A stretch of DNA of 64,000 nucleotides from Cupriavidus necator N-1 (GTDB taxonomy: Bacteria; Pseudomonadota; Gammaproteobacteria; Burkholderiales; Burkholderiaceae), in the NCBI RefSeq assembly GCF_000219215.1, contig NC_015724.1, positions 1-64,000 on the forward strand, read 5' to 3'. Under the pieces are notes generated by a model that was given only the letters and a program-made list of their open reading frames with translations, did no database searches and was not told the DNA's origin. The position numbers and the translations under genes were made by a program. Of the stretch, positions 1-64,000 are shown piece after piece. The number at the start of each line of letters is the position of its first letter. Position 1 is the first letter of the stretch.

Positions 1-100
1 GGACGTCACTTTTTCGCCAAAAGTGCTTACAAGTGCGTGAAGTTTTCCCGGTGGTCGCGTATTCTACGTTTCATCCCGAATTTCACATGGAACGTTGAAT

Positions 101-1297
101 ATGGTGGTGAAGAGCGAATTAACCGAGATTGACCGGACTGTCACGATTGGTTCAATGAGTGACTTTTCGAAGAAGCTTCAAAAGCTAACTGAGGAACTTC
201 GCGAACATATCCTGGCACCTCGCCCTCGGAAGAGTCCGCCCACGTTCACCTCCAGCCAGGTCGCCGAGATGTGTGGCATTGACCGCGCGCGGCTTCATTA
301 TCTTGCAACGAAAGACGGAAGCACACTTCCAGCGGGTGAGCTTCATGGGCGCGTACGCCAATTTACGCTTGCTGAGACTCGGAAGTGGGTTCAACAAGCT
401 TCGCAGGTGAAGCCGTCCCCGCTGCTAAGAAAAGGCGAAGCGGACGGTCGCGTTCTTATTTCTGCCAACTTCAAGGGTGGTAGCTGCAAGACAACTTCGA
501 GTATGTGCCTGGCGCAGGGGCTGAGTTTGCGCGGCCGCAAGGTGCTGCTGGTTGACCTGGACCCGCAAGCATCACTGACCGAATTGTGCGGCCTGTATGC
601 CGAGAAGATGATTGTCGAGGAAAGCACCGTTCTGCCGTACATCTACAGCCCTGACGACTTTACGCTCGAGAGTGTCATTCAGGAGACGTATTGGGACGGG
701 GTTGATGTCATCCCTGCGCATCCATCTTTGTTCTCTGCCGAGTTTCATATCCCGGCAATGGCAAGCAAGTCGGCGAATTATCGCTTCTGGACCTTGTTAC
801 GTAAGGGCTTGGAGCCTCTCCGAAAGAAATACGACTATATCGTGCTGGATTCGGCGCCTTCGCTATCCTACCTAACCATCAACGGCCTGATGGCTGCGGA
901 CGCCATGGTGATGCCTTTGGTGCCGGAAAGTCTCGACTTCATTAGCTCGGTATCTTTCTGGAGTCTGTTCTCCGATATGGCGGACAGCTTCAAGAACATC
1001 GAAGGAAACAAAACCTACGACTTCGTGAGCATTCTGCTTTCAAAGGTTGACTATGGCGTGGCGTCTTCGGCTCCGATCGTTCGCTCCTGGGTACAACGAG
1101 CCTATGGCGATTGGATGAGCCCGATTGAAGTGCCGGCGAGCTCCGTGATGAGTAACGGGGCTCTCGCGCTTGCGACGGTGTTCGACATTAGTAAGTTCGA
1201 GGGCAGCAACAAGACATTCCAGCGTGTGCGGATTCCGTTCGACGAATATTGCCGTTGGGTCGATGAGTTTTACGCCGGAAAGTGGGAGGACGCGTAA
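101..1297 (+). CDS. parA: ParA-family partition ATPase
   Basis: Replicon-segregation ATPase of about 399 residues. It has an N-terminal helix-turn-helix region (about residues 48-70), as in type Ia ParA proteins that also autorepress their operon. The deviant Walker A motif KGGSCKT (about residues 125-131) is followed by LLVDLDPQAS and, further on, by YIVLDSAPS. The ATG at 101 was preferred over an in-frame TTG at 95; a third candidate is the ATG at 155. parB starts directly after the stop codon, and palindromic centromere-like sites lie downstream. Together these mark the partition locus of a secondary replicon. No replication initiator gene is visible, so it is probably just left of the window. 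Confidence 0.95.
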   Translation: MVVKSELTEIDRTVTIGSMSDFSKKLQKLTEELREHILAPRPRKSPPTFTSSQVAEMCGIDRARLHYLATKDGSTLPAGELHGRVRQFTLAETRKWVQQASQVKPSPLLRKGEADGRVLISANFKGGSCKTTSSMCLAQGLSLRGRKVLLVDLDPQASLTELCGLYAEKMIVEESTVLPYIYSPDDFTLESVIQETYWDGVDVIPAHPSLFSAEFHIPAMASKSANYRFWTLLRKGLEPLRKKYDYIVLDSAPSLSYLTINGLMAADAMVMPLVPESLDFISSVSFWSLFSDMADSFKNIEGNKTYDFVSILLSKVDYGVASSAPIVRSWVQRAYGDWMSPIEVPASSVMSNGALALATVFDISKFEGSNKTFQRVRIPFDEYCRWVDEFYAGKWEDA

Positions 1298-2284
1298 ATG
1301 AATATGCGCAAGCGCATGCTGGAGCAAACCGCAAATTTGACTCCTGCTAATGAAATCAAAGTGGAAGTCGCCCCCCAAGTTGCAGACCGTCCGAAGACTG
1401 CGCCAGGGATGATGGCGGCCTTGAGCGCGGCACAGCTTCGGATTCAGGAATTGGAGTCCCAAGGGGCTGCAAGCACGGTTCCGGTTGAGAAGATTCGGCC
1501 GAATCCCTGGCAGCCGCGGATAAGGTTTGACGAAAGCAGCCTCACTGAGCTTGCCGATAGCATTAAGGAACTGGGCCTAATGCAGCCCATTCTGGTTCGA
1601 CGATTCACAGCGGACAACGGAGAGTCGTACTACGAGCTTATTGCCGGGGAACGTCGTTGGCGCGCTCACCAGGTGTTGGGTCTGCCTGAAATCAAGGCGC
1701 TCGTCTCGGATGCGTCTGATGCAGATATGGCCGTGCTTGCTTTGGCCGAGAACGTCAGCCGTGAAAACCTCACCGACTACGAGATTGGCAAGGCGATGCG
1801 CCGTGTGGAGAAGGAATTTCCCGACAGGAAGCGGATGGCCGAATCCATGGGGATGAGCCGGAGCACACTCTATCGGTATTTTGCCTTCGACAATCTACCC
1901 GAATTCATCCGTGTAGATCTGGAGAAGAACCCCTCGCTTTTTAGTGGTACTGCGGCAAGTGACACCTACGCCGTGCTCAAGAAGCATGGCGAGCCAGCTG
2001 TGACAGTGGCTCGCGAGGTCTGGAAGCAACTTGTAGATGGTAGCCTTGAGCAGTCTAAGTTCGCCAAGCTGCTGGAGGCGTCACTACTCCGCCGTGAAGC
2101 GACGCCTGTAACTTCGCAGCGTGACATTCATAAGGTCTATGCCGGTAAGACTCAAGCCGGCAGCATCACAAAGGACTCCGTGAGCTTTACCATAAAGCTC
2201 AAGAGTGCAGTCCTGACTGCGGCTCAAGAGGAACGGATACGGACGGTTATCAATGAACTTTTCGACGGTGGACCGCAACGCTAG
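1298..2284 (+). CDS. parB: ParB-family centromere-binding protein
   Basis: DNA-binding partition protein of 328 residues, translationally coupled to parA (its ATG follows the parA TAA with no gap). The N-terminal nucleotide-binding module shows IRPNPWQPR (about 66-74), GERRWRA (117-123) and ENVSRENLT (151-159); in the ParB family these motifs form the CTP-binding site. A helix-turn-helix (about 178-197, around MGMSRSTLYRYF) should read the parS site. The C-terminal part is the dimerisation region. Three perfect 19-bp palindromes within 1.3 kb downstream are the obvious candidate binding sites. Confidence 0.95.
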   Translation: MNMRKRMLEQTANLTPANEIKVEVAPQVADRPKTAPGMMAALSAAQLRIQELESQGAASTVPVEKIRPNPWQPRIRFDESSLTELADSIKELGLMQPILVRRFTADNGESYYELIAGERRWRAHQVLGLPEIKALVSDASDADMAVLALAENVSRENLTDYEIGKAMRRVEKEFPDRKRMAESMGMSRSTLYRYFAFDNLPEFIRVDLEKNPSLFSGTAASDTYAVLKKHGEPAVTVAREVWKQLVDGSLEQSKFAKLLEASLLRREATPVTSQRDIHKVYAGKTQAGSITKDSVSFTIKLKSAVLTAAQEERIRTVINELFDGGPQR

Positions 2285-2308
2285 CCGTCGTCGTCCCCAG
2301 ATCAGTCG

Positions 2309-2332
2309 AACCCCTCACCGAGGGGTTTTTTT
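2309..2332 (+). terminator. Rho-independent terminator of parAB
   Basis: Perfect 7-bp stem (AACCCCT / AGGGGTT) with a CACCG loop, followed by a T-rich tract, 25 bases after the parB stop. The first parS-like palindrome starts at its T tract. Confidence 0.85.
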
Positions 2333-2351
2333 GTGTTCCGAGTCGGAACAC
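2333..2351. promoter_or_regulatory. parS-like palindrome 1
   Basis: GTGTTCCGAGTCGGAACAC: perfect 9-bp arms around a central G. Two more copies lie at 2457 and 3521. A multi-copy exact palindrome directly behind parB is the usual arrangement of ParB-binding centromere sites. The assignment as parS is inference from position and symmetry. Confidence 0.75.
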
Positions 2352-2456
2352 GGTCTCGTTCTTGCACAGACGCGGTCTGAATTTCCCCGTGGCCCCGGTT
2401 AGGAGCGGATGTGTCGCAATCGGTGCAATATGGTCCAGACGGTCGGCCAGGCAATG

Positions 2457-2475
2457 GTGTTCCGACTCGGAACAC
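2457..2475. promoter_or_regulatory. parS-like palindrome 2
   Basis: GTGTTCCGACTCGGAACAC, the same 9-bp arms as at 2333 with the central base changed to C. Conservation of both arms with a variable centre supports recognition by a dimeric protein such as ParB. Confidence 0.75.
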
Positions 2476-2827
2476 AACATCATCATGAACGGCACATCAA
2501 TAGATGTCGATGGGGCGCATACGATCCGGAAGTACGAAGCGGAGTGGGGCCCGTGCTTTGCGATTGGATCTGCATAATAGGCCACTTGGTGCAACGATGT
2601 CGGCCAACGCGGTACCTGAGTCCGCTCGTTAGTTGGAGCCGGAGCCCTGCCCCCCGAACTGCGAGCCCGAATGGTGACACCCGGGAATGCCCAAATAGAC
2701 AGCGCTGCTGCCGATGCTGTTGCCGCGGCCAGAGCCTCCTGCAAGTGCTCTACCCCCGGCCGGGCCGGACTCAATGTTCATGAGGATCCGTCGTGGGCCT
2801 GGCGCTCGCGGACCACGAAATGACTAG

Positions 2828-2881
2828 CGTTTGCAGCGCGAGCCAGTCGCCTAGCAGGCCGACTGGCTCGCGCTGCAAACG
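2828..2881. repeat. Perfect 21-bp inverted repeat (hairpin)
   Basis: Arms at 2828-2848 and 2861-2881 are exact reverse complements; the left arm begins CGTTTGCAGCGCGAGCC. The loop is 12 nt. There is no T tract, so this is not a standard terminator. It lies between the second and third parS-like sites. Possible roles are a single-strand origin, a structured RNA, or a collapsed mobile-element end; none can be chosen from sequence alone. Confidence 0.8.
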
Positions 2882-3051
2882 GCCGTGCCTATGCGGTCAT
2901 AGAAGCCTCCTGGGTGTACTGGAAGCGGTTGCTGCGCATCATGAGGCCAACTTGCAGTTGATGTTTGACCAGCAGAGCCGTAACGTGCTCGGGCACATAA
3001 CCGACGTGGACAATGCGATGTGGATTGTCGATCTGAGCGCCCATGGCTTGA

Positions 3052-3345
3052 ATCGGTAGAGCTTCTCGCCGGCGGCAAGCATTCAGGAACTGCCCGCGTA
3101 CCCCAAGCAACTCGTGCCTGAGATCTCCCACTGTACCGCGACGGCCTGCCGCTCTGGTCAAAGGCAATGCCAGAAGGAAGAGCGCCGAATTGCGTGAGGC
3201 TCTGCGCGAACGTATTAATGACCCCCAGTGCACGACCCGCACGCTGCATCTGGAAGTCATTGAGCCTTGGAGCACACGTTCGCCGAACTCTTATGCCATT
3301 GTGGGAAAAGGGCTGTCACCGATCCTGAGCGCGCTGGCCTCCTGA
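3052..3345 (+). pseudogene. Possible C-terminal gene remnant, no start codon
   Basis: A 97-codon open frame without an ATG; its last part (from about 3142) reads RKSAELREALRERINDP and later HLEVIEPWSTRSP before a TGA stop. The composition is more protein-like than the surrounding frames. No family is recognised. It could be the tail of a degraded gene or chance. Confidence 0.2.
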
Positions 3346-3515
3346 CACCCCCCGGGGTAAGCAATTTGCCCGCTCAGTTCTAGTTGGCGCAGATCGGCAT
3401 CGGACCGCCGCAATATCAACTGGCCATCTGATTCTTCAAATGATCCCCGGCTGCCAAATGTTGCCTACAGGAGATGCCCTAGATGATTAACGCTTCCTCG
3501 TAGGTCCGCTGAAAG

Positions 3516-3544
3516 GTTTCGTGTTCCGAGTCGGAACACGAAAC
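3516..3544. promoter_or_regulatory. parS-like palindrome 3 (extended)
   Basis: Contains the same 19-bp palindrome as at 2333 (positions 3521-3539). Here the symmetry extends by GTTTC on the left and GAAAC on the right, giving 14-bp perfect arms around the central G. It is the most symmetric of the three copies. Confidence 0.75.
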
Positions 3545-4483
3545 TTAAGGTTCTAAAGCAGCATCACCCGACAAAGGCGGGTCGTGCCGGTGTCCTGGAT
3601 CTGACTTGAATCGCAGCTGAGTTAGTGAAGAATATCTGGCGTCCCGCCGGAATCGTGGGCGAGCGCGTCCTGGGCGTAGAAGGAGCTCGCCCACAGGAGC
3701 ATGTGTGCCGGCAGGGCTGCACAACGACAACAGCTTTACGGCGCAAGATTGCACTATTACGGCGCGCTAACGACTGGGACACCAACCAGCCGCCGGAAGA
3801 GTGTGACCCTATTAAGGGCGCCGAGGCTTGAGTTCATCGCGCGACATGCTTGGCGCCTCAGCGTCCAAAAGCCGGAGCGGGGACGTAGCGCCTTGTCTAT
3901 TGCCCATCTCGAATGCCCTCACTTCGACCAGCGGGTCCGCGACAGATGCCCATGGACTATTCCCAGGTATCACACGCCGATGGCCACTCCAACACTGAGC
4001 TCTTGACCCGGATAGTGCGCTTCGAAAACCGGAGAGACAGCGGCCCTTCGACCGCAGCGAAATACGCACAAACCTCGACTTGGCCCAGTCCGTGCGACTG
4101 CGACCAGAATGCCCTTGTAGTCCTCGTGGCAGTGAGCGCGTCCGCTACTCGCGCGGGCTGCCACCTAGAGACTGAACGACCGTAGCGATCGGTACAAATG
4201 ACACCGTGACAATGACGCGCGAGGCTGGGAGTGGCGAGAACATTCTCCGGGTACCCATGCAGGCGCACCCTGCGCGGTCTGAGTGGCCGCGAGCAACCAC
4301 CGCGCAAACGCACGTGCCAGAGCTGGCGCAAGCTGGTGCTATCGAACGATGCCATCGGTGGTCACACCTCTCAATGAGTTCCATCAGGTCACCAAGGGCG
4401 TGCATGCCCGCGGCCCTCGTAGCGTCTCCGTTAGAGACATGCCCGGCGGGAACCGGCGACACCATGGCGCCTTAGCCTAAGGC

Positions 4484-4813
4484 AAGGTCACAACGTTTGT
4501 ACGAATCCCGGTTGCAAGGCCTCTGTAGGACCCACGCGCTGACCTGTCTAGCGCCGGCCTCTGCCGCAAACGGACAATTGACGGTGACTTTGCTTGGCTC
4601 GGAGCACCTGAACCGGACAATATTGGTTACCTTACGAGAGGCCGCCTGCAGCGCTGCGTACAATTTCGTGACCTAACCATAGCGAGAAAGGGCAATGGCG
4701 GCAGGCTGCAAGGCCCTTTACGCTCATCGCAGTCAAAATGGACGTTCGTACAATTTTGGTGACCATATCTTTGGCTCAGGATTGCCGTTCGGCCAATATT
4801 GGTGACTTTAGCC
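4484..4813. repeat. Array of 43-bp-spaced recombinase-like boxes
   Basis: Five direct copies of a roughly 17-bp box, consensus G-K-A-C-A-A-T-N-T-T-G-G-T-G-A-C-Y, start at 4572, 4615, 4658, 4748 and 4791. Spacings are 43, 43, 90 and 43 bp. A sixth copy in inverted orientation lies at 4484-4502 (reverse complement GTACAAACGTTGTGACC), and a degenerate direct copy may start at 4528. The array ends about 250 bp before the 3' end of the tyrosine recombinase gene. Regular spacing of four helical turns and mixed orientation suggest protein-binding sites, for example recombinase core and accessory sites. Confidence 0.7.
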
Positions 4814-5062
4814 ATCCCGACTTCCCCCGCGAAGCCGCATTCGGATGACGGAGGGCTGCAGGGCTGAGTGCGCGAGAGCGAAGAAGAGCGTTTCGGGAGG
4901 AGGGCTTGGAATGGCAGCAGTCCGTTCACTAGGTAGTGGACGGGCAGTCGCCGCTGCAGCGGGCAATCTCGCGCACGAGTTGCATCCGGGTACGCGTCAG
5001 ATTGCCCAGTTTCTAATTCGCCACGCCACCGAAGCCGCGAGGTTAAGAGGCCGGGGCCGTAG

Positions 5063-6916
5063 CTAGGTGGGGTCGGGATAGAGCTTCGCCACGGCGGCGA
5101 GGCCCCGTGCGCGCTCCGCGCGGACATACAGCGACGTTGTTTGCAGCGAGGCGTGTCCCAATAGCCGTTGCAGGACATCCGCGGGCATCTCATTGGCCAC
5201 CGCATGCGTGGCAAACGTATGGCGTAGCGCATGGGGTGTGAGGTGACGCAGCAGGTCCCGCTCGGCCTCGGACAGCGGCAGCGAGGCATCGCCGGCGATG
5301 CGCCGTAGCATCGTCGTCAGCAACTGGTACAGTCCATCTGGCGAGAAGCCCATGCCGGTCAGGACCGGATCACCGGTCTCCAGGCTGAGGTGCTTGGCTT
5401 GGGCCGTGCGCGTGGACGGCACCACCACCGGGGAGAGCAGCGCCAGCGCCTGAGCGGCGTTCTCGAAATCGTGGCTCCGGTCGGCCCAGTGCGCACGCAA
5501 TGCCGCAATGACCCGTGGCGGCAAGAACACGGTGCGCCACTTGTCGCGCTTACCCAGGAGCGCCAGTTCCCACAGGCCGGCCGGCACGCCAGCCTGCTCC
5601 GGGACCGGCTGGAGGTGGCAGCGCAGTGTGCGAGCGGCCTCCTCGCGGCGGGCCCCGCTGCACCCCAGCAGCAGCACCACCGCGCGCGCCAGGCGATACT
5701 GCGCCCCGGGCGCCTCGGTGTCCTTCGCGGTCAGCGGTGCGGACACCGGCACCGACGGCCACTTGCCACAGAGTTGGTCCAGGAGGCCCTCCGGCTGCGT
5801 GAGCGCCGCCCACAGCCGCCCGGGCAACGCCTTCTCGACCGCGATCGGCACTTCGCGCCGGACCGTCAGGGGATCGGAAACCAGCAACCAGGGGTTGCCG
5901 CCCAGGTAGCGTACGCCCACCAGCCAGGCAAAAAACCCCCGCAGCACCAGTACCGCGTAGCGTTGGGATTCCGGCTTCAGGGCGCTCGCGAAGGGGCGCC
6001 AGCGCGCCGAAGTGCGTGCTGTCTTTGGGCCGATCCAGGCCGGGTCTGGCTGCGCCAGGAACTCCTTGTAGTGCTCGCAATCGTCGGCGCCCACGCTGGA
6101 CAGCGCCATGCGACGCACGCCGACGCACCAGAGGAGGAAGCGCTCCAGTTCCTTTTGGTAGGCGCGGGCCGTCTTGTCCCGGTCCCGGAACCGGGACAGG
6201 TAGGCGTGGATCGCGTCTAGGTCATGGCGCGCCGCAATGAGGCAAAAGCCGGGCGCCCGGTTGCGGCCACGATGACCGTCGAGCGCTGGGACGATCCGTT
6301 GGACCTGCTCCAGGGGTACCAGCTGGCAGGCGAGATCCTGGCCCAATTCGACCCAGCCCGTCCGGGGCGTGTCGTCGACCTGGAGCGGTCCCAGCGTGGC
6401 CGCATGGCCCTGTAGCCAACGCTCGATCGCGCGGGCCTTGCCGGCCCCGAGCCGCGGCACAGGCACATACCAGCGCCGGCCGCGCAGCGCGATATAGCCG
6501 TGCAGTTGCACCAGCGTCTGGATGCCCTCTTGCCGTAGCGGCCGGAACACGATCGGACGCAGCCAGGCCGACACAGGATCGTCGGGTTGCGGCGCCGAGA
6601 AATCCTGGTCGGCGGCGCGCACCAGGTAGTCGATGGCAGTCTTGGGCCAGCGATTGAAACGGCGGGCGTCCGCCAGGCTCGCCGAGAGATACGGATTGCT
6701 GAGGCAGACGCGCTCGACCAGATGGTCGCGCATGGCATCGAGTCGGGCCTCCAGCTGCTCCGACGTCTCGATCCCGGCGGCGTGCAGCGCGTCTTCGTCA
6801 TAGACGCGCGAAAGGATATGCTCGGTCGGGATCCGGTTGAGGCGGAAGCGTAGTGCGGTGAAGTCGGCCCGGGTGTAACGCGGGGTGTCGGCAGCGACGC
6901 GGTTGTGTTGGGCCAT
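5063..6916 (-). CDS. Large tyrosine recombinase / phage-type integrase
   Basis: Site-specific recombinase of 617 residues. The C-terminal catalytic domain shows the family residues: Arg in GCSGARREEAA, Lys in LLGKRDKW, H-x-x-R at 562-565 (HALR), His 588 in LLGH, and the nucleophile Tyr 597 in SLYV. A core-binding domain precedes it. The N-terminal 200 residues are an extension with a helix-hairpin-helix-like stretch (RLGAGKARAIERWL), similar to the long integrases seen on Burkholderiaceae replicons. The start was set at the ATG beginning MAQHNR, because the longer frame adds an unconvincing leader. The neighbouring box array and its place near parABS suggest replicon dimer resolution or an integrated element; this is inference. 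Confidence 0.88.
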   Translation of the reverse strand: MAQHNRVAADTPRYTRADFTALRFRLNRIPTEHILSRVYDEDALHAAGIETSEQLEARLDAMRDHLVERVCLSNPYLSASLADARRFNRWPKTAIDYLVRAADQDFSAPQPDDPVSAWLRPIVFRPLRQEGIQTLVQLHGYIALRGRRWYVPVPRLGAGKARAIERWLQGHAATLGPLQVDDTPRTGWVELGQDLACQLVPLEQVQRIVPALDGHRGRNRAPGFCLIAARHDLDAIHAYLSRFRDRDKTARAYQKELERFLLWCVGVRRMALSSVGADDCEHYKEFLAQPDPAWIGPKTARTSARWRPFASALKPESQRYAVLVLRGFFAWLVGVRYLGGNPWLLVSDPLTVRREVPIAVEKALPGRLWAALTQPEGLLDQLCGKWPSVPVSAPLTAKDTEAPGAQYRLARAVVLLLGCSGARREEAARTLRCHLQPVPEQAGVPAGLWELALLGKRDKWRTVFLPPRVIAALRAHWADRSHDFENAAQALALLSPVVVPSTRTAQAKHLSLETGDPVLTGMGFSPDGLYQLLTTMLRRIAGDASLPLSEAERDLLRHLTPHALRHTFATHAVANEMPADVLQRLLGHASLQTTSLYVRAERARGLAAVAKLYPDPT

Positions 6917-6945
6917 GGTAGGTTGAGATCGAACTGCTCCCCATC

Positions 6946-7253
6946 TTACCTGATAATATTCAATCCCCAAAAGTGGAAGGTGGGCCGAACCACCGTTGCC
7001 GGACAGGGCAGGGCGCATGCGCGCGCGGCATGGAAAGCGTCGCAGGCGTGGCAGCGCCGCCATTTTCGGCTACACTGCTTGGGTCGAGGCGCGCCCCCGG
7101 CACGCCACTGAAAGCAGCGGCCACGCCGCTCCCGCCGGCCTCCTGGCGCCGGTTCCGGCACCTCCGCCGGTCCCCGATATCCCCAAGTGTAGCCCGAGAA
7201 ACCCGGTAAATCCGGTAAAAATTTAAACCTGATAATGTCGCTTATCAGGTAAG
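6946..7253. repeat. Repeated ACCTGATAA boxes upstream of the recombinase
   Basis: The 9-mer ACCTGATAA occurs at 6948-6956 (32 bp upstream of the recombinase start) and at 7227-7235, and in inverted form at 7242-7250. The last two form a perfect 9-bp inverted repeat with a 6-nt spacer. The longer CTTACCTGATAA is shared between 6945-6956 and the complement of 7242-7253. They may be operator or recombination sites for the recombinase. Confidence 0.6.
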
Positions 7254-7542
7254 AAAAGTAATGTGCCCTCGTGTACTCTTTACGCCACTTTCCGCTCGCA
7301 TACCTGAAGTTGTAACCGCTTGCACCTCATGTTGTAGCGGTTCACGGCTATGACGGCTTGGTCAGGCAACCTCGAACTGGGCAATAGCGAAAAAAAAGGC
7401 GAACCAATATCACAGGATAGCTGCTCGGGGCGTTTCGCCCACGCCCTGACTTCGCCCAAGGAGGGCACGCCCCGCCAGCCAGCCCCGCGCCGCCCGTTCA
7501 GCCGTCGGGAGCCCGGCGCCGGCCTTGCCGGCTCGGACTCAA

Positions 7543-7615
7543 TCTAAGTAAAATTTAAGGCGAATATTTTATTAGCGTGCGGCGCTAGTTAAGTCGCCCT
7601 TACCTAGGCGAAGCC
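7543..7615 (+). repeat. Imperfect direct repeat, copy A
   Basis: About 73 bp, starting TCTAAGTAAAATT and ending GCGAAGCC. It matches copy B at 7730-7800, with a conserved centre around TTATTA and GTTAAG. It is AT-rich compared with the GC-rich segment between the copies. Confidence 0.65.
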
Positions 7616-7729
7616 TGCCCCGTCCTGCGAAGAGGCATCGGCCCGAGATCGGGCCGCCACGGGTCGACCGGCCTTCGACACCATTTTCCGCGCCACCGGG
7701 GAAGGCGTCTTGCGGTCTTGGCGCCAGCC

Positions 7730-7800
7730 TCTAAGTAAAATTAGCGGCCAGCATGTTATTAACACACGTCGCTCGTTAAGCGACCTTGACTAGCGAAGCC
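7730..7800 (+). repeat. Imperfect direct repeat, copy B (Fic upstream region)
   Basis: About 71 bp, diverged from copy A (7543-7615). It ends three bases before the Fic start codon and contains a small hairpin, GTCGCT-CGTTA-AGCGAC. The pair brackets a GC-rich 114-bp segment. It may be a duplicated promoter or a scar of recombination. Confidence 0.65.
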
Positions 7801-7802
7801 CC

Positions 7803-9020
7803 ATGCCCGCCGACGACACCGCCCTGGCCCCCGAACCGCCGAACCCAAGAATCGGCCGCTACGTCTCGACCGTGGCCTTCGACGAGACGGTGCACGCCTA
7901 CGTCCCGCCGCCGCTGCCGCCGGAGCCCCCACTGACGCTCGCGCCGCCACTGCTGCAGCGACTGAGTGAGGCGGACCGGGCCATCGGCCGTCTCGATGGC
8001 GTGGCGATGCTGCTGCCGGACAAGGCGTTGTTCCTCTACATGTATGTCCGCAAGGAAGCGGTGTTGTCATCGCAGATCGAGGGAACGCAATCGACGCTCG
8101 ATGATCTGCTGCAGTATGAGAACGCGGCGCCGGCCGGCAAACCGCTCGACGACATCACCGAGGTCTCGAACTACGTCGATGCGATGATGTACGGGCTTGG
8201 CGTCCTGCGCGATCCGAACGGGCTGCCGCTGTGCCTGCGTTTGCTTCGGGACATGCATGCGCGCCTGCTGCAGAAAGGCCGAGGAGAAGCCAAGAATCCC
8301 GGCGAGTTCCGACGCTCGCAAAACTGGCTCGGCGGGACCCGGCCGGGGAATGCCCATTACGTGCCGCCCCCGGTCAACGAGATGCAGACCTGCCTCAGCG
8401 ATCTCGAACGCTTCCTGCAGGACGACTCCGCCCAGATCCCGCCGCTCATCAAGGCCGGATTTCTGCACGTGCAGTTCGAATCGATCCATCCGTTTCTGGA
8501 TGGCAATGGCCGCCTCGGCCGGCTGCTGATCGCCCTGTTCCTGGTGGAAAAGAAGGTCCTCCAAGAACCACTGTTGTACCTCAGCCTCTACCTGAAGACG
8601 CACCGTGCGCAGTACTATCGCCTGCTGCAAGACGTCCGGCTGCGTGGAGACTGGGAAGTCTGGACAGAATTCTTTCTCACCGGCGTCGCCGAAACCGCCA
8701 ACAACGCCCATGAAAGTGCGATGCGGATCGTAGCCCTGTTCCAGGCCGACAGAGAACGTATTTCGGCGAGCGGCGAACAGATCAATTCCATGCTGCGGCT
8801 CCACGAACTGCTCCGGACCCACCCATTCCTCAACGCCGCACAAGCGCAGCAGCAGACAGGACTCAGCGCCCCGACCGTCAACAAAGCCTTCGAGTCACTG
8901 GAGAAGCTGGCGATCGTGAAGGAAATCACCGGGAAGCAACGCGGGCGGGTGTTCGCTTATACGGACTTCCTTAGCATTCTGGACAGCGGCACGGAGGTAC
9001 AGGCACCGCCACGGCAATGA
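7803..9020 (+). CDS. Fic family protein (self-inhibited AMP-transferase)
   Basis: Fic-domain protein of 405 residues, predicted to transfer AMP from ATP to a target-protein hydroxyl. The catalytic motif [12 protein letters not shown] lies at 229-240. An N-terminal inhibitory motif of the (S/T)xxxE(G/N) type is present as SSQIEG at 89-94, which places it in the class in which the inhibitory helix is part of the same chain. A C-terminal winged-helix region (about 325-385) may bind DNA or the target. No separate antitoxin is adjacent. The AT-rich repeat directly upstream probably holds its promoter. Confidence 0.9.
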
Positions 9021-9225
9021 TCGCCCAAGCAAACCGCCGGGACCACAACCGAAGGGCGCCAAATCTTCAAGGCCTTTTGCCCTTGTGCCATGTCGCCATC
9101 AGTCGGCGGCCAAGCAGCGAAGCGCACTGCACAGCGGTGTCGAAGTTGCTGCCATTCGCGGGCGCGGGGCGCCATCGCTTCTTGACGGGGTGGTCGAACC
9201 AGCCCCACCTAGTGATCCTACGCCA

Positions 9226-10050
9226 ATGAACCCCTCATATTCCTACCCTGTCAGCCGGCTTCTTACCCTGGGCCAATCCTTCGAGGAGGTAAACGGGGCA
9301 CCCGAAACGTGGAAGGGATATGCAAAGCTCGGCGTTGACAACCGCCACATCCCTGAGTTGATTGCCGTCGTCGCTGATGAAGCGCTACACACTGGATACG
9401 GGCCCGTGCCATTCGCCCCCGTGCACGCCTGGAGAATTCTCGGGGCACTCAAGGCGACCGAAGCACTGCCAGCCTTGGTTTCGCTGTTGCGCCGCATTGA
9501 CGATGACTTTGACGATTGGATCGCCAGTGAGTTGCCGCGCGTCTTCAGCCAGATGGGCGGGCAGTCAGTTGATCTGCTTGCGCCATTCGCAGCGGACGGA
9601 CGTAACGGGAGCTATGCCAGGGGTGGTGCATGCAGGGCAATGGGTGAGGTCGCGTCCGGCCACCCAGAGCAGCGTGGGCGATGCCTGCAGGTACTGATGA
9701 CCATTCTCCGGTCCTTGGAGGACAACGAGCAGACGCTCAACACGGAGATTGTGTCGGTGCTGCTCGATTTGAACGCGGTGGAGTCCATCGACCTGATCCG
9801 GGAGGCATATGCCAAGGATTGTGTCGATCTCGACTGTGTTGGCGATCTGGAGGACGTTGAGATCGCGCTTGGCTTGCGCACCGAACGCTCAACCGCACCC
9901 AAGCGAGGAGAATTCTTTCAGCGGCTGCGGGAACTGTCCAATCATCAGGAAGCGACGCGCCCCCGGACCGCTGGGCCAAAGACCGGAAGAAATGACCCCT
10001 GCCCATGCGGAAGCGGGAAGAAGTACAAGAAATGCTGCCTGGAGGCGTGA
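9226..10050 (+). CDS. HEAT-like protein with C-terminal SEC-C zinc motif
   Basis: Protein of 274 residues with helical, HEAT-like repeats in the first two thirds and a C-terminal SEC-C motif (CPC at 259-261 and CC at 270-271, in a [19 protein letters not shown] context) that binds zinc in SecA and many unrelated proteins. The ATG beginning MNPSYSYP was chosen because the 47 residues upstream look non-coding. Function is unknown; SEC-C proteins of this size are often found in accessory regions. It stands alone between Fic and the diguanylate cyclase. Confidence 0.8.
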
Positions 10051-10329
10051 CGTGGAGTAAGGATGCGGAAGTTTCAGTGAGTGTCCGGAGTCGGTCGAGG
10101 AGATGGAGCGCATCGGCCGCACCGTTGACGCGCCATTGGTCGCGGGCGGCTTGTGTCCGTAGTTTTCCCAATACACTGCCACCTGCGGTGGGATTGCCGA
10201 TCGCCACGTGCCACGGCTAACCTTGCCGGTTGCACTGCCAGCTTGAACACCCCCTCACATGAGCGCATTTCTTACAGTCTCCCGACCTGTCCCCGGCCAC
10301 GGTCAATCCTGTATCTTCACGGCTGACCC

Positions 10330-11475
10330 ATGCTAAACCTGGACCTGCGCTCCATGTCGGCGATGACGGGGATGATCAATATCGCCCTGGGCATCATCCT
10401 GCTGGCCTTTCGCCGCGCCTATCCTGCCTCCATCAAAGGGTTGCTGCCTTGGGCGCTGGCACCGCTGCTTTGCGCGCTTTCCACCGCCTTCTATGCGATG
10501 GACGGACAGTGGCCGGCCGTGCTTGTCTCGCTTGGCGGTAACGCGCTGCTGCTTTCGGGCTGCGCACTATTCTACTTCGGCAGCCAGCGTTTCTACGGGG
10601 TGCCCTGCACCTGGAAATGCTGGCTTGCCTTGGGCATTGGCTGCCTGGCAGGCATCAGCTGGTTCCTGCTGGTCCATCCCGACTATCGGATCCGCGTTTT
10701 GCTGCTCACCACGCTGCTGGCGGCAATATGCCTGACCCATGCGCGGCTGAGCTGGCAGCACGGTCGGGGTTTTGCGCCGCGCTTCATGGCACTTGTCCTC
10801 GCTTTCCAGGGGCTGGTCCTACTAATGCGGGCAGCTACGACGCTTTTCCAGGATGCCGTCGATACCCCGCGGTTTTCCCCTTCGGTTATTCAGACTACGT
10901 ACATTGCAGCGTATTGCTTCGCGTCGCTGTTTGTCTGCCTTGGCCTGCTTTTGACCGTGAGCGAGCGGTTGCGTGCGCAGTTTGAGTACCTGGCGCAGCG
11001 CGATGACCTGACGGGGGTGCTGAGCCGCAGGGCCGTGCTGCACGCAGGTAGTAGTGAGCTGAAGAACCGGCGTGCCAGCGGCCAGCCACTGTCGTTGCTG
11101 CTGATGGATATCGACCACTTCAAGCGCATCAACGACCAGCACGGGCATCTGGTGGGTGACCGCGTGCTGGCTCATTTCGCACAAACCGTGGGCCGGGCGC
11201 TGCGCCACACGGACTATCTCGGCCGTTTCGGCGGCGAAGAGTTTGTCGTGTTGCTGCCGCATACCGGCGCGGAGGCCGCGTTTGCGGTGGCCGAGCGTGT
11301 GCGGCAGGCAGTGGAGCAGCAAACGGCCCTCGCGGGGCAGCCCGCCTGCACGGCAAGCCTGGGGTTGGCCAGCATCGAGGCCGGGGAAGCGACCCTTGAC
11401 GAATTGCTGGCGCGGGCCGATTTGGCGCTGTATCGCGCCAAGGCTGATGGACGGAACCGTGTGGAGGCAGGCTGA
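10330..11475 (+). CDS. Membrane-bound diguanylate cyclase (GGDEF)
   Basis: Protein of 381 residues. The first 215 residues hold about six hydrophobic membrane helices and no recognisable periplasmic sensor domain. The C-terminal GGDEF domain has an intact active site GGEEF (301-305) and the allosteric I-site RHTD (292-295) five residues upstream, so it should make cyclic di-GMP and be product-inhibited. It is monocistronic. No EAL domain is present. It probably controls a surface-attachment or biofilm output elsewhere in the genome. Confidence 0.93.
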   Translation: MLNLDLRSMSAMTGMINIALGIILLAFRRAYPASIKGLLPWALAPLLCALSTAFYAMDGQWPAVLVSLGGNALLLSGCALFYFGSQRFYGVPCTWKCWLALGIGCLAGISWFLLVHPDYRIRVLLLTTLLAAICLTHARLSWQHGRGFAPRFMALVLAFQGLVLLMRAATTLFQDAVDTPRFSPSVIQTTYIAAYCFASLFVCLGLLLTVSERLRAQFEYLAQRDDLTGVLSRRAVLHAGSSELKNRRASGQPLSLLLMDIDHFKRINDQHGHLVGDRVLAHFAQTVGRALRHTDYLGRFGGEEFVVLLPHTGAEAAFAVAERVRQAVEQQTALAGQPACTASLGLASIEAGEATLDELLARADLALYRAKADGRNRVEAG

Positions 11476-11709
11476 ACCGGGGCTCCTCAATTCAGCTGGC
11501 GCCCGGTCACTTTCCCGCGGTTACTTGCACGCTGAGGTGAGCTTAGTTGGGGGCTTCGCCGATTTTCGGGGGAAGGGGTGATGCTGGTCTGCTTGGGCGA
11601 TTCACGTTCTGTGTACAAAGGCTTGTTGCTCCAAAAACGCAATTAATCGCCATAGAACTACAGATGCGAATGCTAGCTCTGGCCGACTGGCGTGAAGTGT
11701 AGTAAAGAT

Positions 11710-13156
11710 GGGTCTCCCGCAATTTATGTGACGGGCGCATCGAGGGCTTGATTTCGGGCCGATCTGGCCCCACGTTGATCGTTACCATGAGCCAAGTTCT
11801 CGGTGGGATCGATCAAATTCTCGCCCGTGTGGGTAAGCGCGTCGTCTCCAGCGACGCGCGAGGGGAGACCATCACTGTCGAAGCCCGCAGTACGGTTCGC
11901 GCGGCACCTTGTCCTGCCTGCCATCGTTGGAGTAATCGACTCCACGGCCGCTATTTGCGCAGGCTGGAAGAACGTCCGATGCTCGAGCAGCCGGTCGTTC
12001 TCGCCGTTGAGGTGCGTCGCTTCAAGTGTGCGAACGCCGGCTGTCCCCGTCGTACGTTTGCCGAGAACATCCACGCCTTGGCCGGTCGGCACCAACGTCG
12101 TACACAATCGCAGGCTCGGGCGTTGCACGCGCTGGGCCACGCCCTCGGTGGTGAGGCGGCGGCCCGGCTTGCTAACGTCTTGGGCTTGCGCACCAGTGCC
12201 GACACCGTGCTGCGGGAGTTGCGAAGAGCTCCTGGGCGCAAGCGCAAACCACGACCGCGGGTCGTCGGCATCGATGACTGGGCGATCGCGCGCGGTCACC
12301 AGTACGGAACGATCATCGTCGACCTGGAGCGACGTGAGCCGATCGAAGTGTTCGCCGGCAGGGAAGGAATTGCGGTGGCCGCGTGGATGCGTGCGCACCC
12401 ATCGATCGAGATCGTCGCTAGGGACCGGGCCGGGGCCTACTCCGAGGCGGTCGACATCGCGCTGCCGGCAGCCACGCAAGTCTCGGATCGCTGGCATCTG
12501 CTGAGCAACCTGCGCGACAACGTCGAGAGGCTGCTGTACCGACTCGGGCCGCAAATGCGGCAAGCCGCGCAGCAAGTCGAGGTCGGTGGCGTGACCCTGG
12601 GCCGGCAGGGGGTGCTGAGCCGCAACTCACGCCGGTCATGGCAGCGCCTGAGCGATCAGCGACGCGCCACGCGGCTGGCGCTGTACGAGCGGGTGATGGC
12701 GCTACGCGCCCAGGGCGGCACGATGAAAGGAATCGCGCGCGAGCTCTCAATCAACAATCGAACCGTGCACAAGTTCGTCACCGCAGGGGCCTTCCCCGAG
12801 CGTGCACCCAAGGCGCGGGGTCCGACGCCTTTGGATCCCCATCGCAGCTTTATCGAGGAACGAATCGCCCAGGGCTGTCGCTTTCCTGAACTGATCTGGC
12901 AGGAACTCAAGCAGCGGGGCTATACGGGGAGTCGCGCCTCCGTGCAGAGTTGCGTGGTCCGACTTCTCTTTCCACAGGGCAAGGCACCGCTTGTCGAGGT
13001 ACCCGTGCGCACGATGCCGTGCCCGTCGGCCCGGCGCGTGTTCGGATGGCTGGTCGGATGGAGGAAGCTTGCCGTCGAGGAGCCCAGGAGCGCGGACCAC
13101 GAGCGCTTCGTGCAGGCGCTGTGCAAGATCGAACCCGCGTCGAAGATCAGCAGTGA
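11710..13156 (+). mobile_element. ISL3-family insertion sequence, right end lost
   Basis: Probable left end near GGGTCTCCCGCAATT at 11710, which resembles ISL3-family termini. The transposase reading frame is intact up to about 13137 and then runs into group II intron sequence, so no right inverted repeat is seen. The left end is placed by similarity only. Confidence 0.65.
11787..13156 (+). pseudogene. ISL3-family transposase, C-terminus replaced
   Basis: DDE-type transposase of the ISL3 family. Visible parts are an N-terminal zinc-finger region (CPACHRW, then CANAGCP), the start of the catalytic domain with VVGIDDWAIARGHQYGT, the family hallmark WHLLSNL, and an inserted helix-turn-helix (MKGIARELSINNRTVHKF). 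Family similarity stops at about ALCKIEPA (near 13137). The frame continues to 13361, but the last 70 or so codons are out-of-frame translation of group II intron sequence. The protein therefore lacks its natural end and is probably inactive. Confidence 0.8.
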
Positions 13157-13447
13157 CAGGATGAGCTTCGGCGGAGCATGCATGTGCCGATTCCTCTGCA
13201 GAGGAGATGGCTTGGTCAGGTGGTACGCGGCTACTTTGCGTATCACGCGGTGCCCACGAATTATCGGGCGCTCAGTGCCTTCCGCCACCACGTCACTGGC
13301 CTATGGCGACGCACGCTACGGCGACGCAGCCAAAAGGACCGGAAGACGTGGGAGCAGATGAGTCGCTTGGCGGACGCCTGGCTTCCGGAACCTCGAATCC
13401 TTCATCCCTGGCCCGAACAGCGCTTTGCCGTCAAGCACCCAAGGTAG
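13157..13447 (+). pseudogene. Group II intron reverse transcriptase/maturase, C-terminal remnant
   Basis: About 96 codons that match the C-terminal end of bacterial group II intron maturases: DELRR, then MHVPIPLQRRWLGQVVRGYF, PTNYRALSAFRHHV, a basic RRRSQKD stretch, and RILHPWPEQRF just before the stop. Everything upstream (reverse transcriptase motifs and intron domains I-III) is missing. It begins right where the ISL3 transposase similarity ends, so the two are fused at about 13137-13157. Confidence 0.82.
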
Positions 13448-13486
13448 GAGCCCGGTGCCAAATGTGGCACGCCCGGATCTGTGCGG
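13448..13486 (+). ncRNA. Group II intron domain V-like remnant
   Basis: Directly after the maturase stop codon, GAGCCCGGTGCC, an AAAT loop and GTGGCACGCCCGG form the short bulged hairpin typical of catalytic domain V, followed by CTGTGCGG. In intact introns the maturase frame sits in domain IV just before domain V, as here. Without the 5' domains it cannot splice. Confidence 0.6.
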
Positions 13487-13503
13487 CATAGCAACAGAAG
13501 ACC

Positions 13504-14601
13504 CTAGAATGAATGCATGACACCGGTGTATACGCCCTGTTGTGTTGCCCCAGGCAGCGGCTTGGTGTCTGGCGTAATTACCACAGAGAACGCGGCATTT
13601 CCGCGGTTGATCACTGTGCCGACCGTCGCGTACAACAGCGTGCGCTTGGAGAGGTGGTAGTTCGCGCCGAGCGCAAGCAGCGTGGCGTTGCCGCCGTCCT
13701 GGTTTAGGCGGGCGTGGTAGGCGCCGCCCAGGATTGTCAGGGACGGTGCGGCGGACCAGGCGGCGCCGAGCCAGAGCAACTGGTGCTTGTCTGCGGCGGT
13801 GGGGTTGTTGGCCGTTGCCACCGTGGCGCCGCCCGAGCGTATCAGGCTGTAGCCGGCAAACAGCTTGACGTCTCCGGCCTGGTAGGCCCCGCCGAGCGCG
13901 TATTCGCGCGAAGTGGCATAGAGGTCGGAGAAGCCGCCGTTGGCGTCGCGGATCTCCTCGTAGACGCCCTTCAGCACAAGCGGGCCGCTCTGGTAGCTGA
14001 CGCTGCCGCTCAGCTGTCGCCCGGCGTTGATGTTCCCTGGCACGCCGCTCAGGCTGCCCTGTGCGCGGAAGGAAAAGCCGCCCCACCGTGGCGAGTTGTA
14101 CGTGATGGCATTGTTGCGCGGCCCCCAGTTGCGGCCATAGGCGAGGGTGCCAATGCTGGTGAACTGCATGGCGAACGGGTCCACCTCCCACAGTTCGCCG
14201 TCGGTCAGCGCCATCGCGCGGCCGAGCCACACGGTGCCGTAGCTGCGGCTGGAAAGTCCGACGACGGCGTAGCGGTTGAAGAAGCTGTCGCCGATGGTGC
14301 GGCCGTCGTCGGAGCTGAACATGCTCTCCAGGTTGGCCACGGCGCTCAGGCCCTGGCCGAGGTCTTCCTGCACGCGAATGCCCCACCAGCTGGCGCCCCA
14401 GTCACTGCTATAGCGAAAGACATCAGAGGTACGTCCGTTGGCGGTAGCGACCTTGTTGACATAGTCGACGCCGCCGACGACGCGGCCGTACAGGGTCACG
14501 CTGCTTTGTGCGCACGCGCTACCGGCCCAGAACAGGACGGTGGCGGCAAGGCTTGCGGGAAGGCGCCCCCGGGCGGGGAACGCAACACAGTGGGAAGACA
14601 T
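13504..14601 (-). CDS. Gram-negative general porin
   Basis: Outer-membrane trimeric beta-barrel porin of the neisserial/beta-proteobacterial type, 365 residues. A signal peptide ends at ACAQS, followed directly by SVTLYGRVVGGVDY, the classic first strand of these porins. The protein ends in an aromatic residue (MHSF), as needed for outer-membrane insertion. The ATG at 14601 has GGAG ten bases upstream; a second ATG at 14628 is possible. It is the last gene after amidohydrolase and hydroxyquinol dioxygenase in the same direction, with a 234-bp spacer. It may import the substrate of that pathway. Confidence 0.9.
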   Translation of the reverse strand: MSSHCVAFPARGRLPASLAATVLFWAGSACAQSSVTLYGRVVGGVDYVNKVATANGRTSDVFRYSSDWGASWWGIRVQEDLGQGLSAVANLESMFSSDDGRTIGDSFFNRYAVVGLSSRSYGTVWLGRAMALTDGELWEVDPFAMQFTSIGTLAYGRNWGPRNNAITYNSPRWGGFSFRAQGSLSGVPGNINAGRQLSGSVSYQSGPLVLKGVYEEIRDANGGFSDLYATSREYALGGAYQAGDVKLFAGYSLIRSGGATVATANNPTAADKHQLLWLGAAWSAAPSLTILGGAYHARLNQDGGNATLLALGANYHLSKRTLLYATVGTVINRGNAAFSVVITPDTKPLPGATQQGVYTGVMHSF

Positions 14602-14835
14602 CTCTGGCTCCAGGCGATGGGAAGACATCGGGCAAAGGAAGACGCGCAGCGCGCCGGCAAGCGGGCACAGAGGTGCCTGCCTCGTGCGCCGGGAGCGAAC
14701 GCGGATGGGCCTGGCAAGCGCTTCGCTTGGGGAGCAGGCAAGGCGACTCCCTGCCACGCCTTGCGGATGGCAAAGGGATTGCCGCTTACGGGAAAGACTC
14801 GGCCGTGCCGGGCACGGGCGTGGAACGGCGAAGGT

Positions 14836-15711
14836 CTAGCCGGCTGGCATCGTGCGCTCGATCGTGAAGTCGTAGCGCAGCTCCAGGCAGGGGCCGCTGA
14901 TGCCGTACTCGCGGCTGCTGTTGCTGGCCGTGACCGGCTCGAACTTGCGGACCAGCGATTGCTTCACCGCGAATACCACGTCCGAGTCGAGGTAGGGATC
15001 CTCGGCATCGAAGATATGCGTCACCAGCGGCTTGCAGCCCGCGGCGGTGACCTTTACGTGCAGGTGTGCGGGCCGCCACGGGTGACGGCTGGTGGCATTC
15101 AAAAGCTCACCGATCGGCCCGTCGGTGGGGATCGGATAGCGCACCGGACGCACCGTGCGCACCAGGAACTCGCCGTCGGCATTGACGCGATACCAGCCGC
15201 GCAGGTTGTGCTCGGGCTGCTCCGGGTCCTGGATGTCGTACATGCCGTTGGAATTGGTCTGCCAGACCTCGATTTGCGCATCGGCCACGGGTTCACCCGC
15301 CAGATCCAGCACGCGGCCACGCACGAACAGCGGTGCGTCGTCGCACGGTAGCTGCTGGATCGATTCGCCCCATTGCCGCTCGGGCGTGCCGGGCACATAG
15401 AAGGGGCCCACCACGGTCGACTCCGTTGCCGCCTGCGCCACGCCTGCGCTGACCATATTGACCAACATGGAGACGCCCACGTTGTCGGAGAGCAGGATCA
15501 TCTCCTGCCGCTTGTCGTCCGAGATCTGTCCCACCGCCGTCAGGTAGAGAATGCCGCGCAGCCACTCTTCCTCGGTCAGGCGAACGTCGCGCACGAAGGC
15601 GTGCAGGTGCCTGATCAGCGATTGCAGGATCTCGCGCAGGCGCGGATCGGGGGTGTCCTGGTAGCGCTGTAGGACCACTTCCGTCAGTTCCGCTTCAGTC
15701 ATGTTTCGCAT
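14836..15711 (-). CDS. Intradiol ring-cleavage dioxygenase, probably hydroxyquinol 1,2-dioxygenase
   Basis: Non-haem Fe(III) dioxygenase of 291 residues, with an N-terminal helical dimerisation domain and the C-terminal beta-sandwich. The iron ligands are all present: Tyr158 (GMYDIQ), Tyr192 (RYPIP), His216 and His218 (AHLHV), at spacing like that of characterised hydroxyquinol 1,2-dioxygenases. It should open benzene-1,2,4-triol to maleylacetate; catechol or chlorocatechol are alternatives. A maleylacetate reductase in the upstream co-regulated operon supports the hydroxyquinol call. It lies 15 bp after the amidohydrolase. AGGA eight bases before the ATG fixes the start. Confidence 0.88.
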   Translation of the reverse strand: MRNMTEAELTEVVLQRYQDTPDPRLREILQSLIRHLHAFVRDVRLTEEEWLRGILYLTAVGQISDDKRQEMILLSDNVGVSMLVNMVSAGVAQAATESTVVGPFYVPGTPERQWGESIQQLPCDDAPLFVRGRVLDLAGEPVADAQIEVWQTNSNGMYDIQDPEQPEHNLRGWYRVNADGEFLVRTVRPVRYPIPTDGPIGELLNATSRHPWRPAHLHVKVTAAGCKPLVTHIFDAEDPYLDSDVVFAVKQSLVRKFEPVTASNSSREYGISGPCLELRYDFTIERTMPAG

Positions 15712-15726
15712 GTTGATGTTCCTGAT

Positions 15727-17097
15727 TCAGTGAGAGTAAGGCGCGGGCAGGAAGCGCTCGCCCGGTGCCACGCCGGCCAGCGCGAGCACGTGGTCGCGCG
15801 AGCGCTCCAGTTCCCCGATCAGTCGGGGCACGTCGACGTTCACCAGCTTGCCGTGCCGTTTGACGGCCTTGCCGGCGACCCACACCGAGTCCACCAGCCC
15901 CGGATGGCCCGCCAACACTACGGCACCGACCGGGTTGTTGAGCGGCGCCATTTCGAGGTTGTCGGCGCGGATCATGGCGATATCGGCGTCCTTGCCGGGC
16001 GTGAGCGAGCCGATCCGGTCGGCCATGCCGAGTGCGCGGGCGCCGTTGAGGGTGGCGAAGGCCAGTACGTCGCTGGTGTCGATCGGCAGGCGCTGCACCA
16101 CCTCGCCGGCCTGATCCGCGTGATGGTGGGCCCAGGCACGCTCGACCAGCAGGACCGTGCGCATGACCTGGAACAGGTGGCCGCTGTTGGAGGTGACGAT
16201 GTCCACCCCGAGCGTCGGCGCCAGCCCTACGTCGAGCAGGCGGCGCGTGGCGGGCCAGCCGTGCCCCATCTGCAGCTCAATATCGGGCGTCATCGAGGCC
16301 CAGGCGCCATGGTCGGCCATGATTCGGAACTCGTCGTCGGCCAGCGAGTTGCAGTGCACGCAGACCACGTCTTCGCCGAGCAGGCCTTGTTCGGCCAGCC
16401 AGGCTACCGGGCGGTTCTTGCCCCACGCGCCATCGCCGACGTGCACGGAGATCAGCGCGCCGATGTCGCGCGCGAGCGCCCAGTCGTCAATGGTCACTTT
16501 CTCGGTAGCGTACTGTGGGCCGCGCAGCGCCATGCCCATCTGGACCAGGTCGTCGGCACGCGAGAAGTGCTCCTTCTTGACGCGGTAGGCGTCGCGCGAA
16601 GTCGGCAGGTTGCTGACCGGCAGCCATTCGGCATTGGAGTTGCCGTAGCACATCACGAAGCGGCCGCCCGAGTCGCGCAGGCCCTGCACGGCGCCGTCGG
16701 TGTGGGCGGGCGTGTTCATGTTGTGCGACCAGTCGAGCACGGTAGTGATGCCGGCGTTCAAGGCCTCGCAGGCGCCTGCCAGGTTGGCGGTGTAGATGTC
16801 CTCGCCGCGGAAATGCTCGCCGAGCTGGCCGCGCACGCCGGCAAAGTACTGATCCAGCGTCCAGTCGGCGGCGATATTGCGCAGCGTGGTCTGCCACACG
16901 TGGCGATGGGTATCGACCATGCCCGGCATCACGATGGTGCCGGTACCGTCGATGATTTCGGCATCGTCGGCCTTGAGGCCGACGCCGACGGCGGCGATCT
17001 TCGAGCCTTCGACCAGTACGTCGCCTTTGTCGAGGTTGCCGAGTTTCGGATCGACGGTGATGACGCTGGCATTGCGGATCAGGGTGCGTTTCAACAT
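15727..17097 (-). CDS. Amidohydrolase-family metal-dependent hydrolase/deaminase
   Basis: TIM-barrel metallohydrolase of 456 residues, related to the chlorohydrolase / AtzC / 5-methylthioadenosine-deaminase group. The metal and catalytic residues are visible: DTHRHVW (HxH), HVGDG, HCNSL and GVDIVTSN. The substrate is probably an aminated or chlorinated ring compound feeding the hydroxyquinol route, but this is inference. It is the first gene of a unit with the dioxygenase and porin; its promoter region carries the AACGTTCGAATGTT operator at 17149. Confidence 0.85.
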   Translation of the reverse strand: MLKRTLIRNASVITVDPKLGNLDKGDVLVEGSKIAAVGVGLKADDAEIIDGTGTIVMPGMVDTHRHVWQTTLRNIAADWTLDQYFAGVRGQLGEHFRGEDIYTANLAGACEALNAGITTVLDWSHNMNTPAHTDGAVQGLRDSGGRFVMCYGNSNAEWLPVSNLPTSRDAYRVKKEHFSRADDLVQMGMALRGPQYATEKVTIDDWALARDIGALISVHVGDGAWGKNRPVAWLAEQGLLGEDVVCVHCNSLADDEFRIMADHGAWASMTPDIELQMGHGWPATRRLLDVGLAPTLGVDIVTSNSGHLFQVMRTVLLVERAWAHHHADQAGEVVQRLPIDTSDVLAFATLNGARALGMADRIGSLTPGKDADIAMIRADNLEMAPLNNPVGAVVLAGHPGLVDSVWVAGKAVKRHGKLVNVDVPRLIGELERSRDHVLALAGVAPGERFLPAPYSH

Positions 17098-17148
17098 GGC
17101 TTGTCTCCTGTTGTTGTTCCGGTGTGGTGGTTGGATCTAATTATTGCG

Positions 17149-17163
17149 AACGTTCGAATGTTT
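17149..17163. promoter_or_regulatory. Predicted GntR operator upstream of amidohydrolase
   Basis: AACGTTCGAATGTTT is a near-perfect match to the palindrome AACATTCGAATGTT found twice at the ligase/GntR intergenic region (23846 and 23891). It lies 52 bp upstream of the amidohydrolase start. Repetition at both promoters of the cluster supports a shared regulator. Confidence 0.75.
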
Positions 17164-17200
17164 AAACATGCGGGGTTACCCTCGACGCTGGTGCTGCCGG

Positions 17201-18892
17201 CTAGACCAGCAGGCCTTGCGCGATCTTCTCCGCGACCATGATGGTCGGCAGGTGAGTATTGGCGCTCGGAACGGTCGGCATCACCGAGGCATCGGCGACA
17301 TACAGCCCCTGCATGCCGTGCACGCGACCGTGTGGATCCACCACGGCGAGCGGATCGGATGCCGCGCCCATGCGGCAGGTGCCGCTGACGTGGCCGGTGC
17401 CGCTGATGCTGCGGCGGGCGTAGTCAGCCAGGGCATCGTCGCTGCGCAGGACTTCGGCGGCGGGTGTCATCTTCGAAAGCTTTGCGACCATGCGCTGGCC
17501 GAATCCCGGCATGGCGTCGATCAGCCGCGCGGCGGCTGCTGCGCGCACGGCGTTGGCGCTGGTGGGCTCGTTGTAGCGCATCAGCCGGCTCAGGTTGCGG
17601 GCGTCGGACAGCACGTAGGGCGTGCCACAGATCCCGCCCAGCTCACCGAAGAGCGACGCTGTGAAGCGGAACGCCGACGTGATGCGCGCCAGATCGCGCG
17701 GGTCGGAGAGCAGGTCGAACTCGACCACGGTCTGCGCTTGCGGCGCCTGCGCGGACAGCGTTACGGAGCCGCGCGACCAGGGCTTGTTCAGCACCGGGGC
17801 CAGCGACGCCATGCGATGCCCGAGCGCATGCCACGACAGCCAGCTGCGGATATACATGCCCATATCACCTGGCGTGCCGCCGTGCTGCGCCGAGGACCAG
17901 CGCATGGTGGTGGCGCAGGCGGGGCGCACGCCTCCTGGCTCGCGTCCCGCCCGCGCCAGGAAGGCGACGACGTAGAGGATGGCGTGGTTCTGCAGGTTTC
18001 GGCCCACGCCTTTGCGTTCCAGTTGTGGCGCGATGCCCAAGCGGGTCAGTTCATCGCCGGGGCCGATGCCAGCACGCAGCAGCAAGGCCGGTGTGCGCAG
18101 CGCCCCGGCGGCCAGCAGCACCCTGCGTGCGCGTATCTGGCGCACTTGGCCTTGCGCGTCGGTGCAGGCCACGCCGGTGCAATGCAGTGCGCCGTCGCGG
18201 CGCTCCAGCAGCAGGCGGCTGACGGTGGCGCCGGCCTGCACGGTCAGATTGGACCGAGCCCGCACCGCGGCATCCAGGTAGCAAATGCCGGCCGAGCCGC
18301 GCTTGTCGGGATAGCGGCTGATCGGCAGCGTGCCGTAGCCATCGCCGAAGTCTGCATTCATGTCGGCGACGTGGGAGAAGCCGCGCGCAGCGGCCACCTG
18401 ATGCAGGCGCGCCGATAGCGGCGACCACTGCGCCTGCGGCTCGCGACGGATCGGCACCGGGCCGTCGCAGCCGTGCATGGTGCCGGAGAAATCGTGGTCC
18501 GACTCGAGCTTGCGAAAGAAAGGTAGCACGTCATCCCAGCCCCAACCTGCGGCGCCCATCGCCGCCCAGTCGTCATAGTCTTCAGGACGGCCGCGCAGCG
18601 CGAACATGCCCATGATCTGCGAGGTGCCGCCCAGCAGCCGCCCCTGCGGGAAGAAGGACGGCGCGGTGCCGTTGGCGCGGCCCCAGTGCACCAGCGTGTC
18701 CGGCCACATATAGGCCGGATTGAAGGTGGAAAGTGGGAAGATGCTGCGGATATCGGCTGGCTCGTCGCCGGGCCGGATGTCGCGGCCAGCCTCCAGCAGG
18801 AGCACGCGCCGTTGCGGGTCTGCCGACAGCCGGTTGGCCAGCACGGAACCCGCCGCGCCGGCACCCACGATGAGGTCGTCGTAGAAGGTCAT
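17201..18892 (-). CDS. GMC-family FAD-dependent oxidoreductase
   Basis: Glucose-methanol-choline oxidoreductase of 563 residues. The N-terminal FAD-binding motif is LIVGAGAAGSVLANRL; the second GMC signature region lies around RVLLAAGALRTPALLLRAGIG; the C-terminal active-site region holds HVSGTCRMG and NTHLPT. It probably oxidises an alcohol side chain of the pathway substrate to an aldehyde. Its start overlaps the stop of the upstream dehydrogenase gene by 4 bp (ATGA), so it is the last gene of the operon that begins at 23820. Confidence 0.9.
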   Translation of the reverse strand: MTFYDDLIVGAGAAGSVLANRLSADPQRRVLLLEAGRDIRPGDEPADIRSIFPLSTFNPAYMWPDTLVHWGRANGTAPSFFPQGRLLGGTSQIMGMFALRGRPEDYDDWAAMGAAGWGWDDVLPFFRKLESDHDFSGTMHGCDGPVPIRREPQAQWSPLSARLHQVAAARGFSHVADMNADFGDGYGTLPISRYPDKRGSAGICYLDAAVRARSNLTVQAGATVSRLLLERRDGALHCTGVACTDAQGQVRQIRARRVLLAAGALRTPALLLRAGIGPGDELTRLGIAPQLERKGVGRNLQNHAILYVVAFLARAGREPGGVRPACATTMRWSSAQHGGTPGDMGMYIRSWLSWHALGHRMASLAPVLNKPWSRGSVTLSAQAPQAQTVVEFDLLSDPRDLARITSAFRFTASLFGELGGICGTPYVLSDARNLSRLMRYNEPTSANAVRAAAAARLIDAMPGFGQRMVAKLSKMTPAAEVLRSDDALADYARRSISGTGHVSGTCRMGAASDPLAVVDPHGRVHGMQGLYVADASVMPTVPSANTHLPTIMVAEKIAQGLLV

Positions 18893-19791
18893 CGCGCGTC
18901 GCCGGTATCGTCGTCATCCAGAACCGGGCCGGCAGCCGCCAGCATTTCGGCAGTCATCACGCTGGCGATATAGTCCTCGCCGCCGCGGCCATGCGCCAGC
19001 GAGATGGCGTTGAGTTGGCTGACGAGCGCAGCCAGCGGCAGCGGCACGTCGGCATCGCTGCCCGCAGCGAGGATCAGCCGCAAGTCCTTGGCCATCTGCG
19101 CGCACGAGAACAGCGGACTGAAATCGCGCTGCCGCAACTGCGCCGCCTTGACCTTGAGCAGGGGCGAGGCCAGCGCGCTGGATGCCATCACGTCGAGCAG
19201 ATCATCCCAGCGGATGCCGCCCTTGCTGCCGAGTGCAAGGGCTTCGGCCATCATCGCCGCCGTGGCGCCCACCATCAGGTTGAGCACCAGTTTCATGCTG
19301 CGCGCCTGCTCTTGCTCGCCGACGTAGCGCAGGTTCGGCCCCCACCGCGAAAGCAGGAGCCGGGCTGCCTCGAACGCATCGCGCGGGCCGGACACGATGG
19401 TCGTCAGCGCGCGTTCGTGCGCCTGTACCGGCGTGCCTGAGACCGGCGCGCGCAGATAGCTTACGCCGGCCGCTTCTGCGGCGCGCGCGACCGTGGCGGA
19501 TGCCTGCGGCGATACCGTGCTGGTGTCGACATACAGGACGCCCGGCGCGGTGCCTTCGAACACGGCGGGCGCCACTGTAAGCAACGCGGCATCGTCCGGC
19601 AAGGACGAGAACACCGCGTGCGCGTCCCGGGCCGCGTCCGCCGGGTTTTGCGCCCGGGTGGCGCCCAGCGCCTGCGCCTGCTCCCGTGCAATGTTGGCCG
19701 GCTCGTACAGGCGGACCGCATGACCCGCCGCCAGCAGGCTTGCCATCATCGGCATGCCCATCTTTCCTGCGCCGATCCAGCCGATATTCAT
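18889..19791 (-). CDS. NAD(P)-dependent 3-hydroxyisobutyrate dehydrogenase-family protein
   Basis: Beta-hydroxyacid dehydrogenase of 300 residues. An N-terminal Rossmann fold begins IGWIGAGKMGMPM; the substrate-binding stretch is APVSGTPVQA; the catalytic Lys lies in MKLVLNLMVG. It should oxidise a 3-hydroxy acid or reduce the matching semialdehyde. It overlaps both neighbours by 4 bp (maleylacetate reductase upstream and GMC oxidoreductase downstream), which indicates tight translational coupling. The substrate is not known. Confidence 0.88.
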   Translation of the reverse strand: MNIGWIGAGKMGMPMMASLLAAGHAVRLYEPANIAREQAQALGATRAQNPADAARDAHAVFSSLPDDAALLTVAPAVFEGTAPGVLYVDTSTVSPQASATVARAAEAAGVSYLRAPVSGTPVQAHERALTTIVSGPRDAFEAARLLLSRWGPNLRYVGEQEQARSMKLVLNLMVGATAAMMAEALALGSKGGIRWDDLLDVMASSALASPLLKVKAAQLRQRDFSPLFSCAQMAKDLRLILAAGSDADVPLPLAALVSQLNAISLAHGRGGEDYIASVMTAEMLAAAGPVLDDDDTGDAR

Positions 19792-20888
19792 GACAGACTC
19801 CCGATGTCGATGCGTGGTGCGCGGCCGTGGAAAGCGTCAGCCAGCAGCATGCGCAGGCGCGCCTGCTCCAGCGGGCGCGGGTTTGGGTAGGCCCGCTCGG
19901 CCATCAGCCGGGAGGCGCGGTCCAGGCCGTCTTCCGGCATGCCCAGTGCGCTCAGGGCCGTGGGCAGGTGCAGGCGGTCCAGCAGCGTGAAGACTTCTCC
20001 CGGCGCGTCGCCGGCATTCCCGGAACCGCCCAGCGCTGCCGACAGGCTGGCCAACGCCGGTGCGGCCGCCGGCACGTTGTAGGCCAGCGCATGGGGCAGC
20101 ATCACCGCGTGCATCTCCGCATGCGACAGTCCGAAGCTGCCGCCGAGCACATGACAGGCCTTGTGGTGCAGGCCCATGCCGACATTGGCCAGCACCATCG
20201 CGCACAGCCAAGCGCCATACAGGCAGTCGGCACGCAGGCCGGTGTCGCGCGGGGCGTCCCGCAGGGCGGGCAGGGCACGCGAGAGGGCGCCGATGCCTTC
20301 TAGTGCCATCAGCCGGACCACGGGGTTGAGGTCTACCGCATAGAGCCCTTCGGCGGCATGCGCGATGGCATTCATGCCGCTGGCGAGACTGACCGGCAGC
20401 GGTAGGTCCAACGTCAGCTCGGGGTCGTAGATGACCGTCCTTGGCAACACGGCGGGATTTTTGCCCGTGGTCTTGGCGCCGTCCTGGGTCGTGCCATACA
20501 AGGGCGTGACTTCGCTGCCGGCATAGGTAGTGGGAATGGCGAGCAGCGGCAGCCCGCTTTCAAGCGCCAGCATCTTGCCGAGCCCGGTGGTCGAGCCGCC
20601 GCCGATCGTGACGAAGCCGTCCGCGCCCAGTTGCGTGGCAACGGCCTGTGCTTCGCGCACGACGCTGACAGGAACGTGCATCTGCGCGCCGTCATGCACG
20701 CCGACAGCAAGCTCGCGCAGTTGCTCGCGCACGGATTCGGCCGGGCCGCGTTGCTCCGGCGTGGACAGGACCAGCACGCGCTTGCAGCCAATGCGCCTCA
20801 CTTCCTCCGCTACATCGCGAACGGCGCCGGCCCCGAACACCACACGGCCGGCAAACTGGCTGTAGACGAAGCTCCGCATGCCGCTCAT
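19788..20888 (-). CDS. Maleylacetate reductase
   Basis: Iron-type alcohol dehydrogenase superfamily protein of 366 residues, matching maleylacetate reductases (ClcE/TfdF/MacA type): FVYSQFAGRVVFGAG at the N-terminus, the NAD-binding IGGGSTTGLGK, the PTTYAGSE motif, and a His-rich GLHHKACHVLGG. It reduces maleylacetate (product of hydroxyquinol cleavage) to 3-oxoadipate. It overlaps the YciI gene upstream and the dehydrogenase downstream by 4 bp each. Confidence 0.93.
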   Translation of the reverse strand: MSGMRSFVYSQFAGRVVFGAGAVRDVAEEVRRIGCKRVLVLSTPEQRGPAESVREQLRELAVGVHDGAQMHVPVSVVREAQAVATQLGADGFVTIGGGSTTGLGKMLALESGLPLLAIPTTYAGSEVTPLYGTTQDGAKTTGKNPAVLPRTVIYDPELTLDLPLPVSLASGMNAIAHAAEGLYAVDLNPVVRLMALEGIGALSRALPALRDAPRDTGLRADCLYGAWLCAMVLANVGMGLHHKACHVLGGSFGLSHAEMHAVMLPHALAYNVPAAAPALASLSAALGGSGNAGDAPGEVFTLLDRLHLPTALSALGMPEDGLDRASRLMAERAYPNPRPLEQARLRMLLADAFHGRAPRIDIGSLS

Positions 20889-21184
20889 TGTGGCGCTCCC
20901 GCGCGGTCGTCGACACGCTTGTAGAAGGCGTGGATATCAACCGACTCCCAGATGCCCAACGACCAGAACGGATCGTTGCGGTTGAAGGCTTCCACTTCGG
21001 CGCGGCTGTCGGCCTCGACCAGGAAGAAGCTGCCGGTCATATTGGTGCCGGCATCGTCCGTCAGCGGCCCTGAGATGAGGGTGCGGATTGGATGGGCGGC
21101 AAGGTACTCGCGATGCTTGTCGACGTTCGCGGTGCGCGTCGGCAGCATGCTCGGCTTGTCGACGGCGTAGATGATCCAGTGCAT
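20885..21184 (-). CDS. YciI-like small enzyme 1
   Basis: YciI-fold (dimeric alpha-beta barrel) protein of 99 residues, starting MHWIIYAVDKPS with the conserved His in KHREYLAAHPIRTL. The family includes TftG, the dehydrochlorinase that turns 5-chlorohydroxyquinol into hydroxybenzoquinone just before hydroxyquinol dioxygenase and maleylacetate reductase. Next to maleylacetate reductase, a similar dehalogenase or quinone-handling role is a good inference. The upstream extension of the frame was rejected, since homology begins at MHWI. Confidence 0.85.
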   Translation of the reverse strand: MHWIIYAVDKPSMLPTRTANVDKHREYLAAHPIRTLISGPLTDDAGTNMTGSFFLVEADSRAEVEAFNRNDPFWSLGIWESVDIHAFYKRVDDRAGAPQ

Positions 21185-21197
21185 GATGATAGGCCTT

Positions 21198-21530
21198 TCA
21201 GACGGGGTTGAGGGAAGGGGTCGGACCGTTCGGGTTGCCGAAGGTCCAGTCCCAGCGGCGGATGTCCACGCTGGCGAAGAGGCCGGCGCTGAAATAGGGA
21301 TCGGCGTGGCTGAAGGCGACCACGTCTTCATGCGAGGCGGCGGCGACAATCAGCAGCGAGCCATTCATGACGGTGCTCTCGCCCGCGAGCGAGGCACCGC
21401 TGGCGACCACCGTCACGCGCTCGTGCCCGCCACGCAGCCAGTCACGGTGGCGCGCGCGCGTCGCCACCCGCAGCGCAAGCGAATCGGGCTTGTCGGTGCC
21501 GATCACCATGAAGTACATAGGCGTGCTCAT
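21198..21530 (-). CDS. YciI-like small enzyme 2
   Basis: Second YciI-fold protein, 110 residues, beginning MSTPMYFMVIGTDKPDS with the His of ARHRDWLRGG. It is diverged from the other copy 13 bp downstream, so the two may form a heteromer or act on different intermediates. Its start codon overlaps the citryl-CoA-lyase-like gene stop by 4 bp. See the first copy for the TftG parallel. Confidence 0.85.
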   Translation of the reverse strand: MSTPMYFMVIGTDKPDSLALRVATRARHRDWLRGGHERVTVVASGASLAGESTVMNGSLLIVAAASHEDVVAFSHADPYFSAGLFASVDIRRWDWTFGNPNGPTPSLNPV

Positions 21531-22315
21531 GCGCCTTCCTCCTGCGCGCTGAACGGGATGGCGCGGTCCACCAGATTCCAGATGAAGCGGCCGCTTGGTG
21601 TTTCTTGTTCTTCCAGCAGGTGAGCGACCAGGCCGGCCGTGCGCGAGAGCAGGGCAAAACCGCGCATCGCGCCGACAGGCACGCCGATGTCCCCGAGGAT
21701 CGCGGCCACTGCGCCGGTGGCATTGATGGTCAGATGGCGCCCGCGCGCCTCGTCCAGTGCTGCGGCTAGCCTGCGCAGCGCAGCGGTGTGCCGGCCGGCC
21801 ACGCCGTGCCGCTCGGCCAACGCGAGCAGGGCGATGGCGCGCGGGTCGTCCGGTTTGTGCAGGTGATGGCCGAAGCCGGGGCAGGTGCGCTTTTCGCTGA
21901 CCAACCGCTGCGCCAGCGTGCGCGCCGCGGTGTCGGCCGCATCCGGCTGACCGGCGTCGGCGATCACGGCCAGCATGCGGGCGCACTCTTCCATGGTGCC
22001 GATGAAAGCGCTGCCGACGCCGAGCAGGCCCGCCGCGACGCCGGCCTGCAGGCTTTCCGGCGAGCTCATGTAGATCAGGCGGGCGGAGATGGCACTGGGC
22101 GTCATGCCGTGTTCCATCAGCACGATCAGTATGGCCTCGACCAGCGCGAGCTGGCCGGGCGCGAGTTCGTGGCCGAGGATATGCCGGCACGCGGTGGCGA
22201 CAAAGGGCTGCTTGCCTAGGAGGTCGTCCACCAGGTTTTGGTCGCGATACCAGATCGCCTCGGCGTTGTGGCGGCACAGGGCCGACGTAGGGTTGTCGCG
22301 GTTGGCCTGACTCAT
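21527..22315 (-). CDS. Citryl-CoA lyase-like protein (citrate synthase fold)
   Basis: Short citrate-synthase-fold protein of 262 residues. The conserved PGFGHHLHKPDDPRA box corresponds to the second catalytic-His region of citrate synthase (GFGHRVY..DPR). The first His region (HGG of true synthases) is replaced by LLGVGSAFIG, as expected for a lyase-type member rather than a synthase. It probably cleaves an acyl-CoA that carries a hydroxy-acid. It overlaps the upstream CoA-ligase gene by 4 bp, so ligation and cleavage are likely consecutive steps. A homologous pair occurs at 50963-53400. Confidence 0.82.
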   Translation of the reverse strand: MSQANRDNPTSALCRHNAEAIWYRDQNLVDDLLGKQPFVATACRHILGHELAPGQLALVEAILIVLMEHGMTPSAISARLIYMSSPESLQAGVAAGLLGVGSAFIGTMEECARMLAVIADAGQPDAADTAARTLAQRLVSEKRTCPGFGHHLHKPDDPRAIALLALAERHGVAGRHTAALRRLAAALDEARGRHLTINATGAVAAILGDIGVPVGAMRGFALLSRTAGLVAHLLEEQETPSGRFIWNLVDRAIPFSAQEEGA

Positions 22316-23820
22316 GCCTTGCTCCCGGTCTGCGTGGCCGCCTGCTGATGGATGCGGCGGACGACTTCGTCTTTCAAGGTCTTGCCCACCGGGCTCTTGG
22401 GCAGGGTGTCGAAAATGTGCACTACCTTGGGCGCTTTGACAGCGCCGATCTCTCGTTTGACGAAGCCGATCAGCTCTTCTGGCGACACGCTCGCACCCGG
22501 CCGCAACTGCACCGCGGCATGCACCGCCTCGCCCCATTTGTCGTCGGCAATGCCGACCACGGCGCTCTCGTAGATTGCCGCGTGCCGCCCGATGGCTTCT
22601 TCCACGTCGGACGGATAGACGTTGAACCCGCCGGAAATGATCACTTCCCGCACGCGCGACTTGATGAACAGAAAGCCACGTTCATCAAAGGCCCCGACAT
22701 CGCCGGTATGCAGCCAGCCATCGACGATGGTGGTCGCGGTCTGTTCGGACATGCGCCAGTAGCCGGTCATCAGCAGGTCGCCGCGAGCGACGATTTCGCC
22801 CTCCTGGCCTGGCCCGAGCAGGGTGCCGTCCTTGCCCATGATGGCCACCAGCGTGTTCATGCTCGGCCGGCCGACCGAGCCGAGGTTGCGCGGGTCTGCT
22901 AGCTGGTCGGGGCGCATGCAGGTGAGTACCGTGGGCGCCTCGGTCTGGCCGTAGGTGGTGGCCACCACGTTGCCGAACACGCGCTGCGTCTCCTGGATGC
23001 GTGCCGGCGGCATCGGCGCCGCGCCGTAAATCAGCAGCCGCAGGCTCGACACGTCGCGGGGCGCGCGGGTTTGCTCAGCGCACAGCGCATAGATTGCAGT
23101 AGGCGGCAGGAAGAGCGAGGTCACGCCGGCTTGTGCGGTCCAGTCCAGCAGTGTGGGCGCCGAGGTATCGGGGGGAAACACCAGGCCGCCGCCGGAGCCG
23201 AGGACGGCCAGCACATAGGTGGAGGCGCCGTGCGTCAGCGGCGCGCTGACCAGGAAGCGGTCATCGGCATGAAAGTCGAACTCGTGCCACTGGGTCAGCA
23301 CGGTGGTGTTCCAAGCCCGCATCGGTTGCATCACGCCTTTGGGCACGCCGGTGGTGCCGCCAGTGAACTTGATGGCCTGGGTGGCATCGAGGCCAAGGTT
23401 CAGGGCGGGACGGGCGCTGCCGGCGTGCTCGCGGATGACCTTTTCGATGTCTTCGAGCGGGGCCATGTGGCCGCTCACGCCAGGCAGTCGTTCGCGCATG
23501 GCGGCGTCCAGCACGACGATGGACGGCTCGGTGAACGCCAGGATCCGCTCCAGCTCGGGCGTGCCGTTGCGCGGATTGAGCGGCACCCATACCTTGCCCG
23601 CCGCAATGGCGGCCAGCAGCGCCACCAGGTGGTCGACGCTGTTGGCGGCGCCGATCGCCAGGCGCGAGCCGGGCTCGGGGTCGATCCTGGCAAAGGCTGC
23701 GGCAAGGCTGCCGACGCGCGCGGCCAGTTCGGCGAAGGTCAGGTCGGCCGCCGGCGAGCGCACGGCAATCCGCGCGGGGTAGCGGTCGGCGGCCCGCCAA
23801 AAGAAGTCTATCGGATACAT
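22312..23820 (-). CDS. AMP-forming acyl-CoA synthetase/ligase
   Basis: ANL-superfamily adenylating enzyme of 502 residues. The P-loop is FTGGTTGVPKG; further motifs are YGQTEAP, GWLHTGDVG and the C-terminal catalytic Lys in SPVGKTLKDE. It should form a CoA thioester from a carboxylate of the pathway. The start at MYPIDFF has AAAGGAA nearby; the longer frame would cover the operator. It is the first gene of a seven-gene, mostly overlapping operon running to 17201, divergent from the GntR gene. Confidence 0.9.
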   Translation of the reverse strand: MYPIDFFWRAADRYPARIAVRSPAADLTFAELAARVGSLAAAFARIDPEPGSRLAIGAANSVDHLVALLAAIAAGKVWVPLNPRNGTPELERILAFTEPSIVVLDAAMRERLPGVSGHMAPLEDIEKVIREHAGSARPALNLGLDATQAIKFTGGTTGVPKGVMQPMRAWNTTVLTQWHEFDFHADDRFLVSAPLTHGASTYVLAVLGSGGGLVFPPDTSAPTLLDWTAQAGVTSLFLPPTAIYALCAEQTRAPRDVSSLRLLIYGAAPMPPARIQETQRVFGNVVATTYGQTEAPTVLTCMRPDQLADPRNLGSVGRPSMNTLVAIMGKDGTLLGPGQEGEIVARGDLLMTGYWRMSEQTATTIVDGWLHTGDVGAFDERGFLFIKSRVREVIISGGFNVYPSDVEEAIGRHAAIYESAVVGIADDKWGEAVHAAVQLRPGASVSPEELIGFVKREIGAVKAPKVVHIFDTLPKSPVGKTLKDEVVRRIHQQAATQTGSKA

Positions 23821-23845
23821 GGGTTCCTTTTCCGTCGAACGTCCA

Positions 23846-23859
23846 AACATTCGAATGTT
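23846..23859. promoter_or_regulatory. Predicted GntR operator 1 (ligase promoter)
   Basis: AACATTCGAATGTT, a perfect 14-bp palindrome, 26 bp upstream of the ligase start in the divergent intergenic region. Matching sites lie at 23891 and 17149. Confidence 0.78.
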
Positions 23860-23884
23860 GTGAAGTATAGCGAGACTTTGTATC

Positions 23885-24673
23885 ATGTCAAACATTCGAA
23901 TGATTCTCCGGGCCCCAAGCCGGTCAATGCCGCCTATGTCGCAATTCCTGCAGGCCCCTCAACCCCAGTACCTGGCTGTCGCCAATGAACTCATGGAGGA
24001 CATCCTCGCCGGGCGGCTGGCGGTGGGTGACCACCTGCCGCCCGAGCCCGAACTCGTCAGGAAGTACAAGCTGAGCCGCTACGGCGTGCGGCTCGCCATC
24101 AAGGCACTGATCGACCTGGGGCTGGTGTCGCGTCAGCAGGGCATCGGCACGCGCGTGCTGAGCAACCAGACCCGGGCGCGCTACAACCAGACCATTGCCG
24201 GGCTGGACGACATTGCCCGCTACGCGCAGGAAACCAACTTCCGCATCTTGTCCAAGGGTCTGCTGTCGTCAGATGAGGCCCGCGTGCCGCTAGTGTCGGC
24301 AGGCGCGGAGAAATGGCTGCATATCGCCGGGCTGCGAACCACGCAGGGCCGGGGCCTGCCGATCTCGCTGGCCGATATCTACGTAAGCCCGAAGTACGCC
24401 CGCCTGCCGAAGCTTGGCGCCACGCTGAACGTACCGGTGCATGCCCTGATCGAACGGCAGTACGGCGTGCGCGTGACACGCGTGGACCAGGACATCCAGG
24501 GCGCGCTGGTCAGCAAGGACGAGGCCCGCTTGCTGGACGTCGATCCCGGCGCTGCGGCGCTGCGCATTGTCCGCACCTACTACGTCGCAGAAGAAGTGAT
24601 TGAGGTGACGCTGAGCGTGCATCCTTCCGAACGCTACAGCTACAAGCAGACTTTCGAGCTGGAAGGCCGGTAG
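23885..24673 (+). CDS. GntR/UTRA-family transcriptional regulator
   Basis: Regulator of up to 262 residues. The winged helix (about 25-90) shows ANELMEDILAGRLAVGDHLPPEPELVRKY in two segments, with the recognition helix around LSRYGVRLAIKAL. The C-terminal UTRA ligand domain begins near ARYNQTIAGL. It is divergent from the hydroxyquinol operon, and the palindrome AACATTCGAATGTT occurs here and upstream of the amidohydrolase, so it probably represses both units until an acidic intermediate binds. The start is uncertain: ATG at 23885, 23927 or 23936. Confidence 0.87.
   Translation: MSNIRMILRAPSRSMPPMSQFLQAPQPQYLAVANELMEDILAGRLAVGDHLPPEPELVRKYKLSRYGVRLAIKALIDLGLVSRQQGIGTRVLSNQTRARYNQTIAGLDDIARYAQETNFRILSKGLLSSDEARVPLVSAGAEKWLHIAGLRTTQGRGLPISLADIYVSPKYARLPKLGATLNVPVHALIERQYGVRVTRVDQDIQGALVSKDEARLLDVDPGAAALRIVRTYYVAEEVIEVTLSVHPSERYSYKQTFELEGR
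23891..23904. promoter_or_regulatory. Predicted GntR operator 2 (autoregulatory)
   Basis: AACATTCGAATGAT, one base from the perfect palindrome 45 bp away. It lies within the first codons of the longest GntR frame, so either the real start is further downstream (23927 or 23936) or the site acts as a roadblock. Both would fit autoregulation. Confidence 0.7.
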
Positions 24674-24752
24674 GGCGGGGCAGACAAAGCCGGGGAGGTA
24701 GGGCGCCGGCAAGAAGGGCTGAGTGCGGTTCGGGGGCATCTGTGGGCCGTCG

Positions 24753-26195
24753 TCAGAACGTGTAGGCCGCCGAGACGTACGTGAAGAGGGTGTTGTGCCC
24801 GCCGACCGCACTGAGTACCTTGGCAACGTCGACATGTACCAGGCCGGCATTGATTGCGATATGGCGATCCACCTGCCAGAAAACGTCGAAGGCGAGCTGG
24901 CTGCCCGTGTATCCCCCCGGGCGTCCGGCGGTGCCGGCAATGGGAATGGCCGCGGCGGTGTACACCGCATCGCGCGTGGTTTCCCGCCAGATCAGGTCCC
25001 ACGAGATGGTAAACCTGAGCTGTGCCATGGGCTTCAGCGTGATCGATGGCTGCAGGTCGAGCACGTTCGAGGCGCCCAGCAGGCCAGCCTGGTTGAAATA
25101 GGCCAGCTTGGGGAACAGCCCGCCATAGGTGCCCAGCTTGCCATCATTGGCATCATGGTCGCCGCTGCCGACGGTGGCTTTGATGCCGGTGCGCAATTTC
25201 CAGTCGGAGATAGCGAACGTATAGCCCGTGTCGGTGGAAAAGCCCCACGCCCGCAATGTCTGCTGGCCAAAGCTGCCGAATTGCGCAAGTGCTTCCCAGT
25301 CCCAGTCCCATTGTCCGCCAGTGCCAAAGATACGCGTGCCTACCGAATGACGCCGCTCCACGCCAGAGCCGATGCTGTACAGGGCGCGGCTGTTCTCGAA
25401 GCCAAGGTAGTAGAGATCGGCGCCGGACGCGGGAATGAAGGTCCGGGGAAACGTGGCGTAGACACCCCAGAAGCCCTGCGCATGGTTGGGCTGGTCGTCG
25501 AAGTTGCCAGCCTTCAGCAAAACCGGCCGGGTGGCAAAGGCGTCGATCCGCATATCACTGGCGGCGCCGCCAAGGCGGACGCCGTCAAAAGCACGACGGA
25601 CGTTGGGCGCGTCGCGGACCGAGATCAGCCGCTGCGACCCGAACGCCATTTCCTGGCGGCCCACGCGCAAGTTTGGGTCAGACGGCACATCGGCGCTTAT
25701 TGGCACGCGCCAGTCGATGAAGCCTTGCTGGAGGTCAAGGCGGTCTTCATACGGCGGAGCCGCGATATCCTTCCCGGGCGCCAGGTGGTCGCCCAACTGG
25801 AAAAAGCCGCGCAGACGGTCGCCGGCGTGCAGGTCGGCGTGGAGCAGGATGCGGTGCAATAGATAGCTGTCGGCGGTCCTACCCGGTACGCCGAAGTTCG
25901 CGGCGGAGTAGTCTTCGAAACGCTCGCGGATTTCGCCGCCAAGGCTCAGGAATGCGCCGTGCGCACCGAGCGGGATGTATTTGACGGGATCCCACGGGTC
26001 GCTGCGCCGCGCCGGATCCTGCAGGTATCGATAGTCATCGTCATAGCGAAGGAACCTGTAGGCAGGCGTTTCCGCGGTGGGCGGCGACAATGCTTGGGCA
26101 AGCGCGCCGCAGGACGCGGCGGCGAGCGCAAGGCCGAATGCCGGGCACGCCGGCAGGCGACCTGCCACCCATGGGCCTCGCAGAATCGTCTTCAT
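24753..26195 (-). CDS. Alginate-export-type outer-membrane barrel protein
   Basis: Predicted outer-membrane beta-barrel of 480 residues, related to the alginate export family. A signal peptide ends at GALAQA. Barrel-like alternating segments follow, with LRVGRQEMAFGSQRLIS and a C-terminal aromatic end (SAAYTF). Such proteins in aromatic-degrading beta-proteobacteria are thought to move hydrophilic or aromatic solutes, not necessarily alginate. It runs convergently with the GntR gene, with a 79-bp gap. The start at MKTILRGPW removes a 34-residue extension without signal-peptide character. Confidence 0.82.
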   Translation of the reverse strand: MKTILRGPWVAGRLPACPAFGLALAAASCGALAQALSPPTAETPAYRFLRYDDDYRYLQDPARRSDPWDPVKYIPLGAHGAFLSLGGEIRERFEDYSAANFGVPGRTADSYLLHRILLHADLHAGDRLRGFFQLGDHLAPGKDIAAPPYEDRLDLQQGFIDWRVPISADVPSDPNLRVGRQEMAFGSQRLISVRDAPNVRRAFDGVRLGGAASDMRIDAFATRPVLLKAGNFDDQPNHAQGFWGVYATFPRTFIPASGADLYYLGFENSRALYSIGSGVERRHSVGTRIFGTGGQWDWDWEALAQFGSFGQQTLRAWGFSTDTGYTFAISDWKLRTGIKATVGSGDHDANDGKLGTYGGLFPKLAYFNQAGLLGASNVLDLQPSITLKPMAQLRFTISWDLIWRETTRDAVYTAAAIPIAGTAGRPGGYTGSQLAFDVFWQVDRHIAINAGLVHVDVAKVLSAVGGHNTLFTYVSAAYTF

Positions 26196-26394
26196 TCTTG
26201 TCGATGCGCGCGCAGCGCGGCTCAGTGTTGGCGACAGCTGGCGGGTTCGCGTGCCGGATCCGCCTGGCGGCGATCCGTGACGGCTCCCTGTGCTCAACTA
26301 TAGTGCCAGATCGCGCTTTCCAGCCGCGCACTAACAATGCGCGGCGATGCCCGGCATGTAGCCCCGGACCCGCCCTGCTGTAAAGCCGGCAGCG

Positions 26395-26431
26395 AGCGCC
26401 GCACGCCCGCATAGGACTGGCGTGCGGCGCT
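26395..26431 (-). terminator. 13-bp perfect hairpin after isochorismatase gene
   Basis: AGCGCCGCACGCC and GGCGTGCGGCGCT pair perfectly around an 11-nt loop, starting 8 bases beyond the stop of the isochorismatase gene on the minus strand. No clear T tract follows, so termination strength is uncertain. Confidence 0.65.
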
Positions 26432-26438
26432 TACCTGA

Positions 26439-27116
26439 TCAGCGGGCCGAGTCGAGGACCTCGCCGCTTTTCTGCACGTCCTGCGCCTTCATGTAGCTTT
26501 CGATCAGCAGCTGGTAAGCGGGGAAAATCTTGGTGTAGATCTCTGCCCATTGTTGTGCATCGTCGCGGTGCCAGCTGCGCTGAAGCTCGGATGCGACGGC
26601 AGCCGTGTCCATCGGCACCACGCCCGCCTGCACTACACGCGCCAGCGTGATTTCCTGCGCCATCTTCGAATAGGTGCCCGACGCATCGACCACGGCGAAG
26701 ACCTTGTAGCCGTCAGCCACCGCGCTGATGGCTGGGAAGGCCATGCACACGCTGGTGATGGTGCCGGCGATGATCAGCGTCTTACGCCCGGTTGCTTCCA
26801 CCGCCGCGACGAAGTCGGGGTTGTCCCAGGCGTTGATCTCGCCTTTGCGTGCGACATACTTGGCGTGGGGGGCGTTTTCATGGATCTCGGGAATCAGCGG
26901 GCCGTTCGGGCCTTGCGGCACGGAAGCGGTGGTGATGACCGGCAGCTTCGACAGGGTGGCCATTTTGGCCAGTGCGGCGGCCCGTTGCCGCAGTTCCGGC
27001 ATGGGCATGTCGCCCACAGTCTGGAACAGACCGCTCTGATGGTCGATCAGCAGCATCGCGGTATCGGCCGGATCGATCACGGGCCGCTTGCCGTTGAAGT
27101 TTGCTGGGCTGCTCAT
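26439..27116 (-). CDS. Isochorismatase-family cysteine hydrolase 1
   Basis: Alpha/beta hydrolase of the isochorismatase/nicotinamidase superfamily (YcaC-like), 225 residues. The catalytic triad is visible: Asp in LLIDHQSG, Lys in ARKGEINAW and Cys in [11 protein letters not shown], with the cis-peptide region before the Cys. The substrate is unknown. It follows a pirin gene on the same strand (81-bp gap), and a second, similar hydrolase lies at 32287. The pairing of pirin with such hydrolases, under a divergent LysR regulator, recurs in proteobacteria. Confidence 0.9.
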
Positions 27117-27197
27117 GGTGTATCTCCTTGGAACGGTGGGTGCCTTGGCACCGGCTTGAAAACCCGCCGCGGGGTCGGGCGGCAGGCGGGATCGGTT

Positions 27198-28064
27198 TCA
27201 GCTGGCCATCTGCATGAAGCGGCCGCTGTTCAGGTCGGTCAGGGCCTGGGCGATTTCCTGCTGACTGTTCATTACAAAGGGGCCATAGCCGACGATGGGT
27301 TCGTCAATCGGCTCGCCCGCGAGCAGGATGGCTACGGCATCAGTGCTGGCTTCAATGCAGGTGCCCGTGCCGGCGCTGTCCAGCAAGACCATCTGGGCTT
27401 CGCCGGCCACGGCCGAGTCATTTACCCGCACGGTGCCGCGCAGGACGATCAGCGCGGCGTTCCAGCCGCTGGGAACCGGCAGTTCGGTGAGACCGCCCTG
27501 GCGCAGCCGCAGGTCCCACACATGCATGGGCGTGAACGTTCGCGCAGGACCCGCATGGCCGGCGTATTCACCGGCGATCACGCGGACTGTTCCGGCTTCA
27601 CCTGGGAGCGCAACCGCCGGAATTTCGCGATCGAGAATCGCCTGGTAGCCGGGGCGGGTCATTTTGTCCCTGGCAGGCAGGTTCACCCAGAGCTGGACCA
27701 TCTCCAGGGCGCCGCCCGACTCCGTAAAGGCGTCGGAGTGGAACTCCTCGTGCAGGATGCCGGCGCCGGCTGTCATCCACTGCACGTCGCCCGGACCGAT
27801 CACGCCGCCCTGGCCAGTGGAGTCGCGGTGGGCGACTTCCCCCTTGTAGACGATGGTGACGGTCTCGAATCCCCGATGCGGATGCATGCCCACGCCGCGT
27901 GGCGCGCCGGCGGGCCCGAAGTCGGCCGGCCCCGCATAGTCCAGCAGCAGGAACGGGCTGAGCTGCTTGCCGTAGCCCTGGTACGAGAACATGGAGCGGA
28001 CCGGAAAGCCGTCTCCCACCCAGTGGGGACGTGGCGCGCTATAAACGCCCAGTACTCTTTTCAT
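27198..28064 (-). CDS. Pirin family protein 1
   Basis: Bicupin protein of 288 residues. The N-terminal cupin metal-binding residues are in GMHPHRGFETVT and in HEEFHS with the preceding GPGDVQWMTAGAGILH; this HxH...H...E set is typical of pirins with quercetinase activity. The start was taken as the ATG at 28064, which has GGAG six bases upstream; TTG at 28076 and ATG at 28070 are alternatives. It is divergent from the LysR gene, which probably controls it. Confidence 0.9.
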   Translation of the reverse strand: MKRVLGVYSAPRPHWVGDGFPVRSMFSYQGYGKQLSPFLLLDYAGPADFGPAGAPRGVGMHPHRGFETVTIVYKGEVAHRDSTGQGGVIGPGDVQWMTAGAGILHEEFHSDAFTESGGALEMVQLWVNLPARDKMTRPGYQAILDREIPAVALPGEAGTVRVIAGEYAGHAGPARTFTPMHVWDLRLRQGGLTELPVPSGWNAALIVLRGTVRVNDSAVAGEAQMVLLDSAGTGTCIEASTDAVAILLAGEPIDEPIVGYGPFVMNSQQEIAQALTDLNSGRFMQMAS

Positions 28065-28196
28065 TTGCATCTCCAATTAACTAGCAACTAGCTACGCCGG
28101 ATCAGTGGTTAGAAGCTTAGTACTGGGACGTCTTGGGCTGTAGAGGTAAAATTCACACCTCATAGTCCTGTTTTGTGAACGATGACGGTGGGAATC

Positions 28197-29102
28197 ATGC
28201 AAGACTTGAACGAGCTCTACTACTATGTGCAGTCGGTGGAGCATGGCGGCTTTGCCCCGGCGGGTCGGGCGCTGGGCATGCCCAAGTCCAAGCTCAGCCG
28301 CCGGATTGCCATGCTGGAAGAGCGACTCGGCGTGCGCCTGATTCACCGCTCAACGCGCCAGTTCACGGTGACGGAAATCGGGCGCACCTACTACGAGCAC
28401 TGCAAGGCAATGTTGGTGGAAGCCGAGGCCGCGCAGGAAGCTATCGAATTGACCCGCGCGGAGCCGCGCGGGGTGATGCGGGTCACGTGCCCGGTTGCGC
28501 TACTGCAGGTACATGTGGGTGCAATGCTGGCCGAGTTCATGGTCCGCCACCCGCATGTGACAATCCACTTGGAGGCGACCAACCGAAACGTAGACCCGGT
28601 TGCCGAGGCGGTTGACGTGGCCATTCGCGTGCGGCCGCCTCCTCTGCAGGACAGCGACCTCGTCATCCGCGTGCTTGCAGAGCGCAAGCAATGTCTGATC
28701 GCCAGTTCGCAACTAATCAAGGTGCTGGGCATGCCGCGCGTGCCGCCCGATCTTGGCTCCTGGCCCAGCCTTGGCCTGGGAATGCCGCGGCCCGATCATG
28801 TCTGGAAGCTGTTCGGCCCGGATGGCGCGGTGGCCGATGTCCACCACCAGCCGCGCTTTGTCACCGGCGACATGGTCGCCTTGCGCAATGCCGCGCATGC
28901 CGGCGTGGGCGTGGCGCAATTGCCGGTGATGATGGTGGCCCGAGAATTGGCCGCCGGCTCGCTGGTGCGCCTGCTGCCGCAATGGGCGCCGCGCGCTGAA
29001 ATCCTGCACGCGGTCTTTCCGTCGCGCCGCGGACTACTGCCCTCGGTCAGATTGCTGGTGGATCATCTGGCGGATGGCTTCGCGGGCATGATGGAGGAAT
29101 GA
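28197..29102 (+). CDS. LysR-family transcriptional regulator
   Basis: LysR regulator of 301 residues. The N-terminal winged helix (residues 1-60) includes GGFAPAGRALGMPKSKLSRRIAML in two parts, and the C-terminal effector domain includes HPHVTIHL and FVTGDMVALRNA. The start at MQDLNEL has GTGGGA just upstream; an ATG 15 bp earlier (28182) is possible. It is divergent from pirin and isochorismatase, the likely targets. The intergenic segment carries ACTAGCAACTAGC, a possible half-site pair. Its C-terminal part resembles the degraded LysR fragment at 49202-49571. Confidence 0.9.
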   Translation: MQDLNELYYYVQSVEHGGFAPAGRALGMPKSKLSRRIAMLEERLGVRLIHRSTRQFTVTEIGRTYYEHCKAMLVEAEAAQEAIELTRAEPRGVMRVTCPVALLQVHVGAMLAEFMVRHPHVTIHLEATNRNVDPVAEAVDVAIRVRPPPLQDSDLVIRVLAERKQCLIASSQLIKVLGMPRVPPDLGSWPSLGLGMPRPDHVWKLFGPDGAVADVHHQPRFVTGDMVALRNAAHAGVGVAQLPVMMVARELAAGSLVRLLPQWAPRAEILHAVFPSRRGLLPSVRLLVDHLADGFAGMMEE

Positions 29103-29196
29103 ATGACGGCCGGACTGGTGCCCATAAGGCAGACAGGTCTGCCGCTCCGTGAGCAGCGGTGCCCAGCGCAAATAGGCGAGCGCTGGCGGTGAAGCG

Positions 29197-30678
29197 TCAA
29201 GACGCTGTTTCTCGACGCTGGTCATTGAGGCCAACGTGGTGGAGGGCACGCATCTTGTCCTGAAGCCATTGCAGAAGGCCCATCCTGTTAACGTCCGACA
29301 TGTCGGGCATCCGCGCGAGGGCATCGTTGGACTCCTTGCGCTCGGAAAGCAGACGGCACATCCCTGAACCGACTTCCGGGCGTGCCTGGAGGACTGGCGT
29401 GAGGTCTGCCTTGTCCAGCCGGTAGAGCACGACGCTGGTGATCGTGGTGATGGCGACCTGCATCGGAATACCTGCGAGCACCCCGGATTCGCCGAACGCG
29501 TCACCGGGCCCGAGGCGCGAAATCTCCACGTTATCTCCATTCTTCATTGCAGCGACGGAGAGAACGCCTGCGTCCACTAGTAACAGTCGGTACTTGCTAC
29601 AACGGGCTGTCCGGGCTCATATTCATGCCGCGACAGACGCTCGGCCAGTTGAGACAGGCCGCTCTCCTCAAGTGCCTGGAAGATGCTCACCGTCGAAAGC
29701 AGCCGCAGGCGGTGATCGGAAACCGCGGGCTTACTGTAGGGAACCGCGAGCGGGCGCAGGTCGATGCCGGCCGATGCAAGATGCCGGTGGGCAAGGTCGA
29801 AGAGTTGGTTCGCAGCGGCAGACTTGTTCGACATGGACGCCACGTAGCACGTCATTTCGTATTCGACCGCGTTTGCGCCCATTCTCTTGACCATGACCGA
29901 CGGCTCCGGCCTCGGCAGGGCGACCCGGCAACCCTTGATCGCGCGGTCGAGCGCGTCCAGTACCCGCTGCGGGCGCGCTTCCGGCGTCACCTCGATGATC
30001 ACACTGACGCCATGCAACTCCGATGGTCGGCTGAAGTTCGTGATCTTTGCGCGTGCAGTGGCATTGTTGGGAATCACGATACAGGTTGCCCTGCGCGCTC
30101 AGCAGATGCGTGGCACGCCAGTTGATCTCCAGCACTTTCCCGTCGATACCGTCGATGGATACCAGGTCGCCAGGATGATAGGGCTGGGTGGCATTCAGGA
30201 CCAGCCCCGAGAACACGTCGCTCAGCGTGCTTTGGATAGCCAGGCCGACGATGATGGCCAGCGCGCCTGACGTTGCCAGCAGCCCGGTTATCGGAAGTTC
30301 CAGGACGTAGGCGACGGCGGCGACGGCCGCAGCCACGAAGATCAGCGCTCCAAGCACGTCCTGGAACAGGCGCTCGCCTTGCCAAGCCTGTGGCAGGAAC
30401 AGCGTACCAAGCACGATCGTGAGGACGCGGGCACCAAGCAGCCACCAGATGATGTCCAGTGCCTGTACAAGAAAATGCCGAACCGGCTGGTCGGGCCAAG
30501 GCGCGGCATGCAGCGGCACCATGCCGCCCTGCACCAGCGCGATGGTCAGGAGCGCGAACATCGCGAGACGGGAGAAGGCGCGCAGCCGCTTGCGTTCCGG
30601 GCGGATCAGGCGCCAGGCGAGGAAATCGCAGGTAACGACGCACAAGCCCAGGAACAGCGGATCCAGTAGATATGACAT
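29197..30678 (-). pseudogene. MscS-type channel with cyclic-nucleotide-binding domain, frameshifted twice
   Basis: The parts of one gene lie in three frames. 30678 to about 30079 encodes membrane helices and the MscS core (LLATSGALAIIVGLAIQSTLSDVFSGL in two pieces, PYHPGDLVSIDGIDGKV). One extra base near 30078 shifts NLY-VIPNNAT. The MscS C-terminal domain follows to about 29600. A second shift near 29590-29600 precedes a cyclic-nucleotide-binding domain (LGPGDAFGESGVLAG) that ends at 29197. Similarity resumes in register after each shift, so the decay is recent. An intact version would be a ligand-gated mechanosensitive channel. Confidence 0.85.
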
Positions 30679-30745
30679 GGCGAGCTACCTTTGCGTCAGA
30701 TGGTGTTCCTGCACCAAGCGTCCGGTGCCGCCGCGCGGGCGAGGT

Positions 30746-31669
30746 TCAGAACGGCGCCAGCACGCGCAGTACTATTTTGCTGCCTTGGGGGCGATTCCTG
30801 GCGCCCCATTCCTTGTAGGCGTTCAGAAAGACCTGCCAGGCGTCTCCCTGGATCAGGATCCCCGGGCCCGCGCCGAAGACTCGCTCGCGCGAATCCGACT
30901 GGCGTATGCCATCGATCCGGTCCTCGCCGATTTGTCCAAGCATATAGCCGGCCACACCAATTCTCAATCCATTCGAGATTGCGTAGGAAGCGGAGAGGTT
31001 TAGGTACAGCGCATCCCCGGGCTGGACGGAACTCGCGTGCAGAGCAGGCGCGGGCCGCGTGTTCTTTCCGTTCCATTGGTAATTGAGTCTGCCGCTGATC
31101 TCAAGCTTCCCGGTTGGCATGAGAGTGAACGCGTAGTACGGCGTCACCGTCCAAAGATGGGTGCCGGCATTCGCCATGCCATTGGCGTCATATTGCCCGG
31201 TGGGCGCGGAGAAGAGCAGGTCGAATCGCTGGAAGAACGGCATGCCGAACAGCGTCTGGCCGGTCCACTGAACGATGAAGGGGCTGAACTGGATATCGCC
31301 GGCAGCAAAGTCGTGATCTCCGGTGCCCGATCCGGGCCTGATATTGGCGTACACAAGCGGTAGCAGTACCTCGCCGCCGAGATGTCCGCCCAGGAGCGTG
31401 ACATCCGGGGATATATAGGCAATATGTGGCACGATGGCCGCTGTCTCTACACGCGGGCTGCCAGGTGCAGCGTTGCCGTCGTTGTCCCGGATCCTTGTTG
31501 CGCGGTAATAGCTGGTACTGAGCTCAAACAGGAAGCCGGGAGCGGCGATTCCGTCCAGGAAGCTTGTATTGCCGAGATTCATCGGCGGGAGTCCCACTTC
31601 TGCATGAACGACGGATGCCATCAGGGCGCCGCAGGCGAGTGCGAGCGTCCGTGTCGCTAGCTGTTTCAT
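30746..31669 (-). CDS. Phenol-degradation MetA/SphA-like outer-membrane protein
   Basis: Exported protein of 307 residues, of the MetA-pathway phenol degradation / SphA family. A signal peptide ends at VVHAEVG; the rest is barrel-like, with SPFIVQW, FDLLFSAPTGQYD and TPYYAFTLMPTG, and it ends in a hydrophobic-aromatic tail (VLAPF). Such proteins often sit in aromatic catabolic clusters, probably as outer-membrane channels. The start MKQLATRTL gives a normal signal peptide. It is followed on the minus strand by the broken MscS gene. Confidence 0.82.
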   Translation of the reverse strand: MKQLATRTLALACGALMASVVHAEVGLPPMNLGNTSFLDGIAAPGFLFELSTSYYRATRIRDNDGNAAPGSPRVETAAIVPHIAYISPDVTLLGGHLGGEVLLPLVYANIRPGSGTGDHDFAAGDIQFSPFIVQWTGQTLFGMPFFQRFDLLFSAPTGQYDANGMANAGTHLWTVTPYYAFTLMPTGKLEISGRLNYQWNGKNTRPAPALHASSVQPGDALYLNLSASYAISNGLRIGVAGYMLGQIGEDRIDGIRQSDSRERVFGAGPGILIQGDAWQVFLNAYKEWGARNRPQGSKIVLRVLAPF

Positions 31670-31781
31670 TGGATTGTCTTTTGGCCCGGGCAGGCGTTTC
31701 GCTGCTGCTGCCGCGCACAATCTGGCGAGCCAGGGGCGATCTGTGCACGCCAGGAAGCAGGCTGTGAGCAAAAGGCTCACG

Positions 31782-32171
31782 CTACGAAAAGCGCAGCACG
31801 AGATTCCCCGGCCCGGCCGCCATCAGGATGACAAAGCCGCCGATAATGCTGATGTGCTCCAGGAACCCGGTGAAGAGCACCGTGCGCTGGGCGCCCTTCT
31901 GGTTCCAGAAGTCATAGAAGACCACGGCGGTGGCCAGCGTGAAGATCGCCAGCAGGAAGGAAGCGATGGCTGTCTGGTATCCCCCCATGATGGCAAGGCC
32001 GCACGACAGCTGCACGAGGATGGTCAGCGACAGCGCCACGCGTGGGAACGGCAGGTTGCGCGAGCGGACTTCGTCGAGGCCGTGGTTGAAGAAGACCAGC
32101 TTGTTGGCGCCGCTGAGGACGAACATGAAGGCGATGAACACCCGGCCGGAAAGGAGGTAGTAGTCGGCCAT
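31782..32171 (-). CDS. DoxX-family membrane protein
   Basis: Small inner-membrane protein of 129 residues with four predicted helices: GRVFIAFMFVLSGANKL, VALSLTILVQLSCGLAIM, AIASFLLAIFTLATAVVFY and ISIIGGFVILMAA. This is the DoxX fold. Family members associate with redox stress or quinone chemistry. It lies between an isochorismatase-like hydrolase and the SphA-like channel on the same strand. The long upstream extension of the frame is out-of-frame sequence of other DNA. Confidence 0.87.
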   Translation of the reverse strand: MADYYLLSGRVFIAFMFVLSGANKLVFFNHGLDEVRSRNLPFPRVALSLTILVQLSCGLAIMGGYQTAIASFLLAIFTLATAVVFYDFWNQKGAQRTVLFTGFLEHISIIGGFVILMAAGPGNLVLRFS

Positions 32172-32286
32172 GCCGGCTCCTGGTTGCGCGGTTTGAAACA
32201 GGGGGAACGGTAGATTCGCCCGCGCAGTGGCGCGGGCGCGGAAAAAAGGCGGGCCGGTGCGCCAGATTGTCCCGGCCCGTCCTGCA

Positions 32287-32925
32287 TCAGGTGCGGTCGT
32301 AAGAGAACTGGATGCCGGCAGTGCCGCCTGTCTGGATGAACAGGTCGATGAAGGCCGGAACGGTTTCCGAACGCGACCAGTCGCGCTGCAGTTCGCAGAA
32401 CAGTTGCGCAACGCTGATCATCTTCCCGCCGGCCTGTTCGATGCGGCGCAGCGCGGCTTCATGTGCTGCGACGGAGGTGCCGCCGACGGCATCGGCGACG
32501 ACGTAGACCTCATAGCCTTCCTTGAGCGCGTCGAGCGCCGGGAAGGTCAGGCAGGCCTCAGTCCACAGCGCGGTCATGATGAGCTTCTTGCGCCCGGTGG
32601 CCTCCACTGCTGCGCGGAATTCGACGTCCTCCCAGGAGTTGATCGAGGTGCGGTCATAGGTCGGGAAGTCGCCCAGCACTTTCTGCAGTTGCGGAATTGG
32701 CGGTTTGTTCAGCCCGGTCTTCACGTTCACGGTGGAGTGGACGATCGGCAGCTTGTAAGCAACGGCAGCACGGGACGTGCCGACGATGTTATTGATCAGC
32801 AACTGCCGGTCCATGGAGGCGATGGAGTTCACCTGAACCGGTTGGTAGTCAATGATCACAAAGGCTGAGTTCTGCGGAGTCAGCAGGTGGTCGCTTGCGG
32901 GATCGCGAATGGTTTCGCTGGCCAT
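32287..32925 (-). CDS. Isochorismatase-family cysteine hydrolase 2
   Basis: Second member of the isochorismatase superfamily in the window, 212 residues. Asp lies in FVIIDYQPVQ and Cys in TALWTEACLTFP. The expected Lys position (DRTSINSWED) has no Lys in the usual place, unlike the copy at 26439 (ARKGEINAW), so activity may differ. Downstream are DoxX and a SphA-like protein. The start at MASETIRD excludes an unlikely 42-residue leader. Confidence 0.86.
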   Translation of the reverse strand: MASETIRDPASDHLLTPQNSAFVIIDYQPVQVNSIASMDRQLLINNIVGTSRAAVAYKLPIVHSTVNVKTGLNKPPIPQLQKVLGDFPTYDRTSINSWEDVEFRAAVEATGRKKLIMTALWTEACLTFPALDALKEGYEVYVVADAVGGTSVAAHEAALRRIEQAGGKMISVAQLFCELQRDWSRSETVPAFIDLFIQTGGTAGIQFSYDRT

Positions 32926-33168
32926 GGTTTTCTCCAGAGCAAATAGTGGGTTGCTGCTACGCGGCGCATCGGGGCAGGCAACGCTAGCGATGGCCTGTCG
33001 CGTTGAGCCTTTGCAGAATAAGCCAAGGATCAGGACTTGCGTGATAGTCATCTGCCAAACACGCCGTTCGTTATGAAAGAACGATCTGCGCGGCGCCGGA
33101 TTCTCCTTGCGTGCACGGTAGCGTTTGACTAGGCTGTGCTCACACTATCCGTGCGGAGGACACACGTG

Positions 33169-33465
33169 ATGGATGACTTTTATGTGCTGGTGGTCCTGTA
33201 CGCGAAGCCCGGGCGCGAAGCCGAGCTACGGGAGAAGCTGCGGGCCGTGGTGGAGCCATCCCGCGGTGATGCGGGCAACCTGCGCTATGAGATGTTCGAA
33301 CAGCAGGACGATCCGCGCCGGTTCATTTTCGTCGAGCACTGGGAGAGTCCCGCCACGCAGGAGGCGCATCACACGCAGACCGACCACATCCGCCGCTTCC
33401 AGGAGGAGGGCAGCGATGCGGTGGAGAGTGTGGAGTTGTTTTACCGGATGAAGCTGGTGACCTGA
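33169..33465 (+). CDS. Antibiotic biosynthesis monooxygenase (ABM) domain protein
   Basis: Dimeric ferredoxin-fold protein of 98 residues (YgiN/ABM type): FYVLVVLYAKPGREAELREKL in two pieces, NLRYEMFEQ and FIFVEHWES. Members act on quinols or simply bind aromatic ligands. GGAGGA eight bases upstream gives a strong ribosome site. It is divergent from the isochorismatase gene, with a 243-bp intergenic region that holds GTTCGTTATGAAAGAAC, a possible operator. Confidence 0.88.
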   Translation: MDDFYVLVVLYAKPGREAELREKLRAVVEPSRGDAGNLRYEMFEQQDDPRRFIFVEHWESPATQEAHHTQTDHIRRFQEEGSDAVESVELFYRMKLVT

Positions 33466-33498
33466 CGGAGGGGCGAGAGGCCGATCGCCAACTGATCG

Positions 33499-34374
33499 CT
33501 ATCGCCGCTCCGGCAGGATAGTGACGGTGCAAGTCGTGCCCATTGCCAGCAGCAGGTCGCGGGGTGGTGCATCCAGGTGGATCCGTACGGGGATGCGTTG
33601 CGCCAGCCGGATCCACGTGAAGACCGGATTCACGTCGGCCAGGAGGTTCGCCGTGGTGGGGTTGTCACGGTCGGCAATGCCGCGCGCGATGCTTTCCACG
33701 TGCCCTTCCAGCGGCTTGCCGCCGGAGAGTAGCCGGACCTCGGCCCTTGCGCCGACATGCACGTTCGGCAGCTTGGTTTCCTCGAAGTACCCGTAGACCC
33801 AGTAGGAGTGCTTGTCGATGAGCGCCATGCGCGCCGCGCCCGCGCTCACGTAGTCGCCGGCGTGCAGGTTGAGATTGGTCACATAGCCGTCCACCGGCGC
33901 GGAGACCTCGCTCCTGTGCAGGTTCAGCCGGGCGGTGTCCAGCGCAGCCAGGCTGGCGTCGTAGTTGGCCCGGGCCTGCTTCTCCTGGGCGCTGATGTCT
34001 TCGCGGCTTTCGGATGAGACAACGGCGCTGTCCAGGTTCATGCGCCGCATGGCCTGGCGGTGGCGCATGTCCAGTTCGGCCTTGCGTGCCTGCACTTGCG
34101 CCTCGGCCTGCGCCAGCGCCTGCCGGAAGCGCTCCTGGTCGATCACGAACAGCAGGTCGCCCTTGCGCACTTCCTGGTTGTCCCGCACCGGCACGCGCGA
34201 CACCAGGCCGGAGACATCGGCGGCGATGTTCACTACGTCGGCCCGCACGCGGCCGTCGCGTGTCCAGGGCGAATACATGTAGTGTTGCCAGAGGCTGTAG
34301 CCAAGCAGGGCAGCGGCTGTCAGTAGCAAGGCTGTGGCCAGCACACGCACGATGGCGGGTCCGTTCGGTTTCAT
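33499..34374 (-). CDS. HlyD/AaeA-like periplasmic efflux adaptor
   Basis: Membrane fusion protein of about 291 residues. It has one N-terminal membrane helix (VLATALLLTAAALLGYSL), a biotinyl-lipoyl half-motif (GLVSRVPVRDNQEVRKGDLLF), an alpha-helical hairpin rich in Ala and Gln, the second lipoyl half (SEVSAPVDGYV) and a beta-barrel. It matches the adaptor of AaeAB aromatic-acid efflux pumps. An in-frame ATG at 34401 would add 9 residues. It is the last gene of the FUSC-OMF-DUF1656-adaptor operon. Confidence 0.9.
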   Translation of the reverse strand: MKPNGPAIVRVLATALLLTAAALLGYSLWQHYMYSPWTRDGRVRADVVNIAADVSGLVSRVPVRDNQEVRKGDLLFVIDQERFRQALAQAEAQVQARKAELDMRHRQAMRRMNLDSAVVSSESREDISAQEKQARANYDASLAALDTARLNLHRSEVSAPVDGYVTNLNLHAGDYVSAGAARMALIDKHSYWVYGYFEETKLPNVHVGARAEVRLLSGGKPLEGHVESIARGIADRDNPTTANLLADVNPVFTWIRLAQRIPVRIHLDAPPRDLLLAMGTTCTVTILPERR

Positions 34375-34416
34375 GTTTCGATCCGCTTCTTGATCTGTCA
34401 TTGCGAGGCATGCTGC

Positions 34417-34617
34417 TCAGCGCCAGAGCCCAAGCCCGATGCCGCTGAACATCGCCACGAACAGCGACACCCGGAACAGCGCCGGATGCCACACCTGCCG
34501 ATAGAACCCAAGACGCGCCAGCAGCCGGTCGACCAGCAGGTACAGCAGCAGGCAGCCGATGAACACCGGCAGCAGCGACGGCATCAGGATGGAAGACAGT
34601 GCAATCTCACGCGGCAT
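34417..34617 (-). CDS. DUF1656 (AaeX-like) small membrane protein
   Basis: Membrane protein of 66 residues with two hydrophobic segments (LLPVFIGCLLLYLLVDRLL and LFRVSLFVAMFSGIGLGLW). DUF1656 proteins regularly sit between the FUSC pump and the HlyD adaptor in aromatic-acid efflux operons. Here it lies 18 bp after the outer-membrane factor gene and just before the adaptor. Its exact role is unknown. Confidence 0.88.
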   Translation of the reverse strand: MPREIALSSILMPSLLPVFIGCLLLYLLVDRLLARLGFYRQVWHPALFRVSLFVAMFSGIGLGLWR

Positions 34618-34635
34618 GGCGGGCTCCTCTCCGCA

Positions 34636-36114
34636 TTACGGCTGCTCCGCGACGGCGGTGGAGTCGAAGCCGCCGCCCAGCGCCTGCATCAGGAGCGCCC
34701 ACGCATCCAGCCGGGCGGCCTGCACCAGCGCCAGGCTGAATTGCTGGCGCCGCAACTCGTTGTCGGCGGCAAGGACATTGAGGTAGTCCGTGAAGCCGCT
34801 GCGATACCCACGCTCGGCCAGCCCGTACGCCTGCCTGGCTGAACGCAGCGCGTCCTGAATGCCGGCCTGTTGCTGCGTCAGCGACTGCAGCGAGATGACC
34901 TCGTCCGCCACGCTCTGGAATGCGGCCAGCACGGTTTTGTTGTAGGTCTCGACCGCGATATCGTAGTTGCGTGTTGCGGCGCCATAGTTGCCCTGCCGGC
35001 GGCCGCCGTCGAAGATCGGCAGGGAGATCGCCGCGCCCACGTTGTGCCCGATCGCATCCCTGTCGACAAAGGTGAAGAAGTTGCCGAACGCCGCAGATGC
35101 CAGGCCGATGCTCGCCACCAGATTGATGTTCGGGTAGAAGTCGGCCTTTGCGACTTTCATACCCTGCGCCGCCGCTTCCACGCGCCAGCGCTGCGCCACC
35201 ACATCCGGGCGGTGGCCGACCAGTTCCGCCGGCAGCGAGGCCGGCACGGCAATCGGCGCTTCCAGCACCAGGGCCGGGCGCGGCAGGCGATCGCCGGCGC
35301 CCGGGCCGTCGCCGCTCAGCACTGCGAGCTGGTTCTTCACGAGCGCGATGGCGCGCTCCGATTGCTGCACCTGTGCCTGCAGGGCGGGGATCGGCGTGTG
35401 TGTCTGGCTGAGCTCAAGTTCGCTTGCCAGACCACGGCTGGCCCGCTTGCGGATGATGTCGTAAATGCGGGTTTGCCGCGCTAGGTTGGCCTGGCTCACG
35501 TCGAGCAATGCATACTGCAGCGCCAGGTCGATGTAGGCGCGCACCACCGAGGTCTCCAGGCTCAGTTGCGCCATGCGTGCATCCGCCGCCGCTGCCTGCA
35601 CGTTGTCCAGCGCGCCCTGCAGCGCGGCACGGTTGCGCCCCCAGAGGTCGAGGTCGTAGGAAAGGTCGACGGCGAGATGGTTGTTCCAGGTGGTGTGGCC
35701 GCCCAGGGGCTGCGGCGTGGCCAGCCGCGGAAAGCGCGTGCGCCCGAAGGCACCGCCCGCATTGAAGTTGGGTTCGATGGCGGCACCCGCGATCTTTGCC
35801 TGCGACAGCGCCAGCTCGCTGCGCGCCTGCGCGATGCGCATGTCGGGCGATCCGGCTACCGCGTGCGCGACCAGGGCATCCAGGCTGTGGTCTCCCAGGC
35901 GCGTCCACCACGCCCGCTGTGGCCAGCCCGCGTCCTGCTGTGTGGCGCGCAGCGCCGAACCGGGATCGACGGTCGCTGCATCCACCGGCGTGGATGCGGG
36001 CACGATGCCGCCCGTATTGGCGCAGCCCGTCAGAAGGGCGAGGCAGGCGCCGGCCAGCAACAGGAACCGGCCTGCCACGGCGGCGCAGGATTGCGGCATT
36101 GCTTCAAGGCGCAT
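34636..36114 (-). CDS. Outer-membrane efflux lipoprotein, NodT family
   Basis: TolC-like outer-membrane factor of about 492 residues. The lipobox LLTGCANTG near residue 30 directs lipidation. Two OEP repeats follow, with WWTRLGDHSLDALVAHA at the start, NLVASIGL, and the family end region RGYRSGFTDYLNVLAADNELRRQQ (split here by text limits). It completes a tripartite pump with the FUSC protein and the HlyD adaptor. Its start at 36114 overlaps the FUSC gene; ATG 36099 is an alternative. Confidence 0.9.
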   Translation of the reverse strand: MRLEAMPQSCAAVAGRFLLLAGACLALLTGCANTGGIVPASTPVDAATVDPGSALRATQQDAGWPQRAWWTRLGDHSLDALVAHAVAGSPDMRIAQARSELALSQAKIAGAAIEPNFNAGGAFGRTRFPRLATPQPLGGHTTWNNHLAVDLSYDLDLWGRNRAALQGALDNVQAAAADARMAQLSLETSVVRAYIDLALQYALLDVSQANLARQTRIYDIIRKRASRGLASELELSQTHTPIPALQAQVQQSERAIALVKNQLAVLSGDGPGAGDRLPRPALVLEAPIAVPASLPAELVGHRPDVVAQRWRVEAAAQGMKVAKADFYPNINLVASIGLASAAFGNFFTFVDRDAIGHNVGAAISLPIFDGGRRQGNYGAATRNYDIAVETYNKTVLAAFQSVADEVISLQSLTQQQAGIQDALRSARQAYGLAERGYRSGFTDYLNVLAADNELRRQQFSLALVQAARLDAWALLMQALGGGFDSTAVAEQP

Positions 36115-38266
36115 CCGGTGTACCTGTCTCGTTGGTGGAAGAAGCGACGACCAGCGGCAGCGCATCGTCAAGCAGCGACAGCCGCATGGTGTGCAGGATG
36201 GCCCGTGCCTCGGCGGCCGGCCGGGATGCGTGGTCGACGGTCCAGCCGATGGCGTCTTCCATGGCTTGCAGCGCGCGTTCGAACCCTCGAGGCGAAGGCG
36301 CCAGGAACAGCGCGGAGATGGCCGCGAGCAGGTTCTCCTGCCGGCTTTCCCACGCGGCGGGACGGCTGCCCTGTGCCGTGGCCTCGCGCAGGGCGATCAT
36401 ACCGAGGCCGATTTCCAGCGCGGCGAACGCCCAGCCCAGCAGTTCGGCCTGGCCCGCCCGGCCTGCCGCCGGCCGCGAGCCGGCAAACTGGATGAAATCC
36501 CGGATATGGGTCTCAAAGTGCAGCCGTAGGCCCCCAAGGGGGGCACGGCAGATGTCAGTCGCCACCATTGTGCGCAACTGCTTCAGGTATTGCTCGGCCA
36601 GCCAGTGGCCGCCCTGCGGCACGATCGTGGCGAAGGCGAGCGAAGCGATGGCAATGCCCAGCAGGGTGGCGATGCCCGAGTCGAGATAGCCGGCGGGGTT
36701 GAAGACCATCGGATTGCTCAGGTTACCGAGAAAGCAGAAGTAGATGCCGAAGCCCAGGCCGATCGCCGCCCTTGGCGGGAAGGTCCCCACGTAGCTGCCC
36801 AGGGCGATGAACGGTGCCAGCGCTACCGCCAGTAGGAGGAATCCGTCGAGATGCGGCAGCAGGAAGAAGTTGAAGAACAGGCCCGCGAGCCACGCGAGCG
36901 CGCAGCCGATCAGCATCTGCCGCGCAATGGCGGTGGGCTGGGGCATGATCGAATACAGCGCGATGGCGATGGTGGCGGCAATGACGCCAGAGCTGCCTCC
37001 GGCCCAGCCCGACACGATCCACAGCCACGCGCTGGCCAGCACCGCGGCGGTGGCGCGCACGCCCGAGGCAAGCGCGAAGGCCCGGTTGGCCGGGTTGGCG
37101 CGCCGGCGGGCCTGCGCGCGCGGTCGCGGCGCTGACGCGACGCCAGGCGAGCGCAGCGCGAGGAAGTTGCCCGTATATGACAGCAGGTCGGCCACCGCAT
37201 CTCGCAACGCCGACGCGCCGGCCGCAAAGCGGTCGGTGGACAGCGGCGGCGCGTCGGACAAGGTAGCGCTGGCCGCGGCGATGTGCGATGGCAGCGCGGC
37301 GTTCAGGCCCAGGAGGTTGTCATGCAGCGTGCCGATCTCCGCCAGTTCAAGCCGCGTGCGTCCGGCCGTTGGGGGTAGCACGGCGGCAAGGCGCCCGAAC
37401 AGAGCGTCCAGCGCATCGCCCGCGCGGTGATCGACCGCCTTTGCCATGCGCGCCCTGAGCTGGTGGATGGTGTGGAAGCGGGCCAGCGCATCGAGGAAAT
37501 CATGGTTGAGCCGGATCATCAGCGCGTTGTTGGCACGCATTTCCGGGTCCTCGAATACCACGGCGCTGCGCAGGCTTTCCAGCTGCGCGCGTTCGCCGGC
37601 CAGGCGCAGGTGCAGCGCGCCCAGCCCGGCCGCGGTCTGCCTGCCTTGGAGGGCGTCGCGGATAAAGCCGGTGAAGGTGGCGATGTGCTGCTGCCCGGCC
37701 GCCAGCAGCATGGCCGCCACGCGCTGCGGGAAGACCAGGCCGCTCACCAGGCCCGCGCAGGCTATGCCGACCGAGACCTCGCTCAGGCTGACGACGACGT
37801 TTTCGAAGATGGCATAGGGGTTGGCGATGGACGGCACCGCGGCGATGCAGGTTGCATAGCCTGACAGGACGAAGCCATACGATTGGTAGTTCCGGTAGTA
37901 CGTCGCGCCGCACACGCAAAGGCCGATCCACATCGACAGGCCAAGCAGGAACAGCACGCGCTCTTGCGGAAATACAAAGAACAGCAACAGCGCGGCGAAG
38001 CTGCCCACCAGCATGCCGAGGGCGCGATAGAAGCCTCTGGCCAGTACCATGCCGCTGTGCTGGTGCATCATCAGAATGACCACCGAGACCATCGCCGTGC
38101 GCGGCGAGGCAAGCTCGAGCCGCATCGACAGCCACGTGGCAAGCAGCACCGCGGCGACGGTCTTCGAGGCATGGACCAAGCGCCCGCGATCGGCTTGCCA
38201 CCAGGCGCTGGCCGCGTCGGCAAGCCACGTGCGGACGGGCGCAATGGACTTGGCTGCGGCGGTCAC
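36104..38266 (-). CDS. FUSC-family aromatic-acid efflux pump (AaeB-like)
   Basis: Inner-membrane transporter of 720 residues, with two blocks of about six membrane helices (about residues 35-185 and 405-545) and soluble regions between and after them, as in the FUSC / p-hydroxybenzoic acid efflux family. The first block has ASPRTAMVSVVILMMHQHSG. It heads an operon with outer-membrane factor, DUF1656 and adaptor genes, and should export aromatic acids or other pathway intermediates. A 254-bp divergent region separates it from the pirin gene. Confidence 0.92.
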   Translation of the reverse strand: MTAAAKSIAPVRTWLADAASAWWQADRGRLVHASKTVAAVLLATWLSMRLELASPRTAMVSVVILMMHQHSGMVLARGFYRALGMLVGSFAALLLFFVFPQERVLFLLGLSMWIGLCVCGATYYRNYQSYGFVLSGYATCIAAVPSIANPYAIFENVVVSLSEVSVGIACAGLVSGLVFPQRVAAMLLAAGQQHIATFTGFIRDALQGRQTAAGLGALHLRLAGERAQLESLRSAVVFEDPEMRANNALMIRLNHDFLDALARFHTIHQLRARMAKAVDHRAGDALDALFGRLAAVLPPTAGRTRLELAEIGTLHDNLLGLNAALPSHIAAASATLSDAPPLSTDRFAAGASALRDAVADLLSYTGNFLALRSPGVASAPRPRAQARRRANPANRAFALASGVRATAAVLASAWLWIVSGWAGGSSGVIAATIAIALYSIMPQPTAIARQMLIGCALAWLAGLFFNFFLLPHLDGFLLLAVALAPFIALGSYVGTFPPRAAIGLGFGIYFCFLGNLSNPMVFNPAGYLDSGIATLLGIAIASLAFATIVPQGGHWLAEQYLKQLRTMVATDICRAPLGGLRLHFETHIRDFIQFAGSRPAAGRAGQAELLGWAFAALEIGLGMIALREATAQGSRPAAWESRQENLLAAISALFLAPSPRGFERALQAMEDAIGWTVDHASRPAAEARAILHTMRLSLLDDALPLVVASSTNETGTPDAP

Positions 38267-38520
38267 GGTCGCGTGCGGATGATGCGCCCGAGGGCGTTGC
38301 GCAAGGGACGCGCGTTGAAATTGCGCCGCATGGACACGATGGGTGAAGTATGTTTTTCTGTTGCTGCGACGGCGTGATCATAGTTCAGGAAACCCTCGGC
38401 GGGCGTTCGGTCGGAGGAAACATGGTGTTCGGTGTCGCATCGCTACCGGCTGCGCCGGCCACCCGGTAATCTGGTCCGCCTCCCCACCAGCGCGCCGTCG
38501 TCAGCGGCAAGGAGTACATC

Positions 38521-39480
38521 ATGAGCAACACCATGGCGGAAGCCACGGCTTCGCTGTCGAGCGACTGTGCGCCTTGCCCCGGTAAGCCGGTCTTGGAGCG
38601 TATCCCGACGCGCCCGGCGGAGGTCGGCGAAGGCCTGGTCATCCACCGTGCCTTGCCCAACCGGCAGCGGCGCATGGTTGGCGCGTGGTGCTTCCTTGAC
38701 CATGCCGGGCCGATCGAATTTCCTGACGGCCAGGGGCTGAACGTGGGGCCGCATCCACACATCGGTCTGCAAACCTTTACCTGGATGATCGAGGGTGAGG
38801 TGCTGCACCGCGACAGCCTCGGTTACGAGCAGCTGGTCAGGCCGGGGCAGGTCAACCTGATGACGGCGGGCAACGGTATTGCCCATGCGGAGCATTCGGT
38901 AGGCACCGGCGGCCGTTTGCACGCCGCCCAGCTCTGGATTGCACTTCCGGAAGACAGGCGGCACATGGCACCGGCATTCCAGAACTATCCGGACCTGCCG
39001 AGCGTGACGTCGGGCGGGTTTGACATCACTGTGCTGGCAGGAACAGCGTTCGGCCAGACCTCTCCCGTGGCCGTGCACTCGCCGCTGGTCGGCATGGACC
39101 TGGCGACCGGGCAGGCCGCCAGCACGGCTGTTCCCGCCGATCCTGCCTTCGAATACGCGGCGCTCACGCTGAGCGGTGAGGCGGTAGTTGAGGGCGAGGT
39201 GCTGGGTCCTGACACGCTGCTCTACCTCGGTACCGGACGACAGCAGATTGCAGTGCGCAGCGATGGGGCGGCCGAATTGCTGCTGATTGGCGGGGTCCCG
39301 TTTGGAGAGGGGATCGTGTTGTGGTGGAACTTCGTTGCGCGCAACGCGGCTGAGATAGAGGCCGCCACGCATGACTGGAACAGCGGCTCCAGCCGATTTG
39401 GCGAAGTTGCCGGGGATGTCGGTGCACGCCTGGTTGCGCCTGACGTGACGGGCATGCACCTCAAACCGCAGCGGCGCTGA
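38521..39480 (+). CDS. Pirin family protein 2
   Basis: Bicupin protein of 319 residues. The metal-binding first cupin shows GPHPHIGLQTFTW and HAEHS after GQVNLMTAGNGIA; the protein is longer than pirin 1 and diverged from it. It is divergent from the FUSC efflux operon, so it may share its promoter region and regulator. An extended N-terminus with CAPCPGKP (two Cys) is unusual, but may only be a loose start. It may act as a quercetinase-like dioxygenase or a redox-sensitive regulator. Confidence 0.9.
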   Translation: MSNTMAEATASLSSDCAPCPGKPVLERIPTRPAEVGEGLVIHRALPNRQRRMVGAWCFLDHAGPIEFPDGQGLNVGPHPHIGLQTFTWMIEGEVLHRDSLGYEQLVRPGQVNLMTAGNGIAHAEHSVGTGGRLHAAQLWIALPEDRRHMAPAFQNYPDLPSVTSGGFDITVLAGTAFGQTSPVAVHSPLVGMDLATGQAASTAVPADPAFEYAALTLSGEAVVEGEVLGPDTLLYLGTGRQQIAVRSDGAAELLLIGGVPFGEGIVLWWNFVARNAAEIEAATHDWNSGSSRFGEVAGDVGARLVAPDVTGMHLKPQRR

Positions 39481-39497
39481 AGCCTGGTCGCCGCGTA

Positions 39498-39525
39498 CCG
39501 GGGCCGCATGCAAGTGCGGGCCCGG
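39498..39525 (+). terminator. Hairpin after pirin 2
   Basis: CCGGGGCCGCA and TGCGGGCCCGG pair with one mismatch around TGCAAG, 18 bases after the stop of the pirin gene. It is followed by TGATTTTC. Probable intrinsic terminator. Confidence 0.6.
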
Positions 39526-39651
39526 TGATTTTCACGTCGCATCACTCTCCCCACCCATCTGGGCCGGATGGCCGTTCCCCGCCCGTTGCCGTGCTTTACG
39601 GCATTCGGACGCCGGTCTGCGACCGATGTCCATAGATATGCAAAACTTGTT

Positions 39652-39678
39652 TTTATATATTTTATTGGCTAGTATAGC
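39652..39678. promoter_or_regulatory. AT-rich promoter/operator of the extradiol cluster
   Basis: The stretch TTTTATATATTTTATTGGCT and the following AGTATAG is strongly AT-rich in a GC-rich background. Its TGGCTAGTAT core matches the TGGCTACTAT core at 43515-43530 before the cluster's GntR gene. It is a likely binding site for that regulator and about 80 bp upstream of the dioxygenase start. Confidence 0.55.
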
Positions 39679-39756
39679 TTCCAAACCGAAGCCAGACGTG
39701 CGTGCAGGGTAGGGCAGGCACCGCGCGGCAAGTCATAAGAACGACAGGAGACGAGG

Positions 39757-40707
39757 ATGAATACGAACGGAGCACAGCCAGGCACCGCTGCAGCCGGTCC
39801 GAGGTACGCGGTCCACTCGATCGACCACTATGCACTCGAAGTGCCGGACCTGGCCGTGGCAGAGCACTTCCTCGATGCATTTGGGCTGACGCTACGCCAC
39901 AACGCGGGCTGGCTCGAAGCCTATGCCACGGACGGGCATTGCTGGGCGCGCTTCCATGAAGGCGAGCACAAGCGACTGGCCTATCTGAGCTTCAATTGCT
40001 ATGCCGAAGACCTGGCGGGCATCCGCCAGCAACTGGCCGATGCCGGCGCGGCGTTCGTAAATGACGCACCCCATGGACAGGCCGGAGGCATCTGGTTCTT
40101 CGATGCCGACGGCAATCTCGTACAGGTCAAGGCCGGCCCGAAGACGTCGCCCGATGCCAAGATCAAGGCCGGGCTGGAAAGCACGCCAGCCGGGCAGCGC
40201 GGCGCCCTGGTACGCAGCCAGGTGCAGAAGGTACATCCGCGCCGGCTCTCGCATGTGCTGCTGTTCTCGCCCAACGTGCCGAACTTGGTTGCGTTCTATC
40301 GCGACGCACTAGGGCTGCGCTTGTCTGACCGCTCGGCCGATATCATCGCCTTCACCCATGCCCCGCACGGCTGCGATCATCACTTGCTGGCATTGGTGAA
40401 GAGTTCCGCCAAGGGCTGGCACCATGCCGCCTGGGACGTGGCCAGCGTAAACGAGGTGGGGCAGGGCGCGGCCCAGATGGCCAATGCTGGCTACACCCGT
40501 GGCTGGGGCACCGGGCGCCACGTACTGGGTTCGAACTACTTTTTCTATGTGCTGGATCCCTGGGGCTCGTTCTGCGAGTTCTCGGCGGATATCGATTACA
40601 TCCCCGCGGGCCACGACTGGCCCACAGGCGACTTTGCGCCGGAGGACTCCCTCTACCAGTGGGGGCCCGACGTGCCCGACTACTTCATCCGTAATACGGA
40701 AGCCTGA
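39757..40707 (+). CDS. Extradiol ring-cleavage dioxygenase (VOC superfamily)
   Basis: Type I extradiol dioxygenase of 316 residues with two glyoxalase-type modules. The Fe(II) ligands in the second module appear as His in RRLSHVLLF, His in GWHHAAWDV and Glu in GSFCEFSADID. It should cleave a catechol next to the hydroxyl pair. The following FAH-type hydrolase and phenol-hydroxylase-type monooxygenase make a mono-hydroxylate, cleave, hydrolyse pathway. GGAG upstream supports the start. The natural substrate is not identifiable from sequence. Confidence 0.88.
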   Translation: MNTNGAQPGTAAAGPRYAVHSIDHYALEVPDLAVAEHFLDAFGLTLRHNAGWLEAYATDGHCWARFHEGEHKRLAYLSFNCYAEDLAGIRQQLADAGAAFVNDAPHGQAGGIWFFDADGNLVQVKAGPKTSPDAKIKAGLESTPAGQRGALVRSQVQKVHPRRLSHVLLFSPNVPNLVAFYRDALGLRLSDRSADIIAFTHAPHGCDHHLLALVKSSAKGWHHAAWDVASVNEVGQGAAQMANAGYTRGWGTGRHVLGSNYFFYVLDPWGSFCEFSADIDYIPAGHDWPTGDFAPEDSLYQWGPDVPDYFIRNTEA

Positions 40708-40742
40708 GGCGCTGGCGCGCAGCGGCGTTTTGCATTTCCTTT

Positions 40743-40760
40743 CTGAAAATATATTTTCAG
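40743..40760. promoter_or_regulatory. Perfect 18-bp palindrome before FAH gene
   Basis: CTGAAAATATATTTTCAG is fully symmetric and AT-rich. It lies in the 107-bp gap between the dioxygenase and the FAH-type hydrolase genes. It could be an operator for a second promoter or an mRNA-processing hairpin. Confidence 0.65.
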
Positions 40761-40814
40761 TTGATCTTTATATCGTAGGCCGACGGGCTGCGATCATTCC
40801 CCGGAGCTTGAAGC

Positions 40815-41678
40815 ATGAAACTTGCAACCTTTTTGCTGGATGGCCGTGCGCGCGTTGGCGTGGTGTCTGCAGATGGTGTACTGGCCCTGCCTGAAGCGGC
40901 GGGCAACGATGTCTGCGCGCTGGTTGCCGTTGGCACGGACAGCGAGCGTTGGCGTGCCCTGTACGCACAGGCCACGCCGGTGGCCGACGCTGACAGCCTG
41001 ACATGGCTGCCGCCCGTGGGCCGTCCGCCCAAGATTCTGTGCGTGGGGCTGAACTATGCCGACCACACCAAGGAATCGCCTTACGAGCAGCCGGACTATC
41101 CGACACTGTTCTTGCGCGTGGCGACCAGCCTGGTGGGCCACAATGGCGCGATCGTGCGGCCGCTGGTTAGCGACTCGCTCGACTACGAAGGCGAGCTGGC
41201 CGTAATCATCGGCAAGGGCGGCAGGCATATTGCCAGAGAGGAAGCGCTGGGCCACGTGTTCGGCTACTCGATCTTCAATGATGGTTCGGTGCGCGAATAC
41301 CAGTTCAAGTCGCCGCAATGGACGGTGGGCAAGAACTTCGATGCCACCGGCGGGTTCGGCCCGTTTGTGGTCACCGCCGACGAGCTGCCGCCAGGCGCGG
41401 CGGGCCTGCAATTGGAAACAAGGCTCAACGGCCAGATGGTGCAGTCGGCCAGTACCTCGGACATGTTGTACGACGTGGCTTCTCTGATCGCGATCATCAG
41501 CGAGGCGATCACGCTCGAGCCGGGGGACGTCATCGTGGCCGGCACGCCGTCGGGCATCGGCTGGGCGCGCAAGCCGCAGCTGCTGATGCGCCATGGCGAC
41601 GTGTGCGAGGTATCGATCGAAGGCATCGGCACGCTGTCGAACCCGATCTTCGACGAATCCGCACCGCAAGCCAGATAA
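40815..41678 (+). CDS. Fumarylacetoacetate hydrolase-family protein
   Basis: FAH-superfamily enzyme of 287 residues. The family core is KILCVGLNYADHTKE, then DYEGELAVIIGKGGRHI with the metal-binding Glu residues, then TGGFGPFVV and GTPSGIGWARKP. In meta-cleavage pathways such enzymes act as hydratase, isomerase/decarboxylase or hydrolase on the ring-opened dienoate. It lies between the extradiol dioxygenase and the flavin monooxygenase on the same strand and is probably the step after ring cleavage. Confidence 0.9.
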   Translation: MKLATFLLDGRARVGVVSADGVLALPEAAGNDVCALVAVGTDSERWRALYAQATPVADADSLTWLPPVGRPPKILCVGLNYADHTKESPYEQPDYPTLFLRVATSLVGHNGAIVRPLVSDSLDYEGELAVIIGKGGRHIAREEALGHVFGYSIFNDGSVREYQFKSPQWTVGKNFDATGGFGPFVVTADELPPGAAGLQLETRLNGQMVQSASTSDMLYDVASLIAIISEAITLEPGDVIVAGTPSGIGWARKPQLLMRHGDVCEVSIEGIGTLSNPIFDESAPQAR

Positions 41679-41710
41679 GGCCGCATCTCTGCCATTCGAG
41701 GAGACAGAGC

Positions 41711-43486
41711 ATGAAGACCATCGAAGTACCCGTCCTCGTGGTGGGCGCCGGGCCCGCAGGCCTGACCACAACTGCGCTGCTGGCAACCTACGGCGTGCGT
41801 ACTCTGACCATCACCAAGTACCAGGGCACTGCCAATTCGCCGCGCGCCCACATCACCAACCAGCGCACCATGGAGGTGTTCCGCGATCTGGGCATTGAGG
41901 ACCGCGTGCTGGCGCTGGCGACACCGAACGCGCTGATGAGCAACAATGTGTGGGCCACCAGCTTTGCCGGCACGGAAATCGCGCGGCTGCAGACGTGGGG
42001 CAGTTCTGAGCAGCGCAAGGCCGACTATGCGACGGCCAGCCCGTCGCCGATGTGCAACGCGCCGCAGCATCTGCTGGAGCCGGTGCTGCTGGATTGCGCC
42101 CGCGAGCGCGGCGCGGAATTCCTCTTCAACACCGAACTGACGCAAATCTCGCAGACCGCGGATGAGATCATGGCCCTGCTGACGGACCGCATCACGGGCG
42201 AAATCACGCAGGTAAAGGCGCGCTATGTTGTGGGCGCGGACGGTGGCGCCAGCACGGTGGTGCCGCAGTGCGGCTTCGAGATGGAAGGCCAGATGGGGCT
42301 CGGGGCAGCGGTCAACTGCTGGCTAGAGGTGGATCTTGCCAAATTCTGCGAGCATCGTCCTGGCGTACTGTACTGGATGACCCAGCCGGGCAACGACTAC
42401 TGGGTGGGTAGCGGTACGTACATCTGCGTGCGGCCGTGGAATGAATGGGTGCTGCTCTTCATGTACGACCCGGCACGGGGCGAGCCCGACCTCAGCGAAG
42501 AGGCTGTAATCCGACGCGCGCGGGCAACCATTGGTGACGACTCGCTGCCCATCCGGGTGAAGGCGGTCAGCAAATGGCAGATCAATCATGTCGCGGCGAA
42601 GGACATGCGCAAGGGCCGCGTGTTCATCGCCGGAGACGCTGCCCACCGGCATCCGCCCGCCAACGGGCTCGGCACCAATACGTCGATCCAGGACGCGTTC
42701 AACCTGGCCTGGAAGCTTGCGCATGTAATCCGCGGAAACGCTGACGACAGCCTGCTCGACACCTACTCGGCCGAGCGCCAGCCGGTGGCGCGACGCGTGG
42801 TTGACCGGGCGATGCAGTCGGTCCGCAACATGCTGCCGATTGCCAAGGCGCTCGGGTTTGAGCCTGGCCAGAGTGAAGCGCAGGGCTGGCAGAACGTTGA
42901 CGAACTCTTCGGCGATACTGAGCGGGGCCGCGAGCGGCGCCGTGCCTTGGAGGAGGCGGTCAGGCTGCAGAATTACCAGTTCAACTGCCACGGCGTGGAA
43001 ATGGGGCAGGTCTATGCTTCGGATGCCGTGGTGTCCGATGGCCGGCCCCGGGATCCCTACACGCGGGACCCGGATCTCTACTATCACCCGAGCACTTCGC
43101 CAGGTGGTGTCGTTCCTCACGCATGGCTGGAGCTTAGCAAGGAGCGGGTCTCCACCCTGGACCTGGTGGGGCACGGTCGCTTTACGTTGCTTACCGGTGT
43201 CGGTGGCGCTGGCTGGCGTCGCATTGCCGCAGACGTGTCAGCCGCGCTCGATATCGACATCGAAGTCGTCAGCATCGGGGGGCCGAACTGCGATGCACAC
43301 GACGTCTATGGCACCTGGAGCGAACTGCGCAGCATCTCGGATTCCGGCGCGATCCTGGTGCGGCCGGATCGATTTGTCGGCTGGCGGCGGGAGAATATCG
43401 ATGCGCATGCGGCGCAGGCGCTGGAACATGCGATCCGGGACATACTCGGCCGGCCCGACCAAGCCGGCCGCCGCCAGGCCGCGTAG
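41711..43486 (+). CDS. FAD-dependent aromatic monooxygenase (TfdB / phenol hydroxylase type)
   Basis: Flavoprotein hydroxylase of 591 residues. The FAD-binding VVGAGPAGLTT starts near residue 9; DG motif VVGADGGAST lies around residue 180; GDAAHRHPPANGLGTN binds the FAD ribityl chain. The C-terminal thioredoxin-like domain is present. It resembles 2,4-dichlorophenol 6-monooxygenases (TfdB) and other phenol hydroxylases, and should make the catechol for the extradiol enzyme. GAGGAGA ten bases before the ATG is a strong ribosome site. The substrate and chlorine tolerance are not known. Confidence 0.9.
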   Translation: MKTIEVPVLVVGAGPAGLTTTALLATYGVRTLTITKYQGTANSPRAHITNQRTMEVFRDLGIEDRVLALATPNALMSNNVWATSFAGTEIARLQTWGSSEQRKADYATASPSPMCNAPQHLLEPVLLDCARERGAEFLFNTELTQISQTADEIMALLTDRITGEITQVKARYVVGADGGASTVVPQCGFEMEGQMGLGAAVNCWLEVDLAKFCEHRPGVLYWMTQPGNDYWVGSGTYICVRPWNEWVLLFMYDPARGEPDLSEEAVIRRARATIGDDSLPIRVKAVSKWQINHVAAKDMRKGRVFIAGDAAHRHPPANGLGTNTSIQDAFNLAWKLAHVIRGNADDSLLDTYSAERQPVARRVVDRAMQSVRNMLPIAKALGFEPGQSEAQGWQNVDELFGDTERGRERRRALEEAVRLQNYQFNCHGVEMGQVYASDAVVSDGRPRDPYTRDPDLYYHPSTSPGGVVPHAWLELSKERVSTLDLVGHGRFTLLTGVGGAGWRRIAADVSAALDIDIEVVSIGGPNCDAHDVYGTWSELRSISDSGAILVRPDRFVGWRRENIDAHAAQALEHAIRDILGRPDQAGRRQAA

Positions 43487-43514
43487 TTCCTGCAGTGGGC
43501 CTCGCAAAATATAT

Positions 43515-43530
43515 AATAGTGGCTACTATT
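43515..43530. promoter_or_regulatory. Predicted operator of the GntR gene at 43553
   Basis: AATAGT-GGCT-ACTATT is a perfect 6-bp inverted repeat 23 bp before the GntR start, within an AT-rich island. Its core is shared with the promoter region at 39652-39678, which fits autoregulation plus control of the catabolic genes. Confidence 0.65.
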
Positions 43531-43552
43531 TATCATCCAGCGAGGCCGTACC

Positions 43553-44344
43553 GTGCCGAGAACCAAGTCAGCCACGACCGTAGCGGGCGAGGCCGCCATC
43601 TCTTCTCCGGAGGCACCGGACCTGGGCGGGCGCACCTGGGCTTCCGTCCTCGAACAGAGCGTTCGCGAAGACATTATCAACGGCAAGCTGCCGGCCGGCA
43701 GCAAGCTGCGCCTGAAGGAACTGGCTGAGCGCTATCAGGCGGGTGTCATCCCGCTGCGCGAAGCGTTGTCGCGGCTGTGCACGACGGGCTTCGTGCTGGC
43801 GATCGACCAGAAGGGCTTTCGCGTGGCGCCGCTGTCCGCAGACGAGTTGCTCGACATCACGCGCGTGCGGCAGCAGATCGACACCAGCGCCCTGCGCGAC
43901 GCGATCGAGGCAGGCGATATCGGCTGGGAGGCGGAGGTGGTCGCCGCTCATCACCGGCTGACACGCATTCCGATGGTGCTGCGCGGCAAGGACGGGTCCC
44001 TCAACCCTGAATGGGAAGAAGCGCACGCCGCGTTTCATGAGGTGCTGGTGTCCGGCTGCCGCTCGGCGTGGCTGCGGCGGTTCTCGATCGTGTTGCGCGA
44101 CCAGACCGCGCGATATCGTTTCCTCTCGCTCGCGGTGCCCAAGGCGGCCCGCACGCGCGACGTGGCTGCGGAGCACGAGGCCATTGTCAACGCTATCGTT
44201 GCCCGCAACGCGCGGGAAGCATGCCGGTTGCTGGGAGGGCATTTCCAGGCCACCACGGACCTGGTGCTGAAATACCTGGAGCAGCAGAAGACGAAGCCGG
44301 CCACGGCACGCAAGCCGGCGGTGGCAACCGAGCTGGCTACCTGA
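43553..44344 (+). CDS. GntR/FCD-family transcriptional regulator
   Basis: Regulator of 263 residues. The winged helix (about 25-90) includes LEQSVREDIINGKLPAGSKL, KLRLKELAERYQAGVIPLREALSRL (in two parts) and the FCD-type all-helical ligand domain from about residue 95, with metal-ligand-like His in AAHHRLT and HEVLVSG. It is the last gene of the extradiol cluster and carries its own upstream inverted repeat. It probably represses the cluster and is relieved by a pathway acid. Confidence 0.9.
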   Translation: MPRTKSATTVAGEAAISSPEAPDLGGRTWASVLEQSVREDIINGKLPAGSKLRLKELAERYQAGVIPLREALSRLCTTGFVLAIDQKGFRVAPLSADELLDITRVRQQIDTSALRDAIEAGDIGWEAEVVAAHHRLTRIPMVLRGKDGSLNPEWEEAHAAFHEVLVSGCRSAWLRRFSIVLRDQTARYRFLSLAVPKAARTRDVAAEHEAIVNAIVARNAREACRLLGGHFQATTDLVLKYLEQQKTKPATARKPAVATELAT

Positions 44345-44394
44345 GGCATTCGCGCGCAGCCGGCCGGCAAACAAGCAGAACCCACAAATCCGCC

Positions 44395-44430
44395 AATCGC
44401 TCGCAAGGCACGCTTGTCTTGCGGGCGATT
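44395..44430. terminator. 13-bp hairpin after GntR gene
   Basis: AATCGCTCGCAAG and CTTGCGGGCGATT pair with one mismatch around a 10-nt loop, 50 bp after the GntR stop. A weak T-rich tail follows. Probable terminator separating this cluster from pagL. Confidence 0.6.
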
Positions 44431-44580
44431 TGCATTTGGGCATTGTTCTCGCGCTGGAACGCAGTGTTCGCCCCGGGCGGGCTACCGCATAACTGTGCCG
44501 CTGCTATCCTCGTTCGCCGTGAACCGAGAAGCCATGGTGGCGTCGGAACGTCGTGCGGACACCGCTGCCGAGAGAAGGAA

Positions 44581-45159
44581 ATGCCAGTAAACAAGCAAAC
44601 GAAACGACGCGGTCTTTTGCAGGCTGCAGCCGCATTTCCCCTTGCGGCGTGCCTCGCAATGCTGCCTGTCGCGGCCGGCGCGGCAACATTCTCCATGCAG
44701 GCCGGATACGGTCGTGACAACGGTCACGGCGTTGAGAAGTACGAAGTCGCCGGGCACTGGGAGGACATCGTGCAATGGCAGTTGTCCAGCCGCTTCTCGC
44801 TCGCCCTCGACGGCGAGGTGAATATCGCCAACTGGCGAGCCCTGTCGCGCGAGCCATCCAGCCAGCTGATGGAGTTCGGGGTGTCGCCGATCTTCCGGCT
44901 GAACTATGACGGCGAATATGCCTCGCCGTATCTCGAAGCGTCAGTGGGCTTTCGCGTACTGAGCCACACGGAGATCGCCGACGGGCACCGCATGGGCTCG
45001 GCATTCCAGTTTGCAGATATGGTCGGTGTGGGCGTTGCGTTCGGCAAAGGGCGGCGCTTTTCAGTGGGCTACCGCTTCCAGCATCTGTCCAATGCCAGCA
45101 TCAAGGAACCCAACCCGGGGACAAACTTCAGCATGGGCTACGTGCGCTACCGCTTCTGA
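44581..45159 (+). CDS. pagL: PagL-type lipid A 3-O-deacylase
   Basis: Outer-membrane acyloxyacyl/3-O-deacylase of 192 residues. An N-terminal signal peptide (basic MPVNKQTKRR start, hydrophobic core ending AGAAT) is followed by an 8-stranded barrel. The catalytic His168 and Ser170 lie in FQHLSNASI near the C-terminus, as in PagL, and the last residues are RYRF. It removes a 3-linked acyl chain from lipid A and so changes outer-membrane properties. AAGGAA directly before the ATG supports the start. It is monocistronic. Confidence 0.9.
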   Translation: MPVNKQTKRRGLLQAAAAFPLAACLAMLPVAAGAATFSMQAGYGRDNGHGVEKYEVAGHWEDIVQWQLSSRFSLALDGEVNIANWRALSREPSSQLMEFGVSPIFRLNYDGEYASPYLEASVGFRVLSHTEIADGHRMGSAFQFADMVGVGVAFGKGRRFSVGYRFQHLSNASIKEPNPGTNFSMGYVRYRF

Positions 45160-45280
45160 CAGGCCCTGCGCCACGCCTGGCAGATTCGCGATTGCCAGCA
45201 GGCGTGCAGGCAGCGTGAGCTCTGGGTGTTCGACTTAACGGATCCGAGCGGACCGGGCTGAGCCAGGGCTCGGCTTGCCA

Positions 45281-45301
45281 GTGTTTCCCAGGGGGAAACA
45301 C
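45281..45301. promoter_or_regulatory. Perfect 9-bp hairpin upstream of aceE-like gene
   Basis: GTGTTTCCC and GGGAAACAC around AGG, between pagL and the pyruvate dehydrogenase E1 gene, 128 bp before the latter. No T run follows on either strand, so an operator is as likely as a terminator. Confidence 0.5.
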
Positions 45302-45428
45302 CGCGTTCGCCGATCCTTGCCTTACCGTGACAGGCAGCCAGTGCTAGCCTTGATGCCCCACCCGGTTGGCCCGAAAAACATGGCCGCCCGGGCACTTCGG
45401 CCAATCCTTGCCTCACAGGAGTTCAACA

Positions 45429-48107
45429 ATGGCGCAAGCACTGCCCAATTCCCGCAACGACGATATCGACGCACAGGAAACTACGGAATGGCTGGACGCG
45501 CTCGACTCGGTCATTGCCTATGAAGGCGCCGGGCGTGCGCACTACCTCATCGGACAGCTGATCGAGCATGCGCACCACGTTGGCATCTACCTGCCGTTCA
45601 GCGCCAACACGGCCTACGTCAACACCATTCCGCTCGATGCACAGGCGCGCAGCCCCGGCGACCAGGACCTGGAGCACCGCATCCGCTCCTACATTCGCTG
45701 GAACGCGATCGCGCTCGTCCTGCGGGCTGCGCGCGATACCAATGTCGGCGGCCATATCGCCAGCTTTGCCTCGGCGGCGACGCTGTATGAGGTCGGCTTC
45801 AACCACTTCTGGCGTGCCTCGTCCGAACAGCGTGGTGGCGACCTGGTCTTCTTCCAGGGGCACTCGTCGCCTGGCTTCTATGCACGGGCCTTCTTGGAGG
45901 GCAGGCTCACCACGGAGCAGATGGACAACTTCCGCCAGGAGGTGGGCGGCAAGGGCATCTCGTCGTATCCGCACCCATGGCTGATGCCGGACTTCTGGCA
46001 GTTCCCCACGGTCTCGATGGGGCTGGCGCCGATCATGGGCATCTACCAGGCCCGCTTCATGAAGTACCTAGAGGATCGCGGATTCGGCCAGCATGGCGGC
46101 CGCAAGGTATGGGTGTTCTGCGGCGACGGCGAGATGGACGAACCCGAGTCCCGCGGCGCGCTGGGCATGGCCGGGCGCGAGAAGCTGGACAACCTAATCT
46201 TCGTCATTAACTGCAACCTGCAGCGCTTGGATGGCCCGGTGCGGGGCAACGGCAAGATCATCCAGGAGCTGGAGTCCGAGTTCCGCGGCGCGGGCTGGAA
46301 CGTCATCAAGGTGGTCTGGGGCAGTAAATGGGATGCGCTGCTGGCGCGCGACAAGGCCGGCATCTTGGCACGTCGGATGATGGAATGCGTCGACGGCGAT
46401 TACCAGACCTTCAAGGCGAAGGATGGCGCTTACGTGCGCGAGCATTTCTTCAACACGCCGGAGCTGAAGGCACTGGTGGCAGACTGGTCGGACGACGATA
46501 TCTGGGCGCTCAACCGCGGTGGCCACGATCCGCACAAAGTCTATGCCGCGTACCACGCAGCCGCGACGCACCAGGGCCAGCCGACCGTGATCCTGGCTAA
46601 GACGATAAAGGGCTACGGCATGGGCGAAGCCGGCGAGGCGCAGAACATCACGCACCAGCAGAAGAGCATGCGGGTGGAAGCGCTCATGCATTTCCGCGAC
46701 CGCTTCAAGCTGCCGTTGTCCGACCAGCAACTGGACGAGCTGCCGTATCTCAGCTTTGAGGAGGGCTCGCGCGAGCATACCTACCTGCACGAGCGGCGCA
46801 AGGCGCTGGGCGGCTATCTGCCGGCGCGGCGCAGGCGAGGGCCGTCGTTGCCGGTACCGGCGCTGTCGGCCTTCGATGCGCAGCTCAAGGCCAGCGGCGA
46901 GGGACGCGAGTTCTCCACCGCGATGAGCTTCGTGCGGATCCTCAACACGCTGCTGCGCGACAAGGCGCTTGGCCGTCGCATCGTGCCTATCGTCTCCGAC
47001 GAATCGCGCACGTTTGGCATGGAAGGCCTGTTCCGGCAGATCGGCATCTGGTCGCAGCAGGGGCAGACCTACACGCCGCAGGATGCGACGCAGCTGAGTT
47101 TCTACAAGGAATCGAAGGACGGGCAGATCCTGCAGGAAGGCATCAACGAGGCCGGCGCCATGGCGGACTGGATCGCCGCCGCCACGTCATACTCGACGCA
47201 TGGCGAGCCGATGATCCCGTTCTTCATCTTCTATTCCATCTTTGGCTTCCAGCGCTTCGGTGACCTGGCGTGGGCCGCCGGCGACCAGCGTGCGCGGGGG
47301 TTCTTGCTGGGCGGCACGGCGGGCCGGACCACGCTCAACGGCGAAGGCCTGCAGCACGAGGACGGGCACAGCCTGGTGTGGGGTGGCACCATTCCCAACT
47401 GCGTCAGCTACGACCCGACCTTCGCCTACGAACTGGCGGTCATCATCCAGGACGGCCTGCGCCGGATGGTGCAGGAGCAGGAGGATGTGTATTACTACAT
47501 CACCGTGATGAACGAGAACTACGAGCATCCGGCCATGCCGGAAGGCGCGGAAGCAGACATCCTGAAAGGAATGTACCTGTTCCGGCGCGGCAAGGACGAC
47601 CGCGAAGACGGGCCCCGCGTGCAACTGCTCGGAGCCGGCACAATCTTCCGCGAGGTCATTGCGGCGGCGGAGCTGCTCGAACAGGACTGGGACGTGCAGG
47701 CCGATCTCTGGGGTTGCCCGGGCTTTACCGAACTGGCGCGCGAAGGCAATGCGGTGGCGAGATGGAATCTGCTGCATCCGGGCACGGCCCCAAGGCGTTC
47801 GCACGTGGAGCAATGCCTGGCTCCGACGAAGGGCCCGGTGATTGCAGCCACCGACTATGTCCGCGTGCTGGCCGACCAGATCCGTCCGTTCGTGCCGCGT
47901 CGGTACGCTGTGCTGGGCACCGACGGCTATGGCCGCTCAGACACGCGCGAACAACTCAGGCACTTCTTCGAGGTGGACCGGTACTGGATCACACTGACCG
48001 CGCTGAAGGCGCTTGCCGATGAGGGCGCGTTGGACGGTGCGGTTGTGCAGCAGGCGCTGCACAAGTACGGCATCGATCCGGAGAAGCCGTATCCGCTGGG
48101 CGTCTGA
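45429..48107 (+). CDS. aceE: Pyruvate dehydrogenase E1 component, homodimeric type
   Basis: Thiamine-diphosphate enzyme of 892 residues, the normal length of homodimeric E1. The TPP-binding motif GDGEMDEPESRGAL ends at VINCNLQRLDGPVRGNG (split across about residues 235-280). It decarboxylates pyruvate and passes acetyl to a lipoyl E2. No aceF or lpd gene is nearby, so it must rely on an E2/E3 elsewhere or act in a different 2-oxo-acid process. AGGAG lies upstream of the ATG. It may be a second copy, as large replicons of this group often carry. Confidence 0.93.
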   Translation: MAQALPNSRNDDIDAQETTEWLDALDSVIAYEGAGRAHYLIGQLIEHAHHVGIYLPFSANTAYVNTIPLDAQARSPGDQDLEHRIRSYIRWNAIALVLRAARDTNVGGHIASFASAATLYEVGFNHFWRASSEQRGGDLVFFQGHSSPGFYARAFLEGRLTTEQMDNFRQEVGGKGISSYPHPWLMPDFWQFPTVSMGLAPIMGIYQARFMKYLEDRGFGQHGGRKVWVFCGDGEMDEPESRGALGMAGREKLDNLIFVINCNLQRLDGPVRGNGKIIQELESEFRGAGWNVIKVVWGSKWDALLARDKAGILARRMMECVDGDYQTFKAKDGAYVREHFFNTPELKALVADWSDDDIWALNRGGHDPHKVYAAYHAAATHQGQPTVILAKTIKGYGMGEAGEAQNITHQQKSMRVEALMHFRDRFKLPLSDQQLDELPYLSFEEGSREHTYLHERRKALGGYLPARRRRGPSLPVPALSAFDAQLKASGEGREFSTAMSFVRILNTLLRDKALGRRIVPIVSDESRTFGMEGLFRQIGIWSQQGQTYTPQDATQLSFYKESKDGQILQEGINEAGAMADWIAAATSYSTHGEPMIPFFIFYSIFGFQRFGDLAWAAGDQRARGFLLGGTAGRTTLNGEGLQHEDGHSLVWGGTIPNCVSYDPTFAYELAVIIQDGLRRMVQEQEDVYYYITVMNENYEHPAMPEGAEADILKGMYLFRRGKDDREDGPRVQLLGAGTIFREVIAAAELLEQDWDVQADLWGCPGFTELAREGNAVARWNLLHPGTAPRRSHVEQCLAPTKGPVIAATDYVRVLADQIRPFVPRRYAVLGTDGYGRSDTREQLRHFFEVDRYWITLTALKALADEGALDGAVVQQALHKYGIDPEKPYPLGV

Positions 48108-48135
48108 ACCGACCCCGCCGCAGGAGGGCGCTTGG

Positions 48136-49098
48136 TCAGACTGACAGGACCGGCTTTACGTCGAGCGTCCCCGCTGCGCTTTCGCAGCGCGGCTCCCACG
48201 GCGGCGATGATAGCGATTGCTGCAGAAACTGGATCAGCGTCCGGATCTTCTGTGAGGTGTACGCGGTGCGCGGGTAGACCGCAAAGACGCCATCGTCAAT
48301 GGGCGCCTCGTCGGGAAGCACTTCGATCAGGCGGCCGGCCGCCAACTCCCGGGATACGATAAACAGCGGCAGCACGGCAATGCCATGGCCGCCCAGGGCG
48401 GCGTCGCGGAGCACCTCGCCGTTGTTTGCGGTGAACACGCCGCGTGGCGCTATGATCTTCGGTGCGGCCTGCGGGGTGTGGCCGCGGAACGCCCAGATCT
48501 GCCCGGGCGGTGAATTGCTGTAGGACAGGCAGGCATGCCTGGCGATGTCGTCGATGCTCTCAGGCAGGCCAGCGTGTGCGGCGTATTCCGGGCTGCAGCA
48601 CAGGATGCGCCGGCTGACCGCCAGCTTGCGGGCGATCAGCGCGCTGTCGCCCAGGCGGGTGATGCGGATCGCCACGTCGTAGCGCTCGTATCCCGTATCC
48701 ACCAGCCGGTCATCCAGCTCCATGACCACATGCAGGCGCGGATGCGCCTTGGCAAACTCGGAAATCAACGGCGAGAGCCAGAGCGTGCCGAAGCTCATCG
48801 GCGCAAGAATTCGCAATTCGCCGCACAGCTCCTGCGAGGTCTTGGAGATGCTTTCCGCGGCACGGGTGAGCTGTGCCATGGCGGCACGAGCCTGCTCGTA
48901 GAAGTGCCGGCCGCTTTCGGTCGGCTGGACGCGGCGCGTGGAGCGCTGCAGCAGCGTGACGCCCAGGCTGCGCTCGAGGTCGCTGATGCGCTTGCTGACG
49001 ACGGACTTCGACAGCGCCATGTGACGCGCGGCGCCGCTGACGCTGCCGAGTTCGACGACCAGGAGGTAGGCTTCGATCTCCTCGGTTCTGAGTTGCAT
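48136..49098 (-). CDS. LysR-family transcriptional regulator
   Basis: LysR protein of 320 residues. The winged helix (residues 1-62) includes SVSGAARHMALSKSVVSKRISDLE in two parts; the effector domain includes SPLISEFAKAHPRLHVV. It is convergent with the aceE-like gene (28-bp gap) and no clear divergent target gene lies at its start: the next element is a broken LysR fragment. Its target is therefore open. Confidence 0.9.
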   Translation of the reverse strand: MQLRTEEIEAYLLVVELGSVSGAARHMALSKSVVSKRISDLERSLGVTLLQRSTRRVQPTESGRHFYEQARAAMAQLTRAAESISKTSQELCGELRILAPMSFGTLWLSPLISEFAKAHPRLHVVMELDDRLVDTGYERYDVAIRITRLGDSALIARKLAVSRRILCCSPEYAAHAGLPESIDDIARHACLSYSNSPPGQIWAFRGHTPQAAPKIIAPRGVFTANNGEVLRDAALGGHGIAVLPLFIVSRELAAGRLIEVLPDEAPIDDGVFAVYPRTAYTSQKIRTLIQFLQQSLSSPPWEPRCESAAGTLDVKPVLSV

Positions 49099-49201
49099 AT
49101 GTTTGCTATCCGGATTCCGTCGGTTTGACGCGTAGGATACTGAACCGCGCTGTGACAGTGCAATCGAATGCAGCCGAGAGGCTCAGGGCGCGCTTATGCG
49201 G

Positions 49202-49571
49202 CTATTCTTCCTCGAACGCCTCGAAGCGGTCGGCCAGCTGGTCGATCAGCTTCCCGCCCCGCGGGCAGTAGCCCTCTGCATGACGGTAACACGGCGTGGA
49301 TGACTTCCTTGCGCGGACGCCACGCCGGCAGCAAGGGCACCAGCGTCCTCTCCGCCAGCTAGTCCCACACCCTCATCACGGGAAGTTGGCAGACGCCTAC
49401 ACCGGCAACAGCGGCGAGGGGCATGGCGATCATGTCGCCGGTGACATAGCGAGGGCGATCGTGGATTTCGGCCTGCGCGCCCAGAGCGTTTTCCCGATGG
49501 GCTTCAAGGCAGGGTGTGGCATATCCGGCCACGTCATTCCGCCTAAAGACTGGCGAGATGCCGAATGGCAT
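49202..49571 (-). pseudogene. LysR-type regulator, C-terminal remnant
   Basis: About 120 codons of LysR effector-domain similarity: DRPRYVTGDMIAMPLAAVAGVGVCQLP in two parts, then a TAG at 49359-49361 after VMRVWD, then LVPLLPAWRPRKEVIHAVLP in the same frame, and a shift near 49255 before LIDQLADRFEAFEEE and the natural stop. It closely parallels the end of the LysR at 28197. The DNA-binding part is missing, so it is non-functional. It directly abuts the TetR gene. Confidence 0.75.
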
Positions 49572-50236
49572 CAGGCGGCCCCGGGCGCGCCTTCTGCCAC
49601 GATCAGGGCGATGGCGTCATTGACCAGCGCATCCGTTTCGCTGTCGTCCGGACGCACGCCGGTGGCCAGGGTCCGGTGCAGTACGCTGGCCAGCACCATG
49701 CCGTGGAAGAGCCGGGCGCTGACTTCCGGGCTGGCTGACAGCCGGGCGCCGGCCACTTGCTGTGTGGCGAGAAAGCCGGCGACATAGGCACAGGTTGCCG
49801 CGGGGCCACGCGTGTACCACGCATTGCCGAGAGCCGGAAAGCGTCGCGATTCCGCGAAAATGAGTCGCAGGAATGCGAGGTGGCGCTCCTCCAGCAAGGA
49901 TTGCAGGAAGCTGTGTGCGATCTTTTGCAGGCCCTCTGCGGCGTTGCAGCGCGACAGGTCCAGGCTCGTCTCGGTTTTCTCGAGGAAGCGGTCGCAGAGT
50001 CTTTCCACCACGGCGACGAACAGGCCGTCCTTGCCCCCGAAATAGCTGTAGACATTGGTCTTGGAGCCCCCACACGCCTTGACGATCTCGTCGAGGCTGA
50101 CGCCGTCGTAGCCGTGCTCGAGGAACATATCCGCAGCGATGCTCAGGATCAGGGCGCGCTTCTCTTCCCCGCGACGCGTCATGCGCAAAGGCGGGCGGTG
50201 AGCAGCGTTGGCGGAGGAGTCCGGTTGTGATTCCAT
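49571..50236 (-). CDS. TetR-family transcriptional regulator
   Basis: TetR protein of 221 residues. The N-terminal helix-turn-helix (about 25-70) contains ILSIAADMFLEHGYDGVSLD, IVKACGGSKTNVYSYFGGKDGLF (split). The C-terminal ligand domain resembles the AefR-like group, with a hydrophobic stretch. It is divergent from the small repeat-protein gene. The 254-bp intergenic region contains a perfect 10-bp inverted repeat at 50356 and TACCATACGGTA at 50393, both candidate operators. The start at MESQPD is the first credible one. Confidence 0.9.
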   Translation of the reverse strand: MESQPDSSANAAHRPPLRMTRRGEEKRALILSIAADMFLEHGYDGVSLDEIVKACGGSKTNVYSYFGGKDGLFVAVVERLCDRFLEKTETSLDLSRCNAAEGLQKIAHSFLQSLLEERHLAFLRLIFAESRRFPALGNAWYTRGPAATCAYVAGFLATQQVAGARLSASPEVSARLFHGMVLASVLHRTLATGVRPDDSETDALVNDAIALIVAEGAPGAA

Positions 50237-50355
50237 GCAGTAGCCAGCTTTGAAAAAAAGATTGGACGCCGGCGCCATGTTCCGTGGCGCCGGGCCCCGC
50301 GCAGTCTACCAAAAGGCCGGCGGTGGAACTGGCAGCGTGAGGTACGAGGGGAGAC

Positions 50356-50384
50356 TTCAGAAGATCCGAACGGTATCTTCTGAA
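50356..50384. promoter_or_regulatory. Perfect 10-bp inverted repeat, candidate TetR operator
   Basis: TTCAGAAGAT and ATCTTCTGAA separated by 9 nt, in the divergent region between the TetR gene and the small exported repeat protein. A shorter palindrome, TACCATACGGTA, lies at 50393-50404. Both overlap the likely promoter of the plus-strand gene. Confidence 0.65.
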
Positions 50385-50490
50385 TCTAAGAATACCATAC
50401 GGTACGGTTTAATCTATATTTCATTCCGTGAACGGCGCTTCCGGTCCAACGCGGCGGGTGCGCTGCCCTTCAGCTTTCAAGGAGCAAGTG

Positions 50491-50811
50491 ATGAAAACGA
50501 GAATGATTGGCGCGGTGGCAATGCTGGTGATGGCTTCGGCGGCGCAGGCCTCGGTGCGGTCGCCGACGGATGGGGCGCGTGCGGCACAGGCCTCGCTGCC
50601 CGTGGCCGAGGCGTTGCAGCGCTCGCAGACCGGCCACATGGCGGACGAGCAGTTCCGAAAGATCGCCGTGCGCAAGGCAGACCCGTACTTGGATGGTGCG
50701 GCCCGCCCGGTTGATCCCGCCACCGATGGCGCGCTGCGCCAGGTCGGTCCGTTCACTGACGGCGCGCTGGCCAGGATCGTCGGTGTGGATCCGTTCACGG
50801 ACGGCGCCTGA
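50491..50811 (+). CDS. Small exported protein with DPxTDGA repeats
   Basis: Protein of 106 residues with a clear signal peptide (MKTRMIGAVAMLVMASAAQA). The mature part ends in four degenerate repeats of the type (D/G)P-x-x-DGA: DPYLDGA, DPATDGA, GPFTDGA and DPFTDGA. AAGGAG sits upstream of the ATG. The repeats carry acidic residues and could bind a divalent cation; no function is known. Its divergent TetR neighbour and the palindromes between them suggest it is inducible. Confidence 0.8.
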   Translation: MKTRMIGAVAMLVMASAAQASVRSPTDGARAAQASLPVAEALQRSQTGHMADEQFRKIAVRKADPYLDGAARPVDPATDGALRQVGPFTDGALARIVGVDPFTDGA

Positions 50812-50962
50812 CGGGCAGGCGCCGGCGCTGCGTGCAGGACGCGCAGCGCCGCGGGCGAATGACATTGCAACAGGCTTCCGACCTTGCAAAGGAATCGGCC
50901 AAAACCTAATATAATTCGTATGCCGCATTAATTTGCGTATAGCGCAAAAAAACGGAGACAAC

Positions 50963-51760
50963 GTGACGGACACGAAACCAACCCGACCCGCCGGCCGCAC
51001 CGCCATCGCCTATGTGGATACCCACGGCGTATCGGTCCATGGCAAGGACCTGAGCCAGGAAATCATCGGCAAGACGGGGTTTACGGAATACTTTCTGTTC
51101 CTGCTGACTGGCCGCCAGCCGGATGCAAAGCTGGTGGCGATCACCGATGCCTGCCTGGTGGCCATCGCCGAACATGGCCTGGTGCCCTCGGTCCAGGCCG
51201 CGCGCATGACGCTCGCCGCAGCCCCTGATGCCTTGCAAGGCGCGGTGGCGGCCGGCGTGCTGGGCTGCGGCTCCGTCATCCTGGGTGCCTCGGAGACGGC
51301 GGGGCAGCTGCTCGGAGAAGTGCTATCGGGCAAGGAAGCAGGCACGCTGGCCGAGAGTGCACACTCCGTCGTGCGCGCCTTGCGGCAGGCCCGCCGGCCC
51401 TTGCCGGGATTCGGGCATCCCACGCACAAGCTGGGTGACCCGCGCGCTCACCGCCTGCTGGCCGTTGCGCGCGAGCTCGGCGTGGCCGGTGATCACGTGG
51501 CTGCGCTGGAAGCGGTGGCCGCAGTGGTGCCTGAGTACTACAGCAAGCCACTACCGCTCAACGTTTCGGGCGCGATTCCGGCGGTATTGCTGGACGCAGG
51601 CTATCCCGCCACGGCGCTCAAGGGCGTACCGATGCTGGCCCGCGTGGCGAGCCTGATTGCCCACCTGCAGGAAGAGCGCCAGCAGCCGATCGGCTTCATC
51701 CTCTCCGATGCAGCCGAACATGCCATCACCTACAGCGCCGCGCCGGCGCAAGCATCATGA
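50963..51760 (+). CDS. Citryl-CoA lyase-like protein (citrate synthase fold), copy 2
   Basis: Citrate-synthase-fold protein of 265 residues, diverged from the copy at 21527. It keeps the shared signature EHGLVPSVQAAR, LGCGSVILG and PGFGHPTHKLGDPRA, again without the HGG His of true citrate synthases. A GTG start is used: GGAG lies 5 bases upstream (50954-50957). Its stop overlaps the following CoA-ligase start (ATGA). With the ligase and intradiol dioxygenase it repeats the module of the first cluster, which points to a conserved pathway step. Confidence 0.82.
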   Translation: MTDTKPTRPAGRTAIAYVDTHGVSVHGKDLSQEIIGKTGFTEYFLFLLTGRQPDAKLVAITDACLVAIAEHGLVPSVQAARMTLAAAPDALQGAVAAGVLGCGSVILGASETAGQLLGEVLSGKEAGTLAESAHSVVRALRQARRPLPGFGHPTHKLGDPRAHRLLAVARELGVAGDHVAALEAVAAVVPEYYSKPLPLNVSGAIPAVLLDAGYPATALKGVPMLARVASLIAHLQEERQQPIGFILSDAAEHAITYSAAPAQAS

Positions 51761-53400
51761 AGCCGCTCATACCCAATGCAGGCGGTGCCATGGTGGCGCC
51801 GCTCGAAGTGCTCAGGCAGTATCGCGCCCACGATTTCACGCTGGCCGATTTCCTTGCGGCGCGCGTGGAGGCGCATCCCGACAAGCCGGCGCTGCTGTTC
51901 GAAGGCGAGACCTGGACCTATCGCCAGCTTGACGCAAGGATTGCGCGCGTGGCGAGCTGGCTCGCGCAGGAGATGCAGGTTGGCGCCGGCGACCGTGTCG
52001 GCGTGCTGTCTGCAAACCATCCGTCCACTGTCGTGCTGATGTTCGCGCTGGCGCGGATCGGCGCGACGATGGTCCCGGCCAATCCCGACTACCGGCTGGA
52101 CGAAGCGCTCTACGTGTTCCGGCATGCGCAGGTCTGCGGCCTGGTATGTTCGCCTGCCACGCTGGAAACCGCCGCGGCAATCGCGGCGGAGCTGGGCGGC
52201 GCCATCTGGCTGCGTGCCAACGAGAGCGGGAGTCACAATGTCCCGACGCTGGAGCAGTCGATAGCTGCCCATGCGGGTGCCTATGCGGACGGCGCCGGCA
52301 GCGCTGCAGATACTGCGCTGATCATCTACACATCCGGCACCACCGGCTTTCCCAAAGGCGCCATGCACAGTCACCGCGGCTATGTGCTGACGGCGGAGGC
52401 CTTCATCGGCCGCCTGCACTTGCAGCCAGACGAGCGCGTGATGTGCGTGATGCCGCTGTTCCACATCAATGCGCTGATGTATTCGGTCGGGGGGGCGCTT
52501 GCCTGCGGCGGCTGCCTGGTGCTTCTGCGCAGGTTCTCGGCGTCGTCGTTCTGGCGCTTCGCGGCCGAGACCGGCGCGACCGAAGTCAACCTTGTGGCCG
52601 CGGCCGGCAGCATCCTGGCCAGGCGACCGCGCGAGGAATTCGTACCTGGCCATCGCCTCTCCAAAATGTTCATTGCCCCGCAGACAAAGGAAATGGTGCA
52701 GGTGATGAAGCGGGAATTCCACGTGCCGCGCCTGATCGAGTGCTACGGCATGACGGAAATCCCCGGCGTCATCGCCAATCCGTTCAACGGCCCGCACAAG
52801 CTCGGCACCATGGGCCTGGTCTCGCCGCACCCGGACCCGGCCGTGCCGGTGCCCGAGGCGCGCATCGTCGATGACGACGGCCACGACGTGGCACCCGGCG
52901 CCGCGGGCGAACTGCTGATCCGCACCCCGACGCTGATGCAGGGCTACTATCGCGACGCCGCGCAGACCGAGGCCGCGTTCCGCGACGGGTGGTTTGCCAC
53001 CGGCGACCTTGTGCGTCAGGACAGTGATGGCTACTACGTCTTCGTCGCACGCAAGAAGGACGTGATCCGCCGCAAGGGCGAGAACGTGTCCGGCGCCGAG
53101 CTCGACCGGATCTTCGGCGAGCACCCCGCAGTCGAGGAAGCGGCGGCTATCGGCGTGCCGGCAGACCTGGGCGAAGAAGAGATCCTGCTGGCGGTGCAGT
53201 TCCGCCCCGGGCAGTCGGTCGAGCCGGGCGAGTTGCTAGCCTGGGCACGGGACCGGCTGGCCGTGCACAAGCTGCCGCGCTATGTCGTTGCCGTGGATGC
53301 CATTCCGCACACCCCGACGCACAAGCCGGCCAAGCACAAGCTGAAAGCGGACGGGACCCTGTTTGCCCGCGCCACCGACATGGCCGCCGCCAGCCACTGA
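51757..53400 (+). CDS. AMP-forming acyl-CoA ligase, copy 2
   Basis: ANL-superfamily adenylate-forming ligase of 547 residues. The P-loop IYTSGTTGFPKGAM, YGMTEIPG, GWFATGDLV and the C-terminal Lys in HKPAKHKLKADG are all present. It should activate a carboxylate, possibly the substrate of the overlapping lyase-like gene. It is translationally coupled to that gene (4-bp overlap) and followed 22 bp later by an intradiol dioxygenase. Confidence 0.9.
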   Translation: MKPLIPNAGGAMVAPLEVLRQYRAHDFTLADFLAARVEAHPDKPALLFEGETWTYRQLDARIARVASWLAQEMQVGAGDRVGVLSANHPSTVVLMFALARIGATMVPANPDYRLDEALYVFRHAQVCGLVCSPATLETAAAIAAELGGAIWLRANESGSHNVPTLEQSIAAHAGAYADGAGSAADTALIIYTSGTTGFPKGAMHSHRGYVLTAEAFIGRLHLQPDERVMCVMPLFHINALMYSVGGALACGGCLVLLRRFSASSFWRFAAETGATEVNLVAAAGSILARRPREEFVPGHRLSKMFIAPQTKEMVQVMKREFHVPRLIECYGMTEIPGVIANPFNGPHKLGTMGLVSPHPDPAVPVPEARIVDDDGHDVAPGAAGELLIRTPTLMQGYYRDAAQTEAAFRDGWFATGDLVRQDSDGYYVFVARKKDVIRRKGENVSGAELDRIFGEHPAVEEAAAIGVPADLGEEEILLAVQFRPGQSVEPGELLAWARDRLAVHKLPRYVVAVDAIPHTPTHKPAKHKLKADGTLFARATDMAAASH

Positions 53401-53422
53401 CACAGAATCACCGGAGACAACG

Positions 53423-54262
53423 ATGAACAACCCCGACAACCACACCCTGCAACGCGCCTTCGATGCCATGTGCGAGGACGCGCCTGGCGCGGACCCGGTC
53501 CTGCAGGCGCAGTTCCGCGTCGCGCTGAAGCACTTCCACGCCATGCTGGACGAACTGAAGCTGACCGACGAGCAGCTCTACCGGATCGCCACCTGGATGG
53601 GCAAGGTGGCCCAGCAGGATGAGCTGATCATGCTGTGCGACATGATGGGCCTGACCATGCGGGCGCTGGACCTGGCACGCACCGATGACCACGCCACGCC
53701 GCAGAACGTGACCGGTCCGTTCCCCAAGGACGAGATCGCCGAAGGCTCCAACCCGTGCCATATCGCCACGGAGGACGAGCCTGGCCAGCGGCTGGAGGTG
53801 CGCGGCCGCGTGCTGGATGCGGCCACCGGCAAGCCGGTACCGGGCGCGATGATGATCGTATGGCAGCCCAACCAGTTCGGCCGCTATGAGAACGAAGACG
53901 ACTCGCAGTCGGAAGACAACCTGCGCGGCAAGCTGCGTTGCGAGGCAGATGGCAGCTTCCAGGTGTTCACCGTCCGCCCGGGTGGCTACATCATCGGGCG
54001 CGAGGATACCGAAGTGGGCGTGCTGATGAAGCGGCTGGGCCGCAACCGGCAGCGCGCGCCGCACATCCACTACCGCGTGATGCAGCCAGGCTACCGGACC
54101 CTGACATCGCAGCTGTACTTCGCCGGTGATCCGGCCAATCCGGTCGACTGCATCTTCTCAACCATCGACGACCACATTGTCGACGCGCTGCCGCACCCGG
54201 AGCGCGACGGCTACCAGCTGGTCAACCTGGATATCGTGCTGCAGCCTGAAGCAGCGCAGTAA
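53423..54262 (+). CDS. Intradiol ring-cleavage dioxygenase, copy 2
   Basis: Intradiol Fe(III) dioxygenase of 279 residues, diverged from the enzyme at 14836. Ligands are Tyr155 (FGRYENE), Tyr189 (GGYIIG), His214 and His216 (PHIHY). Sequence features fit the catechol/hydroxyquinol group. CGGAGA before the ATG marks the start. It ends the operon with the citryl-CoA-lyase-like and ligase genes; there is no maleylacetate reductase here. A convergent IclR gene starts 83 bp before the LysR gene. Confidence 0.87.
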   Translation: MNNPDNHTLQRAFDAMCEDAPGADPVLQAQFRVALKHFHAMLDELKLTDEQLYRIATWMGKVAQQDELIMLCDMMGLTMRALDLARTDDHATPQNVTGPFPKDEIAEGSNPCHIATEDEPGQRLEVRGRVLDAATGKPVPGAMMIVWQPNQFGRYENEDDSQSEDNLRGKLRCEADGSFQVFTVRPGGYIIGREDTEVGVLMKRLGRNRQRAPHIHYRVMQPGYRTLTSQLYFAGDPANPVDCIFSTIDDHIVDALPHPERDGYQLVNLDIVLQPEAAQ

Positions 54263-54280
54263 GCCGGCGCGCGAGGCGGT

Positions 54281-55135
54281 TCAGGAGGCGGCGGTAATGG
54301 AGTGCGCCAGCGCCGGCGCGCGCCGGATCGCGGCCTCGATCGACGCGGCGGCTTCGCGTAGCGCCGGCAGCCGGGTGGCGACCAGTTCGTCGGCGCTGGT
54401 GCGCTCGGTTTCGGTGGAGCAGTTGATGGCGGCGATCACGCGCTGTTGCGGGTCGCGCACCGGCACGGCGATCGACAGCACGCCCAACTCCAGCTGGCTG
54501 TCCTGGATGGCATAGCCCTGCTCGAGCGCGCGTGCCAGCGCCGCGCGCAGCGCGTCGGCATCGCTGAGCGTCACCGGGGTGAATTTCTGGAATGGCGCCT
54601 TGTCGAGGATCTTGTTCTGCTGGGCCTTGGGCGCGTGCGCCAGCAAGGCCAGGCCAAGGGAGGTGCAATGGACCGGCAGCCGGTAACCCACCGAAGCGCG
54701 GAAGGCAATGCGCCGGCGGCTGGGCACATGCGCCAGGTAGACCACGCTGTCGCCGTCGAGGATGGCAAGCGAGACCGAATCGCGGAAGCGCTCGGCCACC
54801 TCCTGCAGGAACGGCTGCACGATGTCGCGCAGGTTCATCGAGCTGAGGAAGGCGGCGCCCAGCGACAGCACCTTGGGCAGCAGCACGAAGCGGCGGCCGT
54901 TGGCGCCGATATAGCCCAGCGCCTGCAGCGTCAGCAGCGCGCGGCGCGCGGTCGCGGGCGTCATGCCGGTGGCCTGCGCCACCTCGCTCAGCGTCAGTTC
55001 CGGCGTGGTCTCGGTAAAGGCCTGGATCACCGCCAGGCCCCGCGCCAGCGCCGCGACGTAGTCGCGGTGACCTTCCTCGAGCTTCGGCGGAGCGTCGTTG
55101 TCGACGGGGGCGGACGGTTTGGCGGCGGAGGTCAT
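54281..55135 (-). CDS. IclR-family transcriptional regulator
   Basis: IclR protein of 284 residues, PcaR/PobR-like. The helix-turn-helix (about 45-75) shows LSEVAQATGMTPATARRALL; the GAF-like effector domain has RIAFRASVGYRLPVHCTSLG. It is convergent with the dioxygenase gene and divergent from the LysR gene (83-bp gap). It is a good candidate to control the lyase-like/ligase/dioxygenase operon at 50963. Confidence 0.9.
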   Translation of the reverse strand: MTSAAKPSAPVDNDAPPKLEEGHRDYVAALARGLAVIQAFTETTPELTLSEVAQATGMTPATARRALLTLQALGYIGANGRRFVLLPKVLSLGAAFLSSMNLRDIVQPFLQEVAERFRDSVSLAILDGDSVVYLAHVPSRRRIAFRASVGYRLPVHCTSLGLALLAHAPKAQQNKILDKAPFQKFTPVTLSDADALRAALARALEQGYAIQDSQLELGVLSIAVPVRDPQQRVIAAINCSTETERTSADELVATRLPALREAAASIEAAIRRAPALAHSITAAS

Positions 55136-55218
55136 GGCCGTATTTTAGCCGCAACGGACCGCATGCAACACAAGGGCCGGGGCCATCGCAGGCCACCGGA
55201 TCCGGGAGACATCGCATC

Positions 55219-56106
55219 ATGAGACTCGACCCCACTTCGCTGCGCCTGTTTGTCGCCGTGGCCGAAACCGGCTCCATCGCCGCGGCCGCGGAGCACGCGC
55301 ACCTTGCCGCGGCCGCGGTCAGCAAGCGCGTGAGCGAGCTGGAGCAGGGGCTGGGCACGGCCTTGCTGATGCGCAGCAACAAGGGCGTGCAGCCGACCAT
55401 GGCCGGGATGGAGCTGGCGCACCTGGCGCGCGGCGTGCTGCACAACCTGGATGACATCCTGGTGCGCATGCGCGACTACGGCGGCGGCTTGCGCGGGCAG
55501 GTGAGGGTGATGGCCAATATCTCGGCCATCACGCAGTTCCTGCCGGCGCAGCTCAAGTCGTTTCTGGCCGAGTACCCGCTGATCGACGTGCACCTGGAAG
55601 AGCGCGTCAGCACCGCCATCGTGCGCGCGGTGGCCGAGAACGCCGCGGACATCGGCATCTTCACCGCGGGTGCGGTGGGAGCGGAGCTGGAGACGTTCCC
55701 CTACCGGCGCGACGAACTGGTCGTGGTGGTGCCCGGCGCGCATCCGCTGGCCGGGCGGCACTCGGTGACCATCCGCGAGGCCTTCGACTACGACTTCGTC
55801 AGCCTGCACGCAGGCAGCCAGATCCACCTGCAGCTGGCCAAGGCCGCCAGCGAGGCCGGCCGCGTGTTCAAGCCGCGCATCCACGTGCCCGGCTACGACG
55901 CGCTGTGCCTGATGGTGCAGGCGGGACTGGGCCTGGGGATCCTGCCCAGGTCCAGCGCCGGGCCTTACCAGCAAACCCTTGGCATCTGCACCGTCGCGCT
56001 CGATGAAGCGTGGGCCGCGCGCCAGCTGGTGATCGGCGTGCGTGCGTATGAGGGCCTGTCCGCGGTGGCGCGGCTGCTGGTGGACCGGCTGCGCGAGGAT
56101 GAATAG
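55219..56106 (+). CDS. LysR-family transcriptional regulator
   Basis: LysR protein of 295 residues. The winged helix includes SIAAAAEHAHLAAAAVSKRV; the effector domain includes YPLIDVHLEERVSTAIV. It is co-oriented with and just before the CoA-transferase pathway genes (121-bp gap), and divergent from the IclR gene. It probably activates the downstream operon, although a LysR is more often divergent from its target. Confidence 0.88.
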   Translation: MRLDPTSLRLFVAVAETGSIAAAAEHAHLAAAAVSKRVSELEQGLGTALLMRSNKGVQPTMAGMELAHLARGVLHNLDDILVRMRDYGGGLRGQVRVMANISAITQFLPAQLKSFLAEYPLIDVHLEERVSTAIVRAVAENAADIGIFTAGAVGAELETFPYRRDELVVVVPGAHPLAGRHSVTIREAFDYDFVSLHAGSQIHLQLAKAASEAGRVFKPRIHVPGYDALCLMVQAGLGLGILPRSSAGPYQQTLGICTVALDEAWAARQLVIGVRAYEGLSAVARLLVDRLREDE

Positions 56107-56227
56107 CGCGCCAGCGCTGCCATCGTTTTTCGCGATGGCGGGCTCGCCAATGGTTGCTTTACCGCGCGCGCGAGTTCTTCCAATCTTGCATCACAGACCA
56201 CCGTATCCACAGGAGCAGCAAACCGCC

Positions 56228-57439
56228 ATGGCTAACGAAGCGAACAACGGAACGATGCCGCTGCAGGGCGTCCGCGTGATCGAGCTCGGCTCGCTGATTG
56301 CAGGCCCGTATGCGGGCGGACTGCTCGCGCAGTTCGGCGCCGAAGTGCTGAAGATCGAATCGCCGAAGGACGGCGATCCGCTGCGCAAGTGGCGCAAGCT
56401 GTATGAAGGTACCTCGCTCTGGTGGTATAGCCAGAGCCGCAACAAGAAGTCGCTGACGCTGGACCTGCGTTCGGCACAGGGCCAGGAGATCGTGCGCAAG
56501 CTGGTGGCCGAAGCCGATATCGTGATCGAGAACTTCCGTCCCGGTACGCTCGAGAAATGGGGCCTGGGCTGGGAAGACCTGCGCAAGGTGAACCCCGCGC
56601 TGGTCATGGTGCGCATCTCCGGCTACGGCCAGACCGGTCCCTACAAGGACCGCCCCGGCTTTGCCGCGATCGCCGAGTCGATGGGCGGGCTGCGCTATGT
56701 CAGCGGCTATCCCGACCGGCCGCCGGTGCGCTCGGGCGTAAGCATCGGCGACACGCTCGCGTCGCTGTATGGCGTCATCGGCGCCTTGCTGGCCATGCAC
56801 CACCTGCGCGCCAACCAGGGCGAAGGGCAGTTTGTCGACGTGGCGCTCTATGAGTCGGTCTTTGCCGTGATGGAGAGCCTGGTGCCGGAGTACGCCAAGT
56901 TCGGCCATGTGCGCGAGCGTTCCGGCGCGAGCCTGCCGGGCATCTCGCCGTCGAATACGTATCCGTGCCAGGACGGCCAGTACGTGATCATCGCCGGCAA
57001 CGGCGATGCCATCTTCCGGCGCTTCATGGCCGCCATCGGCCGCGACGACCTGGGCGAGGACCCACGCCTGGCGCACAACGACGGGCGCGTGCAGCACAAC
57101 GCCATGCTCGACGACGCCATTACCGCCTGGACCTCCGCGCATGCGCTCGACACGGTGCTGGCAACGCTGGAAGCCGCGGCCGTGCCCTGCGGAAAGATCT
57201 ACACCGCGGCGGAGATCAGCAGCGACGCGCACTACCGCGCGCGCGACATGATCGAGCCACACCATTTGCCGGATGGCTCGCCGCTGGAACTGTCAGGCAT
57301 CGTGCCCAAGCTCAGCGGGACCCCGGGACGCACCAGGTGGATCGGCCCCGAGCTTGGCCAGCACACCGAAGAGATCCTGGCGGGCATCGGCATTGCCGGC
57401 GACGAACTGCGCGCGCTGCGCGCCGCCGGCGTGGTCTGA
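56228..57439 (+). CDS. CaiB/BaiF-family CoA-transferase
   Basis: Class III CoA-transferase of 403 residues. GVRVIELGSLIAGPYAGGLLAQFGAEVLKIE (two parts) is the N-terminal fold signature; the catalytic Asp is expected in SGVSIGDTLASLYG. Members move CoA from succinyl-CoA or an acyl-CoA to acids such as citramalate, oxalate or itaconate. It is followed by an HMG-CoA-lyase family gene 29 bp later, so it probably makes the CoA ester that the lyase splits. Confidence 0.9.
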   Translation: MANEANNGTMPLQGVRVIELGSLIAGPYAGGLLAQFGAEVLKIESPKDGDPLRKWRKLYEGTSLWWYSQSRNKKSLTLDLRSAQGQEIVRKLVAEADIVIENFRPGTLEKWGLGWEDLRKVNPALVMVRISGYGQTGPYKDRPGFAAIAESMGGLRYVSGYPDRPPVRSGVSIGDTLASLYGVIGALLAMHHLRANQGEGQFVDVALYESVFAVMESLVPEYAKFGHVRERSGASLPGISPSNTYPCQDGQYVIIAGNGDAIFRRFMAAIGRDDLGEDPRLAHNDGRVQHNAMLDDAITAWTSAHALDTVLATLEAAAVPCGKIYTAAEISSDAHYRARDMIEPHHLPDGSPLELSGIVPKLSGTPGRTRWIGPELGQHTEEILAGIGIAGDELRALRAAGVV

Positions 57440-57468
57440 GCCCGCGCTTTAGCTGAAAGGAAATAACC

Positions 57469-58413
57469 ATGTGGCTTCCCAATGCCCCCCGACGGGTCAG
57501 CATCAATGAAGTGTCCGTGCGCGACGGCTTCCAGATCGAGCCTGAATTCGTCCCGACCGAAGAGAAGATCGCGCTGATCGACCAGCTCTCGAACACCGGG
57601 CTGGCCCGCATCGAGATCACGTCGTTCGTGTCGCCCAAGGCGATCCCGAACCTGCGCGATGCCGAAGCCGTGGCCAGGCGCATCCGCCGCAATCCGGCCG
57701 TGGTTTATACCGCGCTGGTGCCGAACGTGCGCGGCTGCGAGCGGGCGCTGGACTGTGCCCTGGATGAGATCAACCTGGTCATGTCGGCCAGCGAAACGCA
57801 CAACCTGGCCAACATGCGCATGCGCTGCGAGCAGTCCCTGGCGCAGTTCGCCGAGGTAATGCAGCTGGCCCGCGCCGGCGGCCTGCGCGCCAGCGGCTGC
57901 GTGGCGACCGCATTCGGCTGTCCGTTTGAAGGCGCGATCGCGCCGGAGCGCGTGAAATGGGCCGCGGGCCGCTACCTGGACCTGGGCATGGACAGCATCA
58001 CGCTGGCCGACACCACCGGCATGGCCGACCCGCGCCAGGTGAGCGCGCTGGCCGAGTCCTTCCTGCGCTGGTTCCCGGGCGTGCCGCTGACCCTGCATTT
58101 CCACAACACGCGCGGCATGGGCCTGGCCAATGTGATGGCCGGGCTGGCCGCGGGCGTGGACAGCTTCGACGCGTCGCTGGGCGGGCTGGGCGGCTGTCCG
58201 TTCGCGCCGGGTGCGACCGGGAACATCAGCACCGAAGACCTGGTGCATATGCTCGAAGCCGCCGGCATCGATACCGGCGTCGACCTGGACCGCTTGCTCG
58301 GCGCGGCGCGCGGCCTGCCTGGGCTGGTCGGACACGATATCTCCGGGCAGGTGGTCAAGGCCGGCAAGAGCACGGACCTGCATCCGGTGCCGGAGTGGGT
58401 GGGCGCAAGGTAG
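57469..58413 (+). CDS. Hydroxymethylglutaryl-CoA lyase-family enzyme
   Basis: TIM-barrel lyase of 314 residues. Active-site residues: VRDGFQ (Arg, Asp), TLHFHN metal-binding His pair (LHFHNTRGMG), and the catalytic Cys in GGLGGCPFAPGATGN. It cleaves a 3-hydroxy-acyl-CoA into an acyl-CoA and a keto acid; candidates are HMG-CoA, citramalyl-CoA or a similar compound. It lies between the CoA-transferase and LeuC-like genes in one operon. Confidence 0.9.
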   Translation: MWLPNAPRRVSINEVSVRDGFQIEPEFVPTEEKIALIDQLSNTGLARIEITSFVSPKAIPNLRDAEAVARRIRRNPAVVYTALVPNVRGCERALDCALDEINLVMSASETHNLANMRMRCEQSLAQFAEVMQLARAGGLRASGCVATAFGCPFEGAIAPERVKWAAGRYLDLGMDSITLADTTGMADPRQVSALAESFLRWFPGVPLTLHFHNTRGMGLANVMAGLAAGVDSFDASLGGLGGCPFAPGATGNISTEDLVHMLEAAGIDTGVDLDRLLGAARGLPGLVGHDISGQVVKAGKSTDLHPVPEWVGAR

Positions 58414-58443
58414 CCCGCGACACATACAAGGAGAGACCCCACC

Positions 58444-59859
58444 ATGACTGAACCCGACCGCCCGGCGAGCCTGCTCGACAAGCTCTGGGCCAGCCACGTG
58501 ATCCACCAGGAGCCGGACGGACCCGCGCTGATCTATATCGACCGGCACCTGGTCAACGAGGTGACCAGCCCGCAGGCCTTCGAAGGCCTGCGCCTGAACG
58601 CGCGCAAGGTGTGGCGCGCCGCTTCCGTGCTGGCAACGGCCGATCACAACGTGCCGACCACCGCGCGCAAGCTGGGCATTGCCGATCCCGTCAGCCGGGC
58701 GCAGGTCGAGGCCCTGGACCAGAACTGCGCAGACACCGGCATCGTCAACTTCGGCATGGATGATCCGCGCCAGGGCATCCTGCACGTGGTCGGTCCGGAA
58801 CGCGGCGCCACCTTGCCCGGCATGAGCATCGCCTGCGGTGACTCGCACACGTCCACGCACGGCGCGTTCGCGGCGTTTGCGTTCGGCATCGGCACCTCTG
58901 AAGTGGAGCAGGTGCTGGCCGCGCAATGCCTGTGGATGAAGAAGCCCAAGTCGATGCTGGTGCGGGTGGAGGGCGAACTGCCCCGTGGCGTGGCCGCCAA
59001 GGACATCGCGCTGGCGCTGATCGGCCGCATCGGCACCGCCGGCGCCACCGGACATGTGATCGAGTTTGCCGGCAGCACGATCCGTGGCCTCAGCATGGAA
59101 GCGCGCATGACGGTGTGCAACATGGCGATCGAAGCGGGTGCGCGCGCCGGCATGGTGGCGGTGGATGAAACCACGCTGGCCTACCTGGACGGCCGTCCGC
59201 AGGCGCCGGCCGGTGCGATGTGGGACGCCGCCACCGGATACTGGCGCACGCTGCGCAGCGATCCTGGCGCCACCTTCGATGCCGTGGTGGAGCTGGACGC
59301 CACCGCGATCCGCCCGCACGTAACCTGGGGCACCTCGCCGGAAATGGTGGTGGCCATCGGCGAGCGCATTCCCGATCCGCGCGACGAGCGCGACCCGGTG
59401 CAGCGCAAGAGCATCGAGCAGGCGCTGGACTACATGGGCCTGCTGCCGAATACGCCGATCGAGGCGGTCGCGCTGGACAAGGTATTCATCGGCTCGTGCA
59501 CCAATGCGCGCCTGGAAGACCTGCGCGCGGCGGCGGCCGTGCTGCGCGGGCGCCATGTCTCGCCGCGCATCAGGCAGGCTCTGGTGGTGCCGGGATCGGG
59601 GCTGGTCAAGTCGCAGGCCGAGGCCGAGGGGCTGGACCAGGTGTTCATCGCCGCCGGCTTCGAATGGCGCGAACCGGGCTGCTCGATGTGCCTGGGCATG
59701 AACGATGACCGCCTGTCGGCCGGCGAGCGCTGCGCGTCCACCTCCAACCGCAACTTCGAAGGCAGGCAGGGGCCGGGCGGGCGCACCCACCTGGTCAGCC
59801 CGCAAATGGCGGCCGCGGCCGCGGTGGCGGGCCACTTCATTGATGTGCGCTCGCTGTAG
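58444..59859 (+). CDS. LeuC-like aconitase-family hydro-lyase, large subunit
   Basis: Homologue of isopropylmalate dehydratase large subunit, 471 residues. The 4Fe-4S cluster Cys residues are present: Cys352 (FIGSCTNAR), Cys413 and Cys416 (GCSMCLG). The N-terminal signature [28 protein letters not shown] (split in two) is conserved. It is adjacent to a LeuD-like gene. In this context the substrate may be another dicarboxylate, such as citraconate, mesaconate or a dimethylmalate. A leucine role is also possible, since no leuB or leuA is near. Confidence 0.9.
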
Positions 59860-59880
59860 ACCACCGGAGGAAACCGAGCA

Positions 59881-60519
59881 ATGAGAGCCTTTACCACGCT
59901 GGACGGCCTGGTGGCGCCGCTGGACCGAGCCAATGTCGATACCGACGCCATCCTGCCCAAGCAGTTCCTGAAGTCGATCCGGCGCAGCGGCTTCGGCCCC
60001 TACCTGTTCGACGACTGGCGCTACCTCGACCACGGCGAGCCAGGGCAGGACTGCAGCAGCCGGCCCCTCAACCCGGATTTCGTGCTGAACCAGCCGCGCT
60101 ACCGCGGCGTCTCGATCCTGCTGGCGCGCGAGAACTTCGGTTGCGGCTCATCGCGCGAGCATGCGCCGTGGGCGCTGGAGGACTTCGGCCTGCGCGCGCT
60201 GATCGCGCCCAGCTTTGCCGACATCTTCTACAACAACTGCCTGAAGAACGGCCTGCTGCCGATCGTGGCGGCGCCGGACGTGGTCGAGCGCCTGTTCGCC
60301 GAGACCGCGGCCACGCCGGGCTACCGGCTTCAGGTGGACCTGGCCGCGCTGCAGGTGGTGACGCCGTCGGGCGAGGCCATTGCCTTCACGCTGGATCCGT
60401 TCAAGCAGCACTGCCTGCTGAACGGCCTGGACGATATCGCGCTGGCGCTGCGCCACGCCGGGCAGATCCAGGATTACGAACAGGCGAGGCGGCAACGCGA
60501 GCCCTGGCTCTTTGACTGA
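59881..60519 (+). CDS. LeuD-like aconitase-family hydro-lyase, small subunit
   Basis: Small subunit of 212 residues, paired with the LeuC-like gene 21 bp upstream. It has the expected [16 protein letters not shown] at the N-terminus and [15 protein letters not shown], the swivelling-domain active-site loop. It works with the large subunit as one hydro-lyase. A Bug receptor follows 67 bp downstream. Confidence 0.9.
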
Positions 60520-60586
60520 ATGATCCCCTGACGGCAGCCGGCCGTCCGAGCCGGCACCGTCGACACACACAATGGATGGAGACACT

Positions 60587-61579
60587 ATGTCCTGGCAATT
60601 TCATACGACCCACGCGCTACGTGCCGCAGCCTTCGGCCTGGCCTGCCTGGCAGGCACGGACGCCGCACTGGCGCAGACCTATCCCACGCAGCCGATCCGC
60701 ATGGTGGTGCCTTATGCACCGGGCGGAACCACCGACATCATCGCCAGGCAACTGGCGCAGCGTATGTCCGAGAAGCTGGGGCAGCCGGTGGTGGTGGAAA
60801 ACAAGAGCGGCGCCAATACCGTGATCGGCGCCGACGCGGTGGCCAAGGCTCAGCCCGACGGCTACACGCTGCTGCTGACCAACGATGCCACCTTCGTGCT
60901 CAACCCGGTGGTGCTGCCGTCGGTGTCGTACAACGTCGCGCGCGACTTTGCCCCGGTGGCGACGATCGGCTACGTGCCGCTGGTCATGGCCGTATCGGGC
61001 AGCCTGCCGGTGGACAGCGTCAAGGACCTGGCCGCGTATGCCAAGGGCCGCCCGCAAGCCCTCAGCTACGGCTCGTTCGGCAGCGGCAGCCAGCCGCACC
61101 TGATGGGCGCGCTGTTCAACAAGCTGGCCGGCACCGACCTGGTCCACGTGCCGTACAAGGGCTCGGCGCCGGCGGTGGCAGACGTCGTCGGCGGCCAGAT
61201 CCTGATGACCTTCCCGGCGCTGCCGACGATCCGGAGCTTTGTTGCGGCAAAGAAACTCAAGGTGCTCGCCGTCAGCGGCGACAAGCGCACGCGCGCGCTG
61301 CCGCAGGTGCCCACCTTTGCTGAGGCCGGCTACAAGGACATGGATATCTCGGCCGTCTACGGCGTGCTGGCCCCGGCCAAGGTGCCGCGCGCGGTGGTCG
61401 ACAAGCTAAACGCCACCATCCGCGAGATCCTGGATGACAAGGACTTCGTCGAGAAGCACTTCGCCGCGCAGGGCATGGTGCCGATGAAGCTGAGCCCGGC
61501 GCAGTTTTCGCAGTACATCGAGACGCAGACCCGCCAGACCCGCAAGCTGGTCGAGCTGTCCGGCGTCAGGGTCGAGTAG
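60587..61579 (+). CDS. Bug-type tripartite tricarboxylate transporter receptor
   Basis: Periplasmic solute-binding protein of 330 residues, of the Bug/TctC family. A signal peptide ends at AALAQTYPT; IRMVVPYAPGGTTDIIAR is the family hallmark region. It binds a small carboxylate for uptake by a TTT transporter whose TctA/TctB subunits are not in this window. GGAG 5-6 bases upstream favours the ATG at 60587 over the one at 60572. It supplies a likely substrate for the CoA-transferase/hydro-lyase pathway. Confidence 0.9.
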   Translation: MSWQFHTTHALRAAAFGLACLAGTDAALAQTYPTQPIRMVVPYAPGGTTDIIARQLAQRMSEKLGQPVVVENKSGANTVIGADAVAKAQPDGYTLLLTNDATFVLNPVVLPSVSYNVARDFAPVATIGYVPLVMAVSGSLPVDSVKDLAAYAKGRPQALSYGSFGSGSQPHLMGALFNKLAGTDLVHVPYKGSAPAVADVVGGQILMTFPALPTIRSFVAAKKLKVLAVSGDKRTRALPQVPTFAEAGYKDMDISAVYGVLAPAKVPRAVVDKLNATIREILDDKDFVEKHFAAQGMVPMKLSPAQFSQYIETQTRQTRKLVELSGVRVE

Positions 61580-61587
61580 GAGGGGCC

Positions 61588-62505
61588 ATGACCAGCACGA
61601 ACAATGCACGCGCGGTGCATGCACCGCGGCTTGGATGGATCGGCGTTGGCGCCATGGGCCGGCCGATGTGCCTGAACCTGCTGAAGGCCGGCTACCGGCT
61701 CACGGTCTTTGACCGCGTGCCGGCGCAGTGCGAGGCGGTGGCCGCTGCAGGCGCCACGGTGGCGCCGGCAGCGCAGGCACTGGTGGCGGACTCCGATGTG
61801 GTGTTCTCGACGATCTTCGACGATGGCGGGCTGCGCGACCTGTTCCTGGCCCCTGGCGGCGTTGCCGGGGCCGCGACGGCAGACAAGGTCTTTGTCGACA
61901 TGAGCACGGTCTCGCCCGACGCCTCGGCCGAGGTGTCCGCCGCGCTCGCGCAGCGCGGCGCCGCTTTTCTGCGCGCGCCGGTGTCGGGCACGGTATCGCT
62001 GGCCACCAGCGCGCAGCTGAGCTGCTTCGTGTCCGGGCCGCGGCCGGCCTTCGACGCGGTGCAGCCCGCCCTGGCGTGCCTGACCGCGCGCCAGTCCTAC
62101 GTGGGCGGCGCGGACGAGGCCCGCGTCATCAAGCTGATGATCAACATGATGGTGTTCATGAGCACCGCGGTGATCGGCGAAGGGCTGGTCTTCGGCGCGC
62201 GCGCCGGGCTGGACCGCGCGCTGATGGTCGATGCGATCAACGACAGCATCGTCGGCAGCGCCCACTACCGCACCAAGGCAGAGCAGCTCAAGCAGCGCGA
62301 CTACGCCGCCGTCGGCCCGATCTCGCTGGTGGTGAAGGACCTCGACCTGGCATTGGCGGTGGCCCGCGACAACGCGGTCGCGCTGCCGATGTCGTCGCTG
62401 GTGCGGCAATACCTGGCGCTGATGCAGCAGCGCCGGCAAGACCATCTCGACATCGCCGCGCTGGCCGATGTGCTCGAGTGGGCAGGCGTGCCCGGCGCAG
62501 TGTAA
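61588..62505 (+). CDS. NAD(P)-dependent beta-hydroxyacid dehydrogenase
   Basis: 3-hydroxyisobutyrate dehydrogenase-family protein of 305 residues. The Rossmann motif is LGWIGVGAMGRPM; APVSGTVSLA and the catalytic Lys in VIKLMINMMVF are visible. It resembles the other family member at 18889. It follows the Bug receptor gene by 8 bp. Its likely role is oxidation of a 3-hydroxy-acid or reduction of a semialdehyde in the same pathway. Confidence 0.88.
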   Translation: MTSTNNARAVHAPRLGWIGVGAMGRPMCLNLLKAGYRLTVFDRVPAQCEAVAAAGATVAPAAQALVADSDVVFSTIFDDGGLRDLFLAPGGVAGAATADKVFVDMSTVSPDASAEVSAALAQRGAAFLRAPVSGTVSLATSAQLSCFVSGPRPAFDAVQPALACLTARQSYVGGADEARVIKLMINMMVFMSTAVIGEGLVFGARAGLDRALMVDAINDSIVGSAHYRTKAEQLKQRDYAAVGPISLVVKDLDLALAVARDNAVALPMSSLVRQYLALMQQRRQDHLDIAALADVLEWAGVPGAV

Positions 62506-62541
62506 TCGGGCCAACCCGATACCTACAACAAGGATGGAGAC

Positions 62542-63615
62542 ATGAACCACAACCCGATCACCCGGGCGCCACGCGCCCTGTTCGCCGCCGCCGGGCTTGC
62601 CCTGGCCCTGGCGATGCCGCCGGTGCTGGCCCAGGGCAAGCCCGGCGCCGAACCGGTCCGCATCGGCGGCCTGTTCTCGAACACCGGCGGCCTTGCCGCC
62701 GTGGGCCAGGCCGAGCGCGAAGGCGCGCTGCTGGCGCAGAAGGTCGTCAATGCCCGTGGGGGCATTGGCGGGCGGCCGCTGGAAATGATTGTCGAAGACG
62801 ACGGCTCCAGCCCGGATTCCGCCGTCGCCAAGGCGAACGCGCTGCTCCATACGCACAAGGTTCGCGCCATCGTCGGGCCATCGGGTATTGCACAGACGGT
62901 TGCCATCGGCGGCATCACACAGGCGCAGAAGGTGCCCCTGTTTTCGTTCTCGGGACTGGGGCCCGCGGTAGTGCGTGAACGCCATTGCGTGTTCCACCTG
63001 ACGCCGTCGCAGGAGCTCAACGCGCGTGCCGTGCTGGCCTATGCGCGCGACAACGGCCTGAAGCGCGTCGGCGTGCTGAATGACTCGGGCTACGGCCAGG
63101 TGGTCTGGACCAGCCTGAAGACGCTGGACCGCGAGTACGGCGTCAGCTTCATACAGGTGGAGAAGTTCGAGATCGCCGCCACCGATGTCACCACGCAGGC
63201 GGCCAAGATCAAGGCGGCCACGCCGGATGCCATCATCGTCATCTCGACCTCGCCCGCGCCGTTCCGCAACGTGCGCAGCTGAAGGTGGGCGTGCCCATCA
63301 TCTCCGTGCATGGCACGGCTACCTACGAGACCGTCAAGGCCATGGGCGAGGCCGCGGACAACATCATCCATCCCGAGTTCATCGTATCCGAAGACCCGCT
63401 GCCGGGGCAGAAGGAATTCGTCGAGACCTTCCGCAAGGAGTACGGCAAGCTGCCCAAGCATTTCTCGGCGGTAGGCTGGGATGCGGTCATGGCCCTGGCC
63501 GCGGGCCTGAAGGCGGCCGGTGCCGATGCGCCGGGCGACAAGCTGTGCAGCGCGTTGCGCCGGCCTTACCAGGGTGTCACCAGCGGCTACGACTTCGCCG
63601 CGCCCGACATGGGCG
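62542..63615 (+). pseudogene. Liv-type ABC transporter substrate-binding protein, frameshifted
   Basis: Branched-chain-amino-acid-type (LivJ/K-like) periplasmic binding protein. A signal peptide (MNHNPITRAPRALF..., ending VLAQG) and VRIGGLFSNTGGLAAVGQAE are intact. One base is missing near 63275-63279: the first frame stops at 63282 after FRNVRS, and KVGVPIISVHGTATYE continues in another frame from 63285. The tail DFAAPDMGG ends near 63615, where ABC ATPase sequence begins. Frameshift plus lost end make it non-functional. Confidence 0.85.
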
Positions 63616-63616
63616 G

Positions 63617-64000
63617 CAGGTGTCGCTGGCGGGGCGGGACATCACCGCCGTCACCGTCCAGCAGCGCAGCCGCGCCGGCCTGGTGCGCACCTTCCAGACG
63701 CCGCAGGTGTTCGAGCACATGACCGTGCTCGAGAACCTGATGGCAGGCTGCCACAAGGCCACCCACGCTGGCGTGCTGCGGGCGATGCTGCGCACGCCGG
63801 CATCGCGCCGCGAACTGGCGGCCATGCACGATGCCGCGCTGGCATGTGCCGGGAAATTCGGTCTGGAGCGCTTGCTGCAGCACCGGGCCGGCACCCTCCC
63901 GGCCGGCCAGCGGCGCATCGTCGAACTGGCGCGTGCCTGCATCGGCAATCCAGGACTGCTGTTGCTGGATGAACCGTCCTCGGGGCTGAACAGCGAAGAG
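63617..64000 (+). pseudogene. Liv-type ABC ATPase, N-terminus lost, runs off the window
   Basis: Fragment of a LivG-like ATPase from about QVSLAGRDITAVTV on. It contains the Q-loop region FQTPQVFEHMTVLENLMAG, a C-loop LPAGQRRIVELARA and Walker B LLLLDEPSSGL. Walker A and the first part of the domain are absent: the binding-protein tail is fused straight to it, so livH, livM and the start of livG have been deleted. It continues past the right edge. Confidence 0.8.

Follow-up and report, generated by a model that had tools for sequence, protein, structure and literature searches.

A citrate-synthase-fold protein (CCL2), an acyl-CoA ligase, and a predicted intradiol ring-cleavage dioxygenase (IDO2) are encoded in a tight plus-strand operon of Cupriavidus necator N-1, within a window of 64,000 nucleotides (the whole stretch analyzed, positions 1 to 64,000 of contig NC_015724.1). 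We tentatively read this triad and its regular neighbors as a single operon for aromatic catabolism whose lower pathway depends on CoA, at a probability of about 45%. The locus is laid out as follows.

48136..49098, minus strand: second LysR regulator, upstream of the triad
49571..50278, minus strand: TetR regulator, upstream of the triad
50915..50947, plus strand: probable operator, two imperfect repeats upstream of CCL2
50963..51760, plus strand: CCL2, citryl-CoA-lyase-fold protein with Ser202 at the acidic position (PF00285, NF004868)
51757..53400, plus strand: acyl-CoA ligase, AMP-binding (PF00501, E 9.2e-76)
53423..54262, plus strand: IDO2, predicted intradiol ring-cleavage dioxygenase (PF00775, E 6.9e-34, frame from 53363)
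54281..55135, minus strand: IclR-family regulator, PcaR/PcaU/PobR subfamily (TIGR02431)
55219..56106, plus strand: LysR regulator, accessory, in 7 of 13 complete other loci
56042..57439, plus strand: CoA-transferase family III (CaiB-like), accessory, in 8 of 13 complete other loci
57469..58413, plus strand: HMG-CoA-lyase-like protein (HMGL), accessory, in 7 of 13 complete other loci
58444..59859, plus strand: LeuC2, isopropylmalate dehydratase large subunit (TIGR00170)
59881..60519, plus strand: LeuD2, isopropylmalate dehydratase small subunit (PF00694), in all 13 complete other loci
60572..61579, plus strand: TctC-type periplasmic solute receptor, in 12 of 13 complete other loci
61588..62505, plus strand: 3-hydroxyisobutyrate/tartronate-semialdehyde reductase family dehydrogenase, accessory, in 7 of 13 complete other loci
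62542..63282, plus strand: Liv-type periplasmic binding protein with a broken reading frame, matched in 7 of 13 other loci

The CCL2 and ligase genes overlap by 4 bases (ATGA) and 22 bases separate the ligase gene from that of IDO2, which together with the profile matches confirms the compact lyase-ligase-intradiol operon proposed in a sequence-only reading of this DNA; the IclR and LysR genes that it placed nearby are present as well. The GTG start of CCL2 at 50963 aligns with GTG or ATG in 13 of the 14 other Cupriavidus loci, the exception being L069. The 15 of 60 Cupriavidus genomes that have an IDO2 orthologue are precisely those with a CCL2 orthologue, and the two genes are adjacent in each, so their linkage goes beyond chance. 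Among the carriers is C. metallidurans CH34, and the triad is linked also in Roseomonas pecuniae. Outside Cupriavidus, IDO2 was found in at least 1 of 399 genomes, with at most six candidates scored in each. Three of the genomes are drafts (G440, G403, and G442): IDO2 is fragmented in G440 and G403, LeuC is fragmented in G440, and the triad contig of G442 ends inside IDO2, with LeuC2 on a separate contig. Loci L063 and L067 to L073 duplicate L028 to L034 and L040, and each was counted once.

The earlier reading had not named several partners: a dedicated LeuC-LeuD pair, the constancy of the IclR, Liv-type transporter genes, and, in some relatives, dehydrogenases. No complete locus lacks the LeuC-LeuD pair or the PcaR/PcaU/PobR-type IclR; CaiB, HMGL, and LysR are not constant companions. 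In some relatives, Liv-type transporter genes are found with the triad alongside dehydrogenases, and at one relative locus (L066) a longer Liv-type binding-protein frame is followed by a permease-like frame. The dehydrogenase at 61588..62505 scores under every NCBIfam cutoff; the Roseomonas locus has one of the 4-hydroxybutyrate-dehydrogenase type, and some Cupriavidus loci have one of the HIBDH family.

The gene set is well supported, and from it we infer the order of steps, their chemistry, the substrate, the products, and the regulation. IDO2 would cleave a catechol-type ring between its two hydroxyls, probably in a substrate whose substituent carries a carboxyl, and so yield a substituted muconate. 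LeuC2-LeuD2 would hydrate (or isomerize) the ring-fission product to a citrate-like 3-hydroxy-3-carboxy acid, the ligase would convert this acid to its CoA thioester, and CCL2, with its altered active site, would cleave the thioester to acetyl-CoA or another short acyl-CoA plus an oxo acid. The oxo acid may be reduced by the dehydrogenases that accompany the cluster in some genomes, but the dehydrogenase of the N-1 cluster is missing from 6 of the 13 complete other loci, which counts against the pathway. One possible sequence, and only one, would be protocatechuate to 3-carboxymuconate to a hydroxy tricarboxylate to acetyl-CoA plus 2-oxoglutaconate. Plain protocatechuate is nevertheless an unlikely substrate, because CH34, according to an excerpt of PMC2864759, carries the full ortho pathways for catechol and protocatechuate at other sites in its genome.

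IDO2 has the intradiol fold, with N-terminal helices and a beta sandwich. Tyr155, Tyr189, His214, and His216, at the positions of the iron ligands of the intradiol family (two Tyr and two His), are invariant in 17 of 17 aligned rows, and there is an invariant GPFPKD motif. Its scores lie far under the equivalog cutoffs for catechol 1,2-dioxygenase (TIGR02439, 118.5 versus 392) and protocatechuate 3,4-dioxygenase (TIGR02422, 66.9 versus 296.4). The top-ranked solved structures are hydroxyquinol enzymes, but the tree gives IDO2 a separate, deep clade of its own. Among solved structures, malonyl- and oxalyl-CoA synthetases resemble the ligase most in sequence, with others close behind. Intradiol ring fission and a PcaR/PcaU/PobR-subfamily IclR are shared with the β-ketoadipate pathway, but the cluster has the ligase, CCL2, and LeuCD instead of the genes of that lower pathway: no cycloisomerase, decarboxylase, or enol-lactone hydrolase is among the genes annotated at 48 to 63 kb. 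Neither is a maleylacetate reductase, as the earlier reading had noted; this absence and the separate clade of IDO2 distinguish the locus from the hydroxyquinol/maleylacetate pathway.

That reading had also described the triad as a second, independent copy of one module, strongly diverged and not recently duplicated. The divergence from the first module, at 14.8 to 23.9 kb, is real: local-alignment identities are 34% for the CCLs, 31% for the ligases, and 38% for the dioxygenases, which together with the trees rules out recent duplication. The association is real, conserved, and probably one pathway, but the idea of a second copy is not supported. The phylogenetic comparison it had called for, made for lyases and dioxygenases, rejects a one-clade origin of their pairings, a stronger result than had been claimed; judged by sequence, the triad is not a copy, its lyase and its dioxygenase each belonging to another lineage than their counterparts in the first module. 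The first-module dioxygenase groups with hydroxyquinol-type enzymes adjoining maleylacetate-reductase-like genes in this genome. Five of the 15 Cupriavidus triad loci were included in the CCL tree, where CCL1, CCL3, CCL4, L161, and L163 have long branches and each change may be either a gain or a loss. One locus that lacks a dioxygenase match, L161, is placed with the CCLs of the triads. For the dioxygenase tree, L012 and L020 were excluded and L016 was trimmed to its last 310 residues; the L009-L011 branch meets the IDO2 branch, and the starred branches force two changes only. An earlier tree comparison did not include L019.

A third assembly, CaiB-dioxygenase-CCL, is found at L162 in another family, with 6 of 10 frames lacking a family match. 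No LeuC or LeuD match was found at this locus, and 24 of 26 other CCL loci show no LeuC match within 5 kb, both of which count against the pathway. CCL with CoA activation recurs at 22 of these 26 loci. This pair is the recurring unit, to which dioxygenases were apparently added three separate times. The idea that CCL generally marks ring cleavage was rejected: among the matches listed for 33 other genomes of the order, with at most six CCL candidates scored per genome, at least 37 CCL places (E ≤ 1e-38) included one adjacent to a PF00775 place in the same genomes (G171). The two places in G314 are about 13.5 kb apart and do not look operon-like.

The 26 other CCL loci also bear on another order of events. 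The ligase and CCL2, with LeuCD, might shorten the side chain of an aromatic acid, citrate-like or benzylmalate-like and held as a CoA thioester, as in the hydroxycinnamate ligase/hydratase-lyase route, with IDO2 opening the catechol afterwards. At 21 of these 26 loci, CCL is paired with a ligase or CaiB while the surrounding 5 kb show no dioxygenase match, so the pair there acts on something independent of ring fission. Liv-type transporters often take aromatic acids, and their genes accompany the triad in R. pecuniae. The PKQFLKSI loop of LeuD2 is nearly identical to the housekeeping LeuD loop, which presumably handles a hydrophobic substituent. However, the ring-hydroxylase-like gene at 41318 to 43486 recurs only in G440 among the triad loci examined, so there is no conserved ring-preparing partner, and the step order is not fixed by any sequence evidence. 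We consider this order unlikely.

Two points about LeuC2-LeuD2 count against the preferred reading, ring fission followed by CoA-dependent cleavage. In an intradiol product, an exocyclic carboxyl lies trans to the newly formed one, whereas isopropylmalate isomerase-type enzymes normally take cis-diacids; and since the LeuD2 loop is nearly that of the housekeeping enzyme, it gives no hint of having been adapted to an additional carboxylate. A homoaconitase-like adaptation was rejected, as the loop comparison shows no such change.

Whether LeuCD belongs with the triad at all can be judged from its inheritance. LeuC2 (TIGR00170, 739.5 bits against a cutoff of 560.25) is a dedicated paralogue: its clade (at least 84% identity) is present in 14 triad genomes and as broken pieces in the 15th, and in none of the 45 other Cupriavidus genomes. 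This confinement, the retention of LeuCD where CaiB, HMGL, or LysR is lost, and its position at the end of the triad's gene run in R. pecuniae all argue against mere neighborhood, in which LeuCD with CaiB, HMGL, and TctC would form a branched dicarboxylate (citramalate/HMG-type) route beside an aromatic triad. The opposite-strand IclR does part the two blocks, and LysR-CaiB-HMGL-LeuCD-TctC reads as a self-contained unit, but we hold such a separation to be quite unlikely.

CCL2 has the citrate-synthase fold (PF00285, E 1e-24, frame from 50933) and that of citryl-CoA lyases, scoring 344.6 bits in the NCBIfam subfamily NF004868 'citryl-CoA lyase' (cutoff, 193). It shares fold, length, His152, DPR, and Arg227 with citryl-CoA lyase and the C-terminal module of ATP-citrate lyase, but has Ser202 where that family has the Asp of NVDG, and CCL partners here are a dioxygenase and a ligase or CaiB. 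Position 202 is Ser in 130, Thr in 2, Val in 1, and Asn in 1 of 134 subfamily rows and acidic in none, which makes the database name doubtful and cleavage not assured. This variant was assessed in 134 rows, against 7,408 of 8,000 scored candidates matching CCL2 at E ≤ 1e-3; the alignment leans to CCL2 (120 rows are its best matches), and its own citrate synthase reference is L005 only, not L006, L007, or L008. GHP replaces GHR in 126 of 134 rows, and the HGGA-type His of 6hxp is missing in all 134, a loss that alone does not exclude lyase activity because Chlorobium ATP-citrate lyase (RFGGA) also lacks it. His152, Arg161, Arg227, and Glu237-238 are invariant in all 134 rows, so a citrate-synthase-like site is maintained; that CCL2 is instead another CoA-thioester enzyme (e.g., a thioesterase or isomerase) in an otherwise conventional intradiol route, as the three replaced residues could suggest, is unlikely given these invariant residues and the Chlorobium precedent.

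The IclR passes its TIGR02431 cutoff narrowly (289.0 versus 284.75 bits), adjoins the triad at each of the 13 other complete Cupriavidus loci, and lies upstream and divergent in R. pecuniae. It probably acts at the candidate operator just 5' of CCL2, whose imperfect TTCG/TTGCG...CGCA repeats retain an AGCGC core in 15 of 15 Cupriavidus rows and, more weakly, in R. pecuniae. With up to 3 mismatches, the 33-base pattern has a single match in the 8.48-Mb genome, at 50915..50947; the short palindrome in the window (up to 2 mismatches) has 3, one of them perfect, where chance alone would give 4.2, and the informative pattern is therefore the long one only. By eye, no shared operator was seen before LeuC or IclR.

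The itaconate/citramalate route also yields acetyl-CoA plus an oxo acid, with enzyme families different from those of the triad and no ring cleavage. Its CoA transferase, hydratase, and citramalyl-CoA lyase follow the same logic of activating, hydrating, and splitting, as an excerpt of PMC12290011 describes. Among the open-access papers found (subscription literature lay outside the scope), no title or opening of an abstract describes the association seen here. It is possible, with the odds somewhat against it, that we are looking at an undescribed aerobic lower pathway, in which intradiol products become citrate-like acids, are activated with CoA, and are cleaved by Ser-type lyase relatives, assembled three separate times with different dioxygenases.

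The lower pathways of aromatic degradation are regarded as a short list. If this reading is true, the repeated pairing of an intradiol dioxygenase, CoA activation, and a citrate-synthase-fold protein without the acid would lengthen that list, such a pathway would mirror the citrate and homocitrate reactions of central metabolism, and it would help to assign a function to the large family named citryl-CoA lyase. As a carrier of the triad, C. metallidurans CH34 makes the pathway testable.

The 8.48-Mb genome of Cupriavidus necator N-1 lies on four contigs, and the 424-kb contig carries the window. The sequence-only reading had placed adjacent genes for a lyase-like protein, a ligase, and a dioxygenase here, and both their coordinates and their families were borne out. 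The locus is as follows:

49571-50278, minus strand: TetR gene, upstream of the triad
50963-51760: CCL2, citryl-CoA-lyase-like (CCL) protein with a citrate-synthase fold
51757-53400: AMP-binding ligase
53423-54262: IDO2, intradiol dioxygenase
54281-55135, minus strand: IclR gene, directly after the triad genes
Past IclR, in order: LysR, CaiB-type CoA-transferase, HMG-CoA-lyase-like protein (HMGL), isopropylmalate dehydratase subunits LeuC2 and LeuD2, TctC receptor
Next, in order: 3-hydroxyisobutyrate-dehydrogenase-family protein, Liv-type binding protein with a broken frame

The CCL2 and ligase genes overlap by ATGA, and 22 bases separate the ligase gene from that of IDO2. The broken frame of the Liv-type binding protein (window 62542-63282 and beyond; L145 1-2103) is followed by an ABC-transporter fragment, whereas another locus, L066, has a longer binding-protein frame and then a permease-like frame; from sequence, the cluster's transporter looks lost in N-1. 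Downstream of the window (L145 6933-11977; G000:C2, about 68.9 to 74.0 kb), genes on a single strand encode an amidohydrolase, a glyoxalase-superfamily protein, and two FAH-family hydrolases, which may represent a further aromatic pathway.

At E ≤ 1e-45, IDO2 was found in only one of 399 genomes of the order, N-1 itself (up to six candidates per genome scored), and in 15 of 60 genomes of the genus (every candidate scored). CCL2 orthologues (75 to 100% identity) occur in exactly the same 15 genomes, adjoining IDO2. Partners were counted at 13 loci, the 14 other loci less L072, which stops inside IDO2: IclR, LeuC, and LeuD are each present at 13/13, TctC at 12/13, CaiB at 8/13, and LysR, HMGL, the dehydrogenase, and the Liv-type binding protein at 7/13 each. 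Within the genus, LeuC2 (≥84% alike) is confined to the triad genomes, intact in 14 and fragmented in the 15th, and occurs in none of the 45 others; the next LeuC, at most 70% similar to LeuC2, is found in 59 of 60. A related cluster occurs in the alphaproteobacterium R. pecuniae, with IclR (57%) upstream and divergent, followed by CCL (63%), ligase (61%), IDO (48%), an Fe-ADH above the 4-hydroxybutyrate dehydrogenase cutoff, Liv-type transporter genes, LeuC (66%), and LeuD (50%). Because of this partner conservation in Cupriavidus, the restriction of LeuC2, and the R. pecuniae cluster, the unit is larger than the triad first proposed, namely, IclR, CCL, ligase, dioxygenase, and LeuCD.

The idea that the triad is a second copy of the first module did not hold: in local alignments the CCLs are 34%, the ligases 31%, and the dioxygenases 38% alike, and one-clade trees were rejected. 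The CCL tree (28 rows, eight with a neighboring intradiol dioxygenase) requires four label changes, gains or losses, at least three of them forced by well-supported branches, and a single clade of dioxygenase-linked CCLs was rejected (p-AU 1.2e-6); L161, where no dioxygenase was matched, is placed within the triad CCLs. The dioxygenase of the first module reads as follows:

14836-15711: IDO1

In the dioxygenase tree, IDO1 groups with the genome's own hydroxyquinol-type enzymes L016 and L017, which adjoin maleylacetate-reductase-like genes, and IDO2 stands apart in a clade with its relatives; placing all CCL-linked dioxygenases in a single clade was rejected (p-AU 7e-20), with two changes forced by starred branches. 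Long-branch warnings apply to both trees. Locus L162, in a genome from a different family (G171), reads CaiB, hydroxyquinol-type dioxygenase, CCL, TctC, TctC, with a divergent LysR. Its CCL is closer to CCL2 (57%) and its dioxygenase to IDO1 (42%), and these two dioxygenases are not sisters in the tree. The simplest reading of these sequences is three separate lyase-dioxygenase assemblies.

Among the open-access papers listed, titles and abstract openings gave no description of a CCL-ligase-dioxygenase association. While gene membership of the cluster is well supported, every chemical step is inferred. In the best account, IDO2 would open the ring, LeuC2D2 would hydrate the product, the ligase would activate it with CoA, and CCL2 would cleave it, yielding a short acyl-CoA together with an oxo acid that might then be reduced. 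Against this account stand the altered CCL site, the exocyclic carboxyl, expected in trans geometry, a LeuD2 loop almost without change, the dehydrogenase's patchy occurrence, and the lack of LeuCD in L162. Alternatively, the side chain may be processed first, the triad and LeuCD may be two neighboring pathways, or the CCL may be a non-lyase. A conserved operator-like site, unique in the genome when taken as a long pattern, lies 15 bases upstream of CCL2; none comparable was seen before LeuC or IclR, so the triad and LeuCD need not be under joint control.

We surveyed 26 further CCL loci (2 own, 13 genus, 11 order), leaving out the two window modules and triad orthologues. Several, among them L166, L169, and L171, lie close to contig ends, which makes the neighbor counts lower bounds: within 5 kb, CaiB or an AMP-ligase was matched at no fewer than 22 loci, TctC at 25, LeuC at 2, and PrpD and a dioxygenase at 1 each. 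A wider set of 37 CCL places, from 33 other genomes of the order, includes one with a PF00775 gene as its neighbor.

Several individual loci differ in their partners. A further CCL of N-1 (L022, G000:C2 238000-257000) is accompanied by CaiB, LeuC, LeuD, TctC, and an MFS transporter, with no dioxygenase adjoining, and this set is a candidate route for branched di- or tricarboxylates. The fourth (L021, G000:C4 15000-34000), with Val, not Ser, at position 202, adjoins an MmgE/PrpD protein, an SDR, and an acyl-CoA dehydrogenase. Relatives of the first-module CCL from elsewhere in the order, in other families, stand in a TctC-ligase-CCL arrangement without a dioxygenase match (L164 to L167), L164 and L165 adding SDRs and L167 CaiB. 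In two genomes of one family (L170 and L171), genes of another CCL type, CCL3, adjoin TctC, and a match to the fumarylacetoacetate-hydrolase family lies no more than 5 kb away.

Judged by gene neighborhoods, a CCL together with CoA activation makes up the general unit, and the dioxygenases look like later additions to such units.
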